From: Pseudomonas sp. BMS12
GTDB taxonomy: Bacteria; Pseudomonadota; Gammaproteobacteria; Pseudomonadales; Pseudomonadaceae
Direction: 5' to 3'
NCBI RefSeq assembly: GCF_001592875.1
Contig: NZ_LSOF01000030.1
Span: 1 to 64,000 of the forward strand
DNA: 64,000 nucleotides
Shown here: piece by piece, positions 1-64,000 of the stretch
Layout of the letters: every line of letters starts with the position of its first letter
Position numbering within the stretch: position 1 is the first letter of the stretch
The notes under the pieces: generated by a model
Told to the model about the DNA's origin: nothing
Database searches by the model: none
Seen by the model: only the letters and a program-made list of their open reading frames with translations
Translations under genes and position numbers: made by a program

Positions 1-786
1 GGCGCCGCGCAAGGCCCGCTGGCCCTGCGCAAGGCCCTGGCCAACCTGGCCTGGCACCGCGAGGCGCCGGCCTATGACGCCGGTGACGTGACCTGCGAGG
101 ACGGCGACCTGGCCGCCGCCCAGGCGCGCCTGGCGCGTGGCGTCTGTGCGCTGCTGGATGCCGGTCACCTGCCGCTGGTGCTCGGTGGCGGCCACGAAGT
201 GGCGTTCGGCAGCTGGTCAGGGTTGGCCGAGCATTTCTCGGGTAGCTCCGCCCCACGGATGGCCGTCCCAAAGATTGGCATCGTCAATTTCGACGCCCAC
301 TTCGACCTGCGCGACCCGGCCCATGTGCAGTCCTCCGGCACCCCCTTCGCGCAGATCGCCGAGCAGTGCCAGGCCCGTGGCTGGCCGTTCCGCTACGCCT
401 GCCTGGGCGTCAGCCGCGCCAGCAACACCCGTGCGCTGTTCAACCGCGCCGCTGAACTGGGCGTGCTGGTGCGCGAGGACCGCGAGATGCGCGAGGCCGG
501 TCTGGACGCCATCGCCGCTGAGCTGGACGCCTTCCTCGCCGACTGCGATGCGCTGTACCTGACCATCGACATCGACGTGCTGCCGGCCTGCGAGGCGCCC
601 GGTGTCAGCGCTCCGGCCGCGCGTGGCGTGCCCTTGGCACTGCTCGAACCACTGCTCGAACGCCTGAAGGGCAGCGGCAAGCTGCGCCTGGTGGATTTCG
701 CCGAGCTCAACCCGACCCATGACATCGACAACCGTACTGCCAGGGCGGCGGCGCGCCTGATCCACCTGCTGTCCCTGAACGGCTGA
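1..786 (+). CDS. hutG: Formimidoylglutamase HutG, 5'-truncated by the window edge
   Basis: This is the last 261 residues of a ureohydrolase-family enzyme; the reading frame is open from base 1, so the start lies upstream. Family members hydrolyse N-formimidoyl-L-glutamate to glutamate and formamide, the last step of the short histidine pathway. Manganese-binding motifs are visible: GGGHE near 187, NFDAHFD at 286-306, and TIDIDV followed by APGVSAP near 565-615. About 50 residues are probably missing compared with the usual length near 310. It stands first in a hut run with hutU, hutH and hutC. The arginase-type motifs favour formimidoylglutamase over the unrelated formylglutamate deformylase that is also called HutG in pseudomonads. 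Confidence 0.88.
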   Translation, partial: GAAQGPLALRKALANLAWHREAPAYDAGDVTCEDGDLAAAQARLARGVCALLDAGHLPLVLGGGHEVAFGSWSGLAEHFSGSSAPRMAVPKIGIVNFDAHFDLRDPAHVQSSGTPFAQIAEQCQARGWPFRYACLGVSRASNTRALFNRAAELGVLVREDREMREAGLDAIAAELDAFLADCDALYLTIDIDVLPACEAPGVSAPAARGVPLALLEPLLERLKGSGKLRLVDFAELNPTHDIDNRTARAAARLIHLLSLNG

Positions 787-833
787 AGCCCAAGGGCATT
801 TCCCGCACAACAACAAGTACCGAGGAAACCCGC

Positions 834-2162
834 ATGACCGATGAAACCCTGGCCGTGGTCGCCGGCCACTCGCGCACCCGGGCCCTGGCCCGTCTGTTCG
901 GCTACAGCCTGATCGGGCTGGTGCTGTTCTTCGTGCCGTTCGAGATCGGCGGCCGCTCGACCATCCTCATCGACCACGCCGCCAGCGCCCTGCAGACCCA
1001 TGCCCGTCCGCTGGTGATCGGTCTGGCCCTGCTGTTCATGCTCTACGGCGCCGTTGCCCCCTGGCTCGATGGCAGCTGGCGCAAGGGCGCCACCCACCTG
1101 GTGTTCAGCGTGCTCAAGGGGTTCGGCCTGCTGGTCGGCGTCGCCTACCTGCTCGAACTCGGCCCGCAGGCGCTGTACCAGCCGGGCATGCTGCCCTTCC
1201 TGTTCGACAAGCTGGTGCTCAGCCTGGCGCTGATCGTGCCGCTGGGCTCGCTGGCCCTGGTGTTCCTCATCGGCTATGGCCTGCTGGAACTGGTCGGCGT
1301 GCTGATGCAGCCGGTGATGCGGCCGATCTGGCGCACCCCGGGCAAGTCGGCCATCGATGCCGTGGCCAGCTTCGTCGGCAGCTATTCGGTCGGTCTGCTG
1401 ATAACCGACCGCATGTACCAGCAGGGCCACTACAGCCTGCGCGAGGCGGCGATCATCGCCACCGGCTTCTCCACCGTGTCGGCGCCGTTCATGGTGATCA
1501 TCGCCAAGACCCTGGGCCTGATGCCGGTGTGGAACCTGTATTTCTGGAGCGCCATGGCCGTGACCTTCGCCGTCACCGCGCTCAGCGCCCGCATCTACCC
1601 GCTTTCGCGCCTGCCCTCCGAGACCCGTGAGGAGGCGCCGCTACAGGCCGGCGAGAGCCGCCTGGGCAATGCCTGGCGCACCGGCCTGCAGCAGGCGGGC
1701 AGTGCCCCGGCGCTGCACCTGGCGCTGCTGGACACCTTCCGCGACGGCCTGCGCATGACCGCGGCGATCCTGCCGAGCATCCTCGCCGTGGGCCTGCTCG
1801 GCCTGCTGGCGGCCAAGTACACCCCGCTGTTCGACGCCATCGGCGCGCTGTTCTACCCGATCACCGCGCTGTTCGGCCTGGAGCAGCCGATGGAGGTGGC
1901 CCGCGCTCTGGCCTCCGGCCTGGCCGAGATGTTCCTGCCGGCGATGCTGTTGAAGGATGCCGATGTGCTGGTCAAGTTCGTCACCGCCATCGTCTCCGTG
2001 AGCAGCGTGCTGTTCCTCTCCGCTTCCATTCCCTGCGTGCTGGCCACGCGAATTCCCCTGAGCCTGGGCCAACTGCTGCTGATCTGGCTGCAGCGCACCC
2101 TGCTCAGCCTGGTGCTCAGCATTCCGCTGGCCTACCTGGCGCAATCCTTGGGCTGGCTGTAA
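834..2162 (+). CDS. YjiH-family membrane protein (nucleoside-recognition Gate domain) in the hut cluster
   Basis: The 442-residue product is strongly hydrophobic with about ten membrane helices and resembles the YjiH family, which carries Gate-type nucleoside-recognition repeats. No substrate is established for the family. It lies 47 bases after hutG and 42 bases before hutU in the same direction, so it is probably co-transcribed with the histidine genes and may move histidine, urocanate or a breakdown product; that role is inferred from position only. A GAGGA ribosome site precedes the ATG at 834. It is unlike the HutT amino-acid permease usually found in Pseudomonas hut loci. Confidence 0.75.
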   Translation: MTDETLAVVAGHSRTRALARLFGYSLIGLVLFFVPFEIGGRSTILIDHAASALQTHARPLVIGLALLFMLYGAVAPWLDGSWRKGATHLVFSVLKGFGLLVGVAYLLELGPQALYQPGMLPFLFDKLVLSLALIVPLGSLALVFLIGYGLLELVGVLMQPVMRPIWRTPGKSAIDAVASFVGSYSVGLLITDRMYQQGHYSLREAAIIATGFSTVSAPFMVIIAKTLGLMPVWNLYFWSAMAVTFAVTALSARIYPLSRLPSETREEAPLQAGESRLGNAWRTGLQQAGSAPALHLALLDTFRDGLRMTAAILPSILAVGLLGLLAAKYTPLFDAIGALFYPITALFGLEQPMEVARALASGLAEMFLPAMLLKDADVLVKFVTAIVSVSSVLFLSASIPCVLATRIPLSLGQLLLIWLQRTLLSLVLSIPLAYLAQSLGWL

Positions 2163-2204
2163 GCGCCGCTCGCCTTTACCGATTCGATCGAGGAGACCCC
2201 GACC

Positions 2205-3875
2205 ATGACCAAGTTCCGTGACGTCGAAATCCGCGCCCCGCGCGGCACCCAACTGAATGCCAAGAGCTGGCTGACCGAAGCGCCGCTGCGCATGCTGATG
2301 AACAACCTCGACCCGGACGTGGCCGAGAACCCCAAGGAACTGGTGGTATACGGCGGCATCGGCCGCGCTGCGCGCAACTGGGAGTGCTACGACAAGATCG
2401 TCGAGACCCTGAAGGAACTGAACGACGATGAGACCCTGCTGGTGCAGTCCGGCAAGCCGGTCGGCGTGTTCAAGACCCACAGCAACGCCCCGCGTGTGCT
2501 GATCGCCAACTCCAACCTGGTACCGCACTGGGCCAGCTGGGAACACTTCAACGAGCTGGATGCCAAGGGCCTGGCCATGTACGGCCAGATGACCGCCGGC
2601 AGCTGGATCTACATCGGCAGCCAGGGCATCGTCCAGGGCACCTACGAGACCTTCGTCGAGGCCGGTCGCCAGCACTACGCCGGCAACCTCAAGGGCCGCT
2701 GGGTGCTGACCGCAGGCCTGGGTGGCATGGGTGGCGCCCAGCCGCTGGCCGCGACACTGGCCGGCGCCTGTTCGCTGAACATCGAATGCCAGCAGACCAG
2801 CATCGATTTCCGCCTGCGCAGCCGCTACGTCGACGAGCAGGCCACCGACCTCGACGACGCCCTGGCGCGCATCGCCAAGTACACCGGCGAAGGCAAGGCC
2901 ATCTCCATCGCCCTGCTGGGCAACGCCGCCGAAATCCTGCCGGAGCTGGTCAAGCGTGGCGTGCGTCCGGACATGGTCACCGACCAGACCAGCGCCCACG
3001 ACCCGCTCAATGGCTACCTGCCGATCGGCTGGACCTGGGCCGAGTACAAGGACCGCGCCATCACCGACCCGCAAGCGGTGGTCAAGGCCGCCAAGCAGTC
3101 CATGGCCGTGCACGTGCAGGCCATGCTCGACTTCCAGAAGATGGGCGTACCGACCTTCGACTACGGCAACAACATCCGCCAGATGGCCCAGGAAGAGGGC
3201 GTGGCCAACGCCTTCGACTTCCCCGGCTTCGTCCCTGCGTACATCCGTCCGCTGTTCTGCCGCGGTGTCGGCCCGTTCCGCTGGGCGGCGCTGTCCGGCA
3301 ACCCGGAAGACATCTACAAGACCGACGCCAAGGTCAAGGAACTGATCCCGGACGACGCCCACCTGCACCGCTGGCTGGACATGGCCCGCGAGCGCATCAG
3401 CTTCCAGGGTCTGCCGGCGCGTATCTGCTGGGTCGGCCTGGGCCTGCGCGCCAAGCTGGGCCTGGCCTTCAACGAGATGGTTCGCTCCGGTGAGCTGAGC
3501 GCGCCCATCGTCATCGGCCGCGACCACCTCGACAGCGGCTCGGTGTCCAGCCCCAACCGCGAGACCGAAGCCATGCAGGACGGCTCCGACGCCGTGTCCG
3601 ACTGGCCGCTGCTCAACGCCCTGCTCAATACCGCCAGCGGCGCCACCTGGGTTTCCCTGCACCATGGCGGCGGCGTGGGCATGGGCTTCTCCCAGCATTC
3701 CGGTATGGTCATCGTCTGCGATGGCACCGATGAAGCCGCCGCGCGCATCGCCCGCGTGCTGACCAACGACCCGGGCACCGGCGTCATGCGCCACGCCGAC
3801 GCCGGCTACCAGATCGCCATCGATTGCGCCAAAGAGCAGGGCCTGAACCTGCCGATGATTGGCAAAGGAGAATGA
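2205..3875 (+). CDS. hutU: Urocanate hydratase (urocanase)
   Basis: HutU converts urocanate to imidazolone propionate using tightly bound NAD+ as an electrophile, the second step of cytoplasmic histidine breakdown. The 556-residue length is typical. The N-terminal region has the conserved [12 protein letters not shown] stretch, a glycine-rich [13 protein letters not shown] segment lies near residues 170-186, and Cys408 in ARICWVGLG corresponds to the active-site cysteine of the P. putida enzyme. A GAGGAGA ribosome site precedes the ATG. Its stop codon overlaps the hutH start (ATGA), which indicates translational coupling. Confidence 0.97.
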
Positions 3876-5413
3876 AAGTGACTGCCCTGAATCTGCACCC
3901 CGGCCAGCTGACCCTGGCCCACCTGCGCGCCGCCTACCAGGCACCCGTGCGCCTGACCCTGAACGCCGCGGCCTATCCGGCCATCGACGCCAGCGTCGCC
4001 TGCGTCAACCAGATCATCGCCGAGGGCCGCACCGCCTACGGAATCAACACCGGTTTCGGCCTGCTGGCCTCGACCCGCATCGCCACCGACGACCTGGAAA
4101 AGCTGCAGCGTTCGCTGGTGCTGTCGCACGCCGCCGGCATCGGCGAGCCGCTGGACGACGCCATGGTGCGCCTGATCATGTTGCTGAAGATCAACAGCCT
4201 GGCGCGTGGCTTCTCCGGCATCCGCCGCCAGGTGATCGAGGCGCTGATCGCCCTGGTCAACGCCGAGGTCTACCCGCATATCCCGCTCAAGGGCTCGGTC
4301 GGCGCGTCCGGCGACCTGGCGCCGCTGGCGCACATGTCCCTGGTACTGCTGGGCGAGAGCCAGGCGCGCCATAAAGGCCAGTGGCTGCCGGCCAGCGAGG
4401 CCCTGGCCGTTGCCGGCCTGGAGCCGATGACCCTGGCCGCCAAGGAGGGCCTAGCCCTGCTCAACGGTACCCAGGTCTCCACCGCCTACGCCTTGCGCGG
4501 GTTGTTCGAGGCCGAGGACCTGTTCGCCGCCGCCAGCGTGTGCGGCAGTCTGACGGTCGAGGCCGCGCTGGGCTCGCGCGCGCCCTTCGATGCACGTATC
4601 CATGCCGCCCGTGGGCAGAAAGGCCAGATCGATGCCGCCGCCACCTACCGTCACCTGCTCGGCGCCAGCAGCGAAGTCGGTCGCTCCCACGAGGCCTGCG
4701 ACAAGGTGCAGGACCCCTACTCCCTGCGCTGCCAGCCGCAGGTCATGGGCGCCTGCCTGACCCAGCTGCGCCAGGCTGCCGAAGTGCTGGCGGTGGAGGC
4801 CAACGCGGTGTCGGACAACCCGCTGGTGTTCGCCGCCGAAGGCGACGTGATTTCCGGCGGCAACTTCCACGCCGAGCCGGTGGCCATGGCCGCCGACAAC
4901 ATCGCCCTGGCCATCGCCGAGATCGGCTCGCTGTCCGAGCGGCGCATCTCGCTGATGATGGACAAGCACATGTCGCAGCTGCCGCCGTTCCTGGTGGCCA
5001 ACGGTGGCGTCAACTCCGGCTTCATGATCGCCCAGGTCACGGCCGCGGCCCTGGCCAGCGACAACAAGGCCCTGGCTCACCCGCACAGCGTCGACAGCCT
5101 GCCGACCTCGGCCAATCAGGAAGACCACGTGTCGATGGCGCCCAATGCCGGCAAGCGCCTGTGGGACATGGCCGCCAACACCCGTGGCGTGCTCGCCGTG
5201 GAATGGCTGGGCGCCTGCCAGGGCCTGGACTTCCGCGAGGGCCTGAAGAGTTCGCCGGTGCTGGAACAGGCCCGTGAGATCCTGCGGGCCGAGGTGCCGT
5301 ACTACGTCGAGGACCGCTTCTTCGCCCCGGACATCGCTGCGGCCGATGCGCTGCTCGCCGAGCGGGTGCTGACCCCGCTGCTGCCGGCCGGCCTGTTGCC
5401 GTCGGTAGGCTGA
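3872..5413 (+). CDS. hutH: Histidine ammonia-lyase
   Basis: HutH removes ammonia from L-histidine to give trans-urocanate, the first committed step of the hut pathway. The Ala145-Ser146-Gly147 triad inside [14 protein letters not shown] forms the MIO electrophile. The start used here is the ATG that overlaps the hutU stop, giving 513 residues and an AAAGGAG ribosome site; a GTG two codons later at 3878 is an alternative. The family length is about 505-515. It is followed closely by a hairpin at 5421-5454 and then hutC. Confidence 0.97.
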
Positions 5414-5420
5414 GGCTGGC

Positions 5421-5454
5421 GACGCCGCGCTCCCCAGGCTGGGAGTGCGGCGTC
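5421..5454 (+). terminator. Hairpin between hutH and hutC
   Basis: Two 14-base arms (5421-5434 and 5441-5454) pair with one mismatch around a 6-base loop, starting 8 bases after the hutH stop. There is no T tract, so it may act as a processing or partial termination site that separates hutC expression from the enzymes. Confidence 0.5.
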
Positions 5455-5501
5455 GTGCTCGGCTATCATCCGTGGCAACCGGGTCATCCCAAGGAGCTGT
5501 C

Positions 5502-6212
5502 GTGACCAGCAACACCCCACGCTACAAGGCGATCGAGGATTTCCTCCTCGAGCGCATCCACGACGGCACCTACCCGGTCAATCACCAGATTCCCCCCGAA
5601 GAACAACTGGCGCGTGATTTCGGCGTCAGCCGCATGACCGCCAACAAGGCCATCCAGCATCTGGTGCAGCAGGGCTACCTGCTGCGTCAGGCCGGGCTCG
5701 GCACCTTCGTCACCGACCGCAAGGCCGAGTCCTCGCTGCACGACGTGCTCAACATCGCCACCGAGGTGCGTGCCCGTGGCCATGTCTACAGCAACGACGT
5801 GCTGCGCTGCGAGGCCGTTGCCGCCGACGACGAAGTGGCCCTGCGCCTCGGCCTGCGCCTGGGCGCCGAGGTGTTCCACAGCATCCTGGTGCACCGCGAG
5901 AACGGCGTGCCGATCCAGCTGGAAGACCGCTTCGTCAATCCGCGCTGGGTGCCGCACTACCTGGATGCCGACTTCAGCCGGCAGACGCCCAACGAGGTGC
6001 TGGTCGCCAGTTGCCCGATCTCCGACGTGGAGCATGTGGTCGAGGCCGTGCTGGTCGATGCGCAGACCGCCGCCTGGCTGGACATGCAGCCGAGCATGCC
6101 GTGCCTGTCGATGATCCGGCGCACCTGGTCGGACGAGCATCTGATCAGCTACGCCCGCCTGATCCACCCCGGCGAGCGTTACAAGCTGCGTTCCAACACC
6201 AAGCGTCGCTAG
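5502..6212 (+). CDS. hutC: Histidine utilisation repressor HutC (GntR family)
   Basis: This 236-residue protein has an N-terminal winged helix-turn-helix (residues 1-75, with QLARDFGVSRMTANKAI) and a C-terminal UTRA ligand domain, the HutC/FarR architecture. HutC represses hut genes and is released by urocanate. The GTG at 5502 is chosen because AAGGAG lies five bases upstream and the product then begins TSNTPRYKAIEDFLL as in family members. Its TAG stop codon lies inside the left end of the inverted-repeat element at 6209-6373. Confidence 0.93.
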   Translation: MTSNTPRYKAIEDFLLERIHDGTYPVNHQIPPEEQLARDFGVSRMTANKAIQHLVQQGYLLRQAGLGTFVTDRKAESSLHDVLNIATEVRARGHVYSNDVLRCEAVAADDEVALRLGLRLGAEVFHSILVHRENGVPIQLEDRFVNPRWVPHYLDADFSRQTPNEVLVASCPISDVEHVVEAVLVDAQTAAWLDMQPSMPCLSMIRRTWSDEHLISYARLIHPGERYKLRSNTKRR

Positions 6213-6373
6213 TGGCCTGTTTGGCTAATTCAAATACGCAACTTCGGCGCCAGGCTTCACCATGCGTCGTTGCCACTCCTCGCCGTAGCCCTGCTACGAC
6301 TCGTCGCGGCGCCTAACCTGGCAAACCCTGACACTCGAATTTGAGTGCATGAATTAACCGCACAAGCCACTAG
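6209..6373. mobile_element. 165-bp inverted-repeat (MITE-like) element abutting hutC
   Basis: The element begins CTAGTGGC (6209-6216) and ends with its exact complement GCCACTAG (6366-6373). The terminal repeats extend to about 25 bases with a few mismatches. The interior has no credible gene. No source transposase is visible in the window. The left end supplies the hutC stop codon, so insertion may have altered the last residues of HutC. Confidence 0.6.
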
Positions 6374-6423
6374 CCACGGCGAACCATTGTGCGTGGCGAC
6401 CCCGCCGCAGCGGGGCGCGCGTG

Positions 6424-7605
6424 CTACCTGAGCTTGCGCAGGATGAAGTCGGTCATGCTCTCGTTGCTGTCGGCCAGCTTCAGCGCCGGCACGTTGGCGC
6501 TGGCCTTGAGGCCCACGGCGCGGGCTTTGTCGCGCAGCGTGCGTACATGGTAGGGGTGGTGGTAGAGGATGCCGGTGCTGCTCGGTGCCTTCACCGGCAC
6601 GCCATCGGTGGCCAGCCAGATTTCCGGGTCGCTGGCGTCCATCATGCCGAGGAAGTCGACTTCCTGGCGGTAGGCGACGGTCGCGGCCGTATACAGGTCG
6701 GCGCTGCTGCTGGCGCCGTAGAAGTTCGGCGCACCGCTGCCCATGTCGTCGACCGACCAGTTGTATTCGGCGAACACCGGTTCCCAGCCGACCACGTCGA
6801 GCGTCGCTTGCGTCTGGGTTGCCGCAACACCCTGCACACGAGTGGACTGCTGCGCCACCGGATCGCTGCTGCCGAGGTCGGCCATGTCGTCATGGAAGGC
6901 CAGCCATAGCGCGGTGCTGGCGCCGGCAGAAGAGCCCAGCAGCACCACGCGGTTCGGGTCGATGTTGTAGCGCGGCTCGTACTTCAGGTACTGCAGGGCG
7001 CGCTGCGAGCCCCTGAGCGACTTGAGCAGGCCGTCTTTCTCGTTCTTCTTGCTGATCAGCGGGTAGTTGATGGTGGCGAATGCCACGCCCTGCGCCAGCA
7101 GGGCCTTGATCATCTTCTGGTTGCTGCTGCTATAGGCCTTTTCCTTCTCGCCGGAGGAGAAGCCGCCGCCATGGATGAAGATCGCCAGGGGCAGGCGAGT
7201 CTGGCGGTCGTAGCTGTTCTTGGGCAGGAAGATGTCGAAACGGTGGCGCTGGTCCGGCCCGTAGGCGGCGTCCTTCACGAAGTAGGCGTTGTCGCCGTCC
7301 AGCGTGAACGGCGGCTTCGCCAGTTGCAGGGCCGAGCTGTTGGCATCGGGGTTCCAGTCGCCTGGGCTGGTCGGCTGCGCGGGCGTGCTCGGAGTGCTCG
7401 GCGCGGTGGGATGGGTGGTGTCAGTGTTGGCGCCGGAGCCGTTCAGGCGCGCCTCGAGTAGTGCGCGCAGGCGCTGGGACAGGGCGGACTCGGCCTCGGC
7501 CGCCGGCGCGACCAGCGTGGCCCCGATTAGGGCGATCAGTGCGGCGCAGGTGATGCGGCGGGGCAGTGGCAAGCGGGTGGTGCGCGAAGCGGGGGCAGTT
7601 TTCAT
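6424..7605 (-). CDS. Secreted alpha/beta-hydrolase (esterase, BD-FAE/HSL-like)
   Basis: The 393-residue product has an N-terminal signal peptide (about residues 1-38, ending AAEAES) and a low-complexity Thr/Pro/Ser linker at residues 55-85 before the catalytic domain. HGGG at 145-148 forms the oxyanion hole and Ser226 in GSSAG is the nucleophile; the catalytic His is probably in the HHPYHV segment near residue 350. This matches carboxylesterases of the hormone-sensitive-lipase or feruloyl-esterase-like groups. It should act in the periplasm or outside the cell on an unknown ester. It is monocistronic and convergent with hutC. Confidence 0.8.
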   Translation of the reverse strand: MKTAPASRTTRLPLPRRITCAALIALIGATLVAPAAEAESALSQRLRALLEARLNGSGANTDTTHPTAPSTPSTPAQPTSPGDWNPDANSSALQLAKPPFTLDGDNAYFVKDAAYGPDQRHRFDIFLPKNSYDRQTRLPLAIFIHGGGFSSGEKEKAYSSSNQKMIKALLAQGVAFATINYPLISKKNEKDGLLKSLRGSQRALQYLKYEPRYNIDPNRVVLLGSSAGASTALWLAFHDDMADLGSSDPVAQQSTRVQGVAATQTQATLDVVGWEPVFAEYNWSVDDMGSGAPNFYGASSSADLYTAATVAYRQEVDFLGMMDASDPEIWLATDGVPVKAPSSTGILYHHPYHVRTLRDKARAVGLKASANVPALKLADSNESMTDFILRKLR

Positions 7606-8202
7606 AACGGGTCTCGGTACGCTGAGAACCGCTCAGTCGAAGCACATCTCGTCCACGAGTTGGTACGGCATCCAGGCTGGTACATCGAAGCGGTGGGTTG
7701 TCGGGAAGCCCGGTGCAAGCCGGGCGGGGCGGATTGTGTGGGCGAGCCTGGCTGGCGTGGTAGAGCGCTACTTCACAGTTTTTTCGCGTCAGAATTCAGT
7801 GATTTCGCCACACCTCGCCCGGCCTGGAGGGGGCATGGCGCATGGCTAGCACGGCCAAGTGGCTGCCCTTTCTGCTTATTCCGAATGGCTATTGGATATT
7901 TGGCGCCGAAAATTTGGCGAAATCGGAATTCCGAGTCCATTTTGCGCAGCTTTTGCACGATTCGGCTTCGGACGAACGGTCGGGCTTTCTTGGCCGAGGC
8001 GTGTCGTGCAGGAGGTTCCAGCGGGTCGTCCGGCTGCAGGGCGCGCTGCGCGGCCCATGCCCGGGGCGCGTGCAGCTTTTTCCTAGCCAGCAACTACAAA
8101 AAACATAATTTCGCTAATCCCCGGTGCTGAACAGAATGCGGCCAACACCTTAGATGGTCGCACTAGAAGAACCGCAATGTTTCGAGCCCGAGGAAGCAAG
8201 CC
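7606..8202. other. Non-coding stretch upstream of the flavin monooxygenase
   Basis: No convincing gene is present. It holds a small hairpin (GCCCGG-TGCAAG-CCGGGC near 7708-7725), a perfect 12-base palindrome TCGGAATTCCGA at 7923-7934, and locally AT-richer sequence at 7860-7960 and 8090-8120. It must carry the promoters of both divergent neighbours, but no specific promoter could be assigned. Confidence 0.5.
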
Positions 8203-9558
8203 ATGACCGACCTGAATCAAGCCGCCTTGCAGCAGCGCATGGGCAGCAAGGTTGTCCCTACCGAGATTGATACGCTGGTAATCGGCGCTGGCCAGGCCGG
8301 CGTCGCCATGAGCGAGCACCTGAGCAAGCTCGGCGTGCCGCACCTGGTGCTGGAGAAGAACCGCATCGCCGAAGCCTGGCGCAGCGGGCGCTGGGATTCG
8401 CTGGTTGCCAACGGCCCGGCCTGGCATGACCGCTTCCCCGGCATGGAATTCGACCTCGATCCGGATGCGTTCGCCCCGAAAGATATGGTGGCGAACTACT
8501 TCGAGGCTTACGCCAAGCAGTTCAACGCGCCGATCCGCACCGGGGTCGAGGTCAGGAAGGTCACCCGCAACAGTGATCGTCCGGGCTTCACCGTGGAGAC
8601 TTCCGTCGGCGTGATCCAGGCCAACCGCGTGGTGTCGGCGACCGGCCCGTTCCAGCGCCCGGTCATCCCGGCCATCGCGCCGCAGGACGGAGCTCTGTAC
8701 CAGATCCACTCCGCCGCCTATTTCAACCCGCAGCAGCTGCCCGAAGGTGGCGTGCTGGTGGTCGGTGCCGGTTCTTCCGGGGTGCAGATCGCCGACGAGC
8801 TGAACCGCTCGGGCCGCCAGGTCTACCTCTCCGTGGGGGCGCATGACCGTCCGCCGCGCAGCTACCGCAACCGCGACTTCTGCTGGTGGTTGGGAGTGCT
8901 CGGCCTGTGGGACATGGAAGCCGCCCAGCCGGGCAAGGAGCACGTGACCATCGCCGTCAGCGGGGCACGTGGCGGCGAGACCATCGACTTCCGCCGCCTG
9001 GCCGGCGAAGGCATCACCCTGGTGGGGCTGACCAAGGCCTTCCACAACGGTGGCGTCAGCTTCCAGAACGATCTGGCCGATAACCTGGCCCGTGGCGACG
9101 AGAACTACCTGTCGCTGCTTGATGCCGCCGATGCCTATATCGCCCGCAATGGTCTGGATCTGCCGGAAGAGCCGGAGGCGCGCCGGGTGTACGAGGATGC
9201 CGAGTGCATTCGCCAGCCGATTCTCGAATTGGACCTGGCCGCAGCCGGCATCCGCTCGATCATCTGGGCTACCGGCTATGCCGTGGACTTCAGCTGGCTG
9301 CAGGTCGACGCCTTCGACGCACAGGGCAAGCCGCAGCACCAGCGCGGCGTGTCCAGCGAGCCCGGGGTGTACTTCGTCGGCCTGCCGTGGCTGTCGCGCC
9401 GGGGCTCCACCTTTATCTGGGGGGTATGGCACGACGCCAAGCACGTCGCCGACCACATCGCCACCCAGCGCAAATATGCCGAATACCGTGACGCGTCGCA
9501 GCGCCAGGCCGAGGCCGTCGAGCCGGCCCAGAAAGTCAGTCTTCCAGGAGTACGTTGA
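8203..9558 (+). CDS. Flavin-dependent monooxygenase (FMO/CzcO-like)
   Basis: A 451-residue NAD(P)/FAD-dependent oxygenase. An FAD Rossmann motif GAGQAG lies at residues 28-33 and an NADPH motif GAGSSG near 188. The IWATGYAVD segment near residue 358 is the ATG motif of flavoprotein monooxygenases. Family members hydroxylate N or S atoms or insert oxygen next to carbonyls. A GAGGAAG ribosome site precedes the ATG. The stop overlaps the start of the RidA gene (TGATG), and DUF1028 and M20 hydrolase genes follow, so the four probably form one catabolic operon of unknown substrate. Confidence 0.85.
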   Translation: MTDLNQAALQQRMGSKVVPTEIDTLVIGAGQAGVAMSEHLSKLGVPHLVLEKNRIAEAWRSGRWDSLVANGPAWHDRFPGMEFDLDPDAFAPKDMVANYFEAYAKQFNAPIRTGVEVRKVTRNSDRPGFTVETSVGVIQANRVVSATGPFQRPVIPAIAPQDGALYQIHSAAYFNPQQLPEGGVLVVGAGSSGVQIADELNRSGRQVYLSVGAHDRPPRSYRNRDFCWWLGVLGLWDMEAAQPGKEHVTIAVSGARGGETIDFRRLAGEGITLVGLTKAFHNGGVSFQNDLADNLARGDENYLSLLDAADAYIARNGLDLPEEPEARRVYEDAECIRQPILELDLAAAGIRSIIWATGYAVDFSWLQVDAFDAQGKPQHQRGVSSEPGVYFVGLPWLSRRGSTFIWGVWHDAKHVADHIATQRKYAEYRDASQRQAEAVEPAQKVSLPGVR

Positions 9559-9980
9559 TGCCTACCCACACCCGCATCCGCATGTTCAACACCAAGGACA
9601 CCTATCCCAACCAGTCCCTGGACAATGACCTGTGCCAGGCCGTGCGCGCCGGCAACACCGTGTACGTGCGCGGCCAGGTCGGCACCGACTTCAACGGCAA
9701 CCTGGTCGGCCTCGGTGACCCGGCTGCCCAGGCCGAGCAGGCCATGAAGAACGTCAAGCAGCTGCTCGAAGAGGCGGGCAGCGACCTGTCGCACATCGTC
9801 AAGACCACCACCTACCTGATCGATCCGCGCTACCGTGAGCCGGTCTACCGCGAGGTCGGCAAATGGCTCAAGGGCGTGTTCCCGATCTCCACCGGGCTGG
9901 TGGTGTCGGCCCTCGGCCAGCCGCAATGGCTGATGGAGATCGACGTGATCGCGGTGATCCCCGATGACTGGAACCAGTAA
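9558..9980 (+). CDS. RidA / YjgF family enamine-imine deaminase
   Basis: The 140-residue RidA-superfamily protein contains the conserved VYVRGQVGTD and core VKTTTYLIDPRYREPVY segments. RidA proteins are trimers that hydrolyse reactive enamines and imines to ketones and ammonia. The ATG at 9558 is preceded by AGGAG and overlaps the monooxygenase stop by one base. Clustered between an N-oxidising flavoenzyme and amide hydrolases, it is more likely a pathway-specific member than the housekeeping RidA. Confidence 0.85.
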   Translation: MPTHTRIRMFNTKDTYPNQSLDNDLCQAVRAGNTVYVRGQVGTDFNGNLVGLGDPAAQAEQAMKNVKQLLEEAGSDLSHIVKTTTYLIDPRYREPVYREVGKWLKGVFPISTGLVVSALGQPQWLMEIDVIAVIPDDWNQ

Positions 9981-9989
9981 GGAGCGCGT

Positions 9990-10664
9990 ATGACCTTTTC
10001 CATCGTCGGCCGCTGTGCCGAGACCGGGCAGCTGGGCATCGCCATCAGTTCCTCCAGCATCGCCGTCGGCGCCCGCTGCCCCTGGCTGCGGGCCGGCGTT
10101 GGCGCTGTGTCGACGCAGAACATCACCCTGCCGGCGCTCGGGCCGCAGATCCTCGACCTGCTGGAGGCCGGGCTCGCGCCCGGCGCCGCACTGGACAAGG
10201 CCCTGGGCAGCAACGGCCATGGCCGCTTCCGCCAGGTCAGCGTGCTCGACAGCCACGGCGCCACGGCCCTGTTCACCGGCAGCGAGGCGCTTGGTGTGCA
10301 TCACGCCAGGGCCGGCGAGCAATGCGTGGCAGCTGGCAACCTGTTGTCCGCGCCGACGGTGATCGACGCCATGGTGGCGGCCTTCGAGACGGCCGGCGGT
10401 TGCCTGGCCGAGCGTCTGCTGGCTGCCATGCAGGCGGCGATGGTCGCCGGTGGCGAAGCCGGGCCGGTGCATTCGGCGGCGCTCAAGGTGGTGGGCGAGC
10501 TGGTCTGGCCGATCATCGACCTGCGCGTCGACTGGGCCGACGAGGACCCCATCGGCGAGCTGGCCGGGCTGTGGCAGGCCTACCAGCCGCAGATGCAGGA
10601 CTACATCACCCGAGCCCTCGACCCGACCGCCGCGCCGAGTTATGGCGTGCCGGGCGATGAATGA
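9990..10664 (+). CDS. DUF1028 family protein (putative Ntn-type hydrolase)
   Basis: This 224-residue product matches DUF1028 throughout, with the signature start TFSIVGRCAETGQLGIAISS and the conserved AVSTQN segment. The family is thought to have an Ntn-hydrolase fold, but few members have an assigned substrate. It starts 9 bases after the RidA stop behind a GGAG site. In this operon it would fit an amide- or imide-cleaving step; that is an inference. Confidence 0.85.
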   Translation: MTFSIVGRCAETGQLGIAISSSSIAVGARCPWLRAGVGAVSTQNITLPALGPQILDLLEAGLAPGAALDKALGSNGHGRFRQVSVLDSHGATALFTGSEALGVHHARAGEQCVAAGNLLSAPTVIDAMVAAFETAGGCLAERLLAAMQAAMVAGGEAGPVHSAALKVVGELVWPIIDLRVDWADEDPIGELAGLWQAYQPQMQDYITRALDPTAAPSYGVPGDE

Positions 10665-10668
10665 ACTC

Positions 10669-10721
10669 GTGGGAGCGGCTTTCGCCGCGATGATCCTAAT
10701 CGCGGCTGAAGCCGCTCCCAC
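10669..10721. repeat. REP doublet (inverted pair)
   Basis: GTGGGAGCGGCTTTCGCCGC (from 10669) faces its complement ending at 10721 with a short spacer. It lies in the gap between the DUF1028 and M20 genes and could form a stem in the mRNA. Confidence 0.9.
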
Positions 10722-10741
10722 TTATCCGAGGAAACCCTGCA

Positions 10742-11905
10742 ATGCCTGATAGCCGCGCCATCCTCGCCGACCTGATCGCCTTCGACACCACCAGCCGCGA
10801 ATCGAACCTGGCACTGATCGAGTTCGTGCGCGACTACCTGGGCGCTTTCGGTATCGCCAGCGAGCTGATCTTCAATAGCGAGCGAAGCAAGGCCAATCTG
10901 CACGCGCGCCTCGGCCCGGCGGGGCCGGGCGGCGTGATGCTGTCCGGCCACAGCGACGTGGTGCCGGCCGATGGCCAGGCCTGGAGCGTGCCGCCGTTCA
11001 GCCTGAGCGAGCGCGACGGCAAGCTGTACGGCCGTGGCACCGCGGACATGAAGGGCTACATCGCCTGCGTGCTGGCCGCCGTGCCGCGCTTTGTCGAGCA
11101 ACCCTTGCGCCTGCCGCTGCACATCGCCATCTCCTACGACGAGGAAGTCGGCTGCCTGGGCGTGCGCAGTCTGGTCGAGCAATTGCGTGCCAGTCCGGAG
11201 CGCCCGGCCATCTGCATCATCGGCGAGCCGACCGAGATGCGCCCGGTGCTCGGCCACAAGGGCAAGCTGGCGATGCGCTGCGAGGTACACGGCGCGGCCT
11301 GCCATTCGGCCTATGCGCCGCAGGGGGTCAACGCCATCGAATACGCGGCGCGGCTGATCGGCAAGCTGGGTGAGATAGGTGCCCGGCTGGCCGCACCGGA
11401 GCGTCACGACGCCCGTTTCGATCCGCCGTACTCCACCGTGCAGACCGGGGTGATCCAGGGCGGCCGCGCACTCAACATCGTGCCGGCCGAATGCCGGTTC
11501 GACTTCGAGGTGCGCGCCTTGCCGGCGGACGACCCGCAACAGGTGGCGGCTGAACTGCAGGGCTACGCCGAGCGCGAACTGCTGCCACGCATGCGCGCGG
11601 TGCAGGCCGACACGGCGATCCGCTTCACTCCGCTGAGCGCCTACCCCGGCCTGTTCACCGACGCCCGCAGCGAAGCCGCCGAGCTGCTGGCGCTGCTCAG
11701 TGGCTCGCGGGATTTTTCGACGGTGGCCTTCGGTACCGAGGGCGGCCTGTTCGACGAAGCCGGCATCGCCACCGTGATCTGCGGCCCTGGCAGCATGGAC
11801 CAGGGGCACAAGCCGGACGAGTTCGTCAGCCTCGATCAGCTCGCCCAGTGCGATGCCATGTTGGCGCGGCTGTGCGACTGGCTGCAGGTGTCGGCAGGGC
11901 GGTAG
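10742..11905 (+). CDS. argE: M20 deacylase, acetylornithine deacetylase (ArgE) type
   Basis: A 387-residue zinc peptidase-family enzyme. Metal and catalytic residues are in place: His70 and Asp72 in SGHSDVVP, Asp102 in GRGTADMKG, and Glu134-Glu135 in YDEEVG. ArgE-type enzymes remove acetyl groups from N-acetylornithine and other N-acyl amino acids. Pseudomonads make ornithine through ArgJ and often carry several ArgE-like paralogues, so with the monooxygenase, RidA and DUF1028 genes upstream this copy probably deacylates a catabolic N-acyl compound. GAGGA precedes the ATG. Confidence 0.8.
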   Translation: MPDSRAILADLIAFDTTSRESNLALIEFVRDYLGAFGIASELIFNSERSKANLHARLGPAGPGGVMLSGHSDVVPADGQAWSVPPFSLSERDGKLYGRGTADMKGYIACVLAAVPRFVEQPLRLPLHIAISYDEEVGCLGVRSLVEQLRASPERPAICIIGEPTEMRPVLGHKGKLAMRCEVHGAACHSAYAPQGVNAIEYAARLIGKLGEIGARLAAPERHDARFDPPYSTVQTGVIQGGRALNIVPAECRFDFEVRALPADDPQQVAAELQGYAERELLPRMRAVQADTAIRFTPLSAYPGLFTDARSEAAELLALLSGSRDFSTVAFGTEGGLFDEAGIATVICGPGSMDQGHKPDEFVSLDQLAQCDAMLARLCDWLQVSAGR

Positions 11906-12226
11906 GCGGCAGCTTTGGGTGAGCCGGCGGCGGACTGGAGTCGCACTGTCCTGTGCCTGGATCGGTCCCCTTCGGCGCAGTGGCAGTGCTGTTGCCTGTG
12001 GGGTGCCTCTGGTTGATGCGAGTACGTTCGCTAGCGTATCTGGGGGACCAAATCTACATTTGCATCGCCTGCCTGGATTCCCGCCTGCGCGGGAATGACG
12101 AGGTAGGGGATGCAGCACCGTGTTTACCGCCCACTCCGTCATTCCCGCGCAGGCGGGAATCCAGTGCTGCCAGCACCAGACCCGCAGGGGCGCAATTCAG
12201 ATGCGCCAAGCCCCTGCTTCCAAGAT
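11906..12226. other. Intergenic stretch with inverted ATTCCCGC repeats
   Basis: No gene is supported here. The stretch contains a perfect 26-base inverted pair (12074-12099 and 12138-12163, core ATTCCCGCGCAGGCGGGAAT) separated by 38 bases. Confidence 0.6.
12074..12163. repeat. ATTCCCGC-type inverted repeat, copies 1 and 2
   Basis: Copy 1 at 12074-12099 and copy 2 at 12138-12163 are exact complements of each other, and each is itself nearly palindromic. Further copies occur at 12685-12710 and 12818-12842, on the other side of the GIY-YIG gene. The family differs from the GTGGGAGCGG REPs elsewhere in the window. Confidence 0.85.
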
Positions 12227-12520
12227 CTACCCGACTATATCCACCCACAAATCCCGCCACTGGGGATTCCCCGCTTCGATCAATCTCAACTTCCACTCGC
12301 GCCGCCACTTCTTCAGCTGCTTTTCCCGCGCGATGGCGGCCAGCATGCTCTCGTGCATTTCATAGTGAACCAGCTGGTGCACGCCATAGCGTCGCGTGAA
12401 GCCCTCGATACAGTCGTTACGGTGCTCCCAGATGCGTTTGGCTAGGTCGGAAGTGACGCCGATGTAGAGGGTGCCATTGCGCTGACTGGCGAGGATATAG
12501 ACGGCGGGTTGCCTGAGCAT
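12227..12520 (-). CDS. GIY-YIG nuclease-superfamily protein
   Basis: A 97-residue single-domain protein of the YhbQ/UvrC-N-like group. The two motif halves are VYILASQ (residues 7-13) and LYIGV (18-22), followed by the catalytic Arg in TSDLAKRIWEHR and a later Glu in the EMHESM region. Such small members are common in Gammaproteobacteria and are poorly characterised. It is flanked on both sides by ATTCCCGC repeat pairs. Confidence 0.85.
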   Translation of the reverse strand: MLRQPAVYILASQRNGTLYIGVTSDLAKRIWEHRNDCIEGFTRRYGVHQLVHYEMHESMLAAIAREKQLKKWRREWKLRLIEAGNPQWRDLWVDIVG

Positions 12521-12912
12521 TGCGTGTCCTTCCTGGACCTTGTTGTTCCCTTGAGCACGAGTTTAGTGGCTGGCGGGTGAAGTGCGGGTTGCGCTGCTGC
12601 CCAGGGCGCCGTTGTTAAGGCAAGTCTGGTCGCAGCGATTCTGGTTTACCTCACGGGCTCAGGTCGGTGCAGGAGCTGCCTGCCTGGATTCCTGCCTGCG
12701 CGGGAATGACGGAGTGGGTGGGACGACTTTGTTCCACACCTTCAGTCCACCACGCCTGCTGCCTGTACGACGACCAAGGAGTCGCTGAGATGACGCTGCG
12801 CTACTCCTTCAACCCCATCATTCCCGCGCAGGCGGGAATCCAGCGGTGCCACGGCCAGCGCGGCAGGCCTGCCCAGGGTTGCCGCCGCTCTTGCCGTAGC
12901 GGGGGCGCAGCG
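12521..12912. other. Intergenic stretch with a second ATTCCCGC repeat pair
   Basis: No gene could be supported. Repeat copies lie at 12685-12710 and 12818-12842 in opposite orientation, about 107 bases apart. The rest is unremarkable GC-rich sequence. Confidence 0.5.
12685..12842. repeat. ATTCCCGC-type inverted repeat, copies 3 and 4
   Basis: Copy 3 (12685-12710) has one base change (ATTCCTGC) from copies 1 and 2; copy 4 (12818-12842) is in the opposite orientation and keeps the ATTCCCGCGCAGGCGGGAAT core. Confidence 0.8.
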
Positions 12913-13314
12913 TTACCCGGTATGTGCCTGCAGCAGCACACCCCACAGCCCGAGCGTGGCCAGGAAATTGATGGTGAACACCAGCCCGCGCAGGCGGATG
13001 TTGTGGGTGAAGATCTGCACGCCGCTGTGGATCAGGCGTCCGCCGATGAAGACCCAGGCCAGCACGAGCGCCGCGGGATTCTGCACCTGGCCCTGGATCA
13101 GCAGCAGGCAGGCTGCATAAAAGAACAGCGGCCACTCGAACTGGTTGGACAGGTTGGCACTGATGCGCGGTTCGATGGCGGCCCAGGGATTGGAGCCATC
13201 CGCCCGTTGGCCGATGCCCCAGATTTTGGGTGCCCGGGCGACGGTGAGCAGTGCGTAGAGCAGCGTGGCGAGTGCCACATGGGCAGCCATTGGCAGAAGC
13301 AGGGATTGCGGCAT
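12913..13314 (-). CDS. MAPEG-family membrane protein
   Basis: A 133-residue protein with four predicted membrane helices matching the MAPEG family (membrane-associated eicosanoid/glutathione enzymes), with conserved IEPRISANLSNQFEWPLFF and GRLIHS segments. Bacterial members are usually uncharacterised, and some have glutathione transferase activity. The ATG at 13314 is chosen because GGAGAG lies just upstream; longer readings would lack a good ribosome site. Confidence 0.8.
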   Translation of the reverse strand: MPQSLLLPMAAHVALATLLYALLTVARAPKIWGIGQRADGSNPWAAIEPRISANLSNQFEWPLFFYAACLLLIQGQVQNPAALVLAWVFIGGRLIHSGVQIFTHNIRLRGLVFTINFLATLGLWGVLLQAHTG

Positions 13315-13431
13315 GTGCTCTCCATGAGCCGGTACTGGTGCGTCCGGCACGACAGGCCGGACGCTACTGTTTCGTCTGCAGGCTGTCCACCGCTGCAACC
13401 GGGCAAGCGCCTCGATAGCCGGGAAGGAGAA

Positions 13432-13462
13432 CGACCCGCCAGCGCAAGAGCGGGGCGGGTCG
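13432..13462 (-). terminator. Hairpin downstream of the small membrane protein gene
   Basis: A 9-base perfect stem (13432-13440 with 13454-13462) lies after the stop of the 13498-13749 gene and upstream of the MAPEG gene. It lacks a clear T tract. Confidence 0.45.
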
Positions 13463-13497
13463 CGAGCTTGTTAGCCGGTGAGCTTCTGCGCTGCCGG

Positions 13498-13749
13498 CTA
13501 GCGTCGGCTGAGTACCTGCAGGCGCAGCACGTAGCCGAGCTTGATGGCGGTCGGGCCGAGTATGGTCAGCAGGTGCGCAGCCAGTAGCACCGGCAGCGTC
13601 AGGTAGCTGTCCAGACCGTAGGCCAGCAGTACCCCGAGCAGCAGTCCGGCCAGCCCACCGGCCAGCAGCAGGTGGGCGCACTGCAAGGCCCGCTCGGGGT
13701 TGCCAAGGAGACTGGCCATGGCGCCGGCCTGCTCCCCAGGCGTTGCCAC
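13498..13749 (-). CDS. Small two-helix membrane protein, PpyR-like
   Basis: An 83-residue product with two strong hydrophobic helices (about residues 27-46 and 51-70). It begins at a GTG directly after the flavoprotein stop at 13750, so it is probably translated by coupling; an ATG at 13719 would give 73 residues. The second helix with its HLLTILGPTAIKLGYVLRLQ tail recalls PpyR-type membrane proteins of Pseudomonas, but that comparison is from memory and not secure. Function unknown. Confidence 0.6.
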   Translation of the reverse strand: MATPGEQAGAMASLLGNPERALQCAHLLLAGGLAGLLLGVLLAYGLDSYLTLPVLLAAHLLTILGPTAIKLGYVLRLQVLSRR

Positions 13750-14952
13750 TCAGGCCACCGGAATCAGCGGGTCCGCCGCTGCCAGGGCGGTGGCGCGGTC
13801 CGCTGCCGGCGGGTAGATCCACACGCTGTTGATCTGCGACTTCAGGGTCTTGGCCTCCTCGCGGACCAGCTTGAGCTGGCGGTCCCAGCCTTCGGTGTAC
13901 ACCGCACCCCAGGCTCCGAGGTCGAGGCAGGTCACGTACTTGGGCTGGCTGTAGGGCTTGGGCGCAACGCCGAGCAGGTCGGCGGCGACGTTGTTGCCGG
14001 CATGGCGGCCGAGGGAAATGGCGTGCTGGCAGGACATGGCGGCGAAATTGCCCAGCTCGTCCGTGGCGGCGTAGGCGACGTCACCCGCGGCGTAGACGTT
14101 GGTCTGGCCGAAGACTTTCAGGTTCTCGTCGACATGCAGTCGCCCCTGGGCATCGCGCGCGCTGGTCAGTTGTTCGGTCAGCGCGCTGGCGCGGAAGCCG
14201 GCAGTCCAGATCACCGTCTGCGCATCGATACGGGCACCGTCGGAAAGGTTCACCCCGCCGGCATCGACCGAGGCGACACCGGTGCCGACTATCCACTCGA
14301 CGCCCAGCTGCTCGGAGGCCTCGATGATCGGTCGGCGAATCTCGTCGCCCATCACGGCGGCGATCTGTGGGCCGCGGTCGACGATGACCACGCGGACCTT
14401 GGCATTGTCGCCGAGGATGGCGCGCAGGCGGGCTGGCATCTCGGTCGCCGTTTCGATGCCGGTGAAGCCGCCGCCTGCCACCACCACGGTGTTGCGAGCC
14501 GCGCTCTCGGGCAGCCTGTGCAGCGAGTGCAGGTGTCGCTCCAGGCGGGTTGCCGACTCGATCTGGTCGACGTCGAAGGCATAGGCCTGCAGCCCCGGAA
14601 CGGCCGGGCGGTTCAGCTGGCTACCGGCGGCAAGGATCAGGCGGTCGAAGGCCAGCGTCTGCGCAAGACCGGAGGCATCGGTGTAGCCGACGGTGTTTTC
14701 CTGTTCGTCGATCTGCGTCGCCACACCCTGGACGAAACGCACGCCGACGACATCCAGCAAGGCATCCAGCTCGGCGTACATGCTGTGCACCTGCGGCTCG
14801 TAGAACCGCGGGCGGATGCGTAGCTCGGCCTGGGGCGCCATTAGCGTGATGGCTATGTCGTGGCGGCCGTGCTGGTCCAGCAGGCGGGCGGCGCTGAGGG
14901 CGCTCCAGAGGCCGGCAAAGCCTGCGCCGATGATCACAATGTGCTGTTGCAT
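13750..14952 (-). CDS. NDH-2-like NAD(P)/FAD oxidoreductase
   Basis: The 400-residue protein has the type-II NADH dehydrogenase layout: an FAD-binding GAGFAG at residues 9-14, an NAD-binding GGGFTG near 157-162, and a third FAD contact VYAAGDVAY near 290. NDH-2 enzymes pass electrons from NADH to quinone at the inner membrane face without pumping protons. The C-terminus is slightly shorter than canonical Ndh, so it could be a paralogue with another acceptor. It leads the small membrane protein gene. Confidence 0.82.
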   Translation of the reverse strand: MQQHIVIIGAGFAGLWSALSAARLLDQHGRHDIAITLMAPQAELRIRPRFYEPQVHSMYAELDALLDVVGVRFVQGVATQIDEQENTVGYTDASGLAQTLAFDRLILAAGSQLNRPAVPGLQAYAFDVDQIESATRLERHLHSLHRLPESAARNTVVVAGGGFTGIETATEMPARLRAILGDNAKVRVVIVDRGPQIAAVMGDEIRRPIIEASEQLGVEWIVGTGVASVDAGGVNLSDGARIDAQTVIWTAGFRASALTEQLTSARDAQGRLHVDENLKVFGQTNVYAAGDVAYAATDELGNFAAMSCQHAISLGRHAGNNVAADLLGVAPKPYSQPKYVTCLDLGAWGAVYTEGWDRQLKLVREEAKTLKSQINSVWIYPPAADRATALAAADPLIPVA

Positions 14953-15012
14953 GGTGGTTCTCCCGAAATCATGTTTGAGCCCGTCGTCTGAGCGAGCGGG
15001 TGAGGGTGCCGC

Positions 15013-15372
15013 TTAGCTGTTGGCGCAGAGCTGCGCCGCGTTGACCAGTCCGCCGCGGTCCTGCCAGGCGTTGGTCTGGTAGAGGCTGAAGTGCATGCCC
15101 TCAGCGCGTTCCTCGACCTGCACGCGACCGCTGGCCTGTTGCGGATCGGCACTGCCGACCAGCAACTCGCCGCTGCGCTCGCTGAAGGTGAGATAGGTGG
15201 GGCCCGAGGAAACCTTGCTGCTGACGCAGTCCAGATAGGCCCAATGGCTCTGCTGGGACGTGGCCGCAGGGCGCTCCCAGCTGAGCCTGGTCGCCTCGTG
15301 ACTGGCGCAACCGGCGAGGCCGGCAGCGAGCAACAGGATGCAGGCGTTGCGGTGGAGGGGGTTGTTGTTCAT
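15013..15372 (-). CDS. Small lipoprotein of unknown function
   Basis: The 119-residue product has a signal peptide with the lipobox LAGC (cysteine at residue 22), so it should be lipidated. No known domain was recognised in the mature part, which contains two cysteines that could pair. It lies 60 bases upstream of the NDH-2-like gene in the same direction and may be co-transcribed with it. It diverges from the LysR gene at 15618. Confidence 0.75.
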   Translation of the reverse strand: MNNNPLHRNACILLLAAGLAGCASHEATRLSWERPAATSQQSHWAYLDCVSSKVSSGPTYLTFSERSGELLVGSADPQQASGRVQVEERAEGMHFSLYQTNAWQDRGGLVNAAQLCANS

Positions 15373-15617
15373 GTGAGCCGTCCTCTCTGATCGGGCTGAT
15401 GGGCCCTGGGGACAGATGCTCCTGGCTGACCCGTGGCCGGAAAACTCAATCCGATTGATAGCTGCTCTTCGTCGAAATGATGCTGCGGACAGCCCGTGCG
15501 CAGGGACAATTACCTGGCATGCGCGCGCGCCGTGCCCCGCAGCCGAGCGATTTGGCAGGCGGCATTGGAGTAGGTGCTGCTTAAATGGAGGCTCGGGCGA
15601 AGCAGAAGGGCTCTGGA

Positions 15618-16526
15618 ATGAATCGCAACGAATTACGCCGCGTCGACATGAACCTGCTGGTGGTCTTCGAAACCCTGATGTTCGAACGCAACCTGACCCG
15701 CGCGGCGGAAAAGCTGTTCCTCGGCCAACCGGCCGTCAGTGCTGCCCTGGCGCGCCTGCGCGAGCTGTTCAACGACCCGCTGCTGGTGCGTAACGGCCGC
15801 TGCCTGGAGCCCACCGCGCGGGCCCTGGTGATTCTCAAGGAGCTGCAGCCGGCCATGGACACCATCTCCTGCGCCGTCAGCCGCGCCCGCGAATTCAGCC
15901 CGAGCCTCGACCATGGCACCTTCCGCATCGGCCTGTCCGACGACGCCGAGTTCGGCCTGTTTCCGCCGCTGCTCAAACAGCTGCGCGAGGAAGCGCCGAA
16001 TGTGGTGATCGTGGTGCGCCGCGTGCACTTCCTGCTGATCACGCCGATGCTGGTCTCGGGCGAGATTTCCGTGGGCATCAGCTACACCACCGAGCTACCG
16101 GCCAACGCCAAGCGCCGCAAGCTGCGCGAGATGAGGGTCAAGATACTGCGCGGCGACGATCGCCCCGGCCCGCTGACCCTGGACGACTACTGCGCGCGGC
16201 CCCACGCGCTGGTGTCGTTCTCCGGCGACCTGAGCGGCAATATCGACAACGACCTGGCGCGGGTTGGCAGGTCACGTCGCGTGGTGCTGGCGGTGCCGCA
16301 GTTCAGCGGACTGCGCTCGATACTGCCCGGCACCGAGTTGCTGGCGGCGGTGCCGGACTACGCGGCGGCGGCGCTGATCGAGGGCACCGGCTTGCGCGCC
16401 GATGATCCGCCCTTTCCCATCGTCACCTCCGACCTGTGCATGGTCTGGGGCGAGGGCAGCGACGCCGATCCGGCCGAGAGCTGGCTGCGCAGCCGGATCA
16501 TCGAAGCCATGGGCGCGCGGGATTAG
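15618..16526 (+). CDS. LysR-family transcriptional regulator
   Basis: A 302-residue LysR regulator with the N-terminal helix-turn-helix (NLTRAAEKLFLGQPAVSAAL, about residues 24-43) and a C-terminal effector domain. The ATG at 15618 gives the usual start MNRNELRRVDMNLL; an upstream ATG at 15585 is possible. It diverges from the lipoprotein / NDH-2-like genes and may control them. Its stop overlaps that of the convergent DinB gene by three bases. Confidence 0.9.
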   Translation: MNRNELRRVDMNLLVVFETLMFERNLTRAAEKLFLGQPAVSAALARLRELFNDPLLVRNGRCLEPTARALVILKELQPAMDTISCAVSRAREFSPSLDHGTFRIGLSDDAEFGLFPPLLKQLREEAPNVVIVVRRVHFLLITPMLVSGEISVGISYTTELPANAKRRKLREMRVKILRGDDRPGPLTLDDYCARPHALVSFSGDLSGNIDNDLARVGRSRRVVLAVPQFSGLRSILPGTELLAAVPDYAAAALIEGTGLRADDPPFPIVTSDLCMVWGEGSDADPAESWLRSRIIEAMGARD

Positions 16527-17029
16527 CCGTTGGCGACTTCGGTGGCATAGATCGAGAGGTCGGTCATCGGTGGCATGGCGGGAATCTGGAAGTACATCTG
16601 CACCAGCCAGCCGCGGTGATAGCTCATGTGATTGATCACATGCAGCAGCATGGCGCCGGCGCTCATGCTGCCGGGGTTGCCGGAGACAAAGCTGAAGTCG
16701 ATGGTCGTGGCGAGTGACGCCTCCGTTTGCTGCGCACTCCAGGCCACGAACCAGTCGTCGACCTCTTGTTGCGCCGGCCACAGCTGTTGCAGAACCGGAT
16801 AGGGCACTTCCTGGCGTGAGCGAAAGCCGTGCTCCCGGCCCTGCAGGTGCGCCTGCCAGATGCGATCCACCACATACATGTGGTTCAGGGTGTCGATGAT
16901 GCTGCTGATCGGGCCGGGGCGCTCACGGGTGAGTTCCTCGGGCGGCAGGGTGGCCAGGCTGTCGAAGAACAGCCGATCGGCCCAGCGCTTGTACTGGGTC
17001 AGCAGGTTGGCTGTCGCAACATTGAGCAT
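16523..17029 (-). CDS. DinB-family protein
   Basis: A 168-residue four-helix-bundle protein of the DinB/YfiT superfamily. The three metal-ligand histidines are recognisable: NHMYV near residue 49, and the HVINHMSYHRG segment near residues 129-139. Members are metal-binding and often thiol-dependent transferases; the substrate here is unknown. AAGGAGG lies seven bases before the ATG at 17029. Confidence 0.85.
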   Translation of the reverse strand: MLNVATANLLTQYKRWADRLFFDSLATLPPEELTRERPGPISSIIDTLNHMYVVDRIWQAHLQGREHGFRSRQEVPYPVLQQLWPAQQEVDDWFVAWSAQQTEASLATTIDFSFVSGNPGSMSAGAMLLHVINHMSYHRGWLVQMYFQIPAMPPMTDLSIYATEVANG

Positions 17030-17276
17030 GGAATGCCCCTCCTTCTGGACCTGTTGAATAGTAAGCCTTGGTCGTGTCCGAGGGGTGTCAGGTGACTGAC
17101 GGCGCCCTTGTATGGCGTGCCGGGAGCACGCGATGGCCGCCATTGTCGCCGTTCGTCTTGCCGCGCGCCTAGCGGCAGAGGCCTGCGGGACGCTCCGCTA
17201 TTCTGCAGTAAGCGCCTGTAGTCCATGGGGGAGGCCCGGCCGGGTTGGCCGAAGAGTGCTCGCAAGGGATATCGGC

Positions 17277-18203
17277 ATGCGTAGAAAAGTTGTCTGGCTG
17301 GGCTTGTTGTTGGCGCTGGAGGTTCAGGCCGAGCCGTTGCGGCTCACCGAGGTCGATCTGGAGGACAAGGTCAACGGTGTGCTGGCCCTGATGTCCTTCT
17401 CGGTGGTGCCGGACCTGGCGTCCAGTTCGCTGAGCTTCAACGATGCGCAGAGCGACAACCCGGACCTGACCATGGTCCAGTTCGGCGGCGGCGCCACCAT
17501 GGGCGATGATTTTCCGCTCTACCTGGAGGGCTCGGCCGCCTACAGCCGCTATGACCCGCGCTTCGTCCTCAGCAATGGCCAGGAGTCGCGGCGCGTGCCG
17601 CTGAAGTGGACCACGGTGTCGGCCACCGGCGGCATCGGCTGGGACTTCGCCCTCAACGACGAGTGGGTGCTGCGGCCCATCGCGAACTTCTCGCTGGGCT
17701 ACATGAGCAGCGACATCAACCTGGCCCGGGTCTTCGTCAACCAGCGCTTCGACCGTGACATCGAGTTCCTCGACGATGGCCACATGAAGGTCGGCGGCCT
17801 CGGTGGTTCGCTGATGCTCGACTGGGAGCGGGTACGCCCCGATTACGAGGTCGATCTGGAACTGCGCTACAGCAACATCGAGCTGCACAACATCGGCGGC
17901 GACCGCGGGATCGATGGCTCGGTCAATGCCGAGGCCACCAACCTGTGGGCCCGCTGGCGGGCGCCGACCGGTATCGTCGCGTTGAAGCGGCCGCTGCGTT
18001 ATGTGCTGGAGCACTCCTATTCCGAATACCTGGGCGACCAGCGCGGCGTGCTCGGCTTCGATCGGCTGTTCACTGTCGGTGCCGGCCTGGAACTGGACTC
18101 CAGTGCCTATGACGTGATCATCAGCCGCACCCGCCTGGTGATGCGCTACATGTGGGGCAGCAATGTCTACGGCACCTCGGTGGGGCTGGCCGTGAGCTTC
18201 TGA
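17277..18203 (+). CDS. Outer-membrane beta-barrel (solitary autotransporter-barrel type)
   Basis: The 308-residue product begins with a cleavable signal peptide (MRRKVVWLGLLLALEVQA) and continues with alternating amphipathic strands ending in a C-terminal Phe (GLAVSF), the usual outer-membrane sorting signal. Its layout fits the solitary outer-membrane autotransporter-like barrel family seen in Vibrio and Pseudomonas. No passenger domain is present. The ATG at 17277 follows AAGGGA and gives a clean signal peptide, unlike upstream in-frame starts. Confidence 0.7.
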   Translation: MRRKVVWLGLLLALEVQAEPLRLTEVDLEDKVNGVLALMSFSVVPDLASSSLSFNDAQSDNPDLTMVQFGGGATMGDDFPLYLEGSAAYSRYDPRFVLSNGQESRRVPLKWTTVSATGGIGWDFALNDEWVLRPIANFSLGYMSSDINLARVFVNQRFDRDIEFLDDGHMKVGGLGGSLMLDWERVRPDYEVDLELRYSNIELHNIGGDRGIDGSVNAEATNLWARWRAPTGIVALKRPLRYVLEHSYSEYLGDQRGVLGFDRLFTVGAGLELDSSAYDVIISRTRLVMRYMWGSNVYGTSVGLAVSF

Positions 18204-18385
18204 GTGGTGGGTGGAATCTGTGGTGGGCGTGAGTGCCCTGTCCGCCAGGGGGAATGCCGCCGATAAGCTGCATGAATAATTGTAGCCCTCTGGCTAGCGC
18301 TTCTGGATGGCCTGGCGCTTGGTGCATTCGCGTCTAGGCTCAAACTGCTCTCAGTATTCGAGTGCACTATCAGGGAGATGGCGTG

Positions 18386-19933
18386 ATGCGACTATTCAAA
18401 CAACTCACGCTGGTTGCTGCCGCGCTTGTGGCAACGACCGCAGTAGCGGCGGATAAACCCAATATTCTGGTGATCTGGGGCGACGACATCGGCACCTGGA
18501 ATATCAGCCACAACAACCGCGGCATGATGGGCTACGAGACGCCCAATATCGACCGTATCGCCAACGAAGGGCTGTCCTTCACCGATTACTACGGCCAGCA
18601 GAGCTGCACCGCCGGCCGCGCGGCCTTCATTGGCGGCAATGTGCCGGTGCGCACCGGCATGACCAAGGTCGGCCTGCCGGGCGCCAAGGAGGGCTGGCAG
18701 AAGACCGATGTGACCATGGCTACCGTGCTCAAGAGCCAGGGCTACGCCACCGGTCAGTTCGGCAAGAACCACCAGGGTGACCGCGACGAGCACCTGCCGA
18801 CTCAGCATGGTTTCGACGAGTTTCTCGGCAACCTCTACCACCTCAATGCCGAGGAGGAGCCGGAGAATCGCGACTATCCAGGGGACATGAAACTGCCCAA
18901 CGGCAAGACCTTCCGCGAGCAGTTCGGCCCGCGCGGGGTGCTGCATGCCACCGCCGACGGCAAGATCGAGGACACCGGCCCGCTGACCAAGAAGCGCATG
19001 GAGACCATCGACGAGGAAACCGTTGCCGCAGCCATCAACTTCATCAAGAAGCAGAAAGAAGCGGACAAGCCGTTCTTCGTCTGGTGGAACGCCACCCGCA
19101 TGCACTTCCGCACTCATGTGAAGGAAGCCAACAAGGGCATTTCCGGCCCCAGCGGCGACGAGTACCACGATGGCATGGTCGAGCACGACCGGATGGTCGG
19201 CGAACTGCTCAAGACCCTGGATGATCTCGGTATCGCCGAAAACACCGTGGTGATGTACTCGACCGACAATGGTCCGCACTACAACACCTGGCCGGATGCT
19301 GCCACCACCCCGTTCCGCAGCGAGAAGAACTCCAACTGGGAAGGCGCCTACCGGGTGCCGGCTTTCATTCGTTGGCCCGGCAAGTTCCCGGCAGGCAAGA
19401 CCCTCAATGGCATCGTCAGCCACGAGGACTGGCTGCCGACCTTCGCCAGTATTGCCGGCGCTCCGGACATCAAGGACAAGCTGCTCAAGGGTGTGGAGTT
19501 GAACGGGCGCAAGTACCGCAACTACATCGACGGCTACGACCAGACAGCCTACCTGGAAGGCAAGGGTGAGGATCCGCGCAAGGAGTTCTGGTACGTCAAT
19601 GACGATGGCCAGGTAGTGGCCGCGCGTTACAACGACTGGAAGGTGGTGTTCCTGGAAAACCGTGGTCAGGCGTTTGAGGTGTGGCGCGAGCCCTTCACCG
19701 AGCTGCGTGTGCCGTTGTTGTTCAACCTGCGCCGCGACCCGTTCGAGAAGGCGCAGCACAATGCCAACACCTACAACGACTGGTTCCTGGATCATGCCTT
19801 CATCATCGTACCGATCCAGGGGCTGGCGGCGCATTTCCTGCAGACCATGAAGGACTATCCGCCCAGCCAGACGCCAGGCTCCTTCAACCTCACCAAGATC
19901 GAAGAGCAGTTGAAGGCAGGTACGGGTAACTGA
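18386..19933 (+). CDS. Periplasmic arylsulfatase (type I, formylglycine-dependent)
   Basis: The 515-residue enzyme has a signal peptide (residues 1-22, ending AVAAD). Metal-binding residues are in IWGDDIG (Asp33-Asp34), and the sulfatase core motif is CTAGR with Cys74 as the residue converted to formylglycine. It should release sulfate from organic sulfate esters in the periplasm. Conversion of the Cys needs a formylglycine-generating enzyme or anSME, and neither is encoded in this window. GGGAG precedes the ATG, and a terminator follows at 19948. Confidence 0.9.
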   Translation: MRLFKQLTLVAAALVATTAVAADKPNILVIWGDDIGTWNISHNNRGMMGYETPNIDRIANEGLSFTDYYGQQSCTAGRAAFIGGNVPVRTGMTKVGLPGAKEGWQKTDVTMATVLKSQGYATGQFGKNHQGDRDEHLPTQHGFDEFLGNLYHLNAEEEPENRDYPGDMKLPNGKTFREQFGPRGVLHATADGKIEDTGPLTKKRMETIDEETVAAAINFIKKQKEADKPFFVWWNATRMHFRTHVKEANKGISGPSGDEYHDGMVEHDRMVGELLKTLDDLGIAENTVVMYSTDNGPHYNTWPDAATTPFRSEKNSNWEGAYRVPAFIRWPGKFPAGKTLNGIVSHEDWLPTFASIAGAPDIKDKLLKGVELNGRKYRNYIDGYDQTAYLEGKGEDPRKEFWYVNDDGQVVAARYNDWKVVFLENRGQAFEVWREPFTELRVPLLFNLRRDPFEKAQHNANTYNDWFLDHAFIIVPIQGLAAHFLQTMKDYPPSQTPGSFNLTKIEEQLKAGTGN

Positions 19934-19947
19934 CCTGCATGTAATGG

Positions 19948-19985
19948 CGCCAGCAGGGCCGGGCAATCCACCTGCTGGCGTTTTC
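19948..19985 (+). terminator. Rho-independent terminator after the arylsulfatase gene
   Basis: A perfect 10-base stem (CGCCAGCAGG at 19948 pairing with CCTGCTGGCG at 19971-19980) is followed by TTTT. Confidence 0.8.
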
Positions 19986-20065
19986 ATTTCCCCTGTCATT
20001 GGCTGAGAGCCCGCTTTTAACGACGCATGGGCGTCGCGCAGCAGACCTTGAACAGGTTCTGAGCG

Positions 20066-20980
20066 CTATTGCGTTGCGGCAGGCGCCAGCTGCTCCTTGC
20101 AGTACTCGACGAACAGCTGCGCCGGCTTGGTCAGCTGGGCGCGCTTCAGCCAGCCGGCGACCAGGGCGGAGCCGGTGACTTCTTCGGTAATGTCCACGCA
20201 TACCACCTGCTTGCCGTCGTAGGTGTACTGCGAGTGCGGGCGGGTGACCAGCACCGAGAAGCCGAAGCCCTGGCCGACCATGCCGCGTACCATTTCGATG
20301 GAGGGCGAGCCGAAGACGATGTTGGGCGTCAGGCCCAGCTCCTCGAACAGGCTGACGAAGTAGGTGCGACTGGGTTGCACGTCGAGCAGGATCATCGGTT
20401 CCAGCGCCAGGTCGCGCAGCGATACCTGGGCCTGGTTGGCGAAGCGATGATCTGCCGGCAGCAGGGCGTAGGGCGGTTGCGCCGGCATCAGCGGCTCGGT
20501 CTCTATGGTGCCGTCGAGGTCGTGTTCGTAGAAGATCGCCAGGTCGAAGCGTCCACCGGTCAGGCCTTGCACCAGCTCCTGTTGCTCGCCGTCGTGCAGG
20601 CGGATTTCCACGCCCGGGTAGCGCTCGCGGAAACCGGCGATCAGGCGTGGCAGGTACAGCGGTGCGACGGTCTCGAAGCAGCCGATGTCGATCTGCCCGG
20701 CCACCACATCGTTGTCGGCCAGGGCGTTCTGCTCGAACTCCTTGGCCATGCGCAGCAGCTCCTGGGCCTTGCGGTAGAAGCGTGCGCCACTGGGCGTGAG
20801 CGATACCCCCTGGGCATGGTGACGGATGAACAGCTGCACGCCGAAGCTCTCTTCCAGGCCCTTGATCGCCGTGGAAATCGACGGCTGGGCGATGTACAGC
20901 TTGCGCGACGCCTCGGCGACGCTGCCGCATTCCACTGTGGTGACGAAGTACTTGAGCTGGCGCAGGGTGTAGGAAGCCAC
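20066..20980 (-). CDS. LysR-family regulator of the adjacent amine-catabolism genes (inferred)
   Basis: A 304-residue LysR protein with an N-terminal helix-turn-helix (SVAEASRKLYIAQPSISTAI) and an effector domain. The GTG at 20980 gives the usual start ASYTLRQLKYF and has GAGG seven bases upstream; ATG 21010 is an alternative. It diverges from the aldehyde dehydrogenase / permease / transaminase genes, which it probably regulates together with the TauABC-like importer downstream. Confidence 0.88.
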   Translation of the reverse strand: MASYTLRQLKYFVTTVECGSVAEASRKLYIAQPSISTAIKGLEESFGVQLFIRHHAQGVSLTPSGARFYRKAQELLRMAKEFEQNALADNDVVAGQIDIGCFETVAPLYLPRLIAGFRERYPGVEIRLHDGEQQELVQGLTGGRFDLAIFYEHDLDGTIETEPLMPAQPPYALLPADHRFANQAQVSLRDLALEPMILLDVQPSRTYFVSLFEELGLTPNIVFGSPSIEMVRGMVGQGFGFSVLVTRPHSQYTYDGKQVVCVDITEEVTGSALVAGWLKRAQLTKPAQLFVEYCKEQLAPAATQ

Positions 20981-21386
20981 GACAAACCTCGGTCGATCTT
21001 GTTGTGCCATCCACCTTAACCCGTTCGGGCTGTGGCGGCTGGGCTGGCGAGTGAGCAATTTGCTGGCCAGCGACGATATTTTTCCTGTGACGCGCCATCC
21101 GTAGCGGCGCCGCCCGGTGCGCGCTTGTCGCCTGCGCCCCGTTCTGGGGCGTCAGTAGTCCCGTGCCGCGTCGCTGGCGTGGTGGCCGTTTCGCCGGCAA
21201 GTGCCGCCGGCGGCGCAATGGCCCGAGTAATGCGCTGCGCTTGCACAACAATCCGGCAGGCGGCACCGGGGTGGTGCGCTACAAGCCAGCTTTTTCGTAT
21301 GTCCCGATGACATTTTTAATATTTTTCCTATGCAGCCGCTTCGGCCACCATCGACTCGCAACAGCAATTCAACCGCGAGAAAGGGG

Positions 21387-22886
21387 ATGGTGGTGTACGA
21401 ACTCAGCGACTGGCAAAAGCGTGCCGCCGAACAGCGCTTCATCGATCGCGCAATCATCAATGGTCGTCCGGTAGCAGCCGCGTCGGGGGCCACCTTCGCC
21501 TCGCGCAATCCCGCCACCGGCGAGCTGCTGGCCAATGTCAGCGCCTGCGGCGCCGCCGAGGTCGACCTGGCCGTGCGCGCCGCCCGTGAATCCTTCGAGG
21601 CCGGCAGCTGGTCGCAGTGCGCGCCGAGCGAGCGCAAGGCCGTGCTGCTCAAGCTGGCCGAGCTGATCCTGGCCAATCGCGACGAGCTGGCGCTGCTCGA
21701 CTCGCTGAACATGGGCAAGCCGGTGATGGATGCCTGGAACATCGACGTACCGGGCGCCGCCGGCGTGTTCCGCTGGTACGCCGAAAGCCTCGACAAACTG
21801 TATGACGAAGTGGCGCCGAGCGCGCCCAACGTGCTGGCCACCATCACCCGCGAGGCGCTGGGCGTGGTCGCCGCGGTGGTGCCGTGGAACTTCCCGCTGG
21901 ACATGGCCGCCTGGAAACTGGCCCCGGCCCTGGCCGCCGGCAACTCGGTGGTGCTCAAGCCGGCCGAACAGTCGCCGTTTTCCGCCTTGCGCCTGGCCGA
22001 GCTGGCCCTTGAGGCAGGCATCCCGGCGGGAGTATTCAACGTGGTGCCGGGCCTGGGCGAAGACGCCGGCAAGGCCCTTGGCCTGCATATGGATGTCGAC
22101 TGCCTGGCCTTTACCGGCTCCACCGAGGTGGGCAAGTACTTCATGGCCTACGCCGCGCAGTCCAACCTCAAGCAGGTCTGGCTGGAGTGCGGCGGCAAGA
22201 GCGCCAACCTGGTGTTCGCCGACTGCCAGGATCTCGACCTGGCGGCGGAGAAGGCGGCGTTCGGCATCTTCTTCAACCAGGGCGAGGTGTGCTCGGCCAA
22301 CTCGCGTCTGCTGGTGCAGCGCGAGATTCATGACCAATTCGTCGAGCGCCTGATCGCCAAGGCCCAGGCCTGGCTGCCGGGCGACCCGCTGAACCCGGCC
22401 AACGCTGCCGGCGCCATCGTCGACGAGCGTCAGGCGGCGCGGGTCATGGAGTTCATTCGCGGTGCCCAGGCCGAGGGCGCGACCCTGGCCTGCGGCGGTC
22501 GCCAGCTGAGCTTCAACGGCTCCAGCAACTTCATCGAGCCGACCATCTTCACCGGCGTGCGGCCCGACATGCGCCTGGCCCGCGACGAAGTGTTCGGCCC
22601 GGTGCTGGCGGTGCTGCCCTTCGACAGCGAGGACGAGGCGGTGCGCCTGGCCAACGACAGCATCTACGGCCTGGCCGCCTCGGTGTGGAGCGACGACCTC
22701 AACCGTGCCCATCGCGTGGCGCGCCGACTCAAGGCCGGCACCGTGTCGGTCAACACCGTCGACGCGCTGGATGTCAGCGTGCCCTTCGGCGGCGGCAAGC
22801 AGTCCGGCTTCGGCCGCGACCTGTCGCTGCACTCCTTCGACAAGTACACCCAACTGAAGACCACCTGGTTCCAGCTGCGTCCCTGA
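21387..22886 (+). CDS. Aldehyde dehydrogenase (PuuC/betaine-aldehyde type)
   Basis: A 499-residue NAD(P)-dependent dehydrogenase. PWNFPLDMAAWK is the coenzyme-binding stretch, FTGSTEVG the Rossmann turn, the catalytic Glu is in LECGGKS near residue 268, and the catalytic Cys is in NQGEVCSANS near residue 302. It oxidises an amino- or simple aldehyde to the acid. The start is ambiguous among ATG 21387 and GTGs at 21390 and 21393 behind AAAGGGG. With the transaminase at 24440 it forms an amine to aldehyde to acid pathway. Confidence 0.88.
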   Translation: MVVYELSDWQKRAAEQRFIDRAIINGRPVAAASGATFASRNPATGELLANVSACGAAEVDLAVRAARESFEAGSWSQCAPSERKAVLLKLAELILANRDELALLDSLNMGKPVMDAWNIDVPGAAGVFRWYAESLDKLYDEVAPSAPNVLATITREALGVVAAVVPWNFPLDMAAWKLAPALAAGNSVVLKPAEQSPFSALRLAELALEAGIPAGVFNVVPGLGEDAGKALGLHMDVDCLAFTGSTEVGKYFMAYAAQSNLKQVWLECGGKSANLVFADCQDLDLAAEKAAFGIFFNQGEVCSANSRLLVQREIHDQFVERLIAKAQAWLPGDPLNPANAAGAIVDERQAARVMEFIRGAQAEGATLACGGRQLSFNGSSNFIEPTIFTGVRPDMRLARDEVFGPVLAVLPFDSEDEAVRLANDSIYGLAASVWSDDLNRAHRVARRLKAGTVSVNTVDALDVSVPFGGGKQSGFGRDLSLHSFDKYTQLKTTWFQLRP

Positions 22887-22953
22887 CCGAGCGCCGCCGT
22901 CCGCGTGCTTTGTTCACTCCATGCACAACAACAAGATCGCAGGAGAACTCCAC

Positions 22954-24378
22954 ATGATTGACCCCGATATCACCCTGGGCTCGTTGCCTGCCGGCCAGGG
23001 TGCTGCCACCGGCAAGCTGAGCAAGACCCTGGGCCTGGGCGCATTGCTGTCGGTTTCCATCGGCCTGGTCGTTTCGCAAGGCGTGATGGTGCTGATGCTG
23101 CAAGGCGCCGGCATTGCCGGTCCGGCATTCCTGCTGCCACTGGGCCTGGCGTTCCTGCTGGCGCTGACCTATGCGTTCTCCTTCTCCGAGCTGTCGCTGA
23201 TGATTCCGCGGGCCGGCAGCCTGAGCAGCTACACCGAAGTGGCCCTGGGGCATTTCGCGGCCATCGTCTCGACCTTCTCCGGCTACGTGGTGGTGGCGAT
23301 GTTCGCCCTGTCGGCTGAACTGCTGCTGCTCGACCAGATCATCAGCGAGGTCTATCCCGGGGTGTTTCCGCACATGAGCGTGGCTTTCGGCGTGCTGCTG
23401 GTGTTCACCCTGCTCAACCTGCTCGGCATCGATATCTTCGCCCGCCTGCAGACCGCCCTGGCCACGGTGATGGTCATCGTCCTGCTGGCCCTGGGCCTGT
23501 CGGCCATTACGGGCAGCGGTAGCGAGCCGGCCCTGAGCAGTGGTCTGCCGCAGGTCTGGAACCCGATGGGCGCCAGCGTGCTGACTCTGGTGGCGCTGGC
23601 CATCTGGGGCTTCGTCGGCGCCGAGTTCGTCTGCCCGCTGGTCGAGGAGTCGCGTCGTCCCGAGCGCAACATTCCCTGGGCGATGATCCTGGGCATCTCG
23701 ATGATCTTCGTCACCATCGCCCTGTACGCCATCGGCGCCCTCTACTACGTGCCGCAGGAAGAACTGGCCAGCGCCGCGCTGCCGCACTACCTGTATGCCA
23801 CCGCGCTGTTCGGCGAAACCGGCAGGCATGTGCTGGTGATCGCCGCGCTCACTGCCACCTGCAGCACCCTCAACACCTCGCTGGCGGCCATTCCGCGCAT
23901 GCTCTACGGCATGGCCAAGAACGGTCAGGCCTTCCCCCAGTTCCAATGGCTCAGCCGTGGCTTCAACACTCCGTGGGTGGCCGTGCTGTTCGTCGCCGCC
24001 ATCACCGGCCTGCCGATCCTGTTCATGGGCGATGACCCGGGCACCGTCAACATGCTGCTGATCGCCGCAGCGATTGCCTGGCTGCTGGCCTACATCGTCT
24101 GCCATCTGGATGTGATCGCCCTGCGTCGCCGCTATCCGGATCTGCCGCGCCCGTTCCGCACGCCGTTCTATCCGTTGCCACAACTGTTCGGCATCGGCGG
24201 CATGCTGGTGTCCATCTACTACGCCTCGCCGACTCCGGAAATGACCGAGGCGATCTTCACCAGCGCGGGCGTCGTACTGGGCCTGGTGTCGCTGATCGCG
24301 GTGCTGTGGATCAAGCTGGTGATGCGCAAGCCGCTGTTCACCCCGGAACCGCTCGAAAACGTATTGAACCGTCAATGA
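22954..24378 (+). CDS. APC-superfamily amino acid/amine permease
   Basis: A 474-residue integral membrane protein with about twelve helices and the N-terminal LGLGALLSVSIGLVVSQGVM pattern of amino-acid/polyamine transporters. It should import an amino acid or amine by cation symport. AGGAG precedes the ATG at 22954. It lies between the aldehyde dehydrogenase and transaminase genes in one direction, so the transported molecule is probably the transaminase substrate. Confidence 0.85.
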   Translation: MIDPDITLGSLPAGQGAATGKLSKTLGLGALLSVSIGLVVSQGVMVLMLQGAGIAGPAFLLPLGLAFLLALTYAFSFSELSLMIPRAGSLSSYTEVALGHFAAIVSTFSGYVVVAMFALSAELLLLDQIISEVYPGVFPHMSVAFGVLLVFTLLNLLGIDIFARLQTALATVMVIVLLALGLSAITGSGSEPALSSGLPQVWNPMGASVLTLVALAIWGFVGAEFVCPLVEESRRPERNIPWAMILGISMIFVTIALYAIGALYYVPQEELASAALPHYLYATALFGETGRHVLVIAALTATCSTLNTSLAAIPRMLYGMAKNGQAFPQFQWLSRGFNTPWVAVLFVAAITGLPILFMGDDPGTVNMLLIAAAIAWLLAYIVCHLDVIALRRRYPDLPRPFRTPFYPLPQLFGIGGMLVSIYYASPTPEMTEAIFTSAGVVLGLVSLIAVLWIKLVMRKPLFTPEPLENVLNRQ

Positions 24379-24384
24379 AATCCC

Positions 24385-24404
24385 GCCGGGGCTCGCGCCC
24401 CGGC
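24385..24404 (+). terminator. Intra-operon hairpin
   Basis: A perfect 7-base GC stem (GCCGGGG / CCCCGGC) with a 6-base loop lies between the permease and transaminase genes. No T tract follows; it may attenuate or protect the transcript. Confidence 0.4.
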
Positions 24405-24439
24405 CATTTGCTCACAGCTAAACAGGCGAGGCCGCTGTC

Positions 24440-25822
24440 ATGACTCTCCCCAACAATTCCGCTCGTTCCACCCGCGAATACCAGGCTCTGGACGCAGCCC
24501 ACCACATCCACGCCTTCCTCGACCAGAAGGCGCTCAACGAGAAGGGCGCCCTGGTGATCGCCAAGGGCCAGGGCCTGAACCTGTGGGACACCGAGGGCAA
24601 GCGTTACCTGGACGGCATGTCCGGCCTGTGGTGCACCGCCCTCGGCTACGGTCGCGCCGACCTCAACGCCGCCGCCAGCCGTCAGTTGGAAGAGCTGCCC
24701 TATTACAACCTGTTCTTCCACACCACCCACCCGCGGGTGATCGAGCTGTCTGAACTGCTGTTCAGCCTGCTGCCGGACCACTACAGCCACGCCATCTACA
24801 CCAACTCCGGCTCCGAGGCCAACGAGGTGCTGATCCGCAGCGTGCGCCGCTACTGGCAGGTGGTCGGCAAGCCGCAGAAGAAGATCATGATCGGGCGCTG
24901 GAACGGCTACCACGGCTCCACCCTGGGCAGCACCGCGCTCGGCGGCATGGGCTTCATGCACGAGATGGGCGGCATGCTGCCGGACTTCGCCCATATCGGT
25001 GAGCCCTACTACTTCGCCGAAGGCGGCGACCTGAGCGAAGAGGCCTTCGGCCTCAAGGCCGCCCGTGAGCTGGAAGACAAGATTCTCGAACTGGGCGCCG
25101 AGAACGTCGCCGCCTTCGTCGCCGAGCCGTTCCAGGGCGCTGGTGGCATGATCTTCCCGCCGGCCAGCTACTGGGCCGAAGTGCAGCGCATCTGCCGCCA
25201 GTACGACGTGCTGCTGTGCGCCGACGAAGTGATCGGTGGCTTCGGCCGCACCGGCGAGTGGTTCGCCCACCAGCACTTCGGTTTCCAGCCGGACACCCTG
25301 ACCATCGCCAAGGGCCTGACCAGTGGCTACATCCCCATGGGCGGCCTGGTGCTGGGCAAGCGCATCGCCGACGCGCTGGTGCAGGAAGGCGGCGTGTTCG
25401 CCCACGGCCTGACCTATGCCGGCCACCCGGTCGCCGCCGCCGTGGCCATCGCCAACCTCACCGCGCTGCGCGACGAGGGCATCGTCACCCAGGTGAAGAA
25501 CGATACCGGTCCGTACCTGCAGCAGCTGCTGCGCGAGACCTTCCAGGATCACCCGCTGATCGGTGACGTGCAGGGCGCCGGCCTGGTCGCCGCGCTGCAG
25601 TTCGCCGAGGACAAGGTCAGCCGCAAGCGCTTCGCCAACGAGAACGACATCGCCTGGCACTGCCGCACCGTGGGCTTCGACGAGGGCCTGATCATCCGCT
25701 CCACCCTGGGCCGCATGATCATGGCGCCGGCGCTGGTGGCCACCCGTGCCGAGCTGGAGGAGCTGGTGGACAAGACCCGCCGCGCCGTGGACCGCACCGG
25801 CCGCGACCTGAACCTGATGTAA
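24440..25822 (+). CDS. Class III omega-aminotransferase (SpuC-like)
   Basis: A 460-residue PLP enzyme. Asp262 in LLCADEVIGGFGR contacts the PLP ring, and Lys291 in TIAKGLTSGYIPMG forms the Schiff base; TNSGSEANE at residues 121-129 is the phosphate-binding loop. The sequence is close to putrescine/omega-amine:pyruvate transaminases of Pseudomonas, and also to taurine- and hypotaurine-type enzymes. It should move the amino group of a terminal amine to pyruvate, giving the aldehyde used by the dehydrogenase upstream. Confidence 0.88.
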   Translation: MTLPNNSARSTREYQALDAAHHIHAFLDQKALNEKGALVIAKGQGLNLWDTEGKRYLDGMSGLWCTALGYGRADLNAAASRQLEELPYYNLFFHTTHPRVIELSELLFSLLPDHYSHAIYTNSGSEANEVLIRSVRRYWQVVGKPQKKIMIGRWNGYHGSTLGSTALGGMGFMHEMGGMLPDFAHIGEPYYFAEGGDLSEEAFGLKAARELEDKILELGAENVAAFVAEPFQGAGGMIFPPASYWAEVQRICRQYDVLLCADEVIGGFGRTGEWFAHQHFGFQPDTLTIAKGLTSGYIPMGGLVLGKRIADALVQEGGVFAHGLTYAGHPVAAAVAIANLTALRDEGIVTQVKNDTGPYLQQLLRETFQDHPLIGDVQGAGLVAALQFAEDKVSRKRFANENDIAWHCRTVGFDEGLIIRSTLGRMIMAPALVATRAELEELVDKTRRAVDRTGRDLNLM

Positions 25823-25831
25823 GCCACGACC

Positions 25832-25853
25832 GCCCTCCCGTGACCGGGAGGGC
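25832..25853 (+). terminator. Strong hairpin after the transaminase gene
   Basis: A perfect 9-base stem (GCCCTCCCG / CGGGAGGGC) with a 4-base loop starts 10 bases after the transaminase stop. It separates the enzymes from the importer genes, which probably have their own promoter. Confidence 0.6.
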
Positions 25854-25992
25854 ATCTAGCCAGGCCCCGCAGAGGGTCGCACGACAAGATGCGCCGCTGC
25901 TCGCAGCGGTGTGCAGGAGTTGCTTGGGCCGGATTCGGCCGTACTGCCCCGAGATTTCAATAACTACAGCCAACAGGCTAAGGGAGTGCTCC

Positions 25993-26982
25993 ATGAACAA
26001 GACCTTGCGTCAACGCATCGCCCGCTCTTTCGCATGTACCGCTCTGGCCGCCGGCATGGCCGCCACGGCCCAGGCCGGCACGCTGTCCATCGGTCACACC
26101 ACCTGGGTCGGCTACGGCACCCTGTACCTGGCCCGCGACCTGGGCTACTTCAAGGAACAGGGCCTGGATGTCGACTTCAGCGTGATCGAGGAATCGGCCA
26201 TGTACATGGCCGCCCAGGCCTCGGGCAAGCTGTCCGGCTCGGCCTCGACCATCGACGAAATCCTCAAGTACCGCTCCAAGGACTTCTGCTTCAAGGCCGT
26301 GGCTGCGCTGGACGAGTCCCATGGCGGTGACGGTGTGCTGGTCGGCAACGACGTGACCAGCCTGGAGCAGCTCAAGGGCCAGTCGGTGGCGGTCAACGAG
26401 GGCTCGGTGTCGCAGTTCTGGCTGAGCTACCTGCTCAAGCAAAAGGGTATGAGCATGAGCGACCTCGACGTGCAGAACATGACCGCCGACGACGCGGCCA
26501 CCGCCTTCATCGCCGGGCGCATTCCGGCGGCCGTGACCTGGGAACCGCACCTGTCGATGGTGCGCCAGAAGGGCCAGGGCAAGGTGCTGATCGACTCCAG
26601 CGAAACCCCCGGCGTGATCGTCGACGTGGTGGCGCTGAGCTGCGACGTGATCGAGCAGCAGCCGGAAGATGTGAAGGCGCTGGTCAGCGGCCTGTACAAG
26701 GCCGTGCAGTACACCAAGGAGCATCCGCAGGAAGCCTACGCCCTCATGGCCAAGGGTGTTGGCGGTTACCTCTCCGACCCCAAGGACCTGGCCGAGGCGG
26801 CGCAGGGCGTGAAGTTCTACGACCAGGCCATGAGCGAGAAGCTGCTCGGTACCGCCGGCAAGCAGGGTGATATCGCCGAGATCATCAGCCTGGCCAACGA
26901 CACCTGGACCAGCCTGCAGGGCAAGACCTACGACGCCAAGTACGAAGACCTGGTGGATACCCGTTTCGTGACGCCCGAGTGA
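25993..26982 (+). CDS. TauA/SsuA-like ABC substrate-binding protein
   Basis: The 329-residue periplasmic protein has a signal peptide (residues 1-28, ending ATAQA) and the NMT1/ThiY fold: SIGHTTWVGYGTLYLARDLGYF, a helix-capping NEGSVSQFW segment near 137, and AVTWEPHLS near 180. Relatives bind taurine, alkanesulfonates, nitrate or pyrimidine precursors. The ATG is chosen for the signal peptide and the AAGGGAG site. The ligand is probably the amine, or sulfonate/sulfinate amine, handled by the enzymes upstream. Confidence 0.85.
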   Translation: MNKTLRQRIARSFACTALAAGMAATAQAGTLSIGHTTWVGYGTLYLARDLGYFKEQGLDVDFSVIEESAMYMAAQASGKLSGSASTIDEILKYRSKDFCFKAVAALDESHGGDGVLVGNDVTSLEQLKGQSVAVNEGSVSQFWLSYLLKQKGMSMSDLDVQNMTADDAATAFIAGRIPAAVTWEPHLSMVRQKGQGKVLIDSSETPGVIVDVVALSCDVIEQQPEDVKALVSGLYKAVQYTKEHPQEAYALMAKGVGGYLSDPKDLAEAAQGVKFYDQAMSEKLLGTAGKQGDIAEIISLANDTWTSLQGKTYDAKYEDLVDTRFVTPE

Positions 26983-27037
26983 TCGGCTACTGACTCTTCG
27001 GCCCGGCCCCCGGTTGTTAGGGAAGCACGGAGCAACC

Positions 27038-27120
27038 GTCATTCCGAATCGTCGGACCGCCGCGTAGGCGGGAATCCAGATGCTCCGTGGCACCTGGGCT
27101 CCCGCCTATGCGGGAGCGAC
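27038..27120. repeat. Diverged ATTCCCGC-type repeat pair
   Basis: GGCGGGAAT followed by a hairpin CTCCCGCCTATGCGGGAG resembles the 12-kb repeat family but with many changes. It lies between the binding-protein and permease genes. Confidence 0.55.
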
Positions 27121-27230
27121 GGTAAATGAGTTGTTCGGCGTTTGCCTGGTTCGAGAAGTCATGAAGTACCCGCGCCGCCGCACCCTTCGAGGTGTGCGGC
27201 GGATATTCCCGCTGTCGATGTGGAGGTCTC

Positions 27231-28034
27231 ATGGCCACGCAAAAATTCTGGCTGCAACGCTGCCTGACCCCGAAGGTCGAGCTGCCCGGCCGACTCATTC
27301 TGGGCGCCAGCACTCTCTGCTGGTTGTTGGTGATCGGCCTGTGGGCCGGCCTCTCCTACGGCGGCGTGGTGCCGTCGATGTTCCTGCCGACTCCCGGCGA
27401 CGTACTGAGCGCCGCCGTGCGCCTGGCCGGTGACGGCACCCTGGGCAAGCACGTGTGGGCCAGCATCGAGGTGGTGCTGATCGGTTTCATCGTCTCGTCG
27501 CTGATCGCCGTGCCGCTGGGCCTGCTGATGGGCAGCTTCCGCATCGTCCAGGCCTTCATCGAGCCGCTGGTCAACTTCATCCGCTACCTGCCGGTGACCT
27601 CCTTCGTGCCGCTGTTCATCCTGTGGATCGGCATCGGCCTGGAGCAGCGCGTGGCGGTGATCATCTTCGGCGTGTTCTTCCAGCAGCTGGTGATGATCGC
27701 CGACGTCTCCAAGGGCGTGTCCAAGGACCTGATCAACGCCAGCTACACCCTCGGCGCCAGCCGCCGCGACGTGATCTTGCACGTACTCGGCCCGGCCTCG
27801 CTGCCCGGCGTGCTGGATACCCTGCGCGTGACCATGGGCTGGGCCTGGACCTACCTGGTGGTGGCCGAGCTGGTCGCTGCATCGAGTGGCCTCGGTTACA
27901 TCAGCCTCAAGGCCATGCGCGGCTTCCAGGTCGACGTGATCTTCCTGGCCATCGCCATCATCGGCTTGCTCGGTCTGGTGACCGACCAGCTGTTCCGTCT
28001 GCTTCGACTGAGGATTGCCGCATGGGCGCAGTAG
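27231..28034 (+). CDS. TauC/SsuC-like ABC permease
   Basis: A 267-residue inner-membrane permease with six helices and the coupling-loop motif DVSKGVSKDLINASYTLGAS typical of the nitrate/sulfonate/taurine class. The ATG at 27231 follows GGAGG and gives the usual length. Its last codons overlap the ATPase gene, so the two are translationally coupled. It pairs with the binding protein at 25993. Confidence 0.9.
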   Translation: MATQKFWLQRCLTPKVELPGRLILGASTLCWLLVIGLWAGLSYGGVVPSMFLPTPGDVLSAAVRLAGDGTLGKHVWASIEVVLIGFIVSSLIAVPLGLLMGSFRIVQAFIEPLVNFIRYLPVTSFVPLFILWIGIGLEQRVAVIIFGVFFQQLVMIADVSKGVSKDLINASYTLGASRRDVILHVLGPASLPGVLDTLRVTMGWAWTYLVVAELVAASSGLGYISLKAMRGFQVDVIFLAIAIIGLLGLVTDQLFRLLRLRIAAWAQ

Positions 28035-28855
28035 CCAGCAAACCCCATCTTCTGCCGGTGCAGGAATCGCCCACCAGTGCCGCGGCGCGGCTCAAGGTCG
28101 AGAACGTCAGCCTGCGCTATCAGTCGCCCGACGGTAAGACCTTCACCGCGCTGGACAACGTCTCCTTCGAGGTTCCGGACCAGCAGTTCGCCGTGATTGT
28201 CGGCCCGTCCGGCTGCGGCAAGTCGAGCCTGCTGTACCTCACCGCCGGCCTGGCCGAACCCAGCGACGGCGCCATCCATGTCGGTGGGCAGAAGGTCGAA
28301 GGGCCGGGCGCCGACCGTGGCATGGTGTTCCAGAGCTACACCCTGTTCCCCTGGCTGACGGTGCGGCAGAACATCGAATTCGGTCTCAAGCGGCGCAAGC
28401 TGCCGGCCAACGAGATCCGTTCCATCGTCGACTTCTACCTGGGTGAAGTGGGCCTGGCCAAGTTCGCCGAGCATTATCCCAAGCAGCTTTCCGGCGGCAT
28501 GATGCAGCGCGTGGCCATCGCCCGGGCGCTGGCCAACGACCCGCAGATCCTGCTGATGGACGAGCCGTTCGGCGCGCTGGACAGTCAGACCCGCCTGCAG
28601 ATGCAGCAACTGTTGTTGCAGGTCTGGGGCCACAGCAAGAAGACCGTGGTGTTCGTCACCCACGACATCGACGAGGCCATCCTGCTGGCCGACCGCATCT
28701 ACGTGATGGGCGCGCGGCCCGGGCGGATCAAGGAAGTGCTGGACGTCCCCATCGAACGCCCGCGCAACCTCGATGTGGTCATGGAGCCCGAGTTCATCCG
28801 CATGAAGCGCCACATCCTCGGCCTGTTGCACGACGACCTGGCCGAGGTGCACTGA
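28022..28855 (+). CDS. TauB/SsuB-like ABC ATPase
   Basis: A 277-residue ATPase with Walker A GPSGCGKSS, Q-loop FQSYTLFPW, signature LSGGMMQR, Walker B ILLMDEPFGALD and switch His in THDIDEAI. It energises the importer with the genes at 25993 and 27231. The start overlaps the permease end by 13 bases. The gene is convergent with the aminopeptidase gene at 28902. Confidence 0.92.
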   Translation: MGAVASKPHLLPVQESPTSAAARLKVENVSLRYQSPDGKTFTALDNVSFEVPDQQFAVIVGPSGCGKSSLLYLTAGLAEPSDGAIHVGGQKVEGPGADRGMVFQSYTLFPWLTVRQNIEFGLKRRKLPANEIRSIVDFYLGEVGLAKFAEHYPKQLSGGMMQRVAIARALANDPQILLMDEPFGALDSQTRLQMQQLLLQVWGHSKKTVVFVTHDIDEAILLADRIYVMGARPGRIKEVLDVPIERPRNLDVVMEPEFIRMKRHILGLLHDDLAEVH

Positions 28856-28901
28856 ACGGGCCGCGCCACCGGCCGGGACGGTCTGAGCGCGGTCCATGGG
28901 C

Positions 28902-30017
28902 TCAGCGTGCGCCGGGCCAGCCGGCCTGGCGCAGTGCGTCAAGCAGCGCCGCGCCGCTCAGCGCCGGTACCTCGTGGCCGTTGCCCTGGGTGTCGCTGGC
29001 CGCCAGCAGTGCATTGACGATGGCTTCCTCCACCGCTTCGGCGGCGGCCAGGAACAGCTCGCTGAGGTGATCGTTGTTGACCATCTGCAGCGTGCTGGTG
29101 AACTCACCCTTGCGCGCATAGTCTGCCGGGCGCAGGGCATCGTTGCCGGTGGCGAAGGCGATGAAGATGTCGCCGCTGCTGTCCTCGGTCCCCCCGCCGG
29201 TGCGGGCGATGCCGATGCTGGCGCGCTGTGCCAGGCGGGTGCACTGATGCGGCAGCAGCGGGGCATCGGTGGCCAGGCAGACCACGATCGAACCCATGCC
29301 GGGATGCGGCAATGCTGCCGCGGCAAAGGGCGATGCGCCCTGTTTCAGATAACGTCCCACCGGATAGCCGTCGACCCGCAGCTCGCGCCGCTTGCCATGA
29401 TTGGCCTGGACGATGGCCCCCACCGTCCAGCCGCCCTGGTCCGCATGCAGGCGGCGCGAGGCGGTGCCGCTGCCGCCCTTGAACTCGTGGCAGATCATGC
29501 CGGTGCCGCCACCGACCGCACCTTCCGCCACTGCACCGCCGCGAGCCGCTTGTTGCGCGGCGGCGACATGCTCGGCGTTGACGTGAAAGCCATTGATGTC
29601 GTTGAGCAGGCCATCGAAGGTCTCCATCACCACCGGCATGCTCCAGTACAGGCGCTCGTCGTCACCCGCCGCTGCACGCTCCAGGGCGATCAGCGCATCG
29701 CGCACGGTGCCGATGCTGTGGGTGTTGGTGAAGGCGATCGGGCTGGCCAGCAGGCCGGCTTCGCGGACCCACTCCAGGCCCGTGGCATCGCCGTTACCGT
29801 TGAGTACATGCACGCCGGCGAAGCAGGGTTGCTGGCTGGCCGCACCGGCGCGCGGCTCGATCAGGGTGACGCCGGTGTTGATGTGCTTGCCGCTGGCTGC
29901 CGTGCCCTGCACGGTGGCGTGACCGACGCGCACGCCGGGTACGTCGGTGATGGCGTTGAGCGGGCCGGGTTGCAGCTGGCCGAAGGTGATTCCCAGGTCG
30001 CGGGCACGTGGTTTCAT
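28902..30017 (-). CDS. P1-family (S58) DmpA-like aminopeptidase
   Basis: A 371-residue protein of the DmpA/BapA family (L-aminopeptidase D-esterase, beta-aminopeptidase). The conserved block GGGTGMICHEFKGG with GTASRRL at about residues 169-190 is the region where these precursors cut themselves to expose an N-terminal nucleophile. The ATG at 30017 gives a start like family members. It lies 70 bases after the polyamine-type binding protein gene in the same direction, so the imported ligand may be a small peptide or amide. Confidence 0.85.
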   Translation of the reverse strand: MKPRARDLGITFGQLQPGPLNAITDVPGVRVGHATVQGTAASGKHINTGVTLIEPRAGAASQQPCFAGVHVLNGNGDATGLEWVREAGLLASPIAFTNTHSIGTVRDALIALERAAAGDDERLYWSMPVVMETFDGLLNDINGFHVNAEHVAAAQQAARGGAVAEGAVGGGTGMICHEFKGGSGTASRRLHADQGGWTVGAIVQANHGKRRELRVDGYPVGRYLKQGASPFAAAALPHPGMGSIVVCLATDAPLLPHQCTRLAQRASIGIARTGGGTEDSSGDIFIAFATGNDALRPADYARKGEFTSTLQMVNNDHLSELFLAAAEAVEEAIVNALLAASDTQGNGHEVPALSGAALLDALRQAGWPGAR

Positions 30018-30087
30018 ACACAAACTCTCTGGCAGTTGGGGCTTAAGGCGCAGGCCCAATGGACACTGCGCACGCATGGCAGGGGCC

Positions 30088-31188
30088 TTATTGGCCGCTT
30101 TTGATGGCGCTCCACGCACGCGTGCGGACGCGCTCGATGGCATGGCTTTGCGGCTGCAGGATGAACAGCTTGGCGATCTGCTCATCGCTGGGGTAGATCC
30201 CCGGGTTGTCGCGGACTGCGGCGGCAAGCAGGGCGGTGGCGTCCTGGTTGGCATTGGCCGTCAGGACCCAATCGGTAGCGGTGGCGACCACTTCGGGGCG
30301 CAGCAGGTAGTTGATGAAACTCAGGCCCTGCGCCGGGTGCTGGCTGTCCTTGACCATCACCAGGTTGTCGACCCACAACGGGGCGCCTTCGATCGGGATG
30401 CTGTATTCCACGTGGACACCCTTGCCGGCTTCGTCGGCGGCCTGCTTCGCGCTGTGCACCGTGCCAGACCAGGCGATGGCCAGGCAGACATCGCCGTTGC
30501 TCAGATCGCTCTGGATCTTCGACGAGTCGAAGTAGGTGATATAGGGGCGCAGCTTGAGCATCAGCGCCTGGGCCTTCTTGTAGTCATCTGGGTTGCTGCT
30601 GTTGGGCGGCAGGCCGAGGTAGTGCAGGGCAATCGGCATGATCTCGGCGGGGGCGTCGAGCATGGCGACACCGCATTGGCTGAGCTTGGCGAGGTTTTCT
30701 TCCTTGAACAGCAGGTCCCAGGAATTCACCGGTGCGTCTTCACCGAGGGCGGCCTTGACCTTGTCGACGTTGTAGCCGAGGCCATCGGTTCCCCACAGGT
30801 AAGGCACGGCGTAGAGGTTGTCGGGGTCATTGGCGCGTAGCTTCTCCAGCAGCAGCGGGCTGAGGTGCTTGAGGTTGGGCAACTGACTGCGATCGAGCTT
30901 CTGGATCGCGCCGGCCTTGATCAGCCCGGGCAGGATGAAGTTGCTGGCCACCACCACGTCGTAGCCGCTGTGCCCGGTGAGCATCTTGGCTTCCAGGACT
31001 TCGCCACTGTCGAAGGTGTCGTAGACCGGCAGGATGCCGGTGTCGCGCTGGAAGTCCTTGAGGGTGGTCGGGCCGATGTAGTCGTACCAGTTGTACACGT
31101 GCACGCTGGGGGCATCGGCGGCGCTGGCCAGGCCGGCATGCAGGCTGGTGACCAGGGCGAGGTTGAGCAAGGCGGGGCGGCGAAGCAT
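30088..31188 (-). CDS. Polyamine-type ABC substrate-binding protein (PotF/SpuD-like)
   Basis: The 366-residue periplasmic protein has a signal peptide (residues 1-23, ending LASA) and the start VHVYNWYDYIGP typical of PotD/PotF/SpuD. The YAVPYLWGTDGLGYN segment near residues 118-132 is also characteristic. No permease or ATPase lies next to it, so it either uses another locus or has a sensing role. It is transcribed ahead of the DmpA-like gene and divergently from a LuxR regulator. Confidence 0.87.
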   Translation of the reverse strand: MLRRPALLNLALVTSLHAGLASAADAPSVHVYNWYDYIGPTTLKDFQRDTGILPVYDTFDSGEVLEAKMLTGHSGYDVVVASNFILPGLIKAGAIQKLDRSQLPNLKHLSPLLLEKLRANDPDNLYAVPYLWGTDGLGYNVDKVKAALGEDAPVNSWDLLFKEENLAKLSQCGVAMLDAPAEIMPIALHYLGLPPNSSNPDDYKKAQALMLKLRPYITYFDSSKIQSDLSNGDVCLAIAWSGTVHSAKQAADEAGKGVHVEYSIPIEGAPLWVDNLVMVKDSQHPAQGLSFINYLLRPEVVATATDWVLTANANQDATALLAAAVRDNPGIYPSDEQIAKLFILQPQSHAIERVRTRAWSAIKSGQ

Positions 31189-31295
31189 GATGGGGCTCTC
31201 CTGCGACGGGACGGCTGTCGTCCGGGTAGGGTCAGACTAGGGCGCCCTGTTGCGCCTACCAATTCCCATCAAGGGTTACTCGAAAGGGGTAGTGC

Positions 31296-32078
31296 GTGGA
31301 TGCGTTGTTGAAGGAGTTGCCGATCCACCAGCGTCTGGCCGGGGTCTTCGCGGCGATCGGCACGGACGCTTTCTGGCGCGGCCTGGTAGACACCCTGCGT
31401 CTGCTGTTGCCGGTCGACAATGCCCTGGTGGTACTGATGCAGCGCGAGCGGGCGCCTCTGCTGCTGGCCGACTTCGACTTCAGCGGACGTGACGAGGGCG
31501 ATGAGCTCAACGACTACGGCGCCGGCATGTACCTGCTCGACCCTTTCCACCAGGCGGCCTGCGCCGGTATCGCCGACGGTGTGCACTGGCTGGAAACACT
31601 GGCGCCGGACCAGTTTCGCCAGAGCGAGTACTACCTGAGCTATTTCCAGCGCGTCGTGGGCTGCGAGGAAGTGCAGTTCATGCTCAACCACCAGGGTGCG
31701 GTGCTGGGCCTGTCGCTGGGCAGTCACAGCCCCTGGTCGGCGGAGCAGTGCGGGGCACTGCTGTGCGTACGTGACTGGGTACTGGCAGCGATGCGCCGGC
31801 ATCTGCAACTGCAGGGTATCGAGGCGCCGGCAGCGGAGGGGCTGCTGGCAGCGCGCGTGGAGCACTTTACGGCGGGGTTGTCGGAGCGCGAGAGCGAGAC
31901 CGCGCGGTTGATCCTGCAGGGCTTTTCGAGCAAGGCCATCGCCCAGCGCCTGGGAATCTCCCCGGAAACGGTGAAAGTGCATCGACGCAACCTCTATCAC
32001 AAGCTCAATGTGGCCAGCCACGCCGAGCTGTTCGCGCTGTTTCTGCAGCAGGGCGAGCAGGACTTCAAGCCGCTCTGA
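31296..32078 (+). CDS. LuxR-family regulator
   Basis: A 260-residue protein with a C-terminal LuxR helix-turn-helix (LSERESETARLILQGFSSKA to TVKVHRRNLYHKL, about residues 195-240) and an N-terminal domain without a recognisable autoinducer or receiver signature. It starts at GTG 31296 behind AAAGGGG. It is divergent from the polyamine-type binding protein, 107 bases apart, and is the obvious candidate regulator of that pair. Confidence 0.85.
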   Translation: MDALLKELPIHQRLAGVFAAIGTDAFWRGLVDTLRLLLPVDNALVVLMQRERAPLLLADFDFSGRDEGDELNDYGAGMYLLDPFHQAACAGIADGVHWLETLAPDQFRQSEYYLSYFQRVVGCEEVQFMLNHQGAVLGLSLGSHSPWSAEQCGALLCVRDWVLAAMRRHLQLQGIEAPAAEGLLAARVEHFTAGLSERESETARLILQGFSSKAIAQRLGISPETVKVHRRNLYHKLNVASHAELFALFLQQGEQDFKPL

Positions 32079-32087
32079 ACAGGCGTC

Positions 32088-32110
32088 GGGCGGGGCTGGG
32101 AACCGCCCGT
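32088..32110 (+). terminator. Hairpin after the LuxR gene
   Basis: A 7-base stem (CGGGCGG / CCGCCCG) lies 9 bases after the stop, with no T tract. Confidence 0.4.
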
Positions 32111-32198
32111 CAGTCTCGGCCATCTTGGTTCACGGCTTGGGTAGGCTTGGCTGAGCTACAGTAGTCTGTCGCCCGCCCGAGCTCGCACGAGAACACCG

Positions 32199-33434
32199 AT
32201 GGACCTGTCCGCAAAGCAATTGGAACTGCACCTGGCGCGCCTTTACCGCGAGGAATCGCGGCGGGTGCTGGCCACCCTGATTCGCCTGCTGGGCGATTTC
32301 GACCTGGCCGAGGAGGCCCTGCACGAGGCTTTTCGTGCCGCCCTGGAACAGTGGCCGGAGCAGGGCGTGCCGGCCAACCCGCGGGCCTGGCTGGTGTCCG
32401 CCGGGCGCTTCAAGGCCATCGACCAGTTGCGTCGCCAGGCGCGTTTCCAGGCGCTGGACGAAAACGCCGAGTTTGCCGGCGAGGAGGCCTGGGATGGCGA
32501 ACACCTGGAAGACGACCGCCTGCGCCTGGTCTTCACCTGCTGCCACCCGGCGCTGGCGTCCGATGCTCAGGTGGCGCTGACCCTGCGCGAAGTCTGCGAC
32601 CTCACCACCGAGGCGATCGCCAGCGCCTTCCTGGCCACGCCCTCGACCATCGCCCAGCGCATCGTGCGGGCCAAGAACAAGATCCGTGATGCGCGCATCC
32701 CCTACGAGGTGCCGGGTCGCCGCGAGCTGCCCGAGCGCCTGGAATCGGTGCTGCGGGTGGTCTACCTGGTGTTCAACGAAGGCTATTTCGCCAGCAGTGG
32801 CGATGCACTGACCCGCCAGCACCTGAGCGCCGAAGCCATCCGCCTCGGCCGCCTGCTCTGTGAGCTGTTGCCCGAGGCCGAGGTGCGCGGGCTGCTGGCG
32901 CTGATGCTGCTGCACGAGTCGCGCCGCGCCGCGCGCAGCGACGCCGAGGGCATGCCGATCCTGCTGGAAGAGCAGGATCGTTCCTTGTGGGACCGCACGC
33001 TGATCGCCGAAGGCGAGGCGCAGGTGCAGGCCGCTTTCGCCTCCGGCGAGATCGGCCCCTACAGCCTGCAGGCGGCCATCGCTGCCGTGCATGCCGAGGC
33101 GGCGAGCGTCGAGGCCACCGACTGGGCGCAGATCGTCGGCCTGTACGAGGTGCTGCTGGCCAGCAACCCGTCGCCGGTGATCGAGCTCAACCGCGCCGTG
33201 GCTCTGGCCATGCGTGATGGCGCCGAGGCCGGGCTGCGCCAGGTGGAGGCCATACTCGAGCGCGGTGAACTGGCCGACTACCACCTGGCGCACGCCGCCC
33301 GTGCCGACCTCAACCGCCGCCTGGGGCGCTGGAGCCAGGCGCGCGGCGCCTACCAGCGTGCGCTGGAACTGAGCCAGCAGGGCATGGATCGGCAGTTCCT
33401 CGAACGCCGCCTGGCCGAGTTGCCGCTCGCCTGA
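32199..33434 (+). CDS. ECF42-type sigma factor with C-terminal TPR-like extension
   Basis: The 411-residue protein joins a sigma-70 region 2 (about residues 10-85), region 4 (about 115-165, with TTEAIASAFLATPSTIAQRI) and a long C-terminal DUF6596/TPR-like part. This is the ECF42 architecture, in which the extension replaces a separate anti-sigma factor. The next gene encodes a DGPF protein, the usual ECF42 neighbour. It should direct RNA polymerase to this locus and similar DGPF genes; the signal is unknown. Confidence 0.9.
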   Translation: MDLSAKQLELHLARLYREESRRVLATLIRLLGDFDLAEEALHEAFRAALEQWPEQGVPANPRAWLVSAGRFKAIDQLRRQARFQALDENAEFAGEEAWDGEHLEDDRLRLVFTCCHPALASDAQVALTLREVCDLTTEAIASAFLATPSTIAQRIVRAKNKIRDARIPYEVPGRRELPERLESVLRVVYLVFNEGYFASSGDALTRQHLSAEAIRLGRLLCELLPEAEVRGLLALMLLHESRRAARSDAEGMPILLEEQDRSLWDRTLIAEGEAQVQAAFASGEIGPYSLQAAIAAVHAEAASVEATDWAQIVGLYEVLLASNPSPVIELNRAVALAMRDGAEAGLRQVEAILERGELADYHLAHAARADLNRRLGRWSQARGAYQRALELSQQGMDRQFLERRLAELPLA

Positions 33435-33521
33435 AATTTTTTTCGCGGCGTTGTCGATTCGCCGAGACGCCGTTCGACCACTGGGTAAGGCAGCCCGTCA
33501 CGCTGCCAGGGAGAGCCACCG

Positions 33522-33872
33522 ATGAAATACCTGTGCCTGATCTACAGCGACGAAAACGCCCTGCACAACTCGCCGGACAGCCCGCACGACGGCGAGTGCT
33601 ACGACTACTTCCTGAGTGTGCAGCAGAGCGGCCGCATGCTCGCCGCCGAGCCGCTGGAACCGGTCGCCACGGCCACCACGGTGCGCGTGCGCGGCGGCAA
33701 GCTGAGCATCACCGACGGCCCCTTCGCCGAAACCAAGGAGCAGCTGGCGGGCTTCTATCTGATCGAGGCACGTGACCTCAACGAGGCGCTGCAGATCGCC
33801 GGCGGCATTCCCGCCGCACGGGTCGGCAGCGTTGAAGTGCGGCCGGTGCGCGAGCTGCAACTGGAGGGCTGA
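33522..33872 (+). CDS. DGPF/YCII-domain protein
   Basis: A 116-residue protein with the defining DGPF motif at residues 65-68 (ITDGPFAETKEQL), member of the YCII-related family (PhnB-like). These small proteins accompany ECF42 sigma factors and are expressed under their control; their molecular role is not established. GGGAGAG precedes the ATG. It lies 87 bases after the sigma gene and just ahead of a 40-residue peptide gene. Confidence 0.9.
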   Translation: MKYLCLIYSDENALHNSPDSPHDGECYDYFLSVQQSGRMLAAEPLEPVATATTVRVRGGKLSITDGPFAETKEQLAGFYLIEARDLNEALQIAGGIPAARVGSVEVRPVRELQLEG

Positions 33873-33876
33873 GGTC

Positions 33877-33999
33877 ATGTGCCCATTCTGTCTGGCCGCC
33901 CTGGCCCTGGGCGGCGCCAGCGTCGCCGGTGCCGGCGGTCTCGGCCTGTGGCTCGGCTGCCGCCGCGCCGCCACAAGGAGAAACAGCGATGAAGCCTGA
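33877..33999 (+). CDS. 40-residue MCPFC microprotein
   Basis: A short reading frame begins MCPFCLAALALGGASVAG and contains one Gly/Ala-rich hydrophobic helix followed by a basic tail (CRRAATRRNSDEA). It starts 5 bases after the DGPF stop, behind GGAGGGCTGAGG, and its last codons overlap the DUF899 start at 33989, so coupling is likely. The N-terminal CxxC could bind metal or act as a thiol pair at the membrane. I recall similar short peptides near such genes, but this was not verified. Confidence 0.6.
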   Translation: MCPFCLAALALGGASVAGAGGLGLWLGCRRAATRRNSDEA

Positions 34000-34762
34000 T
34001 TACCCGCAAGTCGCCAGCCGCGAGCAGTGGCTGGCCGCCCGTCTGCAGCTGCTGGAGCAGGAGAAGGCCCTGACCCGCCAGCGCGATGCGCTCAACGCCC
34101 AGCGCCGCGCCTTGCCGATGGTGGAAGTCGAGGCGGACTACCGCTTCACCGGCCCCGAGGGCGAGGTCGGCCTGGCCGAACTGTTCGCCGGCCGCAGCCA
34201 GCTGATCGTCTACCACTTCATGTACCACCGCGACAAAGGCGCGGGCTGCCCCGGTTGCTCGTTCCTCGCCGACAACATTGGTCACCTGGCCCATCTGCAC
34301 GCCCGCGACACCAGCCTGGTTCTGGTTTCCAACGCGCCACTGGCGGAGCTGGAGGCGTTCAAGCGGCGCATGGGCTGGAACCTGCCCTGGTACTCCTCGT
34401 TCGGCAGTCGCTTCAACTACGACTTCCACGTGACCATCGACGCCAGCCAGGCACCGGTCGAGTACAACTACCAGGATGAGGCCGAGCTCAAGCGCATGGG
34501 GCGGCTGGACATGGTCAAGGGCGAGCTGCCCGGTGCCAGCGTGTTCCTGCGCGACGGCGCGCGCGTATTCCACACCTATTCCACCTACGCCCGTGGCCTG
34601 GACATGCTGATGAACGCCTACCACTACCTCGACCTCACACCTTTCGGGCGTGGCGAGGGCTGGGGCGGCATGGCCAACCTGCAGGGCAAGGGCATGAACT
34701 GGACGCGCCTGCACGACCAGTACGAAAACGCGCCGGCAGCCAAGCACGATTGCTGCGCCTGA
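33989..34762 (+). CDS. DUF899 thioredoxin-fold protein
   Basis: A 257-residue member of the DUF899 family, which has a peroxiredoxin/thioredoxin-like fold. A CPGC motif at residues 87-90 (GAGCPGCSF) sits where thioredoxins have CxxC, and FNYDFHVT follows near residue 145. The protein ends with adjacent cysteines (HDCCA). It probably takes part in thiol redox or peroxide handling in the cytoplasm. AAGGAG precedes the ATG. It belongs to the ECF42 gene group. Confidence 0.85.
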   Translation: MKPDYPQVASREQWLAARLQLLEQEKALTRQRDALNAQRRALPMVEVEADYRFTGPEGEVGLAELFAGRSQLIVYHFMYHRDKGAGCPGCSFLADNIGHLAHLHARDTSLVLVSNAPLAELEAFKRRMGWNLPWYSSFGSRFNYDFHVTIDASQAPVEYNYQDEAELKRMGRLDMVKGELPGASVFLRDGARVFHTYSTYARGLDMLMNAYHYLDLTPFGRGEGWGGMANLQGKGMNWTRLHDQYENAPAAKHDCCA

Positions 34763-34779
34763 GCGCTAGGAGAGCATCC

Positions 34780-35208
34780 ATGAACAGCGCAAACAGCGAA
34801 CTGAAAGCCCTGGTCGACAGCTGGGAGGCGGCCAACCGCGCCCGCGATGTCGACGCCATCCTCGACCACTATGCCGACGACCTGGTCGCCTTCGATGCCA
34901 TCCTGCAACTGCAGTTCAAGGGGCGCGAAGTCTACAAGGCGCACTGGAAGAGCTGCCTGGAGATGTGTGGCGGCCCCATGACGTTCGAGGTGCACCAGTT
35001 GCAGCAGTGGGGCGAGGGCGACGTGGGTTTCGGCCACTTCCTCTGCCATTGCGGCGGCACCGATACCGAAGGCATTACGCACAACTGCTGGATGCGCGTG
35101 ACCCAGGGCTACCGGCGCATCGGTGGGCGGTGGCGCATCGTCCATGACCACTTCTCCGCGCCATTCGACCCGGAGAGCGGCCAGGCGCTGTTCGAGTTGC
35201 AACCCTGA
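34780..35208 (+). CDS. NTF2/SnoaL-like protein
   Basis: A 142-residue cone-fold protein of the SnoaL-like/nuclear-transport-factor-2 superfamily, with the usual pattern LVDSWEAANRARDVDAILDHY at the start and a WRIVHDHFS segment near the end. Such proteins are small-molecule isomerases, hydrolases or binding proteins; none can be assigned here. It begins 17 bases after the DUF899 stop behind AGGAGAG, so it is in the same transcript. Confidence 0.82.
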   Translation: MNSANSELKALVDSWEAANRARDVDAILDHYADDLVAFDAILQLQFKGREVYKAHWKSCLEMCGGPMTFEVHQLQQWGEGDVGFGHFLCHCGGTDTEGITHNCWMRVTQGYRRIGGRWRIVHDHFSAPFDPESGQALFELQP

Positions 35209-35221
35209 CGGAGTGGGCTCT

Positions 35222-35299
35222 GTGGGAGCGGCTTTAGCCGCGATGAGATCGACGGAAGAGCATCGCGGCTAAAGCGGATGGCCGCCCCGCCGTTCCCAC
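35222..35299. repeat. REP doublet
   Basis: GTGGGAGCGGCTTTAGCCGC opens the element at 35222, with a degenerate inverted partner ending at 35299. Confidence 0.8.
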
Positions 35300-35438
35300 G
35301 GTGTTCGGCGTCAGTACCTGCTGGGTGCGGGGCGGCTATCCGCCTTGGCCGCGACCTAGGCAACTAAGAAGCTTTGCGGGCGAGGTTTAGGCTCCGGACG
35401 CTCCATTGGAGACAACCACAATGCAAGGAAGGAAAAGC

Positions 35439-35963
35439 ATGACCATTCTGATGATCCTGGTGCTACTGGTCGCCGGTCTGGCGGTTTTCATCGCTACCCG
35501 GCCGGACGAGTTTCGCGTCGAACGCTCGACACTGATCCAGGCCCCAGCCGAGGGGGTGTTCGCCAAGGTCAACGACTTCCGTCAGTGGCCACAGTGGTCG
35601 CCCTGGGCCAAGCGCGACCCGGCCATGCAGGTCGCCTACGCGGGCGCCGAGCAGGGCGTCGGTGCCACCCAGCGCTGGGCCGGCAACAAGGAAGTGGGCA
35701 AGGGCAGCGCGACCATCATCGACAGCGTGCCGGCCGAGCGGGTGGCTATCCAGTTGGAGTTCATCGAGCCGTTTCAGGCCAGCAACATCGCCGAGTTCCG
35801 CTTCCAGCCCGAAGCCGGCGGCACCCGGGTGAGCTGGAGCATGAGCGGGCGCAACGGCTTCATGGGCAAGGCCATGGGCCTGATCTTCAACATGGACAAG
35901 ATGGTGGGCGGCGACTTCGACAAGGGCCTGGCCAGCCTCAAGGCGCTGGCGGAAGCCGGGTAG
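35439..35963 (+). CDS. SRPBCC-family protein with N-terminal membrane anchor
   Basis: A 174-residue protein with one N-terminal hydrophobic helix (residues 2-18) followed by a START/Bet v1-type SRPBCC domain; FRVERSTLIQAPAEGVFAKV and DFRQWPQWSPW are typical. The domain binds hydrophobic ligands in polyketide-cyclase-like proteins. The ATG at 35439 follows GGAAGGAAAAGC; in-frame ATGs at 35406 and 35421 are less likely. The ligand is unknown. Confidence 0.82.
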   Translation: MTILMILVLLVAGLAVFIATRPDEFRVERSTLIQAPAEGVFAKVNDFRQWPQWSPWAKRDPAMQVAYAGAEQGVGATQRWAGNKEVGKGSATIIDSVPAERVAIQLEFIEPFQASNIAEFRFQPEAGGTRVSWSMSGRNGFMGKAMGLIFNMDKMVGGDFDKGLASLKALAEAG

Positions 35964-35982
35964 GCGCGGCATCCCCTCTCAT

Positions 35983-36028
35983 GTGGAAGCGGCTGGCTGC
36001 AGAGCATCGCGGCTGAAGCCGCTCCCAC
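35983..36028. repeat. REP doublet
   Basis: A compact inverted pair ends GGCTGAAGCCGCTCCCAC at 36028; the left copy (GTGGAAGCGGCTGGC) is degenerate. Confidence 0.75.
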
Positions 36029-36167
36029 AAGCTAGCCCCAGGGCTACAGAGGCCGTTGCAGGGCTCCGATCTTGTTAAGAACCGCCTGACCAAAGCGTCA
36101 GCCTTGCGAGCGGAGCCGGCGCTTCCTGCTCTACAATCGGCGTTTTCCGTCAGACCAAGGAGCAGCC

Positions 36168-37100
36168 GTGCACTCGGTAATCGCGGTCGAGAATCTGAGC
36201 AAAACCTACAAGTCCGGCCATCCGGCCCTGCAGAACATCAACCTGGACATTCGCCAGGGCGAGATATTCGCCTTGCTCGGGCCCAATGGCGCCGGCAAGA
36301 CCACCCTGATCAGCATCATCTGCGGCATCGTCAATCCGGGCGAGGGCAAGGTGCGCGTGGCCGGGCATGACATCAAGTCCGCCTACCGCGCGGCGCGCTC
36401 GGCCATCGGCCTGGTGCCGCAGGAGCTGGTCAACGACGTGTTCGAAACCGTGTGGGCCACGGTGCGCTTCAGCCGTGGACTGTTCGGCAAGAAGCCGGAC
36501 GATGCCTATCTGGAACGCCTGCTCAAGGATCTGTCGCTGTGGGACAAGCGCGAGGCCAAGATCTTCGAACTGTCCGGCGGCATGAAGCGCAGGGTGATGA
36601 TCGCCAAGGCGCTTTCCCACGAGCCGCAGATCCTGTTTCTCGACGAGCCCACTGCCGGGGTCGACGTCGAGCTGCGCCGCGACATGTGGAACATGGTGCG
36701 CCAGCTGCGCGAGCGTGGCGTGACCATCATCCTCACCACCCACTACATCGAAGAAGCCGAGGAGATGGCCGACCGCATCGGCGTGATCCGCAAGGGCGAG
36801 ATTCTGCTGGTGGAAGACAAGCAGACCCTGATGCATCGCCTCGGCAAGAAGCAGCTCCTGCTGCAGCTCAAGCAGCCGCTGGCCTGCGTGCCGGCCGAGC
36901 TGGAGAGCTACGGCCTGGAACTGGTCGACGAGGGTCATGCGCTGGTGTTCACCTTCGACGCCCAGCGCGAGCACACCGGCATCGCCGAGCTGCTCAAGGA
37001 GCTGGCCCAGCACGGCATCGACTTCAAGGACCTGCAGTCCAGCGAGAGCTCGCTGGAAGACATCTTCGTCAGCCTGGTGCACGAGAAGGAACGCGCATGA
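36168..37100 (+). CDS. ABC transporter ATPase (YadG/ABC-2 type)
   Basis: A 310-residue ATPase with Walker [10 protein letters not shown], signature LSGGMKRR, Walker [13 protein letters not shown] and switch His in [13 protein letters not shown], plus a C-terminal extension typical of ABC-2 exporters. It begins at GTG 36168 with AAGGAG upstream. Its stop overlaps the permease start (ATGA). The pair resembles E. coli YadG/YadH, an exporter of unknown substrate. Confidence 0.9.
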
Positions 37101-37858
37101 ACCTGCAAGCCATCAAGTCCATCTATCTGTTCGAGCTGCACCGCACCTGGCGCACCCTGCTGCAGAGCATCGCCACCCCGGTGATCTCCACCTCGCTGTA
37201 CTTCGTGGTGTTCGGCTCGGCCATCGGTTCGAGCATGACCGAGGTGCACGGCGTCAGCTACGGCGCCTTCATCGTGCCGGGCCTGATCATGCTGGCGCTG
37301 CTCACCGAGAGCATCGGCAACGCCTCGTTCGGCATCTACATGCCCAAGTACTCGGGCACCATCTACGAGTTGCTGTCGGCGCCGGTGTCGTTCTTCGAGA
37401 TCCTGGTCGGCTACGTCGGCGCGGCGGCGACCAAGTCGGTGATCCTCGGCCTGATCATCTTCCTCACCTCGCGGCTGTTCGTCGACTTCGAGGTGGCCCA
37501 CCCGGTCTGGGCGCTGGCGCTGCTGATCCTCACCGCCATCACCTTCTGCCTGTTCGGCTTCATCATCGGCGTGTGGGCCGATGGCTGGGAGAAGCTGCAG
37601 GTGGTGCCTGCGCTGATCGTCACCCCGCTGGCCTTCCTCGGCGGCAGCTTCTACTCGATCAGCATGCTGCCGGAGCTGTGGCAGAAGCTGACCCTGTTCA
37701 ACCCGGTGGTGTACCTGATCAGTGCGTTCCGCTGGGCCTTCTTCGGCGTGGCCGACGTTAGCCTCGGCCTGAGCCTGGGGATGATCTTCGGCTTCCTGCT
37801 GGCCTGCGTGGCGGTGGTCAGCTGGATCTTCAAGACCGGCTATCGCCTGCGCCAGTGA
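37097..37858 (+). CDS. ABC-2 type permease (YadH-like)
   Basis: A 253-residue inner-membrane protein with six helices and the ABC-2 signature region around [17 protein letters not shown] near residue 180. It forms an exporter with the ATPase encoded just upstream, whose stop codon overlaps its start. The substrate is unknown; related systems export drugs or polysaccharide precursors. Confidence 0.9.
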
Positions 37859-37915
37859 TCGCCGTTACCGAGCTGGCCTGTAGTGGCCAGCTCCCATACG
37901 CCAGGCAAGCTGGCG

Positions 37916-38338
37916 TCAAACGCCCTGCGGTGCGCTGAAGCGCTGCCCGGAAATCGCCGGGTGATAGATCGGCTGGATCTTGTTCCCCGCCGGGTCCAGC
38001 AGGTGGAAGCTGTGGGCGCCGTCGCCATGGGCGAACGGGCGGTCGAGCAGGGTCACCCCGCATTCCTTGAAATAGGCATACCAGGCGTGCAGCTCGTCGA
38101 GGCTGTCGACCACGAAACCATAGTGGTCGACCACCTGCACGCCGCTGCTCGGCGCAAAGGCGCGGCCCAGTGACAGGTTGTCGTTGCCGCAGGTCAGGTA
38201 CACCAGGTCCTCGTTGGCGCGGTTGAGCACCTGCATGCCCAGCACGTCGACATAGAAGCGCTCGCACGCCTCCAGGTTGGGCACGAGGATCGCCACATGG
38301 CGCAGGCCGTTGAGTCTTCCGGGGCGGTTGGGCATCAT
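37916..38338 (-). CDS. VOC-family (glyoxalase/dioxygenase fold) protein
   Basis: A 140-residue vicinal-oxygen-chelate protein built of two beta-alpha-beta repeats. Putative metal ligands are His13 (LRHVAILV), His71 (VDHYGFVV) and a Glu/Gln position near the C-terminus (GNKIQPIYHP), suggesting a ring-cleaving dioxygenase or lyase relative. It starts at 38338 (ATGATG). It diverges from the ABM gene at 38394 across a 55-base gap that holds a perfect operator-like palindrome. Confidence 0.82.
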   Translation of the reverse strand: MMPNRPGRLNGLRHVAILVPNLEACERFYVDVLGMQVLNRANEDLVYLTCGNDNLSLGRAFAPSSGVQVVDHYGFVVDSLDELHAWYAYFKECGVTLLDRPFAHGDGAHSFHLLDPAGNKIQPIYHPAISGQRFSAPQGV

Positions 38339-38347
38339 GACTCTCCA

Positions 38348-38363
38348 ATTTTGTATACAAAAT
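38348..38363. promoter_or_regulatory. Perfect 16-bp palindrome, FCD-type GntR operator candidate
   Basis: ATTTTGTATACAAAAT is a perfect palindrome between the divergent VOC and ABM genes. It contains TTGTATACAA, which fits the TNGT-N-ACNA pattern bound by FadR/FCD regulators. No GntR gene lies nearby. Confidence 0.55.
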
Positions 38364-38393
38364 AAAGTCGATATTCGTACAAAAGGAGAGATC

Positions 38394-38696
38394 ATGTACA
38401 GCATCCTGCTCAAGACCCGCCTGCGTCCCGGCAGCCTCGACGCCTTCATGGACGCCATGCGCGTCAACGCCGCCGCCTCGGTGCGCGACGAACCGGGCTG
38501 CCTGGCCTTCGATGTGCTGCGCGACCGCCACGAGGCGGATCTGGTCTGGCTGTACGAGGTGTACACCGACGAAGCCGCGCTGGATGCCCATATGCAAACC
38601 CCGCACTTCCTGGCCAGCCGGCCCCTGGTGGAGCCGCTGATCCTGGAACAGCAGGTGATCGAGGCGGACGTGCTGGCCTTCAACCCGCGCGGTTGA
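38394..38696 (+). CDS. ABM-domain monooxygenase-like protein
   Basis: A 100-residue single-domain protein of the antibiotic-biosynthesis-monooxygenase fold, with the pattern LLKTRLRPGSLDAFMDAMR and EPGCLAFDVLRD. Relatives include YgiN-type quinol monooxygenases and heme-degrading proteins. AAAGGAGAG precedes the ATG. It is divergent from a VOC protein, suggesting a small aromatic or reactive-aldehyde pathway; the substrate is unknown. Confidence 0.82.
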   Translation: MYSILLKTRLRPGSLDAFMDAMRVNAAASVRDEPGCLAFDVLRDRHEADLVWLYEVYTDEAALDAHMQTPHFLASRPLVEPLILEQQVIEADVLAFNPRG

Positions 38697-38703
38697 GCAG
38701 CGT

Positions 38704-39960
38704 TCAGCCGGCGCTGCGCAGCATGGCGCGCAGCAGCACTTCGCAGCCGGCGCCAAGGTGCTCGGGGTCGGCGTTCTCGATCTCGTTGTGGCTGATGCCG
38801 CCTTCGCAGGGCACGAAGATCATCCCGGCTGGCGCCAGCTCGGCGAGGAAGATGGCGTCGTGGCCGGCGCCGCTGACGATGTCCATGTGCGACAGGCCGA
38901 CCTCGGCGGCCGATTGGCGCACCGCCTCGACGCATTCGCCGTTGAAGTACAGCGGCGGGAAGTCGGCGGTAGGCGTCAGCTCGTAGCTCAGGCCGTGGCG
39001 CGCGCAGCTGGCCTCGATGACCTGGCGGATCTCGCCGACCATGTCGTCCAGTTGGGCCGGGTCGAGGTGGCGCATGTCCAGGGTCATCCACACTTCGCCG
39101 GGAATCACGTTGCGCGAGCCGGGGCGCAGGTTGAGGCAGCCGACCGTACCGCAGGCGTGCGGCTGGTGGCTGTGAGCGATGCGGTTGAGCGCGCTGACGA
39201 TTTCCGCGGCGCCAACCAGGGCGTCCTTGCGCAGGTGCATCGGCGTGGGGCCAGCATGGGCCTCGACGCCGCACAGGTGCAGGTCGAACCATTTCTGCCC
39301 CAGTGCGCCGAGCACCACGCCGATGGTCTTGGCCTGGTCTTCGAGGATCGGCCCCTGCTCGATATGCGCCTCGTAGTAGGCGCCTACGGCATGGCCGCTG
39401 GGCTCGCGCGATCCGGCGTAGCCGATGGCCTGCAGCGCCTCGCCGACCGTGGTGCCGTCGGCATCGCGAATGGCCAGGGTCTCGGCCAGGCTGAATTTCT
39501 CGGCGAACACGCCGGAGCCCATCATGCACGGGGCGAAGCGCGAGCCTTCCTCGTTGGTCCACACCACCACTTCCAGCGGCGCTTCGGTCTGCACATCGAG
39601 GTCGTTGAGGGTGCGCAGCACTTCCAGGCCGGCCATCACGCCGAAGCAGCCGTCGAACTTGCCGCCGGTGGGTTGGGTGTCGATGTGGCTGCCGGTCATC
39701 ACCGGGGCCAGCGCCGGATTGCGCCCGGCGCGGCGGGCGAAGATGTTGCCGATGGCGTCGACGCTGACCGTGCAGCCGGCGGCTTCGCACCAGCGCACGA
39801 ACAGGTCGCGGGCCTGGCTGTCGAGGTCGGTCAGGGCCAGGCGGCACACGCCGCCCTTGGCGGTGGCGCCGAGCTGGGCCAGGTCCATCAGCGATTGCCA
39901 CAGGCGTGCGCTGTCGATATGCCGGGCAGGGCTGCCCAGCACGCTGTCGAGTGTGTTCAT
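38704..39960 (-). CDS. pydC: Beta-ureidopropionase (N-carbamoyl-beta-alanine amidohydrolase)
   Basis: A 418-residue M20-family Zn-dependent carbamoylase. Metal ligands are His92 (TGSHIDTQPTGG), Asp103 (KFDG), Glu137-Glu138 (TNEEGSRF) and a late His in GGISHNEIE. It hydrolyses N-carbamoyl-beta-alanine to beta-alanine, CO2 and ammonia, the last step of reductive uracil/thymine breakdown. Allantoate amidohydrolases look similar, but the nearby dihydropyrimidinase and PreT/PreA genes favour this role. It follows the NCS1 permease gene in one operon. Confidence 0.88.
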   Translation of the reverse strand: MNTLDSVLGSPARHIDSARLWQSLMDLAQLGATAKGGVCRLALTDLDSQARDLFVRWCEAAGCTVSVDAIGNIFARRAGRNPALAPVMTGSHIDTQPTGGKFDGCFGVMAGLEVLRTLNDLDVQTEAPLEVVVWTNEEGSRFAPCMMGSGVFAEKFSLAETLAIRDADGTTVGEALQAIGYAGSREPSGHAVGAYYEAHIEQGPILEDQAKTIGVVLGALGQKWFDLHLCGVEAHAGPTPMHLRKDALVGAAEIVSALNRIAHSHQPHACGTVGCLNLRPGSRNVIPGEVWMTLDMRHLDPAQLDDMVGEIRQVIEASCARHGLSYELTPTADFPPLYFNGECVEAVRQSAAEVGLSHMDIVSGAGHDAIFLAELAPAGMIFVPCEGGISHNEIENADPEHLGAGCEVLLRAMLRSAG

Positions 39961-40007
39961 GGTCGCTCTCCGAGAAGCCGGCGCCGAGCGGCGCCGGCAG
40001 GGGTGGA

Positions 40008-41498
40008 TCAGGCGGCGGCTTTGCTGGCGCCGCTCAGGCTGCCCAGCTTGAGGCCGGCACAGAGGTAGTAGAGGACGCCACCGAGCAGCGAGCCGGTGAA
40101 CCAGCCGTAGCTGTAGAACCAGCTGAGCAGGCCGGTGGCCATGGCCAGCACGGTCAGCGCCACCGGCACGCCGAGGGCGATGAAGCCGGCCCAGTTGACC
40201 GCCGGGTAGGCGCCGCCGTCGAGGTACAGCGAAGGCAGGTCGAGCTTCTGCCGGCGCACCAGGAAGTAGTCGACCACCATGATCCCGGCAATCGGTCCGA
40301 GCAGGCTGGAGTAGCCCAGCAGCCAGTTGGAGTAGAGGCTTTCCAGGCTCACGTCGGAGGTGATCAGACCGGCCTTCTTCAGCAGTTCATGGCCCATCAG
40401 CAGCAGGCCGACCAGGCCGGTGAGCAGCACCGCCTTGGTACGGTTGATCAGCTTCGGCGCGATGTTCTGGAAGTCGTTGGTCGGCGACACGATGTTGGCT
40501 GCGGTGTTGGTCGACAGGGTGGCGATGATGATCAGCGCCATGGCGATGGCGACCCAGACCGGGCTGTCGATATGGCCGATCAGGCTGACCGGGTCGGCCA
40601 CGGTTTCACCGACCAGCGAGGCGGAGGCGGCGGTCATCACCACGCCGAGCGCGGCGAACAGGAACATGGTCACCGGCAGGCCGACGACCTGGCCGATGAT
40701 CTGGTCCTTCTGGCTGCGCGCATAGCGGCTGAAGTCGGGAATGTTCAGCGACAGGGTGGCCCAGAAGCCGACCATGGCGGTGAGGCCGGCGAAGAAGTAG
40801 CTGGCCACGCCGTCACCCTCGGGGCGCTTCGGCGGCTGCGCCAGCAACTCGCTCAGCGACACGTGCGGCATGGCCCAGGCCAGCAGGCCGACGCCGACGG
40901 CCAGCAGCAGCGGGGCGGACAGGGTTTCCAGCCACTTGATCGACTCGGCGCCGCGGATCACCACCCACAGGTTGAGGGCCCAGAATGCGAAGAAGCCGAT
41001 CACCTCGCCGACGCCGCCGAGGGCCTTCCACTCGGGGAAGATCGAGCCGAGGAACAGGTGAATGGCCAGGCCGCCGAACATGGTCTGGATGCCGAACCAG
41101 CCGCAGGCCACTACCGCACGCACCAGGCACGGCACGTTGGAGCCGAGGATGCCGAACGAGGAGCGCAGCACCACCGGGAAGGGGATGCCGTACTTGGTGC
41201 CGGGGAAGGCGTTGAGGGTCAGCGGGATCAGCACCACGATGTTGGCCAGCAGGATGGTCAGCAACGCTTCGCCAACCGACAGGCCGAAGTAGGCGGTGAG
41301 CACGCCGCCCAGGGTGTAGGTCGGCACGCAGATGGCCATGCCCACCCACAGCGCGGCGATGTGCACGCTGCGCCAGCTGCGCTCGGCCACCTTGGTCGGG
41401 GCGATGTCCTCGTTGTAGCGCGGGCTGTCGAGCACCTCCGCGCCGGCGTTCATTTCGTAGAGCCCGTCTTGGGCCGTGACCTCGGTTCTGCTGTGCAT
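40008..41498 (-). CDS. NCS1-family nucleobase/hydantoin permease
   Basis: A 496-residue membrane transporter with about twelve helices. The start RYNEDIAPTKVAERSW and the SPTNDFQNIAPKLI block near residue 340 are typical of NCS1 symporters for uracil, allantoin, cytosine or hydantoin. Linked to the reductive pyrimidine genes, uracil, thymine or dihydropyrimidine are the likely substrates. It leads pydC and is divergent from hydA. A candidate sigma-54 promoter and operator-like sites lie upstream at 41604-41848. Confidence 0.9.
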   Translation of the reverse strand: MHSRTEVTAQDGLYEMNAGAEVLDSPRYNEDIAPTKVAERSWRSVHIAALWVGMAICVPTYTLGGVLTAYFGLSVGEALLTILLANIVVLIPLTLNAFPGTKYGIPFPVVLRSSFGILGSNVPCLVRAVVACGWFGIQTMFGGLAIHLFLGSIFPEWKALGGVGEVIGFFAFWALNLWVVIRGAESIKWLETLSAPLLLAVGVGLLAWAMPHVSLSELLAQPPKRPEGDGVASYFFAGLTAMVGFWATLSLNIPDFSRYARSQKDQIIGQVVGLPVTMFLFAALGVVMTAASASLVGETVADPVSLIGHIDSPVWVAIAMALIIIATLSTNTAANIVSPTNDFQNIAPKLINRTKAVLLTGLVGLLLMGHELLKKAGLITSDVSLESLYSNWLLGYSSLLGPIAGIMVVDYFLVRRQKLDLPSLYLDGGAYPAVNWAGFIALGVPVALTVLAMATGLLSWFYSYGWFTGSLLGGVLYYLCAGLKLGSLSGASKAAA

Positions 41499-41603
41499 GG
41501 GGCCTCTCCAGTGTCGTCATATCGCTGTTCTTATGCGTGCGGCAGAGCCTTCACGCTGACGGCTGAGGCCACAGTCAATAAGCGTGCCGAAATTCGAAAA
41601 ATA

Positions 41604-41619
41604 CTGTCCGATCGGTCGG
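41604..41619. promoter_or_regulatory. RutR-like operator candidate, permease side
   Basis: CTGTC-CGATCG-GTCGG keeps the 5-6-5 layout of the other sites, although the right arm departs from the consensus GNCAR. It lies about 105 bases upstream of the NCS1 permease start. Confidence 0.35.
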
Positions 41620-41675
41620 AAATGCCCGCCATGTCCAGGCAATACGGGCTCTTGCGGCTAGCGGCCTGGCAGCCA

Positions 41676-41691
41676 TGCAACACCATCCCCG
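41676..41691 (-). promoter_or_regulatory. Candidate sigma-54 promoter for the NCS1-pydC operon
   Basis: On the minus strand the sequence CGGGGATGGTGTTGCA has GG and GC 12 bases apart and a perfect TTGCA -12 box; the -24 box is poor. It would give a leader of about 170 bases. Confidence 0.4.
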
Positions 41692-41725
41692 GCCATTCTG
41701 GCAATGCTGTCCTTCGCGTCAGGTT

Positions 41726-41737
41726 TCAAACTGGTGC
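41726..41737. promoter_or_regulatory. TCAAACTGGTGC motif, copy 1
   Basis: The motif ends in TGGTGC, which resembles an NtrC half-site. A second copy lies 111 bases away at 41837 and a third at the BMP promoter (59681). Confidence 0.45.
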
Positions 41738-41836
41738 GTGAAAATATTTTTTGCCCGCCCAGCGTTCCCGGCGCTTTCGGGCAACTGCCTGTTTTGGCTG
41801 GACTTTCAGTGTTTCAAGGAAAAGCTGACAGCTGGG

Positions 41837-41848
41837 TCAAACTGGTGC
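41837..41848. promoter_or_regulatory. TCAAACTGGTGC motif, copy 2
   Basis: It is identical over 12 bases to copy 1 and continues CAGG like the copy at 59681, where the shared sequence is AAACTGGTGCAGG. Confidence 0.45.
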
Positions 41849-41928
41849 AGGGGTCTCACCATTTTGGTGATTTAAGAATAAAAGTTAATAAAAACATATA
41901 GTTATGTTGTTTGTAGGATGGTTTGTAC

Positions 41929-41944
41929 CTGTCTTGCGTGAATC
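41929..41944. promoter_or_regulatory. RutR-like half-site, hydA side
   Basis: CCTGTCTTGCG (41928-41938) repeats exactly at 41968-41978, 40 bases downstream. Only the left arm of the palindrome is conserved here. Confidence 0.4.
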
Positions 41945-41968
41945 GATTTGTGCGGATAGCTTTTGATC

Positions 41969-41984
41969 CTGTCTTGCGCGACAG
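41969..41984. promoter_or_regulatory. RutR-like operator candidate, hydA side
   Basis: CCTGTCTTGCGCGACAGG (41968-41985) is a perfect inverted repeat with 6-base arms and a 6-base centre. It ends 32 bases before the hydA start, where a repressor could block transcription. Confidence 0.55.
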
Positions 41985-41990
41985 GTTTGA

Positions 41991-43457
<1,467 letters not shown>

Positions 43458-43569
43458 GCCGTACCTTTGCGGACTGCGCCGCAGAGCGCAGCCGTCGTTC
43501 ATTTCCTAGCTGCCTTGCCCGCCGCCTCGCCGCGGCGCACCGATAACAACAGCACCAGAGGCAAGCACC

Positions 43570-44934
43570 GTGATCGACCTCGACCATCTACCCCGGCCCT
43601 CGGCCACCCATGCCGAGCTGGCCAGCCAGTTCGGCGACCTCACGCCGCCGCTCAACGCACGCCAGGCGCAGCTCGAAAGCGAGCGCTGCCTGTACTGCTA
43701 CGACGCGCCGTGTGTCACCGCCTGTCCCAGCGAGATCAACATCCCCTCGTTCATCCGCAACATCGCCCAGGACAACGTGCGCGGCGCCGCGCAGACCATT
43801 CTCGAAGCCAATATCCTCGGCGGCAGCTGCGCCCGCGTATGCCCCACCGAGATCCTCTGCCAGCAGGCCTGCGTGCGTAACAACGCCCAGGAATGCGCGC
43901 CGGTGCTGATCGGCCAGCTGCAGCGCTATGCCCTGGACAACAGCGACTTCAGCGAGCACCCGTTCCAGCGCGCCGAGTCCAGCGGCCGGCGCATCGCCGT
44001 GGTCGGCGCCGGCCCGGCCGGGCTGTCCTGCGCCCATCGCCTGGCCATGCTCGGCCACGACGTGGTGCTGTTCGAGGCCGAGGCCAAGGCTGGCGGCCTG
44101 AACCAGTACGGCATCGCCCAGTACAAGCTGCCGGACGACTTCGCCCAGCGCGAGGTGGAGTTCCTCCTCGGCATCGGCGGCATCGAGCTGCGCACCGGCC
44201 AGCGCCTGGGCGACAACCTCGACCTCGGTGCGTTGTACCGCGAATACGATGCGGTGTTCCTCGGCCTCGGCCTGGGTGCCAGCCGCCAGCTCGGCCTGAC
44301 CGGCGAGGATGCCCCCGGCCTGGCCGCCGCCACCCAGTGGATCAAGGCGCTGCGGCAGAGCGACGACTACGCCAGCTTACCGCTGGCGCGCCAGTGCCTG
44401 GTGCTCGGCGCCGGCAACACCGCCATCGACATGGCCGTGCAGATGAAGCGCCTCGGCGCCGAGGAGGTGACCCTGGTCTACCGCCGTGGCTTCGCCGAAA
44501 TGGGCGCCACCGGCCACGAGCAGGAAATCGCCAAGGCCAATGGCGTACGCCTGCTGACCTGGGCGCGTCCGCAGCAGGTGCTGCTCGACGCGCAGGGCCG
44601 CGTGCGCGGCATGCGCTTCGCCCGCACCGAGCTGGTCGAGGGCCGCCTGCAGGACAGCGGCGAGCAGTTTGAACTGCCCGCCAGCGGCATCTTCAAGGCC
44701 ATCGGTCAGGCCTTCGATCCGGCGGCGTTGAGCGACGCCACGGCCAGCGAACTGCGCCGCGACGGCGAGCGCATCTGGGTCGACGCCGCGTTCCGCACCA
44801 GCCTGCCCGGCGTATACGCCGGCGGCGACTGCGTGCAGCCGGGCCAAGACCTCACCGTACAGGCCGTGCAGCACGGCAAGCTGGCCGCCCAGGCCATTCA
44901 CCAGGACCAAATGACTCAAGCGGAGGTGGCGTGA
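43570..44934 (+). CDS. preT: Dihydropyrimidine dehydrogenase subunit PreT
   Basis: A 454-residue flavoprotein subunit of NAD(P)-dependent dihydropyrimidine dehydrogenase, which reduces uracil and thymine. The N-terminal half binds two 4Fe-4S clusters (Cys40, 43, 48, 52 and a second group GSCARVCPTEILC near 78-90). FAD and NAD sites follow (VVGAGPAG near 146, LGAGNTAID near 279). It starts at GTG 43570 after AGAGG, 112 bases after hydA. The stop overlaps the preA start (TGATG). Confidence 0.93.
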   Translation: MIDLDHLPRPSATHAELASQFGDLTPPLNARQAQLESERCLYCYDAPCVTACPSEINIPSFIRNIAQDNVRGAAQTILEANILGGSCARVCPTEILCQQACVRNNAQECAPVLIGQLQRYALDNSDFSEHPFQRAESSGRRIAVVGAGPAGLSCAHRLAMLGHDVVLFEAEAKAGGLNQYGIAQYKLPDDFAQREVEFLLGIGGIELRTGQRLGDNLDLGALYREYDAVFLGLGLGASRQLGLTGEDAPGLAAATQWIKALRQSDDYASLPLARQCLVLGAGNTAIDMAVQMKRLGAEEVTLVYRRGFAEMGATGHEQEIAKANGVRLLTWARPQQVLLDAQGRVRGMRFARTELVEGRLQDSGEQFELPASGIFKAIGQAFDPAALSDATASELRRDGERIWVDAAFRTSLPGVYAGGDCVQPGQDLTVQAVQHGKLAAQAIHQDQMTQAEVA

Positions 44935-46208
44935 TGGCTGACCTGTCGATCGATTTCGCCGGCATCAAGGCGCCCAACCCCTTCTGGCTGGCCTCCGCGC
45001 CGCCTACCGACAAGTCCTACAACGTCGAGCGCGCCTTCGAGGCGGGCTGGGGCGGGGTGGTGTGGAAAACCCTCGGCGAGGACCCGGCGGCGGTCAACGT
45101 CTCCTCGCGCTACTCGGCGCACTACGGCAAGAACCGCGAGGTGCTGGGCTTCAACAACATCGAGCTGATCACCGACCGCAGCCTGGAGATCAACCTGCGC
45201 GAAATCGAGCAGGTGAAGAAGAGCTGGCCCGACCGCGCGCTGATCGTCTCGCTGATGGTGCCGTGCGAAGAGGAGTCGTGGAAATTCATCCTGCCGCTGG
45301 TCGAAGCCACCGGCGCCGACGCCATTGAGCTCAACTTCGGCTGCCCGCACGGCATGCCCGAGCGCGGCATGGGCGCGGCCGTGGGCCAGGTGCCTCAGTA
45401 CGTGGAGATGGTCACCCGCTGGTGCAAGACCTACTGCCGCCTGCCGGTGATCGTCAAACTCACCCCCAACATCACCGACGTGCGCATGCCGGCCCGCGCC
45501 GCCCTGGCCGGCGGCGCCGACGCGGTGTCGCTGATCAACACCATCAACTCGATCACCTCGCTCGACCTCGACGCCATGGTCGCCCGGCCCATCGTTGGCG
45601 GACGCAGCACCCACGGCGGCTACTGCGGCTCGGCAGTCAAACCCATCGCCCTGAACATGGTCGCCGAGATCGCCCGTGATCCGACCACCCACGGTTTGCC
45701 GATCTCCGGGATCGGCGGTATCGGCAGCTGGCGCGACGCCGCCGAATTCATCGCCCTCGGCTGCGGTTCGGTGCAGGTGTGCACGGCGGCCATGCTGCAT
45801 GGCTTCCGCATTGTCGAGGAGATGGCGGACGGCCTCAGCCGCTGGATGGACGAGAAGGGCTATGCGCGCATCAGCGACTTCGCCGGCAAGGCGGTGGCCA
45901 ACACCACCGACTGGAAGTACCTGAACATGAACTACCAGGTCATCGCCAAGATCGACCAGGACGCCTGCATCGGCTGCGGCCGCTGCTTCATCGCCTGCGA
46001 GGACACCTCGCACCAGGCCATCGAAAGCCTGGCCAAGGCCGAAGGCGGGCGCCTGTATGAGGTCAAGGACGAGGAGTGCGTGGGCTGCAACCTGTGCCAG
46101 ATCACCTGCCCGGTGGAAGGCTGCATCACCATGGTTGAGCAGCCCACCGATAAGCCGTACATGAACTGGACGCAGGACCCGCGTAATCCCTATCGGGAGG
46201 TGGTGTAG
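44934..46208 (+). CDS. preA: Dihydropyrimidine dehydrogenase subunit PreA
   Basis: A 424-residue FMN/iron-sulfur subunit that forms the pyrimidine-reducing half of the PreT/PreA complex. The N-terminal part is a dihydroorotate-dehydrogenase-like barrel (FAGIKAPNPFWLASAPPT, LNFGCPHGMPERGMGA), and the C-terminus has two 4Fe-4S motifs (CIGCGRCFIAC and CVGCNLCQITC). It is the last gene before the REP at 46249 and the cassette array. GTG 44931 is an alternative start. Confidence 0.94.
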   Translation: MADLSIDFAGIKAPNPFWLASAPPTDKSYNVERAFEAGWGGVVWKTLGEDPAAVNVSSRYSAHYGKNREVLGFNNIELITDRSLEINLREIEQVKKSWPDRALIVSLMVPCEEESWKFILPLVEATGADAIELNFGCPHGMPERGMGAAVGQVPQYVEMVTRWCKTYCRLPVIVKLTPNITDVRMPARAALAGGADAVSLINTINSITSLDLDAMVARPIVGGRSTHGGYCGSAVKPIALNMVAEIARDPTTHGLPISGIGGIGSWRDAAEFIALGCGSVQVCTAAMLHGFRIVEEMADGLSRWMDEKGYARISDFAGKAVANTTDWKYLNMNYQVIAKIDQDACIGCGRCFIACEDTSHQAIESLAKAEGGRLYEVKDEECVGCNLCQITCPVEGCITMVEQPTDKPYMNWTQDPRNPYREVV

Positions 46209-46248
46209 CGCGGGAGTAAACCGGCAGAGCTGCGGCTCCAGCTTTTTT

Positions 46249-46320
46249 GTGGGAGCGGCTTTAGCCGCGATTGGGTGCGACTCGGAGTGCCCTGCTTATC
46301 GCGGCTGAAGCCGCATCCAC
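46249..46320. repeat. REP doublet at the end of the cassette array
   Basis: GTGGGAGCGGCTTTAGCCGC starts at 46249 and an inverted, slightly degenerate copy ends at 46320. Only 14 bases separate it from the last attC site. Confidence 0.85.
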
Positions 46321-46331
46321 TAGAGCGCTGC

Positions 46332-46402
46332 TTCGTTTGGTTAAGGGGGCCGGCTTTAGCCGGTCCCGAGTGAGCGAAGCGAGCGACTTGAACCAATTGT
46401 TA
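46332..46402 (-). repeat. attC site 13 (terminal, damaged outer core)
   Basis: The inner half starts with TAACAATTGGTTC (46402 downward) and the stem contains CGGCTTTAGCCG, but the outer GTTA core is replaced (AACGAAGC). Genomic sequence and the REP follow at once, so this marks the array end. Confidence 0.85.
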
Positions 46403-46414
46403 TAGGGAAATAAC

Positions 46415-46792
46415 TCAGCAGTTGATTCCAGCTCTTTTGGCGGCACGGTAGACGATTACAGTTATTGTTATAAAGACGACTGACATCCCGCAAAGAACAG
46501 GGTCAATTTTGCCCTTTGCTATATAAAAATAAATTGCTGCTGATACCATTACTGCGGAAAGCAGAAGCCAAACCATTACGCCGCTTGCTAGTTTGTTGGT
46601 TTTATATTGTCCTATGCCGTAGATTCGCTTTCCGCGCTCGTTCATTTCAATTATTTCTTTGGCATCCTGCTCGCACTCAGGAGAGCAGGCTATTCCTTTG
46701 GTGAATGAAATAGTGCATTCCATGCAAACGGCCTTATTGCAGGACTTGCAAATGCCTACGGCGTCAGTTCCTTTGTGTTCGAAGCACTGCAT
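46415..46792 (-). CDS. Cassette protein: N-terminal zinc-binding (B-box-like) motif plus two membrane helices
   Basis: The 125-residue product has eight potential zinc ligands in its first 40 residues: Cys3, His6, Cys15, Cys18, Cys23, Cys26, Cys36 and Cys40, spaced like a B-box or double zinc-ribbon. Two membrane helices follow (about residues 72-92 and 99-116). It may be a membrane-tethered adaptor. It is the most distal cassette gene, and codon use is AT-rich. No named family was recognised beyond the zinc motif. Confidence 0.72.
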   Translation of the reverse strand: MQCFEHKGTDAVGICKSCNKAVCMECTISFTKGIACSPECEQDAKEIIEMNERGKRIYGIGQYKTNKLASGVMVWLLLSAVMVSAAIYFYIAKGKIDPVLCGMSVVFITITVIVYRAAKRAGINC

Positions 46793-46806
46793 TTGAGTTT
46801 TTCCTA

Positions 46807-46876
46807 TAACGTTTGGTTAAGGGGCGGGCTTTAGCCCGTCCCAGTGAGCGAAGCGAACGGTTTGAACCAATTGTTA
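46807..46876 (-). repeat. attC site 12
   Basis: A 70-base site with TAACAATTGG and CCAAACGTTA ends and a GGGCTTTAGCCC stem core. Confidence 0.92.
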
Positions 46877-46928
46877 TGTGCTAGCACCCCCAGTCATCCT
46901 TCTCAAGATACGAATCAATTTCTTTGTG

Positions 46929-47294
46929 TCAAATAGATGCCTTTTCGCTATCTACTCCCCTCTTAGTGGGAAATTCCTCTCTAAGGGAAATCACATCACA
47001 GATTACAGGGTTAATGTCTGTGATTAGGTATGAGGTCGCCAAATAATCGAATTCTGAAAGTGTATGCGTGTGAGCGTCAATCAATGAGTCTGCGAGTTTT
47101 TCAGCTTTATCATAGTCGCGCTCTTTTATTGCGCGCTGAATTTTAGTGAAACCTTTTAAGTATGCTGCTTCGTATTTGAGGCGATCGTTAAATTCCAATG
47201 CAAAAAAAGCGTAAGAGGAAATTCCAACTCCGATTGCAATACATATGCATGCTCCAAGAGCGGTTGCTAAAGCCAAAATCACTTTTTGCTTCAT
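46929..47294 (-). CDS. Cassette protein with N-terminal membrane anchor, unknown function
   Basis: A 121-residue product with a signal-anchor or signal peptide (residues 4-33) and an alpha-helical remainder (residues 38-80) rich in charged residues. No family was recognised. The C-terminus lacks cysteines or an obvious catalytic motif. It stands alone in its cassette, with a 52-base gap before its attC. Confidence 0.65.
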   Translation of the reverse strand: MKQKVILALATALGACICIAIGVGISSYAFFALEFNDRLKYEAAYLKGFTKIQRAIKERDYDKAEKLADSLIDAHTHTLSEFDYLATSYLITDINPVICDVISLREEFPTKRGVDSEKASI

Positions 47295-47314
47295 GGAGTT
47301 ACCCCTCTAGCACA

Positions 47315-47384
47315 TAACGATTAAGCTAAGGGGCCGGCTTCGCCGGTCCCAGCGAACGGAGTGAGCGCTTTGAGCGCATTGTTA
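47315..47384 (-). repeat. attC site 11 (variant type)
   Basis: This 70-base site has TAACAATGCGCTCAAAG and CTTAATCGTTA ends and a GCCGGCTTCGCCGG stem. Its ends match sites 4 and 7 more than the common type. Confidence 0.88.
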
Positions 47385-47387
47385 GAG

Positions 47388-48158
47388 TTACAACTCCGCG
47401 TCCTTTTTGAGCTCCTCAATAATTTGGAGCCCCATGTAAATTGCTTCATGTGCATGAGGTTCTGAAACCTGTTGCGCATGAATGGCAGCGTTGCAAATTT
47501 TTAGAATGTAATCAAACGAACTTCGCATATGACTGTACTTTGGGTAGCTAACGGTTAGCTCCCTAAATAGCTGCCTTGCAGATAGAAATTTCTCCACCAT
47601 TTTTGATGGGTCTGGCGTGATAGTTCTTTTTCCAAGAATATTCCGGAGATTTTGCTCTAGCTCCATTCTTAGTTTTGCTAATGCGAAGTTGTAATCGCCA
47701 CCTGCTTGAGCAATAAATGCCGAAACATCGTCTTCTATTGTTCCTGGCTCATCAGGTTTTTCGATTGCCGCTTCTAGGTCTTCTTTGGCTTGGCGTGCTT
47801 CTTCTGGGTTCGGGTAATGTACGTTTACCGTTTGTTGTACTGTGTTTGAAATGGTGTTTAGCATGCTGCTATAAACACCAAGAAATTCTCTGGTTTCAGA
47901 TTTAAATTCTTTTACCTCGCCAGCAATTTTCTCAACTTCTTTTTCAAAAGAAATTAGTTTACCAATTGAAATTTTCTTGGCGATTGGGAGTAGCAGGAAA
48001 AATATTGAGAAAACAAGAAGGGTTAATGCAGTGGTTCCTATGTTCTCTGTAGGAGGGAACCCTATATTCGTGAGTGCCATTGCAAGAAGTGCACAGGCCA
48101 CTAGTCGACATAGAAATGGAAAAATATCGAATGATAGGATTTTTCCTATGGGTGGCAC
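47388..48158 (-). CDS. Cassette protein: two membrane helices, coiled coil and DUF4145-like C-terminal domain
   Basis: The 256-residue product has two hydrophobic helices (about residues 16-33 and 43-60), a predicted coiled coil (70-115), and an all-alpha C-terminal part (140-250). The ending (ILKICNAAIHAQQVSEPHAH then AIYMGLQIIEELKK) resembles DUF4145/HEPN-like domains. Such architectures occur in phage-defence and RNA-processing proteins, but no function is established here. Its stop lies 3 bases from its attC. Confidence 0.65.
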   Translation of the reverse strand: MPPIGKILSFDIFPFLCRLVACALLAMALTNIGFPPTENIGTTALTLLVFSIFFLLLPIAKKISIGKLISFEKEVEKIAGEVKEFKSETREFLGVYSSMLNTISNTVQQTVNVHYPNPEEARQAKEDLEAAIEKPDEPGTIEDDVSAFIAQAGGDYNFALAKLRMELEQNLRNILGKRTITPDPSKMVEKFLSARQLFRELTVSYPKYSHMRSSFDYILKICNAAIHAQQVSEPHAHEAIYMGLQIIEELKKDAEL

Positions 48159-48177
48159 GTAAACCTCCTTGTGACTC

Positions 48178-48248
48178 TAACGTTTGGTTAAGGGGCCGGC
48201 TTTAGCCGGTCCCGAGTGAGCGAAGCGAACGACTTGAACCATTTGTTA
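48178..48248 (-). repeat. attC site 10
   Basis: A common-type 71-base site with stem core CGGCTTTAGCCG; the inner end reads TAACAAATGGTTC. Confidence 0.92.
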
Positions 48249-48259
48249 TGTTCATGGCG

Positions 48260-48595
48260 CTACTGCCCATTTGCTAGATTTTCTGCTGTGTTTGCACTTG
48301 CGCCAATTACTTTTTCTAACAGTACAGGCAAGCTTGCTCCTAGGTACAAAGCAGCCAGCCAATCATTGATGCTGTTAAAGGCCACGGCAAATATCGTAAC
48401 GACTAAAGCTAGAAATGGAGTTAAAAGTGACTTTACAAGGAAAAATTCAAGATTTAGTTCTATTTTTAGCTGTGGCGGCATTTTTTGACGAGTTAGCAGG
48501 TCGTAGAAGAATGGAAAGAATCCGCCAAATGTGCCCGCGAGAACGTAAAGTATTTTTACTAGAGAAATACCAAAAATCAGGGTTTCAGTAGACAC
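48260..48595 (-). CDS. Cassette membrane protein, second gene of a two-gene cassette
   Basis: A 111-residue hydrophobic product with about three membrane helices (residues 6-28, 51-73, 76-95). It begins at a GTG that overlaps the end of the upstream cassette gene, so the pair is translationally coupled. A toxin/antitoxin or holin-like pair is conceivable, but no family match was recognised. Confidence 0.6.
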   Translation of the reverse strand: MSTETLIFGISLVKILYVLAGTFGGFFPFFYDLLTRQKMPPQLKIELNLEFFLVKSLLTPFLALVVTIFAVAFNSINDWLAALYLGASLPVLLEKVIGASANTAENLANGQ

Positions 48596-48893
48596 GATTT
48601 ATCACTGCCCCCATAAATTTTTCTTTTAATGAGGCTTTTTTCTTATAGTGCGTGCGTGTTGTTAATAGAGCCTCGCCGTTCTGTCCCTTTCTGAAAAGAA
48701 ATACTATTTCATCCGAGTGCTCTCGAACTGCCTTCTCTACAGCCTCAATGCTTACATGCGCCTCGTTGGACACACCTTTCAATGTGCGATATTTGTATTT
48801 CGGATTCTCTAGCGCCTTTTTTATCTCCTCAAATATTTGAGTTGAGTTTTTGTCTTTTTTCTTCCGTCTTACATTTGAAGGTTTCAGGCTCAT
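48585..48893 (-). CDS. Cassette protein, basic with predicted helix-turn-helix
   Basis: A 102-residue product with a very basic N-terminus (NVRRKKKDKN) and a predicted winged-helix-like middle (ALENPKYKYRTLKGVSNEAH then VSIEAVEKAVREH), followed by a basic tail. It may bind nucleic acid. The ATG at 48893 has GGAG seven bases upstream; a longer start at 48926 would begin inside the attC site. It overlaps the membrane-protein gene downstream, making this the only two-gene cassette in the array. Confidence 0.62.
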   Translation of the reverse strand: MSLKPSNVRRKKKDKNSTQIFEEIKKALENPKYKYRTLKGVSNEAHVSIEAVEKAVREHSDEIVFLFRKGQNGEALLTTRTHYKKKASLKEKFMGAVINRVY

Positions 48894-48925
48894 TTTTGCT
48901 CCATGCTTTGGGTGGAAGAGGAACA

Positions 48926-48995
48926 TAACGTTTGGTTAAGGGGCGGGCTTTAGCCCGTCCCAGTGAGCGCAGCGAACGATTTGAATCATTTGTTA
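48926..48995 (-). repeat. attC site 9
   Basis: A common-type 70-base site with core GGGCTTTAGCCC; its inner TAACAAATG end carries the stop codon of the receiver-domain gene. Confidence 0.92.
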
Positions 48996-49640
48996 GCTGG
49001 TGCTCTCTAGTGGCAGTAGGCTCAAAAGCGTTGTTCCGGATGATGTTATTTCAGTGACTCCTGCTGAAAGAGCCTCTTGGCGCATGTTTTTTGAGGCCCA
49101 GCTTCCGCAGTAGATATAAACGGGGACGTCGGAGTTATATGTTCTTATTTTCTCTGCTAAATCGATGCCGGCTCTGTCGTTTTCGGGTCTTCCCATGTCA
49201 GAAATAACTGCATCATATGTGCGATTTCTGAACTGTGAAATTCCATCAGTTGTCGTTAGCGCTATATCTACTTCGTGTCCGCGCTCTTGAAGAGTGGCAA
49301 CAAGAAAGCTGTTGTTCTTAGGGTTGTCATCCACCCAGAGGATACGTCTACGTGTGATTGTTGAGGGAGGGGGTTCTGACAGTGTTACTGTCTGCCCAGA
49401 CGCTAAGCTCCTCTCTAGCTCTGCAAGCTTTGATTGAATATCTGCGGTAATTATTCTTTGCTGCTCTGACGCCTCTTCAACGCTTAACTCGTTGTCGCCA
49501 ACTTTTATCGTGAGTTTTCGGCCGCGGAAGGAGTCAATGAGCCCTTTAAGAGGCTCAAAAAACTTGAATGAAAATATGGCGACTAATGCGGGCCAGGCCA
49601 GGTTGGCAAGAGCAGAAATTAATTCGGAAAAGCTCTCCAA
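48993..49640 (-). CDS. Cassette protein: membrane-anchored response-regulator receiver domain
   Basis: The 215-residue product has an N-terminal amphipathic/membrane helix (residues 8-28), a KLTIKVGDNELSVEEASEQQ linker and short coiled coil (60-80), then a receiver-like domain from RRRILWVDDNP (about residue 97). Acidic Asp-Asp in WVDDNP and Asp in AVISDMG (about residue 147) match phosphorylation-site positions. No output domain or partner kinase is present. Its TAA stop is formed by the attC inner end. Membrane-tethered receiver domains are unusual; defence-type signalling is one possibility. Confidence 0.72.
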   Translation of the reverse strand: MESFSELISALANLAWPALVAIFSFKFFEPLKGLIDSFRGRKLTIKVGDNELSVEEASEQQRIITADIQSKLAELERSLASGQTVTLSEPPPSTITRRRILWVDDNPKNNSFLVATLQERGHEVDIALTTTDGISQFRNRTYDAVISDMGRPENDRAGIDLAEKIRTYNSDVPVYIYCGSWASKNMRQEALSAGVTEITSSGTTLLSLLPLESTS

Positions 49641-49662
49641 TGTGGTGTCCTCTGTTGACAGC

Positions 49663-49734
49663 TAACGTTTGGTTAAGGGGCCGGCTTTAGCCGGTCCCGA
49701 GTGAGCGAAGCGAACGGCTTTGAACCAATTGTTA
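49663..49734 (-). repeat. attC site 8
   Basis: A common-type 72-base site, core CGGCTTTAGCCG, inner end TAACAATTGGTTCAAAG. Confidence 0.92.
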
Positions 49735-49998
49735 GAGCTTTTGCACATTGTAAAGCCCCACTTCATTGATGATTGGAAAGAAGTGACTTGCAATGAAAAG
49801 TGCTGCTAACACTGAAGCCAGGATGGCTACATTGATGCAGCACTCGGCAAAATGCGTCGATCCGGAACTTAGCATTTGCCCGATTAGGTATGCGACAGCC
49901 ACAACTCCTGGAGCAACTGCAAAGCTTGCTTCAAGAAAATATGATACGAGAGCGCTAAGTATTAAAAATGCTGCGAGGCTTAGGGCTGACACTCTCAT
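49732..49998 (-). CDS. Small cassette membrane protein
   Basis: An 88-residue hydrophobic product with an N-terminal helix (5-20), a second (27-45) and a third (57-75). No family was recognised. Its stop codon TAA is the start of attC site 8, so the reading frame runs to the recombination element. Confidence 0.6.
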   Translation of the reverse strand: MRVSALSLAAFLILSALVSYFLEASFAVAPGVVAVAYLIGQMLSSGSTHFAECCINVAILASVLAALFIASHFFPIINEVGLYNVQKL

Positions 49999-50011
49999 GG
50001 CTTGATTGCTC

Positions 50012-50094
50012 TAACGATTAAGCTAACGGGCGGACAAAAGCGCAGCTTTTGGACGTCCAGCGAACGAAGTGAGCGACAGTTGAGCGCATTGTTA
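50012..50094 (-). repeat. attC site 7 (long variant type)
   Basis: This 83-base site has an AAAAGC-GCAGCTTTT stem instead of the REP-like core. It differs from site 1 (53257-53339) at only about four positions. Confidence 0.9.
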
Positions 50095-50122
50095 GGCACT
50101 TCGCACATGAAGTAACAAGGCA

Positions 50123-50512
50123 TTACTCAATATCAATGTATTCGGTGTGTGCATGTATGCCGCAAGGGCAGCACTCTTTCGGCGACCAGCGGACGGCGAT
50201 ATAGGGCTTTCCATTTCCCTTCTTTTCTACTGTGAATTCTGCGCTAGCCGCCTCAGATGTGAAGCTGGGTTTAAGCGTTTCGTACGGTTCGGAAGTGGAG
50301 ATGCCTTTAGCGTTACTCTCGGTATATGCGAGAATTATTATTGGATCATCTAAATCTTCCAGCTTTCGCGGGACTGTGACTCTGTACTTGTTTAAGCCAG
50401 AAAGCTTTTCAAGCTTTATTAGGTCGTCAAATTCTTGCCCGCTCCTTGGTGCGTAGCATGCTAGAGAGGCTTGTGAGAGCAGGAGGCTGATAATGATTAT
50501 GAGAGTACGCAT
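50123..50512 (-). CDS. Secreted cassette protein of unknown function
   Basis: A 129-residue product with a clear signal peptide (residues 1-19, MRTLIIIISLLLSQASLAC). The mature part has four or more cysteines, including ECCPCGIH near the C-terminus, which could bind metal or form disulfides. The lipobox is not canonical (SLAC), so it may be periplasmic or a lipoprotein. No known family was recognised. Confidence 0.65.
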   Translation of the reverse strand: MRTLIIIISLLLSQASLACYAPRSGQEFDDLIKLEKLSGLNKYRVTVPRKLEDLDDPIIILAYTESNAKGISTSEPYETLKPSFTSEAASAEFTVEKKGNGKPYIAVRWSPKECCPCGIHAHTEYIDIE

Positions 50513-50520
50513 GTTTTGCC

Positions 50521-50590
50521 TAACGTTTGGTTAAGGGGCGGGCTTTAGCCCGTCCCAGTGAGCGCAGCGAACGATTTGAACCACTAGTTA
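50521..50590 (-). repeat. attC site 6
   Basis: A common-type 70-base site, core GGGCTTTAGCCC; its inner end TAACTAGTGG carries the TAG stop of the next gene. Confidence 0.92.
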
Positions 50591-51060
50591 GGTATTTTCT
50601 TGCAAACCAACTCCAATGCTCCGCATAACACTATCGCAATCAGGATGTATTTATCCTTTGGCTCCAACCCTTGATATTTAGATATCCCTGATTCGGGAAG
50701 CTGCTTGCGAGTTTTGTCAAGAGAAACTTGCAGAACTTTCTTATCGTTCTCGCCAAGGCATGCGTATAAATTATTTACATCTTGCGCTGAGATTACTGGC
50801 CGAAGATTGTGAGCAAAATCATTTCGCAATGTACCTAGAGCGTTCAAAGGTTTTTCAAGGCGAGAGTCAAGCCCTAGAGAAATAGCTAGCTTAATCGTGT
50901 CGTGATAATCTAATTTTATCTTCTTGTAATGCGCGATACTTTCCAGTTTTGATTCAATAATTTTATTTAAATATTGCTCAACAATTATATGGGATCGTAT
51001 GACAACGCCAAGGTCATCTTCACCCTGAAGGGTGTTTAATAAATCTGACTTGAGTTCCAT
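50584..51060 (-). CDS. Cassette HEPN-like protein (RNDFAH motif)
   Basis: A 158-residue mainly alpha-helical product. The motif Arg79-Asn-Asp-Phe-Ala-His84 matches the Rx4-6H signature of HEPN ribonucleases and MltR/DUF4145-type domains, after a helix GVVIRSHIIVEQYLNKIIES. A hydrophobic C-terminal segment (136-152) may insert in the membrane. HEPN proteins are frequent RNase toxins and defence effectors. The TAG stop falls inside attC site 6. Confidence 0.7.
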   Translation of the reverse strand: MELKSDLLNTLQGEDDLGVVIRSHIIVEQYLNKIIESKLESIAHYKKIKLDYHDTIKLAISLGLDSRLEKPLNALGTLRNDFAHNLRPVISAQDVNNLYACLGENDKKVLQVSLDKTRKQLPESGISKYQGLEPKDKYILIAIVLCGALELVCKKIPN

Positions 51061-51069
51061 GTCTATACC

Positions 51070-51139
51070 TAACGTTTGGTTAAGGGGCCGGCTTTAGCCG
51101 GTCCCAGTGAGCGGAGCGAGCGATTTGAACCAATTGTTA
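51070..51139 (-). repeat. attC site 5
   Basis: A common-type 70-base site, core CGGCTTTAGCCG. Confidence 0.92.
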
Positions 51140-51142
51140 TGC

Positions 51143-51565
51143 CTAGGTTATTTTAGACCAAGCATTTTCTAACGAAATTATTTGCTCACTGCCGTTCAAG
51201 TCTTGAGGTATGTACCATGACCTAGACTTATTTGTTCGGTCTGGGTTTTCTGCTGAAAGCAGATTTTCAATTTCTTGTTTGGTGCAAACCAAATATCGAC
51301 TATGTGGCTGTTTAAGATTTAAAAGAACGACAACTAGAAAGTCAAATTTTAAGCTGTTGCTTACTGTGACAGTTCGTTGGTCTTTCTCAGGCCATCCAAT
51401 GGTTTTAACTTGAACTCTTTGAATGCTCTGGCCGGAAATTACTACAATATCCCAACCTTTTTGTGTTGGGCCATGTGCAATATATGCTTCATGGCCGCGC
51501 TTAAGAAGCTCAGCTAAAATAAGGCTCTCGCCGATTGCACATTTGACAGATTTATCTATTTCCAA
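51143..51565 (-). CDS. Cassette PD-(D/E)XK nuclease-like protein
   Basis: A 140-residue protein with a restriction-endonuclease-like core: Glu13 and Glu19 in AIGESLILAELLKRG, Asp39 in KGWDIVV, and Gln52-Val-Lys54 in RVQVKTIG. This matches the E...D...(E/Q)xK active site of PD-(D/E)XK enzymes of the type found near homing and defence loci. Strands and helices follow in the right order. No methylase or immunity partner is present in the cassette. Confidence 0.72.
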   Translation of the reverse strand: MEIDKSVKCAIGESLILAELLKRGHEAYIAHGPTQKGWDIVVISGQSIQRVQVKTIGWPEKDQRTVTVSNSLKFDFLVVVLLNLKQPHSRYLVCTKQEIENLLSAENPDRTNKSRSWYIPQDLNGSEQIISLENAWSKIT

Positions 51566-51598
51566 TTTAGACTCTTACTTAGTGGGGCGCACGAGGCA

Positions 51599-51645
51599 TA
51601 ACGTTGGAATTCAGCCGCCCGCATTAGCGGGTAGGCTGGGATGAC
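51599..51645 (-). repeat. attC site 4 (degenerate)
   Basis: Only the outer half is clear: CCAACGTTATGCC on the minus strand, with a small CCGCCCGCATTAGCGGG-type stem. No matching inner TAACAA end was found, so this site may be non-functional or of a divergent family. Confidence 0.6.
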
Positions 51646-51669
51646 TTTTTATGCCGCAACTCCTTCATT

Positions 51670-52182
51670 TTATGATCTTGCGGCATTTGACCATTTCTTT
51701 AGGGTGCGCCGCTCTTGTTGAACAAGACGTACTCGCCACATAAAGTCTATGAGCAATATTGCTACGGCGAAGTTAAACCTTACTCTCTCGTTTGATGAGG
51801 ACTCTAATTCTGCTGGGCCCAACCAAGGTAAATTTTTGCATAGATCTTTTATGTTTTGGGATTCGAAGCTAACGCCTTTCCAGCTATGGCCAAACTCATT
51901 CCTTATTTTTCTTATTATATTTAATTCTTCATACTCATTTTTCTGAATAAGGCCCATTGCGAATGCTGCTTTAATTCTGGAAGAGAATGTGCCAAGAGGA
52001 GCATTAAAGCCATCTATTAGCTCTGCTGCATCGCGGCTTTCTATTAGAAATGCCGAAATTATTTCTCCCAGCCTTTCATCTAGATATGAGCCTGCCGTTA
52101 ATACTGCTCCGCGATCACTTTCATCGTTAAACTCTTTAAGAAAGTCAGCAAGATCTTTGTATTCTGGGAGTAACTCACTCAT
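51670..52182 (-). CDS. Cassette MltR-like HEPN protein
   Basis: A 170-residue protein similar to the mannitol repressor MltR family: ESDRGAVLTAGSYLDERL, NAPLGTFSSRIKAAFAMGLI and the motif Arg94-Asn-Glu-Phe-Gly-His99 in RKIRNEFGHS. MltR itself has a HEPN-like fold and no classic DNA-binding domain; many relatives occur as orphan defence-type genes. No mannitol genes are nearby, so a mannitol role is unlikely. It is followed by the degenerate attC site 4. Confidence 0.78.
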   Translation of the reverse strand: MSELLPEYKDLADFLKEFNDESDRGAVLTAGSYLDERLGEIISAFLIESRDAAELIDGFNAPLGTFSSRIKAAFAMGLIQKNEYEELNIIRKIRNEFGHSWKGVSFESQNIKDLCKNLPWLGPAELESSSNERVRFNFAVAILLIDFMWRVRLVQQERRTLKKWSNAARS

Positions 52183-52200
52183 CTCTCGGCCTCATCGGCA

Positions 52201-52271
52201 TAACGATTAAGCTAAGGGGCGGGCTTTAGCCCGTCCCAGTGAGCGAAGCGAACGATTTGAGCGCATTGTTA
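52201..52271 (-). repeat. attC site 3
   Basis: A 71-base site with TAACAATGCGCTC and CTTAATCGTTA ends and core GGGCTTTAGCCC, a hybrid between the common type and variants 11 and 7. Confidence 0.9.
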
Positions 52272-52862
52272 TACGACATCGTTACATTCTGTACTGACTA
52301 TTTTGTTAAGCAACTTTCTAGCGGACTTTATATCGTTGTATAGCTCTTGAAAAAATGCTATGCCATGGTGCTCGCGTGCTCTAAGAAGTGAGAGATCAAA
52401 ATCTTCACCCTTTGTACTTACAGGGTATTTTAGACTTTGGAAGTAAAAGTCCATAGTGATGTCAGATGCTTTGCAGAATTCTTGGATTACTAAAGGAGAT
52501 TTATCTAGATGAATATATTTTCCGTAAAAGCAAAGTAGCTCTTCGGATTGGTAAAGTTCACTTACTGCTTGCAGCAATTCGGTAAGTTTGTGATTTTTTT
52601 CGATTTCATTACCTTTGGCCAATATTAGGGATTTTAGGCTTAGCTCAATGCCATGGTAAAAATTAAAGAGAACTGGTTCGGCTATATTGGAGTCCGACCA
52701 TTTTGTATGTTCTTCGAACTCTTCATCGCTTGGCCAGTGCCAGCCTTCGTAAGACATGGAGCTAAAATTTCCAGCTTTAATCAATTCGGATGAAGCGTTA
52801 AGAGTAAGCTGCCAAAAATTAAGACAGAGTCCGTAGAATCGTATGGCTTGAAATTTATCCAA
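52269..52862 (-). CDS. Cassette HEPN-like protein without catalytic motif
   Basis: A 197-residue all-alpha product. LFNFYHGIELSLKSLILAKG (residues 65-84) followed by KNHKLTELLQ (89-98) is typical of HEPN-fold proteins related to nucleotidyltransferase partners and substrate-binding HEPN domains. The Rx4-6H ribonuclease motif is absent, so it may bind rather than cut. Its stop TAA is part of attC site 3. Confidence 0.65.
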   Translation of the reverse strand: MDKFQAIRFYGLCLNFWQLTLNASSELIKAGNFSSMSYEGWHWPSDEEFEEHTKWSDSNIAEPVLFNFYHGIELSLKSLILAKGNEIEKNHKLTELLQAVSELYQSEELLCFYGKYIHLDKSPLVIQEFCKASDITMDFYFQSLKYPVSTKGEDFDLSLLRAREHHGIAFFQELYNDIKSARKLLNKIVSTECNDVV

Positions 52863-52881
52863 GGTTCAGCCCTTGTTCGTA

Positions 52882-52952
52882 TAACGTTTGGTTAAGGGGC
52901 CGGCTTTAGCCGGTCCCGAGTGAGCGAAGCGAACGGCTTGAACCAGTAGTTA
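52882..52952 (-). repeat. attC site 2
   Basis: A common-type 71-base site, core CGGCTTTAGCCG, inner end TAACTACTGG. Confidence 0.92.
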
Positions 52953-53249
52953 GGTGAACCATCGCCACCTACTAGAAATGCCGGAATATGCTTTTTCTGC
53001 TGTGTTCTTAACCTGTTCAATTGAGTCTCCGCCACCAGCGGCAAGGACCTCCCACTGCTCATTGCAATAGAAAAGGAGATAGTCATCCTCTCCTGGGTTC
53101 TGGCATATAGAGAGTTTTGGTACCGGCCCTATAAGGTTTCCATCTACGTATGTGGAAATTCTGCCTGTATAGGTAACAGATTCATCAACTATGGCAAAGG
53201 CTATTACCTTCGCGGAGTCTTGAGTGGCGGGCGGCTTAGGTCTGTCCAT
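52950..53249 (-). CDS. Cassette hypothetical protein
   Basis: A 99-residue soluble product with a beta-rich centre (DDYLLFYCNEQWEVLAAGG) and a C-terminal helix SIEQVKNTAEKAYSGI. I recall similar short proteins scattered in Proteobacteria without assigned function. Its TAA stop falls in attC site 2. Confidence 0.65.
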   Translation of the reverse strand: MDRPKPPATQDSAKVIAFAIVDESVTYTGRISTYVDGNLIGPVPKLSICQNPGEDDYLLFYCNEQWEVLAAGGGDSIEQVKNTAEKAYSGISSRWRWFT

Positions 53250-53256
53250 GGTTACC

Positions 53257-53339
53257 TAACGGTTAAGCTAACGGGCGGCCAAAAGCGTAGCTTTTGGACG
53301 TCCAGCGAACGAAGTGAGCGACAGTTGAGCGTATTGTTA
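53257..53339 (-). repeat. attC site 1 (long variant type)
   Basis: An 83-base site nearly identical to site 7, with an AAAAGC-GTAGCTTTT stem. Confidence 0.9.
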
Positions 53340-53352
53340 GGAGATGCATGCA

Positions 53353-53805
53353 CTAAGCTCCGCTTTCATGAAAATAGCGACGCCACTCGGCCATGCATTC
53401 TTCGGCCAATGCAAAGCAACACTCTTCTCCACGCTCTGTCTCTATTTTGGCCTCGTCAAGGCTCTCTATTGCACCGCCTGGGTAGGGGAGGATTGTGCTT
53501 GTTGATTTTAATTTAAATACCCCTAGCTCCGAATTGCTTCTATGTTTGCGCAGCTTGCCATGTTTTAGCGTATTGCATATGTCGGCGCAGACCCTTAGAG
53601 CGGGGCTAGAATTTATAAATACTTCAACATCGTTGAATGATGAATATTCTGGACTTTCTTTGATCCAGTCTTTTAGGTGGTAGCAAATTTCAAAGAAGGA
53701 GAAGAGCTCAAACTCAGTATTTCCACCGAACTGTGGGGATATTCCTTCTCGAATCGGACGGAGCTTGTTGTACTGATACTGGAGTCTGGCGCGCTGATAT
53801 TCCAC
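53353..53805 (-). CDS. First cassette: HEPN-like protein with LKDW and DxxNTLKH motifs
   Basis: A 150-residue product with FFEICYHLKDWI (residues 37-48) and ALRVCADICNTLKHGKL (69-85), a motif pair seen in a large family of HEPN-like bacterial proteins of unknown function. It begins at GTG 53805, and the AGGAG ribosome site is part of the GTTAGGAG core at 53811-53818, so the integration core supplies translation signals. As the promoter-proximal cassette it should be the best expressed. Confidence 0.68.
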   Translation of the reverse strand: MEYQRARLQYQYNKLRPIREGISPQFGGNTEFELFSFFEICYHLKDWIKESPEYSSFNDVEVFINSSPALRVCADICNTLKHGKLRKHRSNSELGVFKLKSTSTILPYPGGAIESLDEAKIETERGEECCFALAEECMAEWRRYFHESGA

Positions 53806-53810
53806 AGCTT

Positions 53811-53920
53811 CTCCTAACTAGTGTTTATACGACATGCCTAGGTCTAGGCATTGTGTTTGATACTGGGTGCAATGTCCGAATCTAGGCATGTTTTATATCC
53901 ATATATAGCCATCCGCTCCC
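53811..53920 (-). promoter_or_regulatory. Array 5' edge: core site plus palindrome, possible attI/Pc region
   Basis: GTTAGGAG (minus, 53818-53811) is an integrase-type core. Just beyond lies a perfect inverted repeat ATGCCTAG-GT-CTAGGCAT (53834-53851), and CTAGGCAT recurs at 53882-53889 in direct orientation. TATAAA (minus) near 53824-53829 could be a -10 box for cassette transcription, but no good -35 is present. No integrase gene follows; the TetR gene starts its coding end at 53921. Confidence 0.45.
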
Positions 53921-54541
53921 TTACGCATCCAACCCAATCCCCCTCAGCACCACCCCCGTCACCGTCTGCACCGCATGTTCGAACTGCAGATCCGACAGCG
54001 CCTGGTCATCGTTGAGCAGGGCGATCTGGTAGTTGAAGTCAGCGTAGTGCTGAGTCGAGGCCCAGATCAGGTACAGCAGGTAGTCGGGCGCCACAGGCAG
54101 GATGCGTTTGCTGTCGACCCATTCGCGGATCTTGGCTTCCTTGAGCTTGGCCCAGTCGTAGAGGGCTTCGCGCAGTTTTTCGCCGAGGATCGGGGCGTTC
54201 TGCATCACTTCGCTGGCCCACACCTTGGAGCCGTGAGGGCGCGTGCGCGAGTGGTTCATCTTGGCGCGGATGTAGGTGGTGAGCACCACGCGCGGGTCGT
54301 CGTAGAGTTCGAAGCACAGGGCGTCCTGCTTCCACACGTCGAGCAGGTTGAACAGCACGGCGCGGTACAGCTCTTCCTTGGTCTTGAAGTAGTAGTGCAG
54401 GTTGGATTTGGGCAGTTCGACCAGTTGGGCGATGTCCTGCATGGCGGTGCCGGCGAAGCCGCGTTCGGCGAAGACCTGTTCGGCGGCGAGGAGAATCTTT
54501 TCGGTGTTCTTCAGACGGATGCCGAGCTTGCGGTTGGTCAT
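53921..54541 (-). CDS. TetR-family regulator, RutR-like
   Basis: A 206-residue regulator with an N-terminal helix-turn-helix (ILLAAEQVFAERGFAGTAMQ then DIAQLVELPKSNLHYYF) and a RutR-type C-terminal ligand domain. E. coli RutR senses uracil and controls pyrimidine breakdown. P. aeruginosa, from memory, keeps a similar TetR gene beside its preT/preA/dihydropyrimidinase genes. Here it lies between the cassette array and tsx and is the likely binder of the YTGTC-N6-GNCAR sites at the pyd, tsx and BMP promoters. Confidence 0.85.
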   Translation of the reverse strand: MTNRKLGIRLKNTEKILLAAEQVFAERGFAGTAMQDIAQLVELPKSNLHYYFKTKEELYRAVLFNLLDVWKQDALCFELYDDPRVVLTTYIRAKMNHSRTRPHGSKVWASEVMQNAPILGEKLREALYDWAKLKEAKIREWVDSKRILPVAPDYLLYLIWASTQHYADFNYQIALLNDDQALSDLQFEHAVQTVTGVVLRGIGLDA

Positions 54542-54654
54542 CGCGGTTCCATGCTGCGCGAGTAAGGCGGGGCCTCACGATAGCATCGAACGAAACCTGT
54601 CGCAGCAGGCGGGAAGAGGCCCGCCGCGCCGAAGGAGAAGCAGCGCGGCGAGAA

Positions 54655-54689
54655 GGCAGATGCGCGGGCCAGAGCGTCTGGCATCTGCC
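54655..54689 (-). terminator. Hairpin after the tsx-like gene
   Basis: GGCAGATGC (54655-54663) pairs with GCATCTGCC (54681-54689), and an internal GCCAGA/TCTGGC stem gives an alternative fold. It starts about 10 bases after the stop on the minus strand. Confidence 0.6.
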
Positions 54690-54698
54690 GGTACAGGC

Positions 54699-55490
54699 TT
54701 AGAAGTGAGCCTTGAGCAGCAGGCTGATGGCGCTCTGGTCGGTGCCACCGAGGATCTCGTCGCCGAGGAAGCTGTCGTCGTCGATACCGTACTTGTCGCT
54801 CCAGTAGTCGTATTCCACGCCCACGTAGACCTTCTGCCCGAAGCCGAAGGCCTTGGCCACGTCGTACTTGATCTGCGGGTTGAAGTGCAGGTTGGCGTGG
54901 TAGCTGTCGTCGTTGTCGACGACCCAGTCCATGAAGCCGTCGATGACCAGGTCGGAGTTGCCGACCGGGATGGTGTAGCTCCACACCGGAGTGATCTGCC
55001 AGACGTTGTCGCCGTCGCGCTTGCCGTCGGTGGTGCGCAGGTAGGTATTGATCTGGAAGTAGTCGAAGCCCGGGATGGCCAGGTCGACGGCTGGGCCGAT
55101 CAGGTAGGACTCGACATCGTCTTCGCCGAATTCGTAGGTGGTGGAGATCAGCACGTCCTTGACGATACCGAAGGACAGGTCGGAACCGGTCATCTTGCCC
55201 AGGGAGAAGCGCGGGCTGAATTCGCCGTAGAAGGTGTGGCCGTCGCCGGCGCCGTTGGTGGCCTCGGTGTTGTACTTGATGCCGTCGACGAAGAAGAACA
55301 GGTCACCAAAGCTCCAGCCGCTGGCGTGCTCGAAGGTCACGGTCTGCTGCTTGGGTGGGTCGACGGTGAAGTCGATGCCGTTGAGGTAGGTGAGGCTGTT
55401 GTCCTGCCATTGCAGGAGGTCGCCGGCGTGGCTTTGTTGGGCGGCGAACAGGCTGCCGAGCAGCAGCAACGAGGTGGTGGTGCGCTTCAT
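54699..55490 (-). CDS. Tsx/OmpK-like nucleoside-channel outer membrane protein
   Basis: The 263-residue protein has a signal peptide (residues 1-22, ending QSHA) and a mature beta-barrel starting GDLLQWQDNSLTYL and ending LLLKAHF, like Tsx/OmpK. Tsx forms a nucleoside-specific channel across the outer membrane. It lies beside RutR-like, deaminase and nucleobase-importer genes. A strong sigma-54 promoter and two operator-like palindromes are found 40-105 bases upstream. Confidence 0.85.
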   Translation of the reverse strand: MKRTTTSLLLLGSLFAAQQSHAGDLLQWQDNSLTYLNGIDFTVDPPKQQTVTFEHASGWSFGDLFFFVDGIKYNTEATNGAGDGHTFYGEFSPRFSLGKMTGSDLSFGIVKDVLISTTYEFGEDDVESYLIGPAVDLAIPGFDYFQINTYLRTTDGKRDGDNVWQITPVWSYTIPVGNSDLVIDGFMDWVVDNDDSYHANLHFNPQIKYDVAKAFGFGQKVYVGVEYDYWSDKYGIDDDSFLGDEILGGTDQSAISLLLKAHF

Positions 55491-55529
55491 TCACATGCTC
55501 CTAAAGGATCGGGGTCGGTTTCTCTGAAC

Positions 55530-55545
55530 CTGTCTTATTGGTCAG
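55530..55545. promoter_or_regulatory. RutR-like operator, tsx site 1
   Basis: CTGTC-TTATTG-GTCAG, with TGTCTTATTGGTCA matching the BMP site TGTCTTGTTGGTCA at 13 of 14 bases. It lies between the sigma-54 promoter and the gene. Confidence 0.6.
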
Positions 55546-55557
55546 CCTTTTCCCTTG

Positions 55558-55574
55558 AGCAAGAACGCTGCCAA
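55558..55574 (-). promoter_or_regulatory. Sigma-54 promoter of the tsx-like gene
   Basis: On the minus strand TTGGCAGCGTTCTTGCT has TGGCA and TTGCT boxes with GG and GC 12 bases apart, an excellent match to TGGCACG-N4-TTGCW. Its -12 lies about 70 bases upstream of the start codon. Confidence 0.75.
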
Positions 55575-55577
55575 TTC

Positions 55578-55593
55578 CTGTCGAAATGGACAG
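55578..55593. promoter_or_regulatory. RutR-like operator, tsx site 2
   Basis: CTGTC-GAAATG-GACAG is immediately upstream of the -24 element. The BMP promoter has TTGTC-GAAATG-GTCAA with the same six central bases. Confidence 0.6.
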
Positions 55594-55771
55594 AAATCGT
55601 CAAAAGTCTTGGCTTTTTTCCGTGCTTGCCGGGAGAGCCGCGCCACGGCCGGTGCCGCTGGGTAGCGGCGTCGGTCAATCCTTCCGGGGCGGGGGCTGGC
55701 AGCGCCGGTCAAGGCGCTGCGGATGCCACACAATGGCGCAGGTTGGCGCCTTCATGTAGCGGGGCGGTGCT

Positions 55772-55912
55772 TAGAGCCTGTTCAAAGGCTGCTGTGCGTC
55801 GGGTCTGCTGCGTTAAAAGCAGGCTCTGATGCTCATTTACTCTTTGTAAACTGCGCTTCTTCGTCTGCTTTTGCCTTGCATACCGCTAGCTCGCGAGCCT
55901 TTGGTTCAGGCT

Positions 55913-55915
<3 letters not shown>
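55772..55915. mobile_element. 144-bp inverted-repeat (MITE-like) element abutting add
   Basis: The ends TAGAGCCTG (55772-55780) and CAGGCTCTA (55907-55915) are exact complements, and the repeats extend through AAAGGCT/AGCCTTT with a few changes. The right end supplies the TAG stop of the add gene. Elements starting AGAGCCTGTT with GCTGTGCGT are, from memory, widespread in pseudomonads. Confidence 0.6.
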
Positions 55916-57217
<1,302 letters not shown>

Positions 57218-58183
57218 TCAGCCCTTGGCCTCTTCCCTGCGGTAAGCATAGGTGTCGGCGAAGCGCGAGAGCATGTAGGCGCTGCACGATACCGGCGGGT
57301 ACTTGGCGGGGCTGTCGGCGCTGGAGCAGTTGGGCAGGCAGCTGATCTCGGTATCCGGATGCGGCTCGGCGAAGAACGGCATGGAGTAGCGGTCGACACC
57401 CAACGGGCTGATGACCCGGTGCGGCGTGGACTTGTACCGGTCGTTGCTCCAGCGCGCCATCATGTCGCCGATGTTGACCACGTAGGTGCCTTCGATCGGC
57501 GGCGCGTCGATCCACTCGCCGTTGACGTTCTGCACCTGCAGGCCGCCGGCATTGTCCTGGTACAGCAGAGTGATGCAGCCATAGTCGGTGTGCGCGCCGG
57601 CGCCCGGTTGATCGGCGCTGCTGGCGGCCTGCCGGGGCGGGTAGTGGATCATGCGCAGCACGCTGATCGGCTCGGCGAAGCGCTGGTCGAAGAAGTCTTC
57701 CTCGATGCCCAGGGCCTCGGCCATGGCGCGCAGCAGCGTCAGCGACAGGGCGTGCATGTCTTCGTAGTGGCCCTGCATCAGCGCCTGCCAGCCGGGAATG
57801 TCAGGGTGGCGGTTGGGGCCGCGCAGGGGCTTGCCGGCCAACACGTCGGGGTGTTCGGCCGCCATGTGGAAACCCATGTCGAAGGTTTCCTTGAAGTCGC
57901 TGGGCTGGGTCGGGTCGAGCTGCTCGGTGGCGATGGCGCCGTAGCCGCGGTGGTGGGCGCTCTGGGTGATGTCGATGCGCAGTTTTTCCTCGGCCGCGCG
58001 GGCGAAGAAATCCTCGGCGGCGGCTTTCAGTTCGGCGATGCGCGAGGGGGAAATCGGGTGGCCCTTGATGTAGTAGAAGCCCCATTCGCGGCACGCGGCG
58101 TCGATCTGCCGGGCCACGGCCTGACGGGCGGCGGGGTCGTTCTGGTACAGCGGGGCGATGTCGATGATGGGCAGTGAGTTCAT
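57218..58183 (-). CDS. 2OG-Fe(II) oxygenase, isopenicillin-N-synthase-like
   Basis: A 321-residue non-heme iron oxygenase. The facial triad is His198, Asp200 (GAHTDYG) and His255 (STPHRVISP), and Arg265-Tyr-Ser267 binds the co-substrate carboxylate. Relatives include IPNS, ethylene-forming enzyme and plant-type hydroxylases. Its conserved place beside a purine deaminase and BMP importer suggests oxidation of a nucleobase or nucleoside, but the substrate is not established. It begins at 58183 behind AGGAG. Confidence 0.85.
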   Translation of the reverse strand: MNSLPIIDIAPLYQNDPAARQAVARQIDAACREWGFYYIKGHPISPSRIAELKAAAEDFFARAAEEKLRIDITQSAHHRGYGAIATEQLDPTQPSDFKETFDMGFHMAAEHPDVLAGKPLRGPNRHPDIPGWQALMQGHYEDMHALSLTLLRAMAEALGIEEDFFDQRFAEPISVLRMIHYPPRQAASSADQPGAGAHTDYGCITLLYQDNAGGLQVQNVNGEWIDAPPIEGTYVVNIGDMMARWSNDRYKSTPHRVISPLGVDRYSMPFFAEPHPDTEISCLPNCSSADSPAKYPPVSCSAYMLSRFADTYAYRREEAKG

Positions 58184-58334
58184 GGTTGCTCCTGGAAGGT
58201 CTAGGTGCTGCGAGTCTTCTCGTACCCAGGGCAGCGGAAAGGGCGCCGGGGCGCCCTGGTGCGCGGTTCTTTCTCTGGGGAAAGGGACGGCGCGGTGGTG
58301 CTTGGTGGTGCTTGGTTTTGCTGTGTGGGCTTGT

Positions 58335-58407
58335 GTGGGAGCGACTTCAGTCGCGATCAGGGCCGACGCGGAGTGGCCTGGTTTATCGCGGCTAAAGCCG
58401 CTCCTAC
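58335..58407. repeat. REP doublet
   Basis: GTGGGAGCGACTTCAGTCGC (from 58335) faces a copy ending GCGGCTAAAGCCGCTCCTAC at 58407, just after the BMP gene. Confidence 0.85.
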
Positions 58408-58416
58408 AAGTGTTGC

Positions 58417-59499
58417 TTACTTCGGCAACTCGGCAGTGATGCCTTTGACGTAGTAGTTCATGCCCGCCAGTTCGGCGTTGCTGGCGGTGGCGCCGGCTGC
58501 AATCTTGACCGTGCCGCTCTGGTCCATGATCGGGCCGGTGAACGGGTGGAAGGAGCCATCCTTGATGCTGGCGATGATGGTTTCGGCTTCAGCCTTCACG
58601 TCAGCCGGTACCAGATCGCTGATCGGCAGTTCGATGGTGCCTTCAGCCAGGCCGCCCCAGTAGTCCTGGGGTTTCCAGGTGCCGTCCATGACCGCCTGGG
58701 CGCTCTTGATGTAGTGCGGGCCCCAGTTGTTGACGATGGAGGTCAGCACGGCCTTCGGGCCGAAGTGGGCCATGTCCGAGGCGTAGCCCACGGCGTACAC
58801 GCCACGGCGCTCGGCGGTCTGGATCGGCGCCGGGCTGTCGGTGTGCTGGAACACCACGTCCACGCCCTGGTCGATCAGGGCGTTGGCGGCGTCGGCTTCC
58901 TTGCCCGGGTCGAACCAGGAGTTGACCCACACCACCTTGATCTCGGTGCCGGGGTTGTACTTGTCCAGGGCCAGCTGGATGGAGTTGATGTCGCGGATCA
59001 CTTCCGGGATCGGGAAGGAGGCGATGTAGCCGATCTTCTTGCTCTTGGTCATCTTCGCGGCGAGGTAGCCGCCGACGTAGCGACCTTCATAGGATGTCGA
59101 CAGGTAGGTGCCGAGGTTCTTGTCCTGCTTGTAACCGGTGGCGTGTTCGAACGTCACTTTCGGGAACTGTTTGGCGACCTTGGCGGTGGGGTTCATATAG
59201 CCGAACGAGGTGGTGAACACCAGGTCGTAGCCCCCCTTGGCCATGTTGCGGATAACGCGCTCGGCGTCAGCGCCCTCGGCGACGTTCTCGACGAAGCTGG
59301 TTTCCACCTTGTCGCCGAACTGCTTGATCAGCGCCTGGCGGCCCTGCTCATGCTGGTAGGTCCAGCCGTGGTCGCCGATCGGGCCGACATAGACGAAGCC
59401 GACTTTCAGCGGGTCGGCGGCGGAAGCGCTCAGCACGGTGCTGAAGCCAATGGCGGCGGCCAGGCCGCGCAGCAGGTTCTTGCTCTTCTTCTGGTGCAT
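58417..59499 (-). CDS. BMP-family ABC substrate-binding protein (nucleobase/nucleoside importer)
   Basis: A 360-residue periplasmic protein with a signal peptide (residues 1-27, ending LSASA) and the Bmp/Med fold: VGFVYVGPIGDHGWTYQHEQ, and GYIASFPIPEVIRDINS in the middle. Relatives deliver purine nucleosides or bases to the permeases and double ATPase encoded at 60397-64000. The ATG at 59499 fits the sigma-54 start about 45 bases upstream. It precedes the oxygenase and add genes in the same direction. Confidence 0.88.
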   Translation of the reverse strand: MHQKKSKNLLRGLAAAIGFSTVLSASAADPLKVGFVYVGPIGDHGWTYQHEQGRQALIKQFGDKVETSFVENVAEGADAERVIRNMAKGGYDLVFTTSFGYMNPTAKVAKQFPKVTFEHATGYKQDKNLGTYLSTSYEGRYVGGYLAAKMTKSKKIGYIASFPIPEVIRDINSIQLALDKYNPGTEIKVVWVNSWFDPGKEADAANALIDQGVDVVFQHTDSPAPIQTAERRGVYAVGYASDMAHFGPKAVLTSIVNNWGPHYIKSAQAVMDGTWKPQDYWGGLAEGTIELPISDLVPADVKAEAETIIASIKDGSFHPFTGPIMDQSGTVKIAAGATASNAELAGMNYYVKGITAELPK

Positions 59500-59555
59500 C
59501 TGGGGGTGTGCTCCTGGTGGTCTTGTGTGGTGGCCGTGTCGGGCTGCCTTCTCAT

Positions 59556-59572
59556 TGCAAAAAATTGACCAA
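59556..59572 (-). promoter_or_regulatory. Sigma-54 promoter of the BMP gene
   Basis: On the minus strand TTGGTCAATTTTTTGCA has TGG and TTGCA boxes at the correct 12-base GG-GC spacing. The -24 half overlaps a RutR-like site. Confidence 0.7.
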
Positions 59573-59580
59573 CAAGACAA
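59565..59580. promoter_or_regulatory. RutR-like operator, BMP site 1
   Basis: TTGACCAACAAGACAA matches the E. coli RutR consensus TTGACCA-NN-TGGTCAA fully in the left half and partly in the right. It overlaps the -24 box, so binding would block the promoter. Confidence 0.65.
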
Positions 59581-59636
59581 CTGATTGAGGAAATCCGCTG
59601 TGCCGCGAATTTCGCTGCATGCGGAGTTGGATAAAG

Positions 59637-59652
59637 TTGTCGAAATGGTCAA
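59637..59652. promoter_or_regulatory. RutR-like operator, BMP site 2
   Basis: TTGTC-GAAATG-GTCAA has the 5-6-5 layout with perfectly complementary outer TTG/CAA bases. It lies about 65 bases upstream of the -24 element. Confidence 0.6.
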
Positions 59653-59680
59653 AGACGGCGCACGGAAAAATTGGCTGGCT

Positions 59681-59692
59681 TGAAACTGGTGC
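59681..59692. promoter_or_regulatory. TGAAACTGGTGC motif, copy 3
   Basis: It shares 11 of 12 bases with the two copies between the pyd operons and lies about 110 bases upstream of the -24 element, a normal distance for an NtrC-type enhancer. Confidence 0.45.
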
Positions 59693-59718
59693 AGGGCGAT
59701 TGTGGTCGGTGGATTGCT

Positions 59719-59787
59719 ATCGCGACTGAAGTCGCTCCCACAGGGTTGGGAGCTGGTGCTTTTGTGGGAGCGGCTTTAGCCGCGATG
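59719..59787. repeat. REP doublet (REPIN) upstream of the RAYT gene
   Basis: ATCGCGACTGAAGTCGCTCC opens the pair and GCGGCTTTAGCCGCGATG closes it; the downstream REPIN at 60301-60367 has the same arms and order. Confidence 0.9.
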
Positions 59788-59827
59788 AGGCCGGCCTATA
59801 CTGCGCAGACCTATCTGGAGCAATGGA

Positions 59828-60292
59828 ATGCCCCAAGCCCGTAAACCTCACTCAGGCAATCTGCGCATCGGTCGCTATTCGGCAGCGCAGCAGCTGTATC
59901 TGCTGACAGCTACCACACATGATCGCCTGCCAATCTTCACCGACTTCACTTGTGCCCGCCTGCTGATCACTGAGCTGCGCCAAACCCAGTGCGATGGCTT
60001 GGTGGAGTCGCTAGCCTGGGTCGTCATGCCGGATCACTTTCATTGGCTGGTGAGCCTGCGTAGCGGTTCGTTAGAGCAGCTCATGCAGCGGGTGAAGGGG
60101 CGTAGTGCACGGCAACTGAGCCTGGAGTTGGGCCAATCCGGGACGATCTGGCAGAGCGGCTTTCATGATGGCGCTGTGCGGCGGGAAGAAGATGTGCAGG
60201 CTGTGGCCAGGTACATCGTGGCCAATCCGTTGCGGGCCGGGTTGGTGCAGCGGCTTGGCGACTATCCGTTCTGGGATGCGGTGTGGCTCTGA
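59828..60292 (+). CDS. REP-associated tyrosine transposase (RAYT, Y1 family)
   Basis: A 154-residue HUH single-strand transposase. His70 and His72 in VVMPDHFHWLV form the metal-binding HUH site, and Tyr129 in ARYIVANPLRAG is the nucleophile. RAYTs recognise REP hairpins and are thought to spread REPINs without moving themselves. Matching REP doublets flank the gene on both sides. The unit sits between the BMP gene and the permease genes and is oriented opposite to them. Confidence 0.92.
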   Translation: MPQARKPHSGNLRIGRYSAAQQLYLLTATTHDRLPIFTDFTCARLLITELRQTQCDGLVESLAWVVMPDHFHWLVSLRSGSLEQLMQRVKGRSARQLSLELGQSGTIWQSGFHDGAVRREEDVQAVARYIVANPLRAGLVQRLGDYPFWDAVWL

Positions 60293-60300
60293 GCTGGCCT

Positions 60301-60367
60301 CATCGCGACTGAAGTCGCTCCCACAAGGCACGACTTGGATTTTGTGGGAGCGGCTTTAGCCGCGATG
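60301..60367. repeat. REP doublet (REPIN) downstream of the RAYT gene
   Basis: This has the same two arms and orientation as the copy at 59719-59787, with a different spacer. Confidence 0.9.
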
Positions 60368-60396
60368 CTTTTCTAGCTCTCAGGCCACGAGGGCTC

Positions 60397-61323
60397 TCAA
60401 TGCCCCGCCCGCCACGGCTGGCCCAGCGATACCGGGGCATACAGGCGGGTCTTGATCGCGTCGCGCGAGAGGATCACCAGCACCACGATGGTGGCCACGT
60501 AGGGCAGCATGGCCAGCAGGTTGGACGGCACGCTCAGGCCGATGCCCTGGGCCACCAGGTGGAGGATGCTGGCCAGGCCGAACAGGTAGGCGCCGAGCAG
60601 TACGCGCATCACCCGCCAGCTGGCGAACACTACCAGGGCCAGGGCGATCCAGCCGCGCCCGGCGCTCATGTTTTCCGCCCACATCGGCGTGTAGGCCAGC
60701 GACAGGTAGGCACCGGCCATGCCGGCCATGGCACCGCCGAACAGCACGGCCAGGGTGCGTACGCGCATCACCGGCAGGCCCATGGCGCTGGCGGCGTCGG
60801 GGTTCTCGCCGACGGCCTGGATGATCAAGCCCAGGCGGCTTTTCAGCAGGACCCAGGCGATCAGGGCGAACAGAGCGAAGGACAGGTACACCAGCACATC
60901 CTGGTTGAACAGCATGTGGCCGAGCAGGGGAATGTCGCTGAGCAGCGGGATGGCCACCGGCTCGAAGCCGGCCAGCGGCTTGCCGACCCAGGCGGCGCCG
61001 ACGAAGGCCGACAGGCCGATGCCGAAGATGGTCAGGGCCAGGCCGGTGGCCACCTGGTTGGCCTGGCAGCCGAGGGCGACCAGGGCGAACAGCGAGGCCA
61101 GCAGCATACCGGCCAGGCAGGCCAGCAGCACGCCGAACCACAGGCTGCCGCTGGCGAAGGCGACGATAAAGCCGATCACCGCGCCGAACAGCATCATGCC
61201 TTCCTGGCCGAGGTTGAGTACGCCGGTCTTCTCGCAGACCAGTTCGCCGAGGGCCACCAGCAGCAGCGGCGTGCCGCAGCGCACCATGGCGTAGAGGATG
61301 TTGCTGACGAGATCGAGATCCAT
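60397..61323 (-). CDS. ABC permease 2 of the BMP-type importer
   Basis: A 308-residue inner-membrane protein with about eight helices and the CEKTGVLNLGQEGMMLFGAV motif typical of the nucleoside/ribose permease class (YufQ/NupC-like). It works with the permease at 61477 and the double ATPase at 62588. The ATG at 61323 gives MDLDLVSNILYAMV as in family members. A REP doublet lies between it and the other permease gene. Confidence 0.88.
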   Translation of the reverse strand: MDLDLVSNILYAMVRCGTPLLLVALGELVCEKTGVLNLGQEGMMLFGAVIGFIVAFASGSLWFGVLLACLAGMLLASLFALVALGCQANQVATGLALTIFGIGLSAFVGAAWVGKPLAGFEPVAIPLLSDIPLLGHMLFNQDVLVYLSFALFALIAWVLLKSRLGLIIQAVGENPDAASAMGLPVMRVRTLAVLFGGAMAGMAGAYLSLAYTPMWAENMSAGRGWIALALVVFASWRVMRVLLGAYLFGLASILHLVAQGIGLSVPSNLLAMLPYVATIVVLVILSRDAIKTRLYAPVSLGQPWRAGH

Positions 61324-61385
61324 AGTTGTAGCCTCAGGCTGCACGCGCGGGGCGGCAGGGGGAAAGGGGGGCAATTCGGTGGTAC

Positions 61386-61459
61386 GTGGGAGCGGCTTCA
61401 GCCGCGATGTCTTTCGCAGGCACCGAGGTGGCCCCAATCGCGGCTGAAGCCGCTCCCAC
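61386..61459. repeat. REP doublet inside the importer operon
   Basis: Perfectly matched arms GTGGGAGCGGCTTCAGCCGC (from 61386) and its complement (to 61459) lie between the two permease genes; a stem here could set their relative mRNA levels. Confidence 0.9.
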
Positions 61460-61476
61460 AAAAAGAACGGTGTGCA

Positions 61477-62577
61477 TCAGGCGCTGGCCGCTTCTGGCAA
61501 TGCAGCGGGCTGGCGCTTTTTCAGGTTCAGGCGCACGCGGTAGTGGATCAGCAGGTCGCAGGCCAGCAGGAAGAACAGCATCATTCCCTGGAACAGCTCG
61601 GTCAGCGATTGCGGCAGGTTGAGGCTCATCTGCGCGTTCTCGCCGCCCAGGTAGAGCAGGGCCATGAGCAGGCCGGCGATGAGGATGCCGAGCGGGTTGA
61701 GGCGGCCAAGGAAGGCCACGGTAATGGCCGCGTAGCCGTAGCCCGGCGACACCTGCGGCACCAGCTGGCCGATCGGCCCTGTCACCTCGCAGACCCCGGC
61801 CAGACCGGCCAGGCCGCCGCTGATAAGCAGGGCCAGCCACACCAGCCGCTTCTCGCGAAAGCCCATCAGGCCGGCGGCGCGGCTGTCCATGCCGAGCACG
61901 CGGATCTGGAAACCGAGGAAGCTCTTCGACAGCAGCACCCACACCACCACTGCGGCCAGCAGCACCAGGTAGAAGCCGGCGTGCAGGCGCAGGTCTTCGA
62001 ACAGCAGCGGCAGGCGGCTGGCGTCGCCGAACATGGCCGACTCGGGGAAGCTGAAGCCGTTGGGGTCCTTCAGCGGCCCATGCACGCAGAACAGCAACAG
62101 GTTCAGCGCGATGTAGTTGAGCATGATGGTGGTGAGGATTTCGTTGGCGTTGAAGTGCGTACGCAGCCAGGCCGCCAGCGCCGCCCACAAGGCGCCGGCC
62201 AGGACGCCGGTGAGGATCACCGCCGGCAGGGCCAGGGCCGAGTTCCAGTCGATGATGTTCACGGCCAGGGCGCTGCCGGCCAGGGCGCCGATCAACAGCT
62301 GGCCTTCGGCGCCGATGTTCCAGATACGCGCCTGGTAGGCCACCGCCAGACCCAGGGCGCAGAGCAGGATGGGGATGGCCTTGATCAGCAGTTCGGAGAT
62401 GCCGTAGAGGTCCTGCACCGGCTCGATCAGCAGGACGTGGAAGGTTGCCAGCGGATCATGGCCGAGGGCGGCGAACAGGATGCCACCGCACAGCAGGGTG
62501 AGCAGGCCGGCGAGCAGGGGCGACAGCAGCAGGTGGCGACGCGACTGCTGCAGGCGGGGTTCGAGGGTCAGCAACAT
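61477..62577 (-). CDS. ABC permease 1 of the BMP-type importer
   Basis: A 366-residue inner-membrane permease with about ten helices. ARIWNIGAEGQLLIGALAGS and NANEILTTIMLNYIAL are signatures of nucleoside-type permeases (YufP-like). It is the first permease gene after the ATPase, whose stop lies 10 bases before its start at 62577. It should form a heterodimer with the 60397 permease. Confidence 0.9.
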   Translation of the reverse strand: MLLTLEPRLQQSRRHLLLSPLLAGLLTLLCGGILFAALGHDPLATFHVLLIEPVQDLYGISELLIKAIPILLCALGLAVAYQARIWNIGAEGQLLIGALAGSALAVNIIDWNSALALPAVILTGVLAGALWAALAAWLRTHFNANEILTTIMLNYIALNLLLFCVHGPLKDPNGFSFPESAMFGDASRLPLLFEDLRLHAGFYLVLLAAVVVWVLLSKSFLGFQIRVLGMDSRAAGLMGFREKRLVWLALLISGGLAGLAGVCEVTGPIGQLVPQVSPGYGYAAITVAFLGRLNPLGILIAGLLMALLYLGGENAQMSLNLPQSLTELFQGMMLFFLLACDLLIHYRVRLNLKKRQPAALPEAASA

Positions 62578-62587
62578 GGGATTCTCT

Positions 62588-64000
62588 TCAGGCTGCAGCA
62601 GGGTTGTCGAACTGGCCGGCCATCCAGCCGCCGACTTCGGTGACGTTGGTCTCGGCGGTGGCCTTGAGCGGCGACAGGCGCCCACTGCACAGAGCGCCGA
62701 TGCGGTCGCTGATCTGGAACAGTTCGTCGAGGTCTTCGGAAATCACCAGGATCGCCGCACCGGCGTCGCGCAGGGCGATCAGCTCACGGTGGATGGTGGC
62801 GGCGGCGCCGACGTCGACGCCCCAGGTCGGGTGCGCGGCGACCAGCAGCTTGGGCTGCTGCATCACCTCGCGGCCGAGGATGAACTTCTGCAGGTTGCCG
62901 CCGGACAGGCTGCGCGCCGGGGTGTGCACGTCCGGGGTCTTTACTGCGAAACGCCGCACGATCTCCTCGGCCAGCGCCAGCACCTTGCCGCGCTTGACCA
63001 GGCCGGCGCCGACCAGGCCCTGATGAAAGGACGACAGCAGGGCGTTGTCGGCCAGGCTCATGTCCGGCACCGCGCCGTGGCCGAGGCGCTCGGCGGGCAC
63101 GAAGGCCAGGCCCAGGCGGCGGCGGGCGTCCGGGTGCAGGTGGGCAATCGGTTGCTGGTCGAGGCTGATGCGTTCGCGCTCGCCGCGTGGCAGGCGGGCT
63201 TCGCCGGAGAGCAGGGCGAGCAGCTCGTCCTGGCCGTTGCCGGCAACCCCGGCGATGCCGACGATCTCGCCGCTGCGCACTTCCAGGCGCAGCTGGCTGA
63301 GCGAGGTGCCAAACGGATCGGCGTTGCGCCAGCTGAGGTCGTCCACGCGCAGGCGCGGCAGGCCGCCGCCGACCTTCGGGTAGCTGGCCTCCAGGCCTTC
63401 GGCGTCGCCGACCATAAGGCGTGCCAGCTCCAGGTCGCTGCACTCGGCCGGCACACAGTCACCGGACACGCGGCCGCCGCGCAATACCGTGGCGTTGTGG
63501 CACAGGGCGCGCACTTCGCCGAGCTTGTGGCTGATGAACAGAATGCTGCAGCCCTCGGCGGCCAGCGCGCGCAGGGTGACGAACAGCTCGTCGACTTCCT
63601 GCGGGGTGAGCACCGAGGTGGGCTCGTCGAGGATCAGCAGCTGGATGTCCTGCATCAGGCAACGGACGATTTCCACGCGTTGGCGTTCGCCGATCGACAG
63701 GCTGTGCACCAGGCGTTGTGGGTCCAGGCCCATGCCGTAGCGTTGCGATACCTCGCGGATGCGTCCTTCCAGCTGCTTCGGCGTACCAGCCTCGGCGCCC
63801 AGGGCCAGGGCGATGTTTTCCGCCACGGTGAGGGTCTCGAACAACGAGAAGTGCTGGAACACCATGCCGATGCCCAGTGCGCGCGCTTGTGCGGGGTCAC
63901 GCACCTGCACGGTCTGGCCCTGCCAGAGCACCGTGCCCGAATCCGGTGCGGTCACACCGTAGATGATCTTCATCAGGGTGCTCTTGCCGGCGCCGTTCTC
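62588..64000 (-). CDS. Double-domain ABC ATPase of the BMP-type importer, 5'-truncated
   Basis: This 470-residue fragment runs off the window inside the first Walker A (ENGAGKST, 63977-64000). The first ATPase half has FQHFSLFETLTV, signature LSIGERQR and Walker B LLILDEPTSVL; the second half has signature LSGGNLQK, but Walker B reads LLVAAHPTWGVD, a variant common in the second half of sugar/nucleoside ATPases. It powers purine or nucleoside uptake with the two permeases. Only about 40 N-terminal residues are missing. Confidence 0.9.
   Translation of the reverse strand, partial: ENGAGKSTLMKIIYGVTAPDSGTVLWQGQTVQVRDPAQARALGIGMVFQHFSLFETLTVAENIALALGAEAGTPKQLEGRIREVSQRYGMGLDPQRLVHSLSIGERQRVEIVRCLMQDIQLLILDEPTSVLTPQEVDELFVTLRALAAEGCSILFISHKLGEVRALCHNATVLRGGRVSGDCVPAECSDLELARLMVGDAEGLEASYPKVGGGLPRLRVDDLSWRNADPFGTSLSQLRLEVRSGEIVGIAGVAGNGQDELLALLSGEARLPRGERERISLDQQPIAHLHPDARRRLGLAFVPAERLGHGAVPDMSLADNALLSSFHQGLVGAGLVKRGKVLALAEEIVRRFAVKTPDVHTPARSLSGGNLQKFILGREVMQQPKLLVAAHPTWGVDVGAAATIHRELIALRDAGAAILVISEDLDELFQISDRIGALCSGRLSPLKATAETNVTEVGGWMAGQFDNPAAA

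Follow-up and report, generated by a model that had tools for sequence, protein, structure and literature searches.

Work on TetR repressors has mostly concerned sigma-70 promoters, and sigma-54 promoters have mostly been treated as switches that answer to an activator alone. In Pseudomonas, the hutU gene has a sigma-54 promoter that is activated by NtrC/CbrB and repressed by HutC (PMC8871633). RutR regulons of Proteobacteria are known (PMC5343134), and PA0166 of P. aeruginosa, an NCS2 permease, carries purines (PMC11633122). A ChIP-seq study includes PA0167, and its targets could bear on the promoter question raised here (PMC13086498). In the literature covered, mainly open articles, no Tsx-like gene of Pseudomonas is described as having a sigma-54 promoter, and no account of the promoter type of PA0165-PA0167 was found.

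The window analysed here is a stretch of 64,000 nucleotides from Pseudomonas sp. BMS12 (contig NZ_LSOF01000030.1). It contains a Tsx-like gene preceded by a sigma-54 element that lies between two palindromes; these elements, their spacing and their conservation in related genomes are described below, together with the regulation that they suggest.

Genomic context of the Tsx-like gene

The genes that bear on the promoter are the following:

42018 to 43457, plus strand: dihydropyrimidinase-like gene of the pyd cluster, named by resemblance
53921 to 54541, minus strand: gene of a RutR-like TetR protein (PydR-like), 157 bp downstream of tsx, PF08362 164 bits
54699 to 55490, minus strand: Tsx-like outer-membrane channel gene, 263 aa, PF03502 Channel_Tsx 57.8 bits (cut-off 27.2)
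55913 to 61461, minus strand: purine-nucleoside cluster upstream of tsx, with adenosine deaminase, 2OG-Fe oxygenase, BMP-type binding protein and ABC permease genes

The first-pass annotation had called the channel a nucleoside porin, and the PF03502 score agrees with a Tsx-like channel; against the NCBIfam Tsx subfamily the protein reaches 23.2 bits, below the cut-off of 311. The minus-strand order is ABC permease, BMP-type binding protein, 2OG-Fe oxygenase, adenosine deaminase (ada), Tsx-like channel and TetR. Beyond the end of the window the cluster goes on with an ATPase, a second RutR-like TetR (G000:C24:64468-65061, hereafter the cluster TetR) and an NCS2 permease, all named by resemblance. 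The reductive pyrimidine (pyd) cluster occupies 38.7-46.2 kb and includes, also by resemblance, amidohydrolase and permease genes (38704-41498) and dehydrogenase subunit genes (43570-46208).

About 7.7 kb of mostly unidentified genes (46209-53920) separate the TetR gene from the last of the pyd genes. In L166, a close relative, this distance is about 2 kb, so an insertion of about 5.6 kb in the window, or a loss in L166, is likely. PADLOC returned no match for six genes at 50-54 kb. After ada, at 55774-55912, comes a stretch that resembles a repeat and has inverted ends (GAGCCTGTTC...). L166 has nothing that corresponds to it, and it has the look of a small repeat that was inserted. The genome also carries a second Tsx-like gene (67%; L157, G000:C17:29000-43000), whose surroundings include an NCS2 permease, a guanine-deaminase-like gene and a RutR-like TetR; there is no sigma-54 element just upstream of this second Tsx-like gene.

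The sigma-54 element

The promoter region comprises three elements:

55530 to 55545, minus strand: proximal candidate operator CTGACC-AATA-AGACAG (CTGTC-N6-GTCAG pattern), about +3 to +18, over the start site
55558 to 55573, minus strand: -24/-12 sigma-54 element TGGCAGCGTTCTTGCT, GG and GC 10 bp apart, TGGC...TTGC letters present
55578 to 55593, minus strand: distal candidate operator CTGTCC-ATTT-CGACAG (CTGTC-N6-GACAG pattern), about -46 to -31, abutting -24

Read on the minus strand from 55574 to 55558, the element is TTGGCAGCGTTCTTGCT and matches 10 of the 12 fixed letters of the sigma-54 consensus, TGGCACG-N4-TTGCW. Counting 12 from the GC of the -12 element places the predicted transcription start at about 55547. 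The first-pass annotation had reported a -24/-12 pair at 55558-55574 on the minus strand, and its letters and coordinates are correct; the spacing of GG and GC is canonical for sigma-54. A single match in the window is weak evidence when taken alone, because about a third of shuffles also yield one (30 of 100, with 0.38 matches expected). Genome-wide, the pattern TGGCA-N6-TTGCW has 32 matches against six for the reversed control. Thirty of these matches became loci, and glnA and flagellar genes were recognized by eye among the genes behind them; many others sit where no obvious promoter would be expected. The genome has a single rpoN gene.

The conservation of the element is more informative. 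A Tsx-like relative (E<=1e-20, paralogues included) occurs in 116 of 119 genomes of the same genus, and the sample compared consists of 80 named tsx loci among the matches listed of one scan. Among these, TGG[CT]-N7-TTGC is present within 330 bp upstream of the gene in 49, while gaps of 5, 6, 8 and 9 give 0, 1, 0 and 0 loci; the 49 are upstream matches alone, and the counts for the wrong gaps and for the composite pattern below also took in-gene matches at +28. One of the 49, L190, has its element at -317, away from the conserved place. The element followed by TGWC-N6-GWCA, that is, promoter plus operator, is found in 40 of the 80 listed loci and not once in 1.0 Mb of flanks. In the 31 listed loci without the element, tsx comes right after ada in eight and after an oxygenase gene in three, where it may use the promoter of its neighbor; an upstream operon could account for part, not all, of these loci. 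The loci L068-L079, with promoters like those of the P. migulae and P. mandelii loci, have the element and the left operator half at the same place. Judged by this conservation, the predicted sigma-54 promoter upstream of the Tsx-like gene is as good as certain, and the pair first described in the window is conserved in many of the relatives.

Two palindromes flanking the promoter

The palindromes lie on either side of the -24/-12 element, with 48 bp from start to start, and all letters and coordinates that the first-pass annotation had given for them are right. CTGTC-N6-GWCAG occurs in the window in six strand-matches (four places) against 0.27 expected, and none of 100 shuffles reaches six. 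Two of the four places belong to the pyd intergenic region (41707 and 41969), where one has this form:

41969 to 41984, plus strand: like operator CTGTCTTGCGCGACAG, upstream of the dihydropyrimidinase gene

Across the genome, CTGWC-N6-GACAG has 25 strand-matches and its reversed control 17, so that one palindrome by itself is weak evidence. At the pyd promoters, ahead of the dihydropyrimidinase gene, CTGWCA-N4-TGWCAG or a near form was seen by eye in many of the 29 relatives inspected; the tsx promoters show CTGACC-N4-NGACAG. More palindrome-like stretches, CTGTCCGATCGGTCGG and CTGTCCTTCGCGTCAG, are present in the permease-dihydropyrimidinase gap of the window (41603-41722). An identical 16-mer, CTGTCGAAATGGACAG, at G000:C8:85583 was considered as a second regulon member and rejected, as it is inside an open reading frame, away from any nameable gene start.

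Two classes of spacing are found among the matches listed. Ten relatives form a short class, with both palindromes 48-50 bp apart as in the window (L166, L167, L170-L173, L176, L179, L183 and L184), and in the long class, of 23 loci, the two operators are 131-157 bp apart. Over the 11 sequences formed by the window and the short class, column identity is 0.95 for the -24/-12 element and 0.94 for the proximal palindrome, with 0.55-0.61 in the rest. The earlier reading of TetR-type operators on both sides of the promoter is supported, and we infer that the palindromes are operators of this kind.

Proposed mechanism

We propose, as the probable reading, a sigma-54 promoter that depends on a distant activator, with NtrC as the best guess, and that is blocked by a RutR-like TetR repressor on two operators until a nucleobase-type ligand releases it. 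A distant enhancer-binding protein would be needed for sigma-54 transcription of the Tsx-like gene, and the guess of NtrC would make nitrogen limitation the cue. In the clade of the window, the repressor would occupy one operator over the start site and another against the upstream edge of -24; by its geometry, this arrangement would leave the sigma-54 RNA polymerase boxed in by the bound repressor. A nucleobase-type ligand would then free the repressor and so release the polymerase. Production of the channel would probably require both the firing of the activator and the relief of repression by a nucleobase-type signal. The TetR that binds, its ligand and the role of NtrC are the interpretive parts of this proposal. 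With a conserved promoter of this AND-NOT type controlling an outer-membrane channel, many Pseudomonas species would couple their sensing of nucleobases to their nitrogen status.

The upstream dyad and the activator

Farther upstream of the promoter there are two overlapping dyads:

55724 to 55740, minus strand: NtrC-spaced dyad TGCGCCA-N3-TGTGGCA, about -177 to -193, candidate enhancer
55734 to 55751, minus strand: overlapping dyad AGGCGCC-N4-TGCGCCA, centre 169 bp upstream of the -24 element

When the sequence ahead of -24 was searched for dyads without bias, with the long class sampled (10 of 30), TGGCGCA-N4-TGCGCCA turned up in eight of the 11 short-class sequences, and the best of one shuffled set was three. 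A conserved dyad lies 105-180 bp upstream of -24 in eight of the ten short-class relatives (115-180 bp for TGGCGCA-N4-TGCGCCA in its eight), and is kept though the upstream gene varies, being ada in some relatives and the oxygenase gene in others.

The NtrC consensus dyad is TGCACCA-N3-TGGTGCA, and YGCGCCA-N3-TGNNGCA, present in eight of the ten short-class relatives, agrees with it in 10-11 of 14 letters. The dyad of L166, to which that of the window is identical in letters, has 11 of the 14, and the glnA sites of this genome have 11 and 10. The mean best NtrC score is 10.4 in the ten short-class relatives and 9.1 in the long class, where CGCACCAA recurs, against 8.2 for shuffles in each case; the rows scored are those of relatives, apart from the loci of L240-L245 that carry the element. 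This score is a soft yardstick, not very selective; five other sigma-54 promoters of the genome, with regulators not assigned, also give best scores of 9-11, and a first scan with shuffles detected nothing above chance in the window (p=0.18). Genome-wide counts are of little help: TGCAC-N7-GTGCA with at most one mismatch has 135 matches per strand (28 for its reversed control), a number too high to be useful, and TGGCGCA-N4-TGCGCCA with at most two has 132 per strand against 10, being common in this GC-rich genome. A second dyad pattern scored beside the NtrC consensus came from the same sequences, and its scores are circular.

The prediction of the first-pass annotation that the gene is induced under nitrogen limitation is plausible. 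Control by NtrC, and hence by nitrogen, would fit the conserved NtrC-like dyad, and the poorly selective score leaves NtrC as a candidate activator only. The strongest competing view, that CbrB or another activator drives the promoter in response to carbon limitation or a specific compound and not to nitrogen, is possible, though we give it less than even weight. The genome has 16 strong activator genes, none of them on this contig, and in P. putida CbrB binds in vivo near pydP (PP4035; PMC6296734). The spacing of the upstream dyad, on the other hand, is that of NtrC. The CbrB hexamer TGTTAC/GTAACA is absent from 55491-55912, although CbrB sites are loosely conserved according to that study (PMC6296734).

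Which TetR could be the repressor

The adjoining TetR gene was also noted in the first-pass annotation, and its PF08362 score confirms a RutR-like protein. Against the RutR equivalog TIGR03613 it reaches 161 bits and not the cut-off of 368, so it is a relative of RutR and not RutR itself. Orthologues (65-74%) are present in 76 of 118 other genomes examined. By hand count over 119 genomes, the protein and dihydropyrimidinase occur together in 74, are both lacking in 41 and are discordant in four, and in L158 the gene adjoins the pyd genes in the same order as in the window; for this linkage and co-occurrence we call it PydR-like, a name of convenience.

The earlier suggestion was that this protein alone is the repressor of pyd as well as of tsx, with uracil or thymine as its signal. 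It has in its favor that the gene is adjacent to tsx and co-directional with it, that the pyd promoter in the same window has a palindrome of the same type, and that the nearest solved relative of the protein is RutR of E. coli. Against it, the PydR-like protein is missing in nine of the 15 genomes with promoter plus operator, among 23 genomes searched (G120, G123, G124, G125, G134, G135, G136, G138 and G140); the first four of these are among the ten relatives that keep both palindromes 48-50 bp apart. Its gene is within 3 kb of tsx in one of the 80 named loci among the matches listed (L166), and L172, which lacks the protein, has operators nearly identical to those of the window and of L166. 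Moreover, dihydropyrimidinase has no sigma-54 element within 600 bp upstream in any of 30 loci, unlike tsx and the ABC operon. We therefore consider it unlikely that the PydR-like protein acts alone; of the pyrimidine signal first predicted, the PydR-like character of the neighboring TetR stands, and the rest is weakened by its absence from so many genomes with the promoter and by the place of tsx in a purine-nucleoside cluster that has its own RutR-like TetR.

Three further RutR-like TetR proteins of the genome (the cluster TetR, C34 and C17) were compared with that of the window. The recognition helix LPK[SA]NLHYYF is common to the PydR-like, cluster and C34 proteins, and C17 has LPKPNVYYYF; with helices so nearly identical, the PydR-like protein, the cluster TetR or both could bind. 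In G119, G120, G122, G124 and G125, and probably also in G123, a RutR-like TetR of 41-43% takes the position of the cluster TetR and shares a contig with tsx, at a distance of about 7-10 kb; no such linkage was seen in the other four short-class genomes. In G136 and G138, which have other layouts, this TetR is about 20 and 14 kb from tsx, respectively.

The ABC operon adjoining the cluster TetR has a -24/-12 element of the TGGCCA type with CTGACY just upstream of -24; this comparison covered eight loci, chosen because they had a sigma-54 element. The ATPase gene of the operon shows TGGCCA...TTGC with CTGACY before -24 in L049 (about 2164-2178), L254, L257, L258, L266 and L271. Also in L049 (5252-5493), the region common to the NCS2 permease gene and a divergent binding-protein operon carries the palindrome CTGACG-N4-GGTCAG and, on either strand, sigma-54-like elements.

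Since the PydR-like protein is often absent, the ABC operon has a sigma-54 element with a half-operator and dihydropyrimidinase has no such element, the purine-linked cluster TetR, alone or jointly with the PydR-like TetR, is the likelier repressor on sequence grounds. The derepressing ligand may be a purine.

Operator layouts

The two-operator proposal gives a role to the distal palindrome. That this site belongs to an activator or is inert, with the proximal operator alone being of importance, seems to us decidedly unlikely. It is the less conserved of the two (column identity 0.79), it shifts by about 100 bp between clades, and the strict pattern does not find it in seven of the 40 promoter plus operator loci among the matches listed; it nevertheless carries the same motif as the proximal site in the other 33 of these 40. 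It is most improbable that the sigma-54 element is a chance resemblance inside a promoter of another type, since its fixed spacing and conservation in tsx loci across dozens of species contradict simple chance, even if a single match in 64 kb is found in about a third of shuffles.

The long-class spacings fall at 131-133, 142-143 and 152-157 bp, in steps of about one helical turn. Phasing over the 23 loci gives R = 0.86 at 11.0 bp, and 0.75 over distinct values; with the short spacings added, R = 0.38. These loci are relatives of one another and form three clusters, so that the phasing is suggestive only; spacing classes of about 132, 143 and 154 bp, one turn apart, would fit looping.

A wider generalization, offered tentatively and doubtful at present, is a genus-wide module in which RutR-like TetR repressors would gate the sigma-54 promoters of nucleobase uptake in two geometries. 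In the clamp, the operators would be 48-50 bp apart on both sides of -24/-12; in the loop-like form, they would be 131-133, 142-143 or 152-157 bp apart, enclosing or covering the enhancer. If this holds, comparing both geometries inside a single genus would reveal how an enhancer-driven promoter can be controlled by a classical repressor, and the two natural operator layouts suit testing how repressors stop the polymerase at such promoters.

Comparison with known systems

HutC is a repressor of the GntR type, not TetR. Otherwise the locus resembles hutU (PMC8871633) in the sigma-54 promoter, the distant NtrC sites (here candidate), the pathway repressor that leaves with its ligand (here predicted) and the role in nutrient uptake or catabolism. 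It differs from hutU in that the target is an outer-membrane channel and in that the palindromes flank -24/-12 at fixed places. The likeness to E. coli RutR and the RutR regulons of Proteobacteria (PMC5343134) lies in a TetR with a TetR_C_3 domain, a link to pyrimidine catabolism and a palindromic operator. Unlike RutR, the window protein scores under half of the equivalog cut-off (161 of 368 bits), and the target promoter is of the sigma-54 type; the operator letters also differ from those of the RutR site.

PA0165-PA0167 of P. aeruginosa comprise a Tsx-like gene beside an NCS2 purine permease and a RutR-like TetR. The same neighborhood is found at L155 and L156. The parts are thus ordinary, and their combination in a repressor-flanked sigma-54 promoter on a Tsx-like gene looks new.
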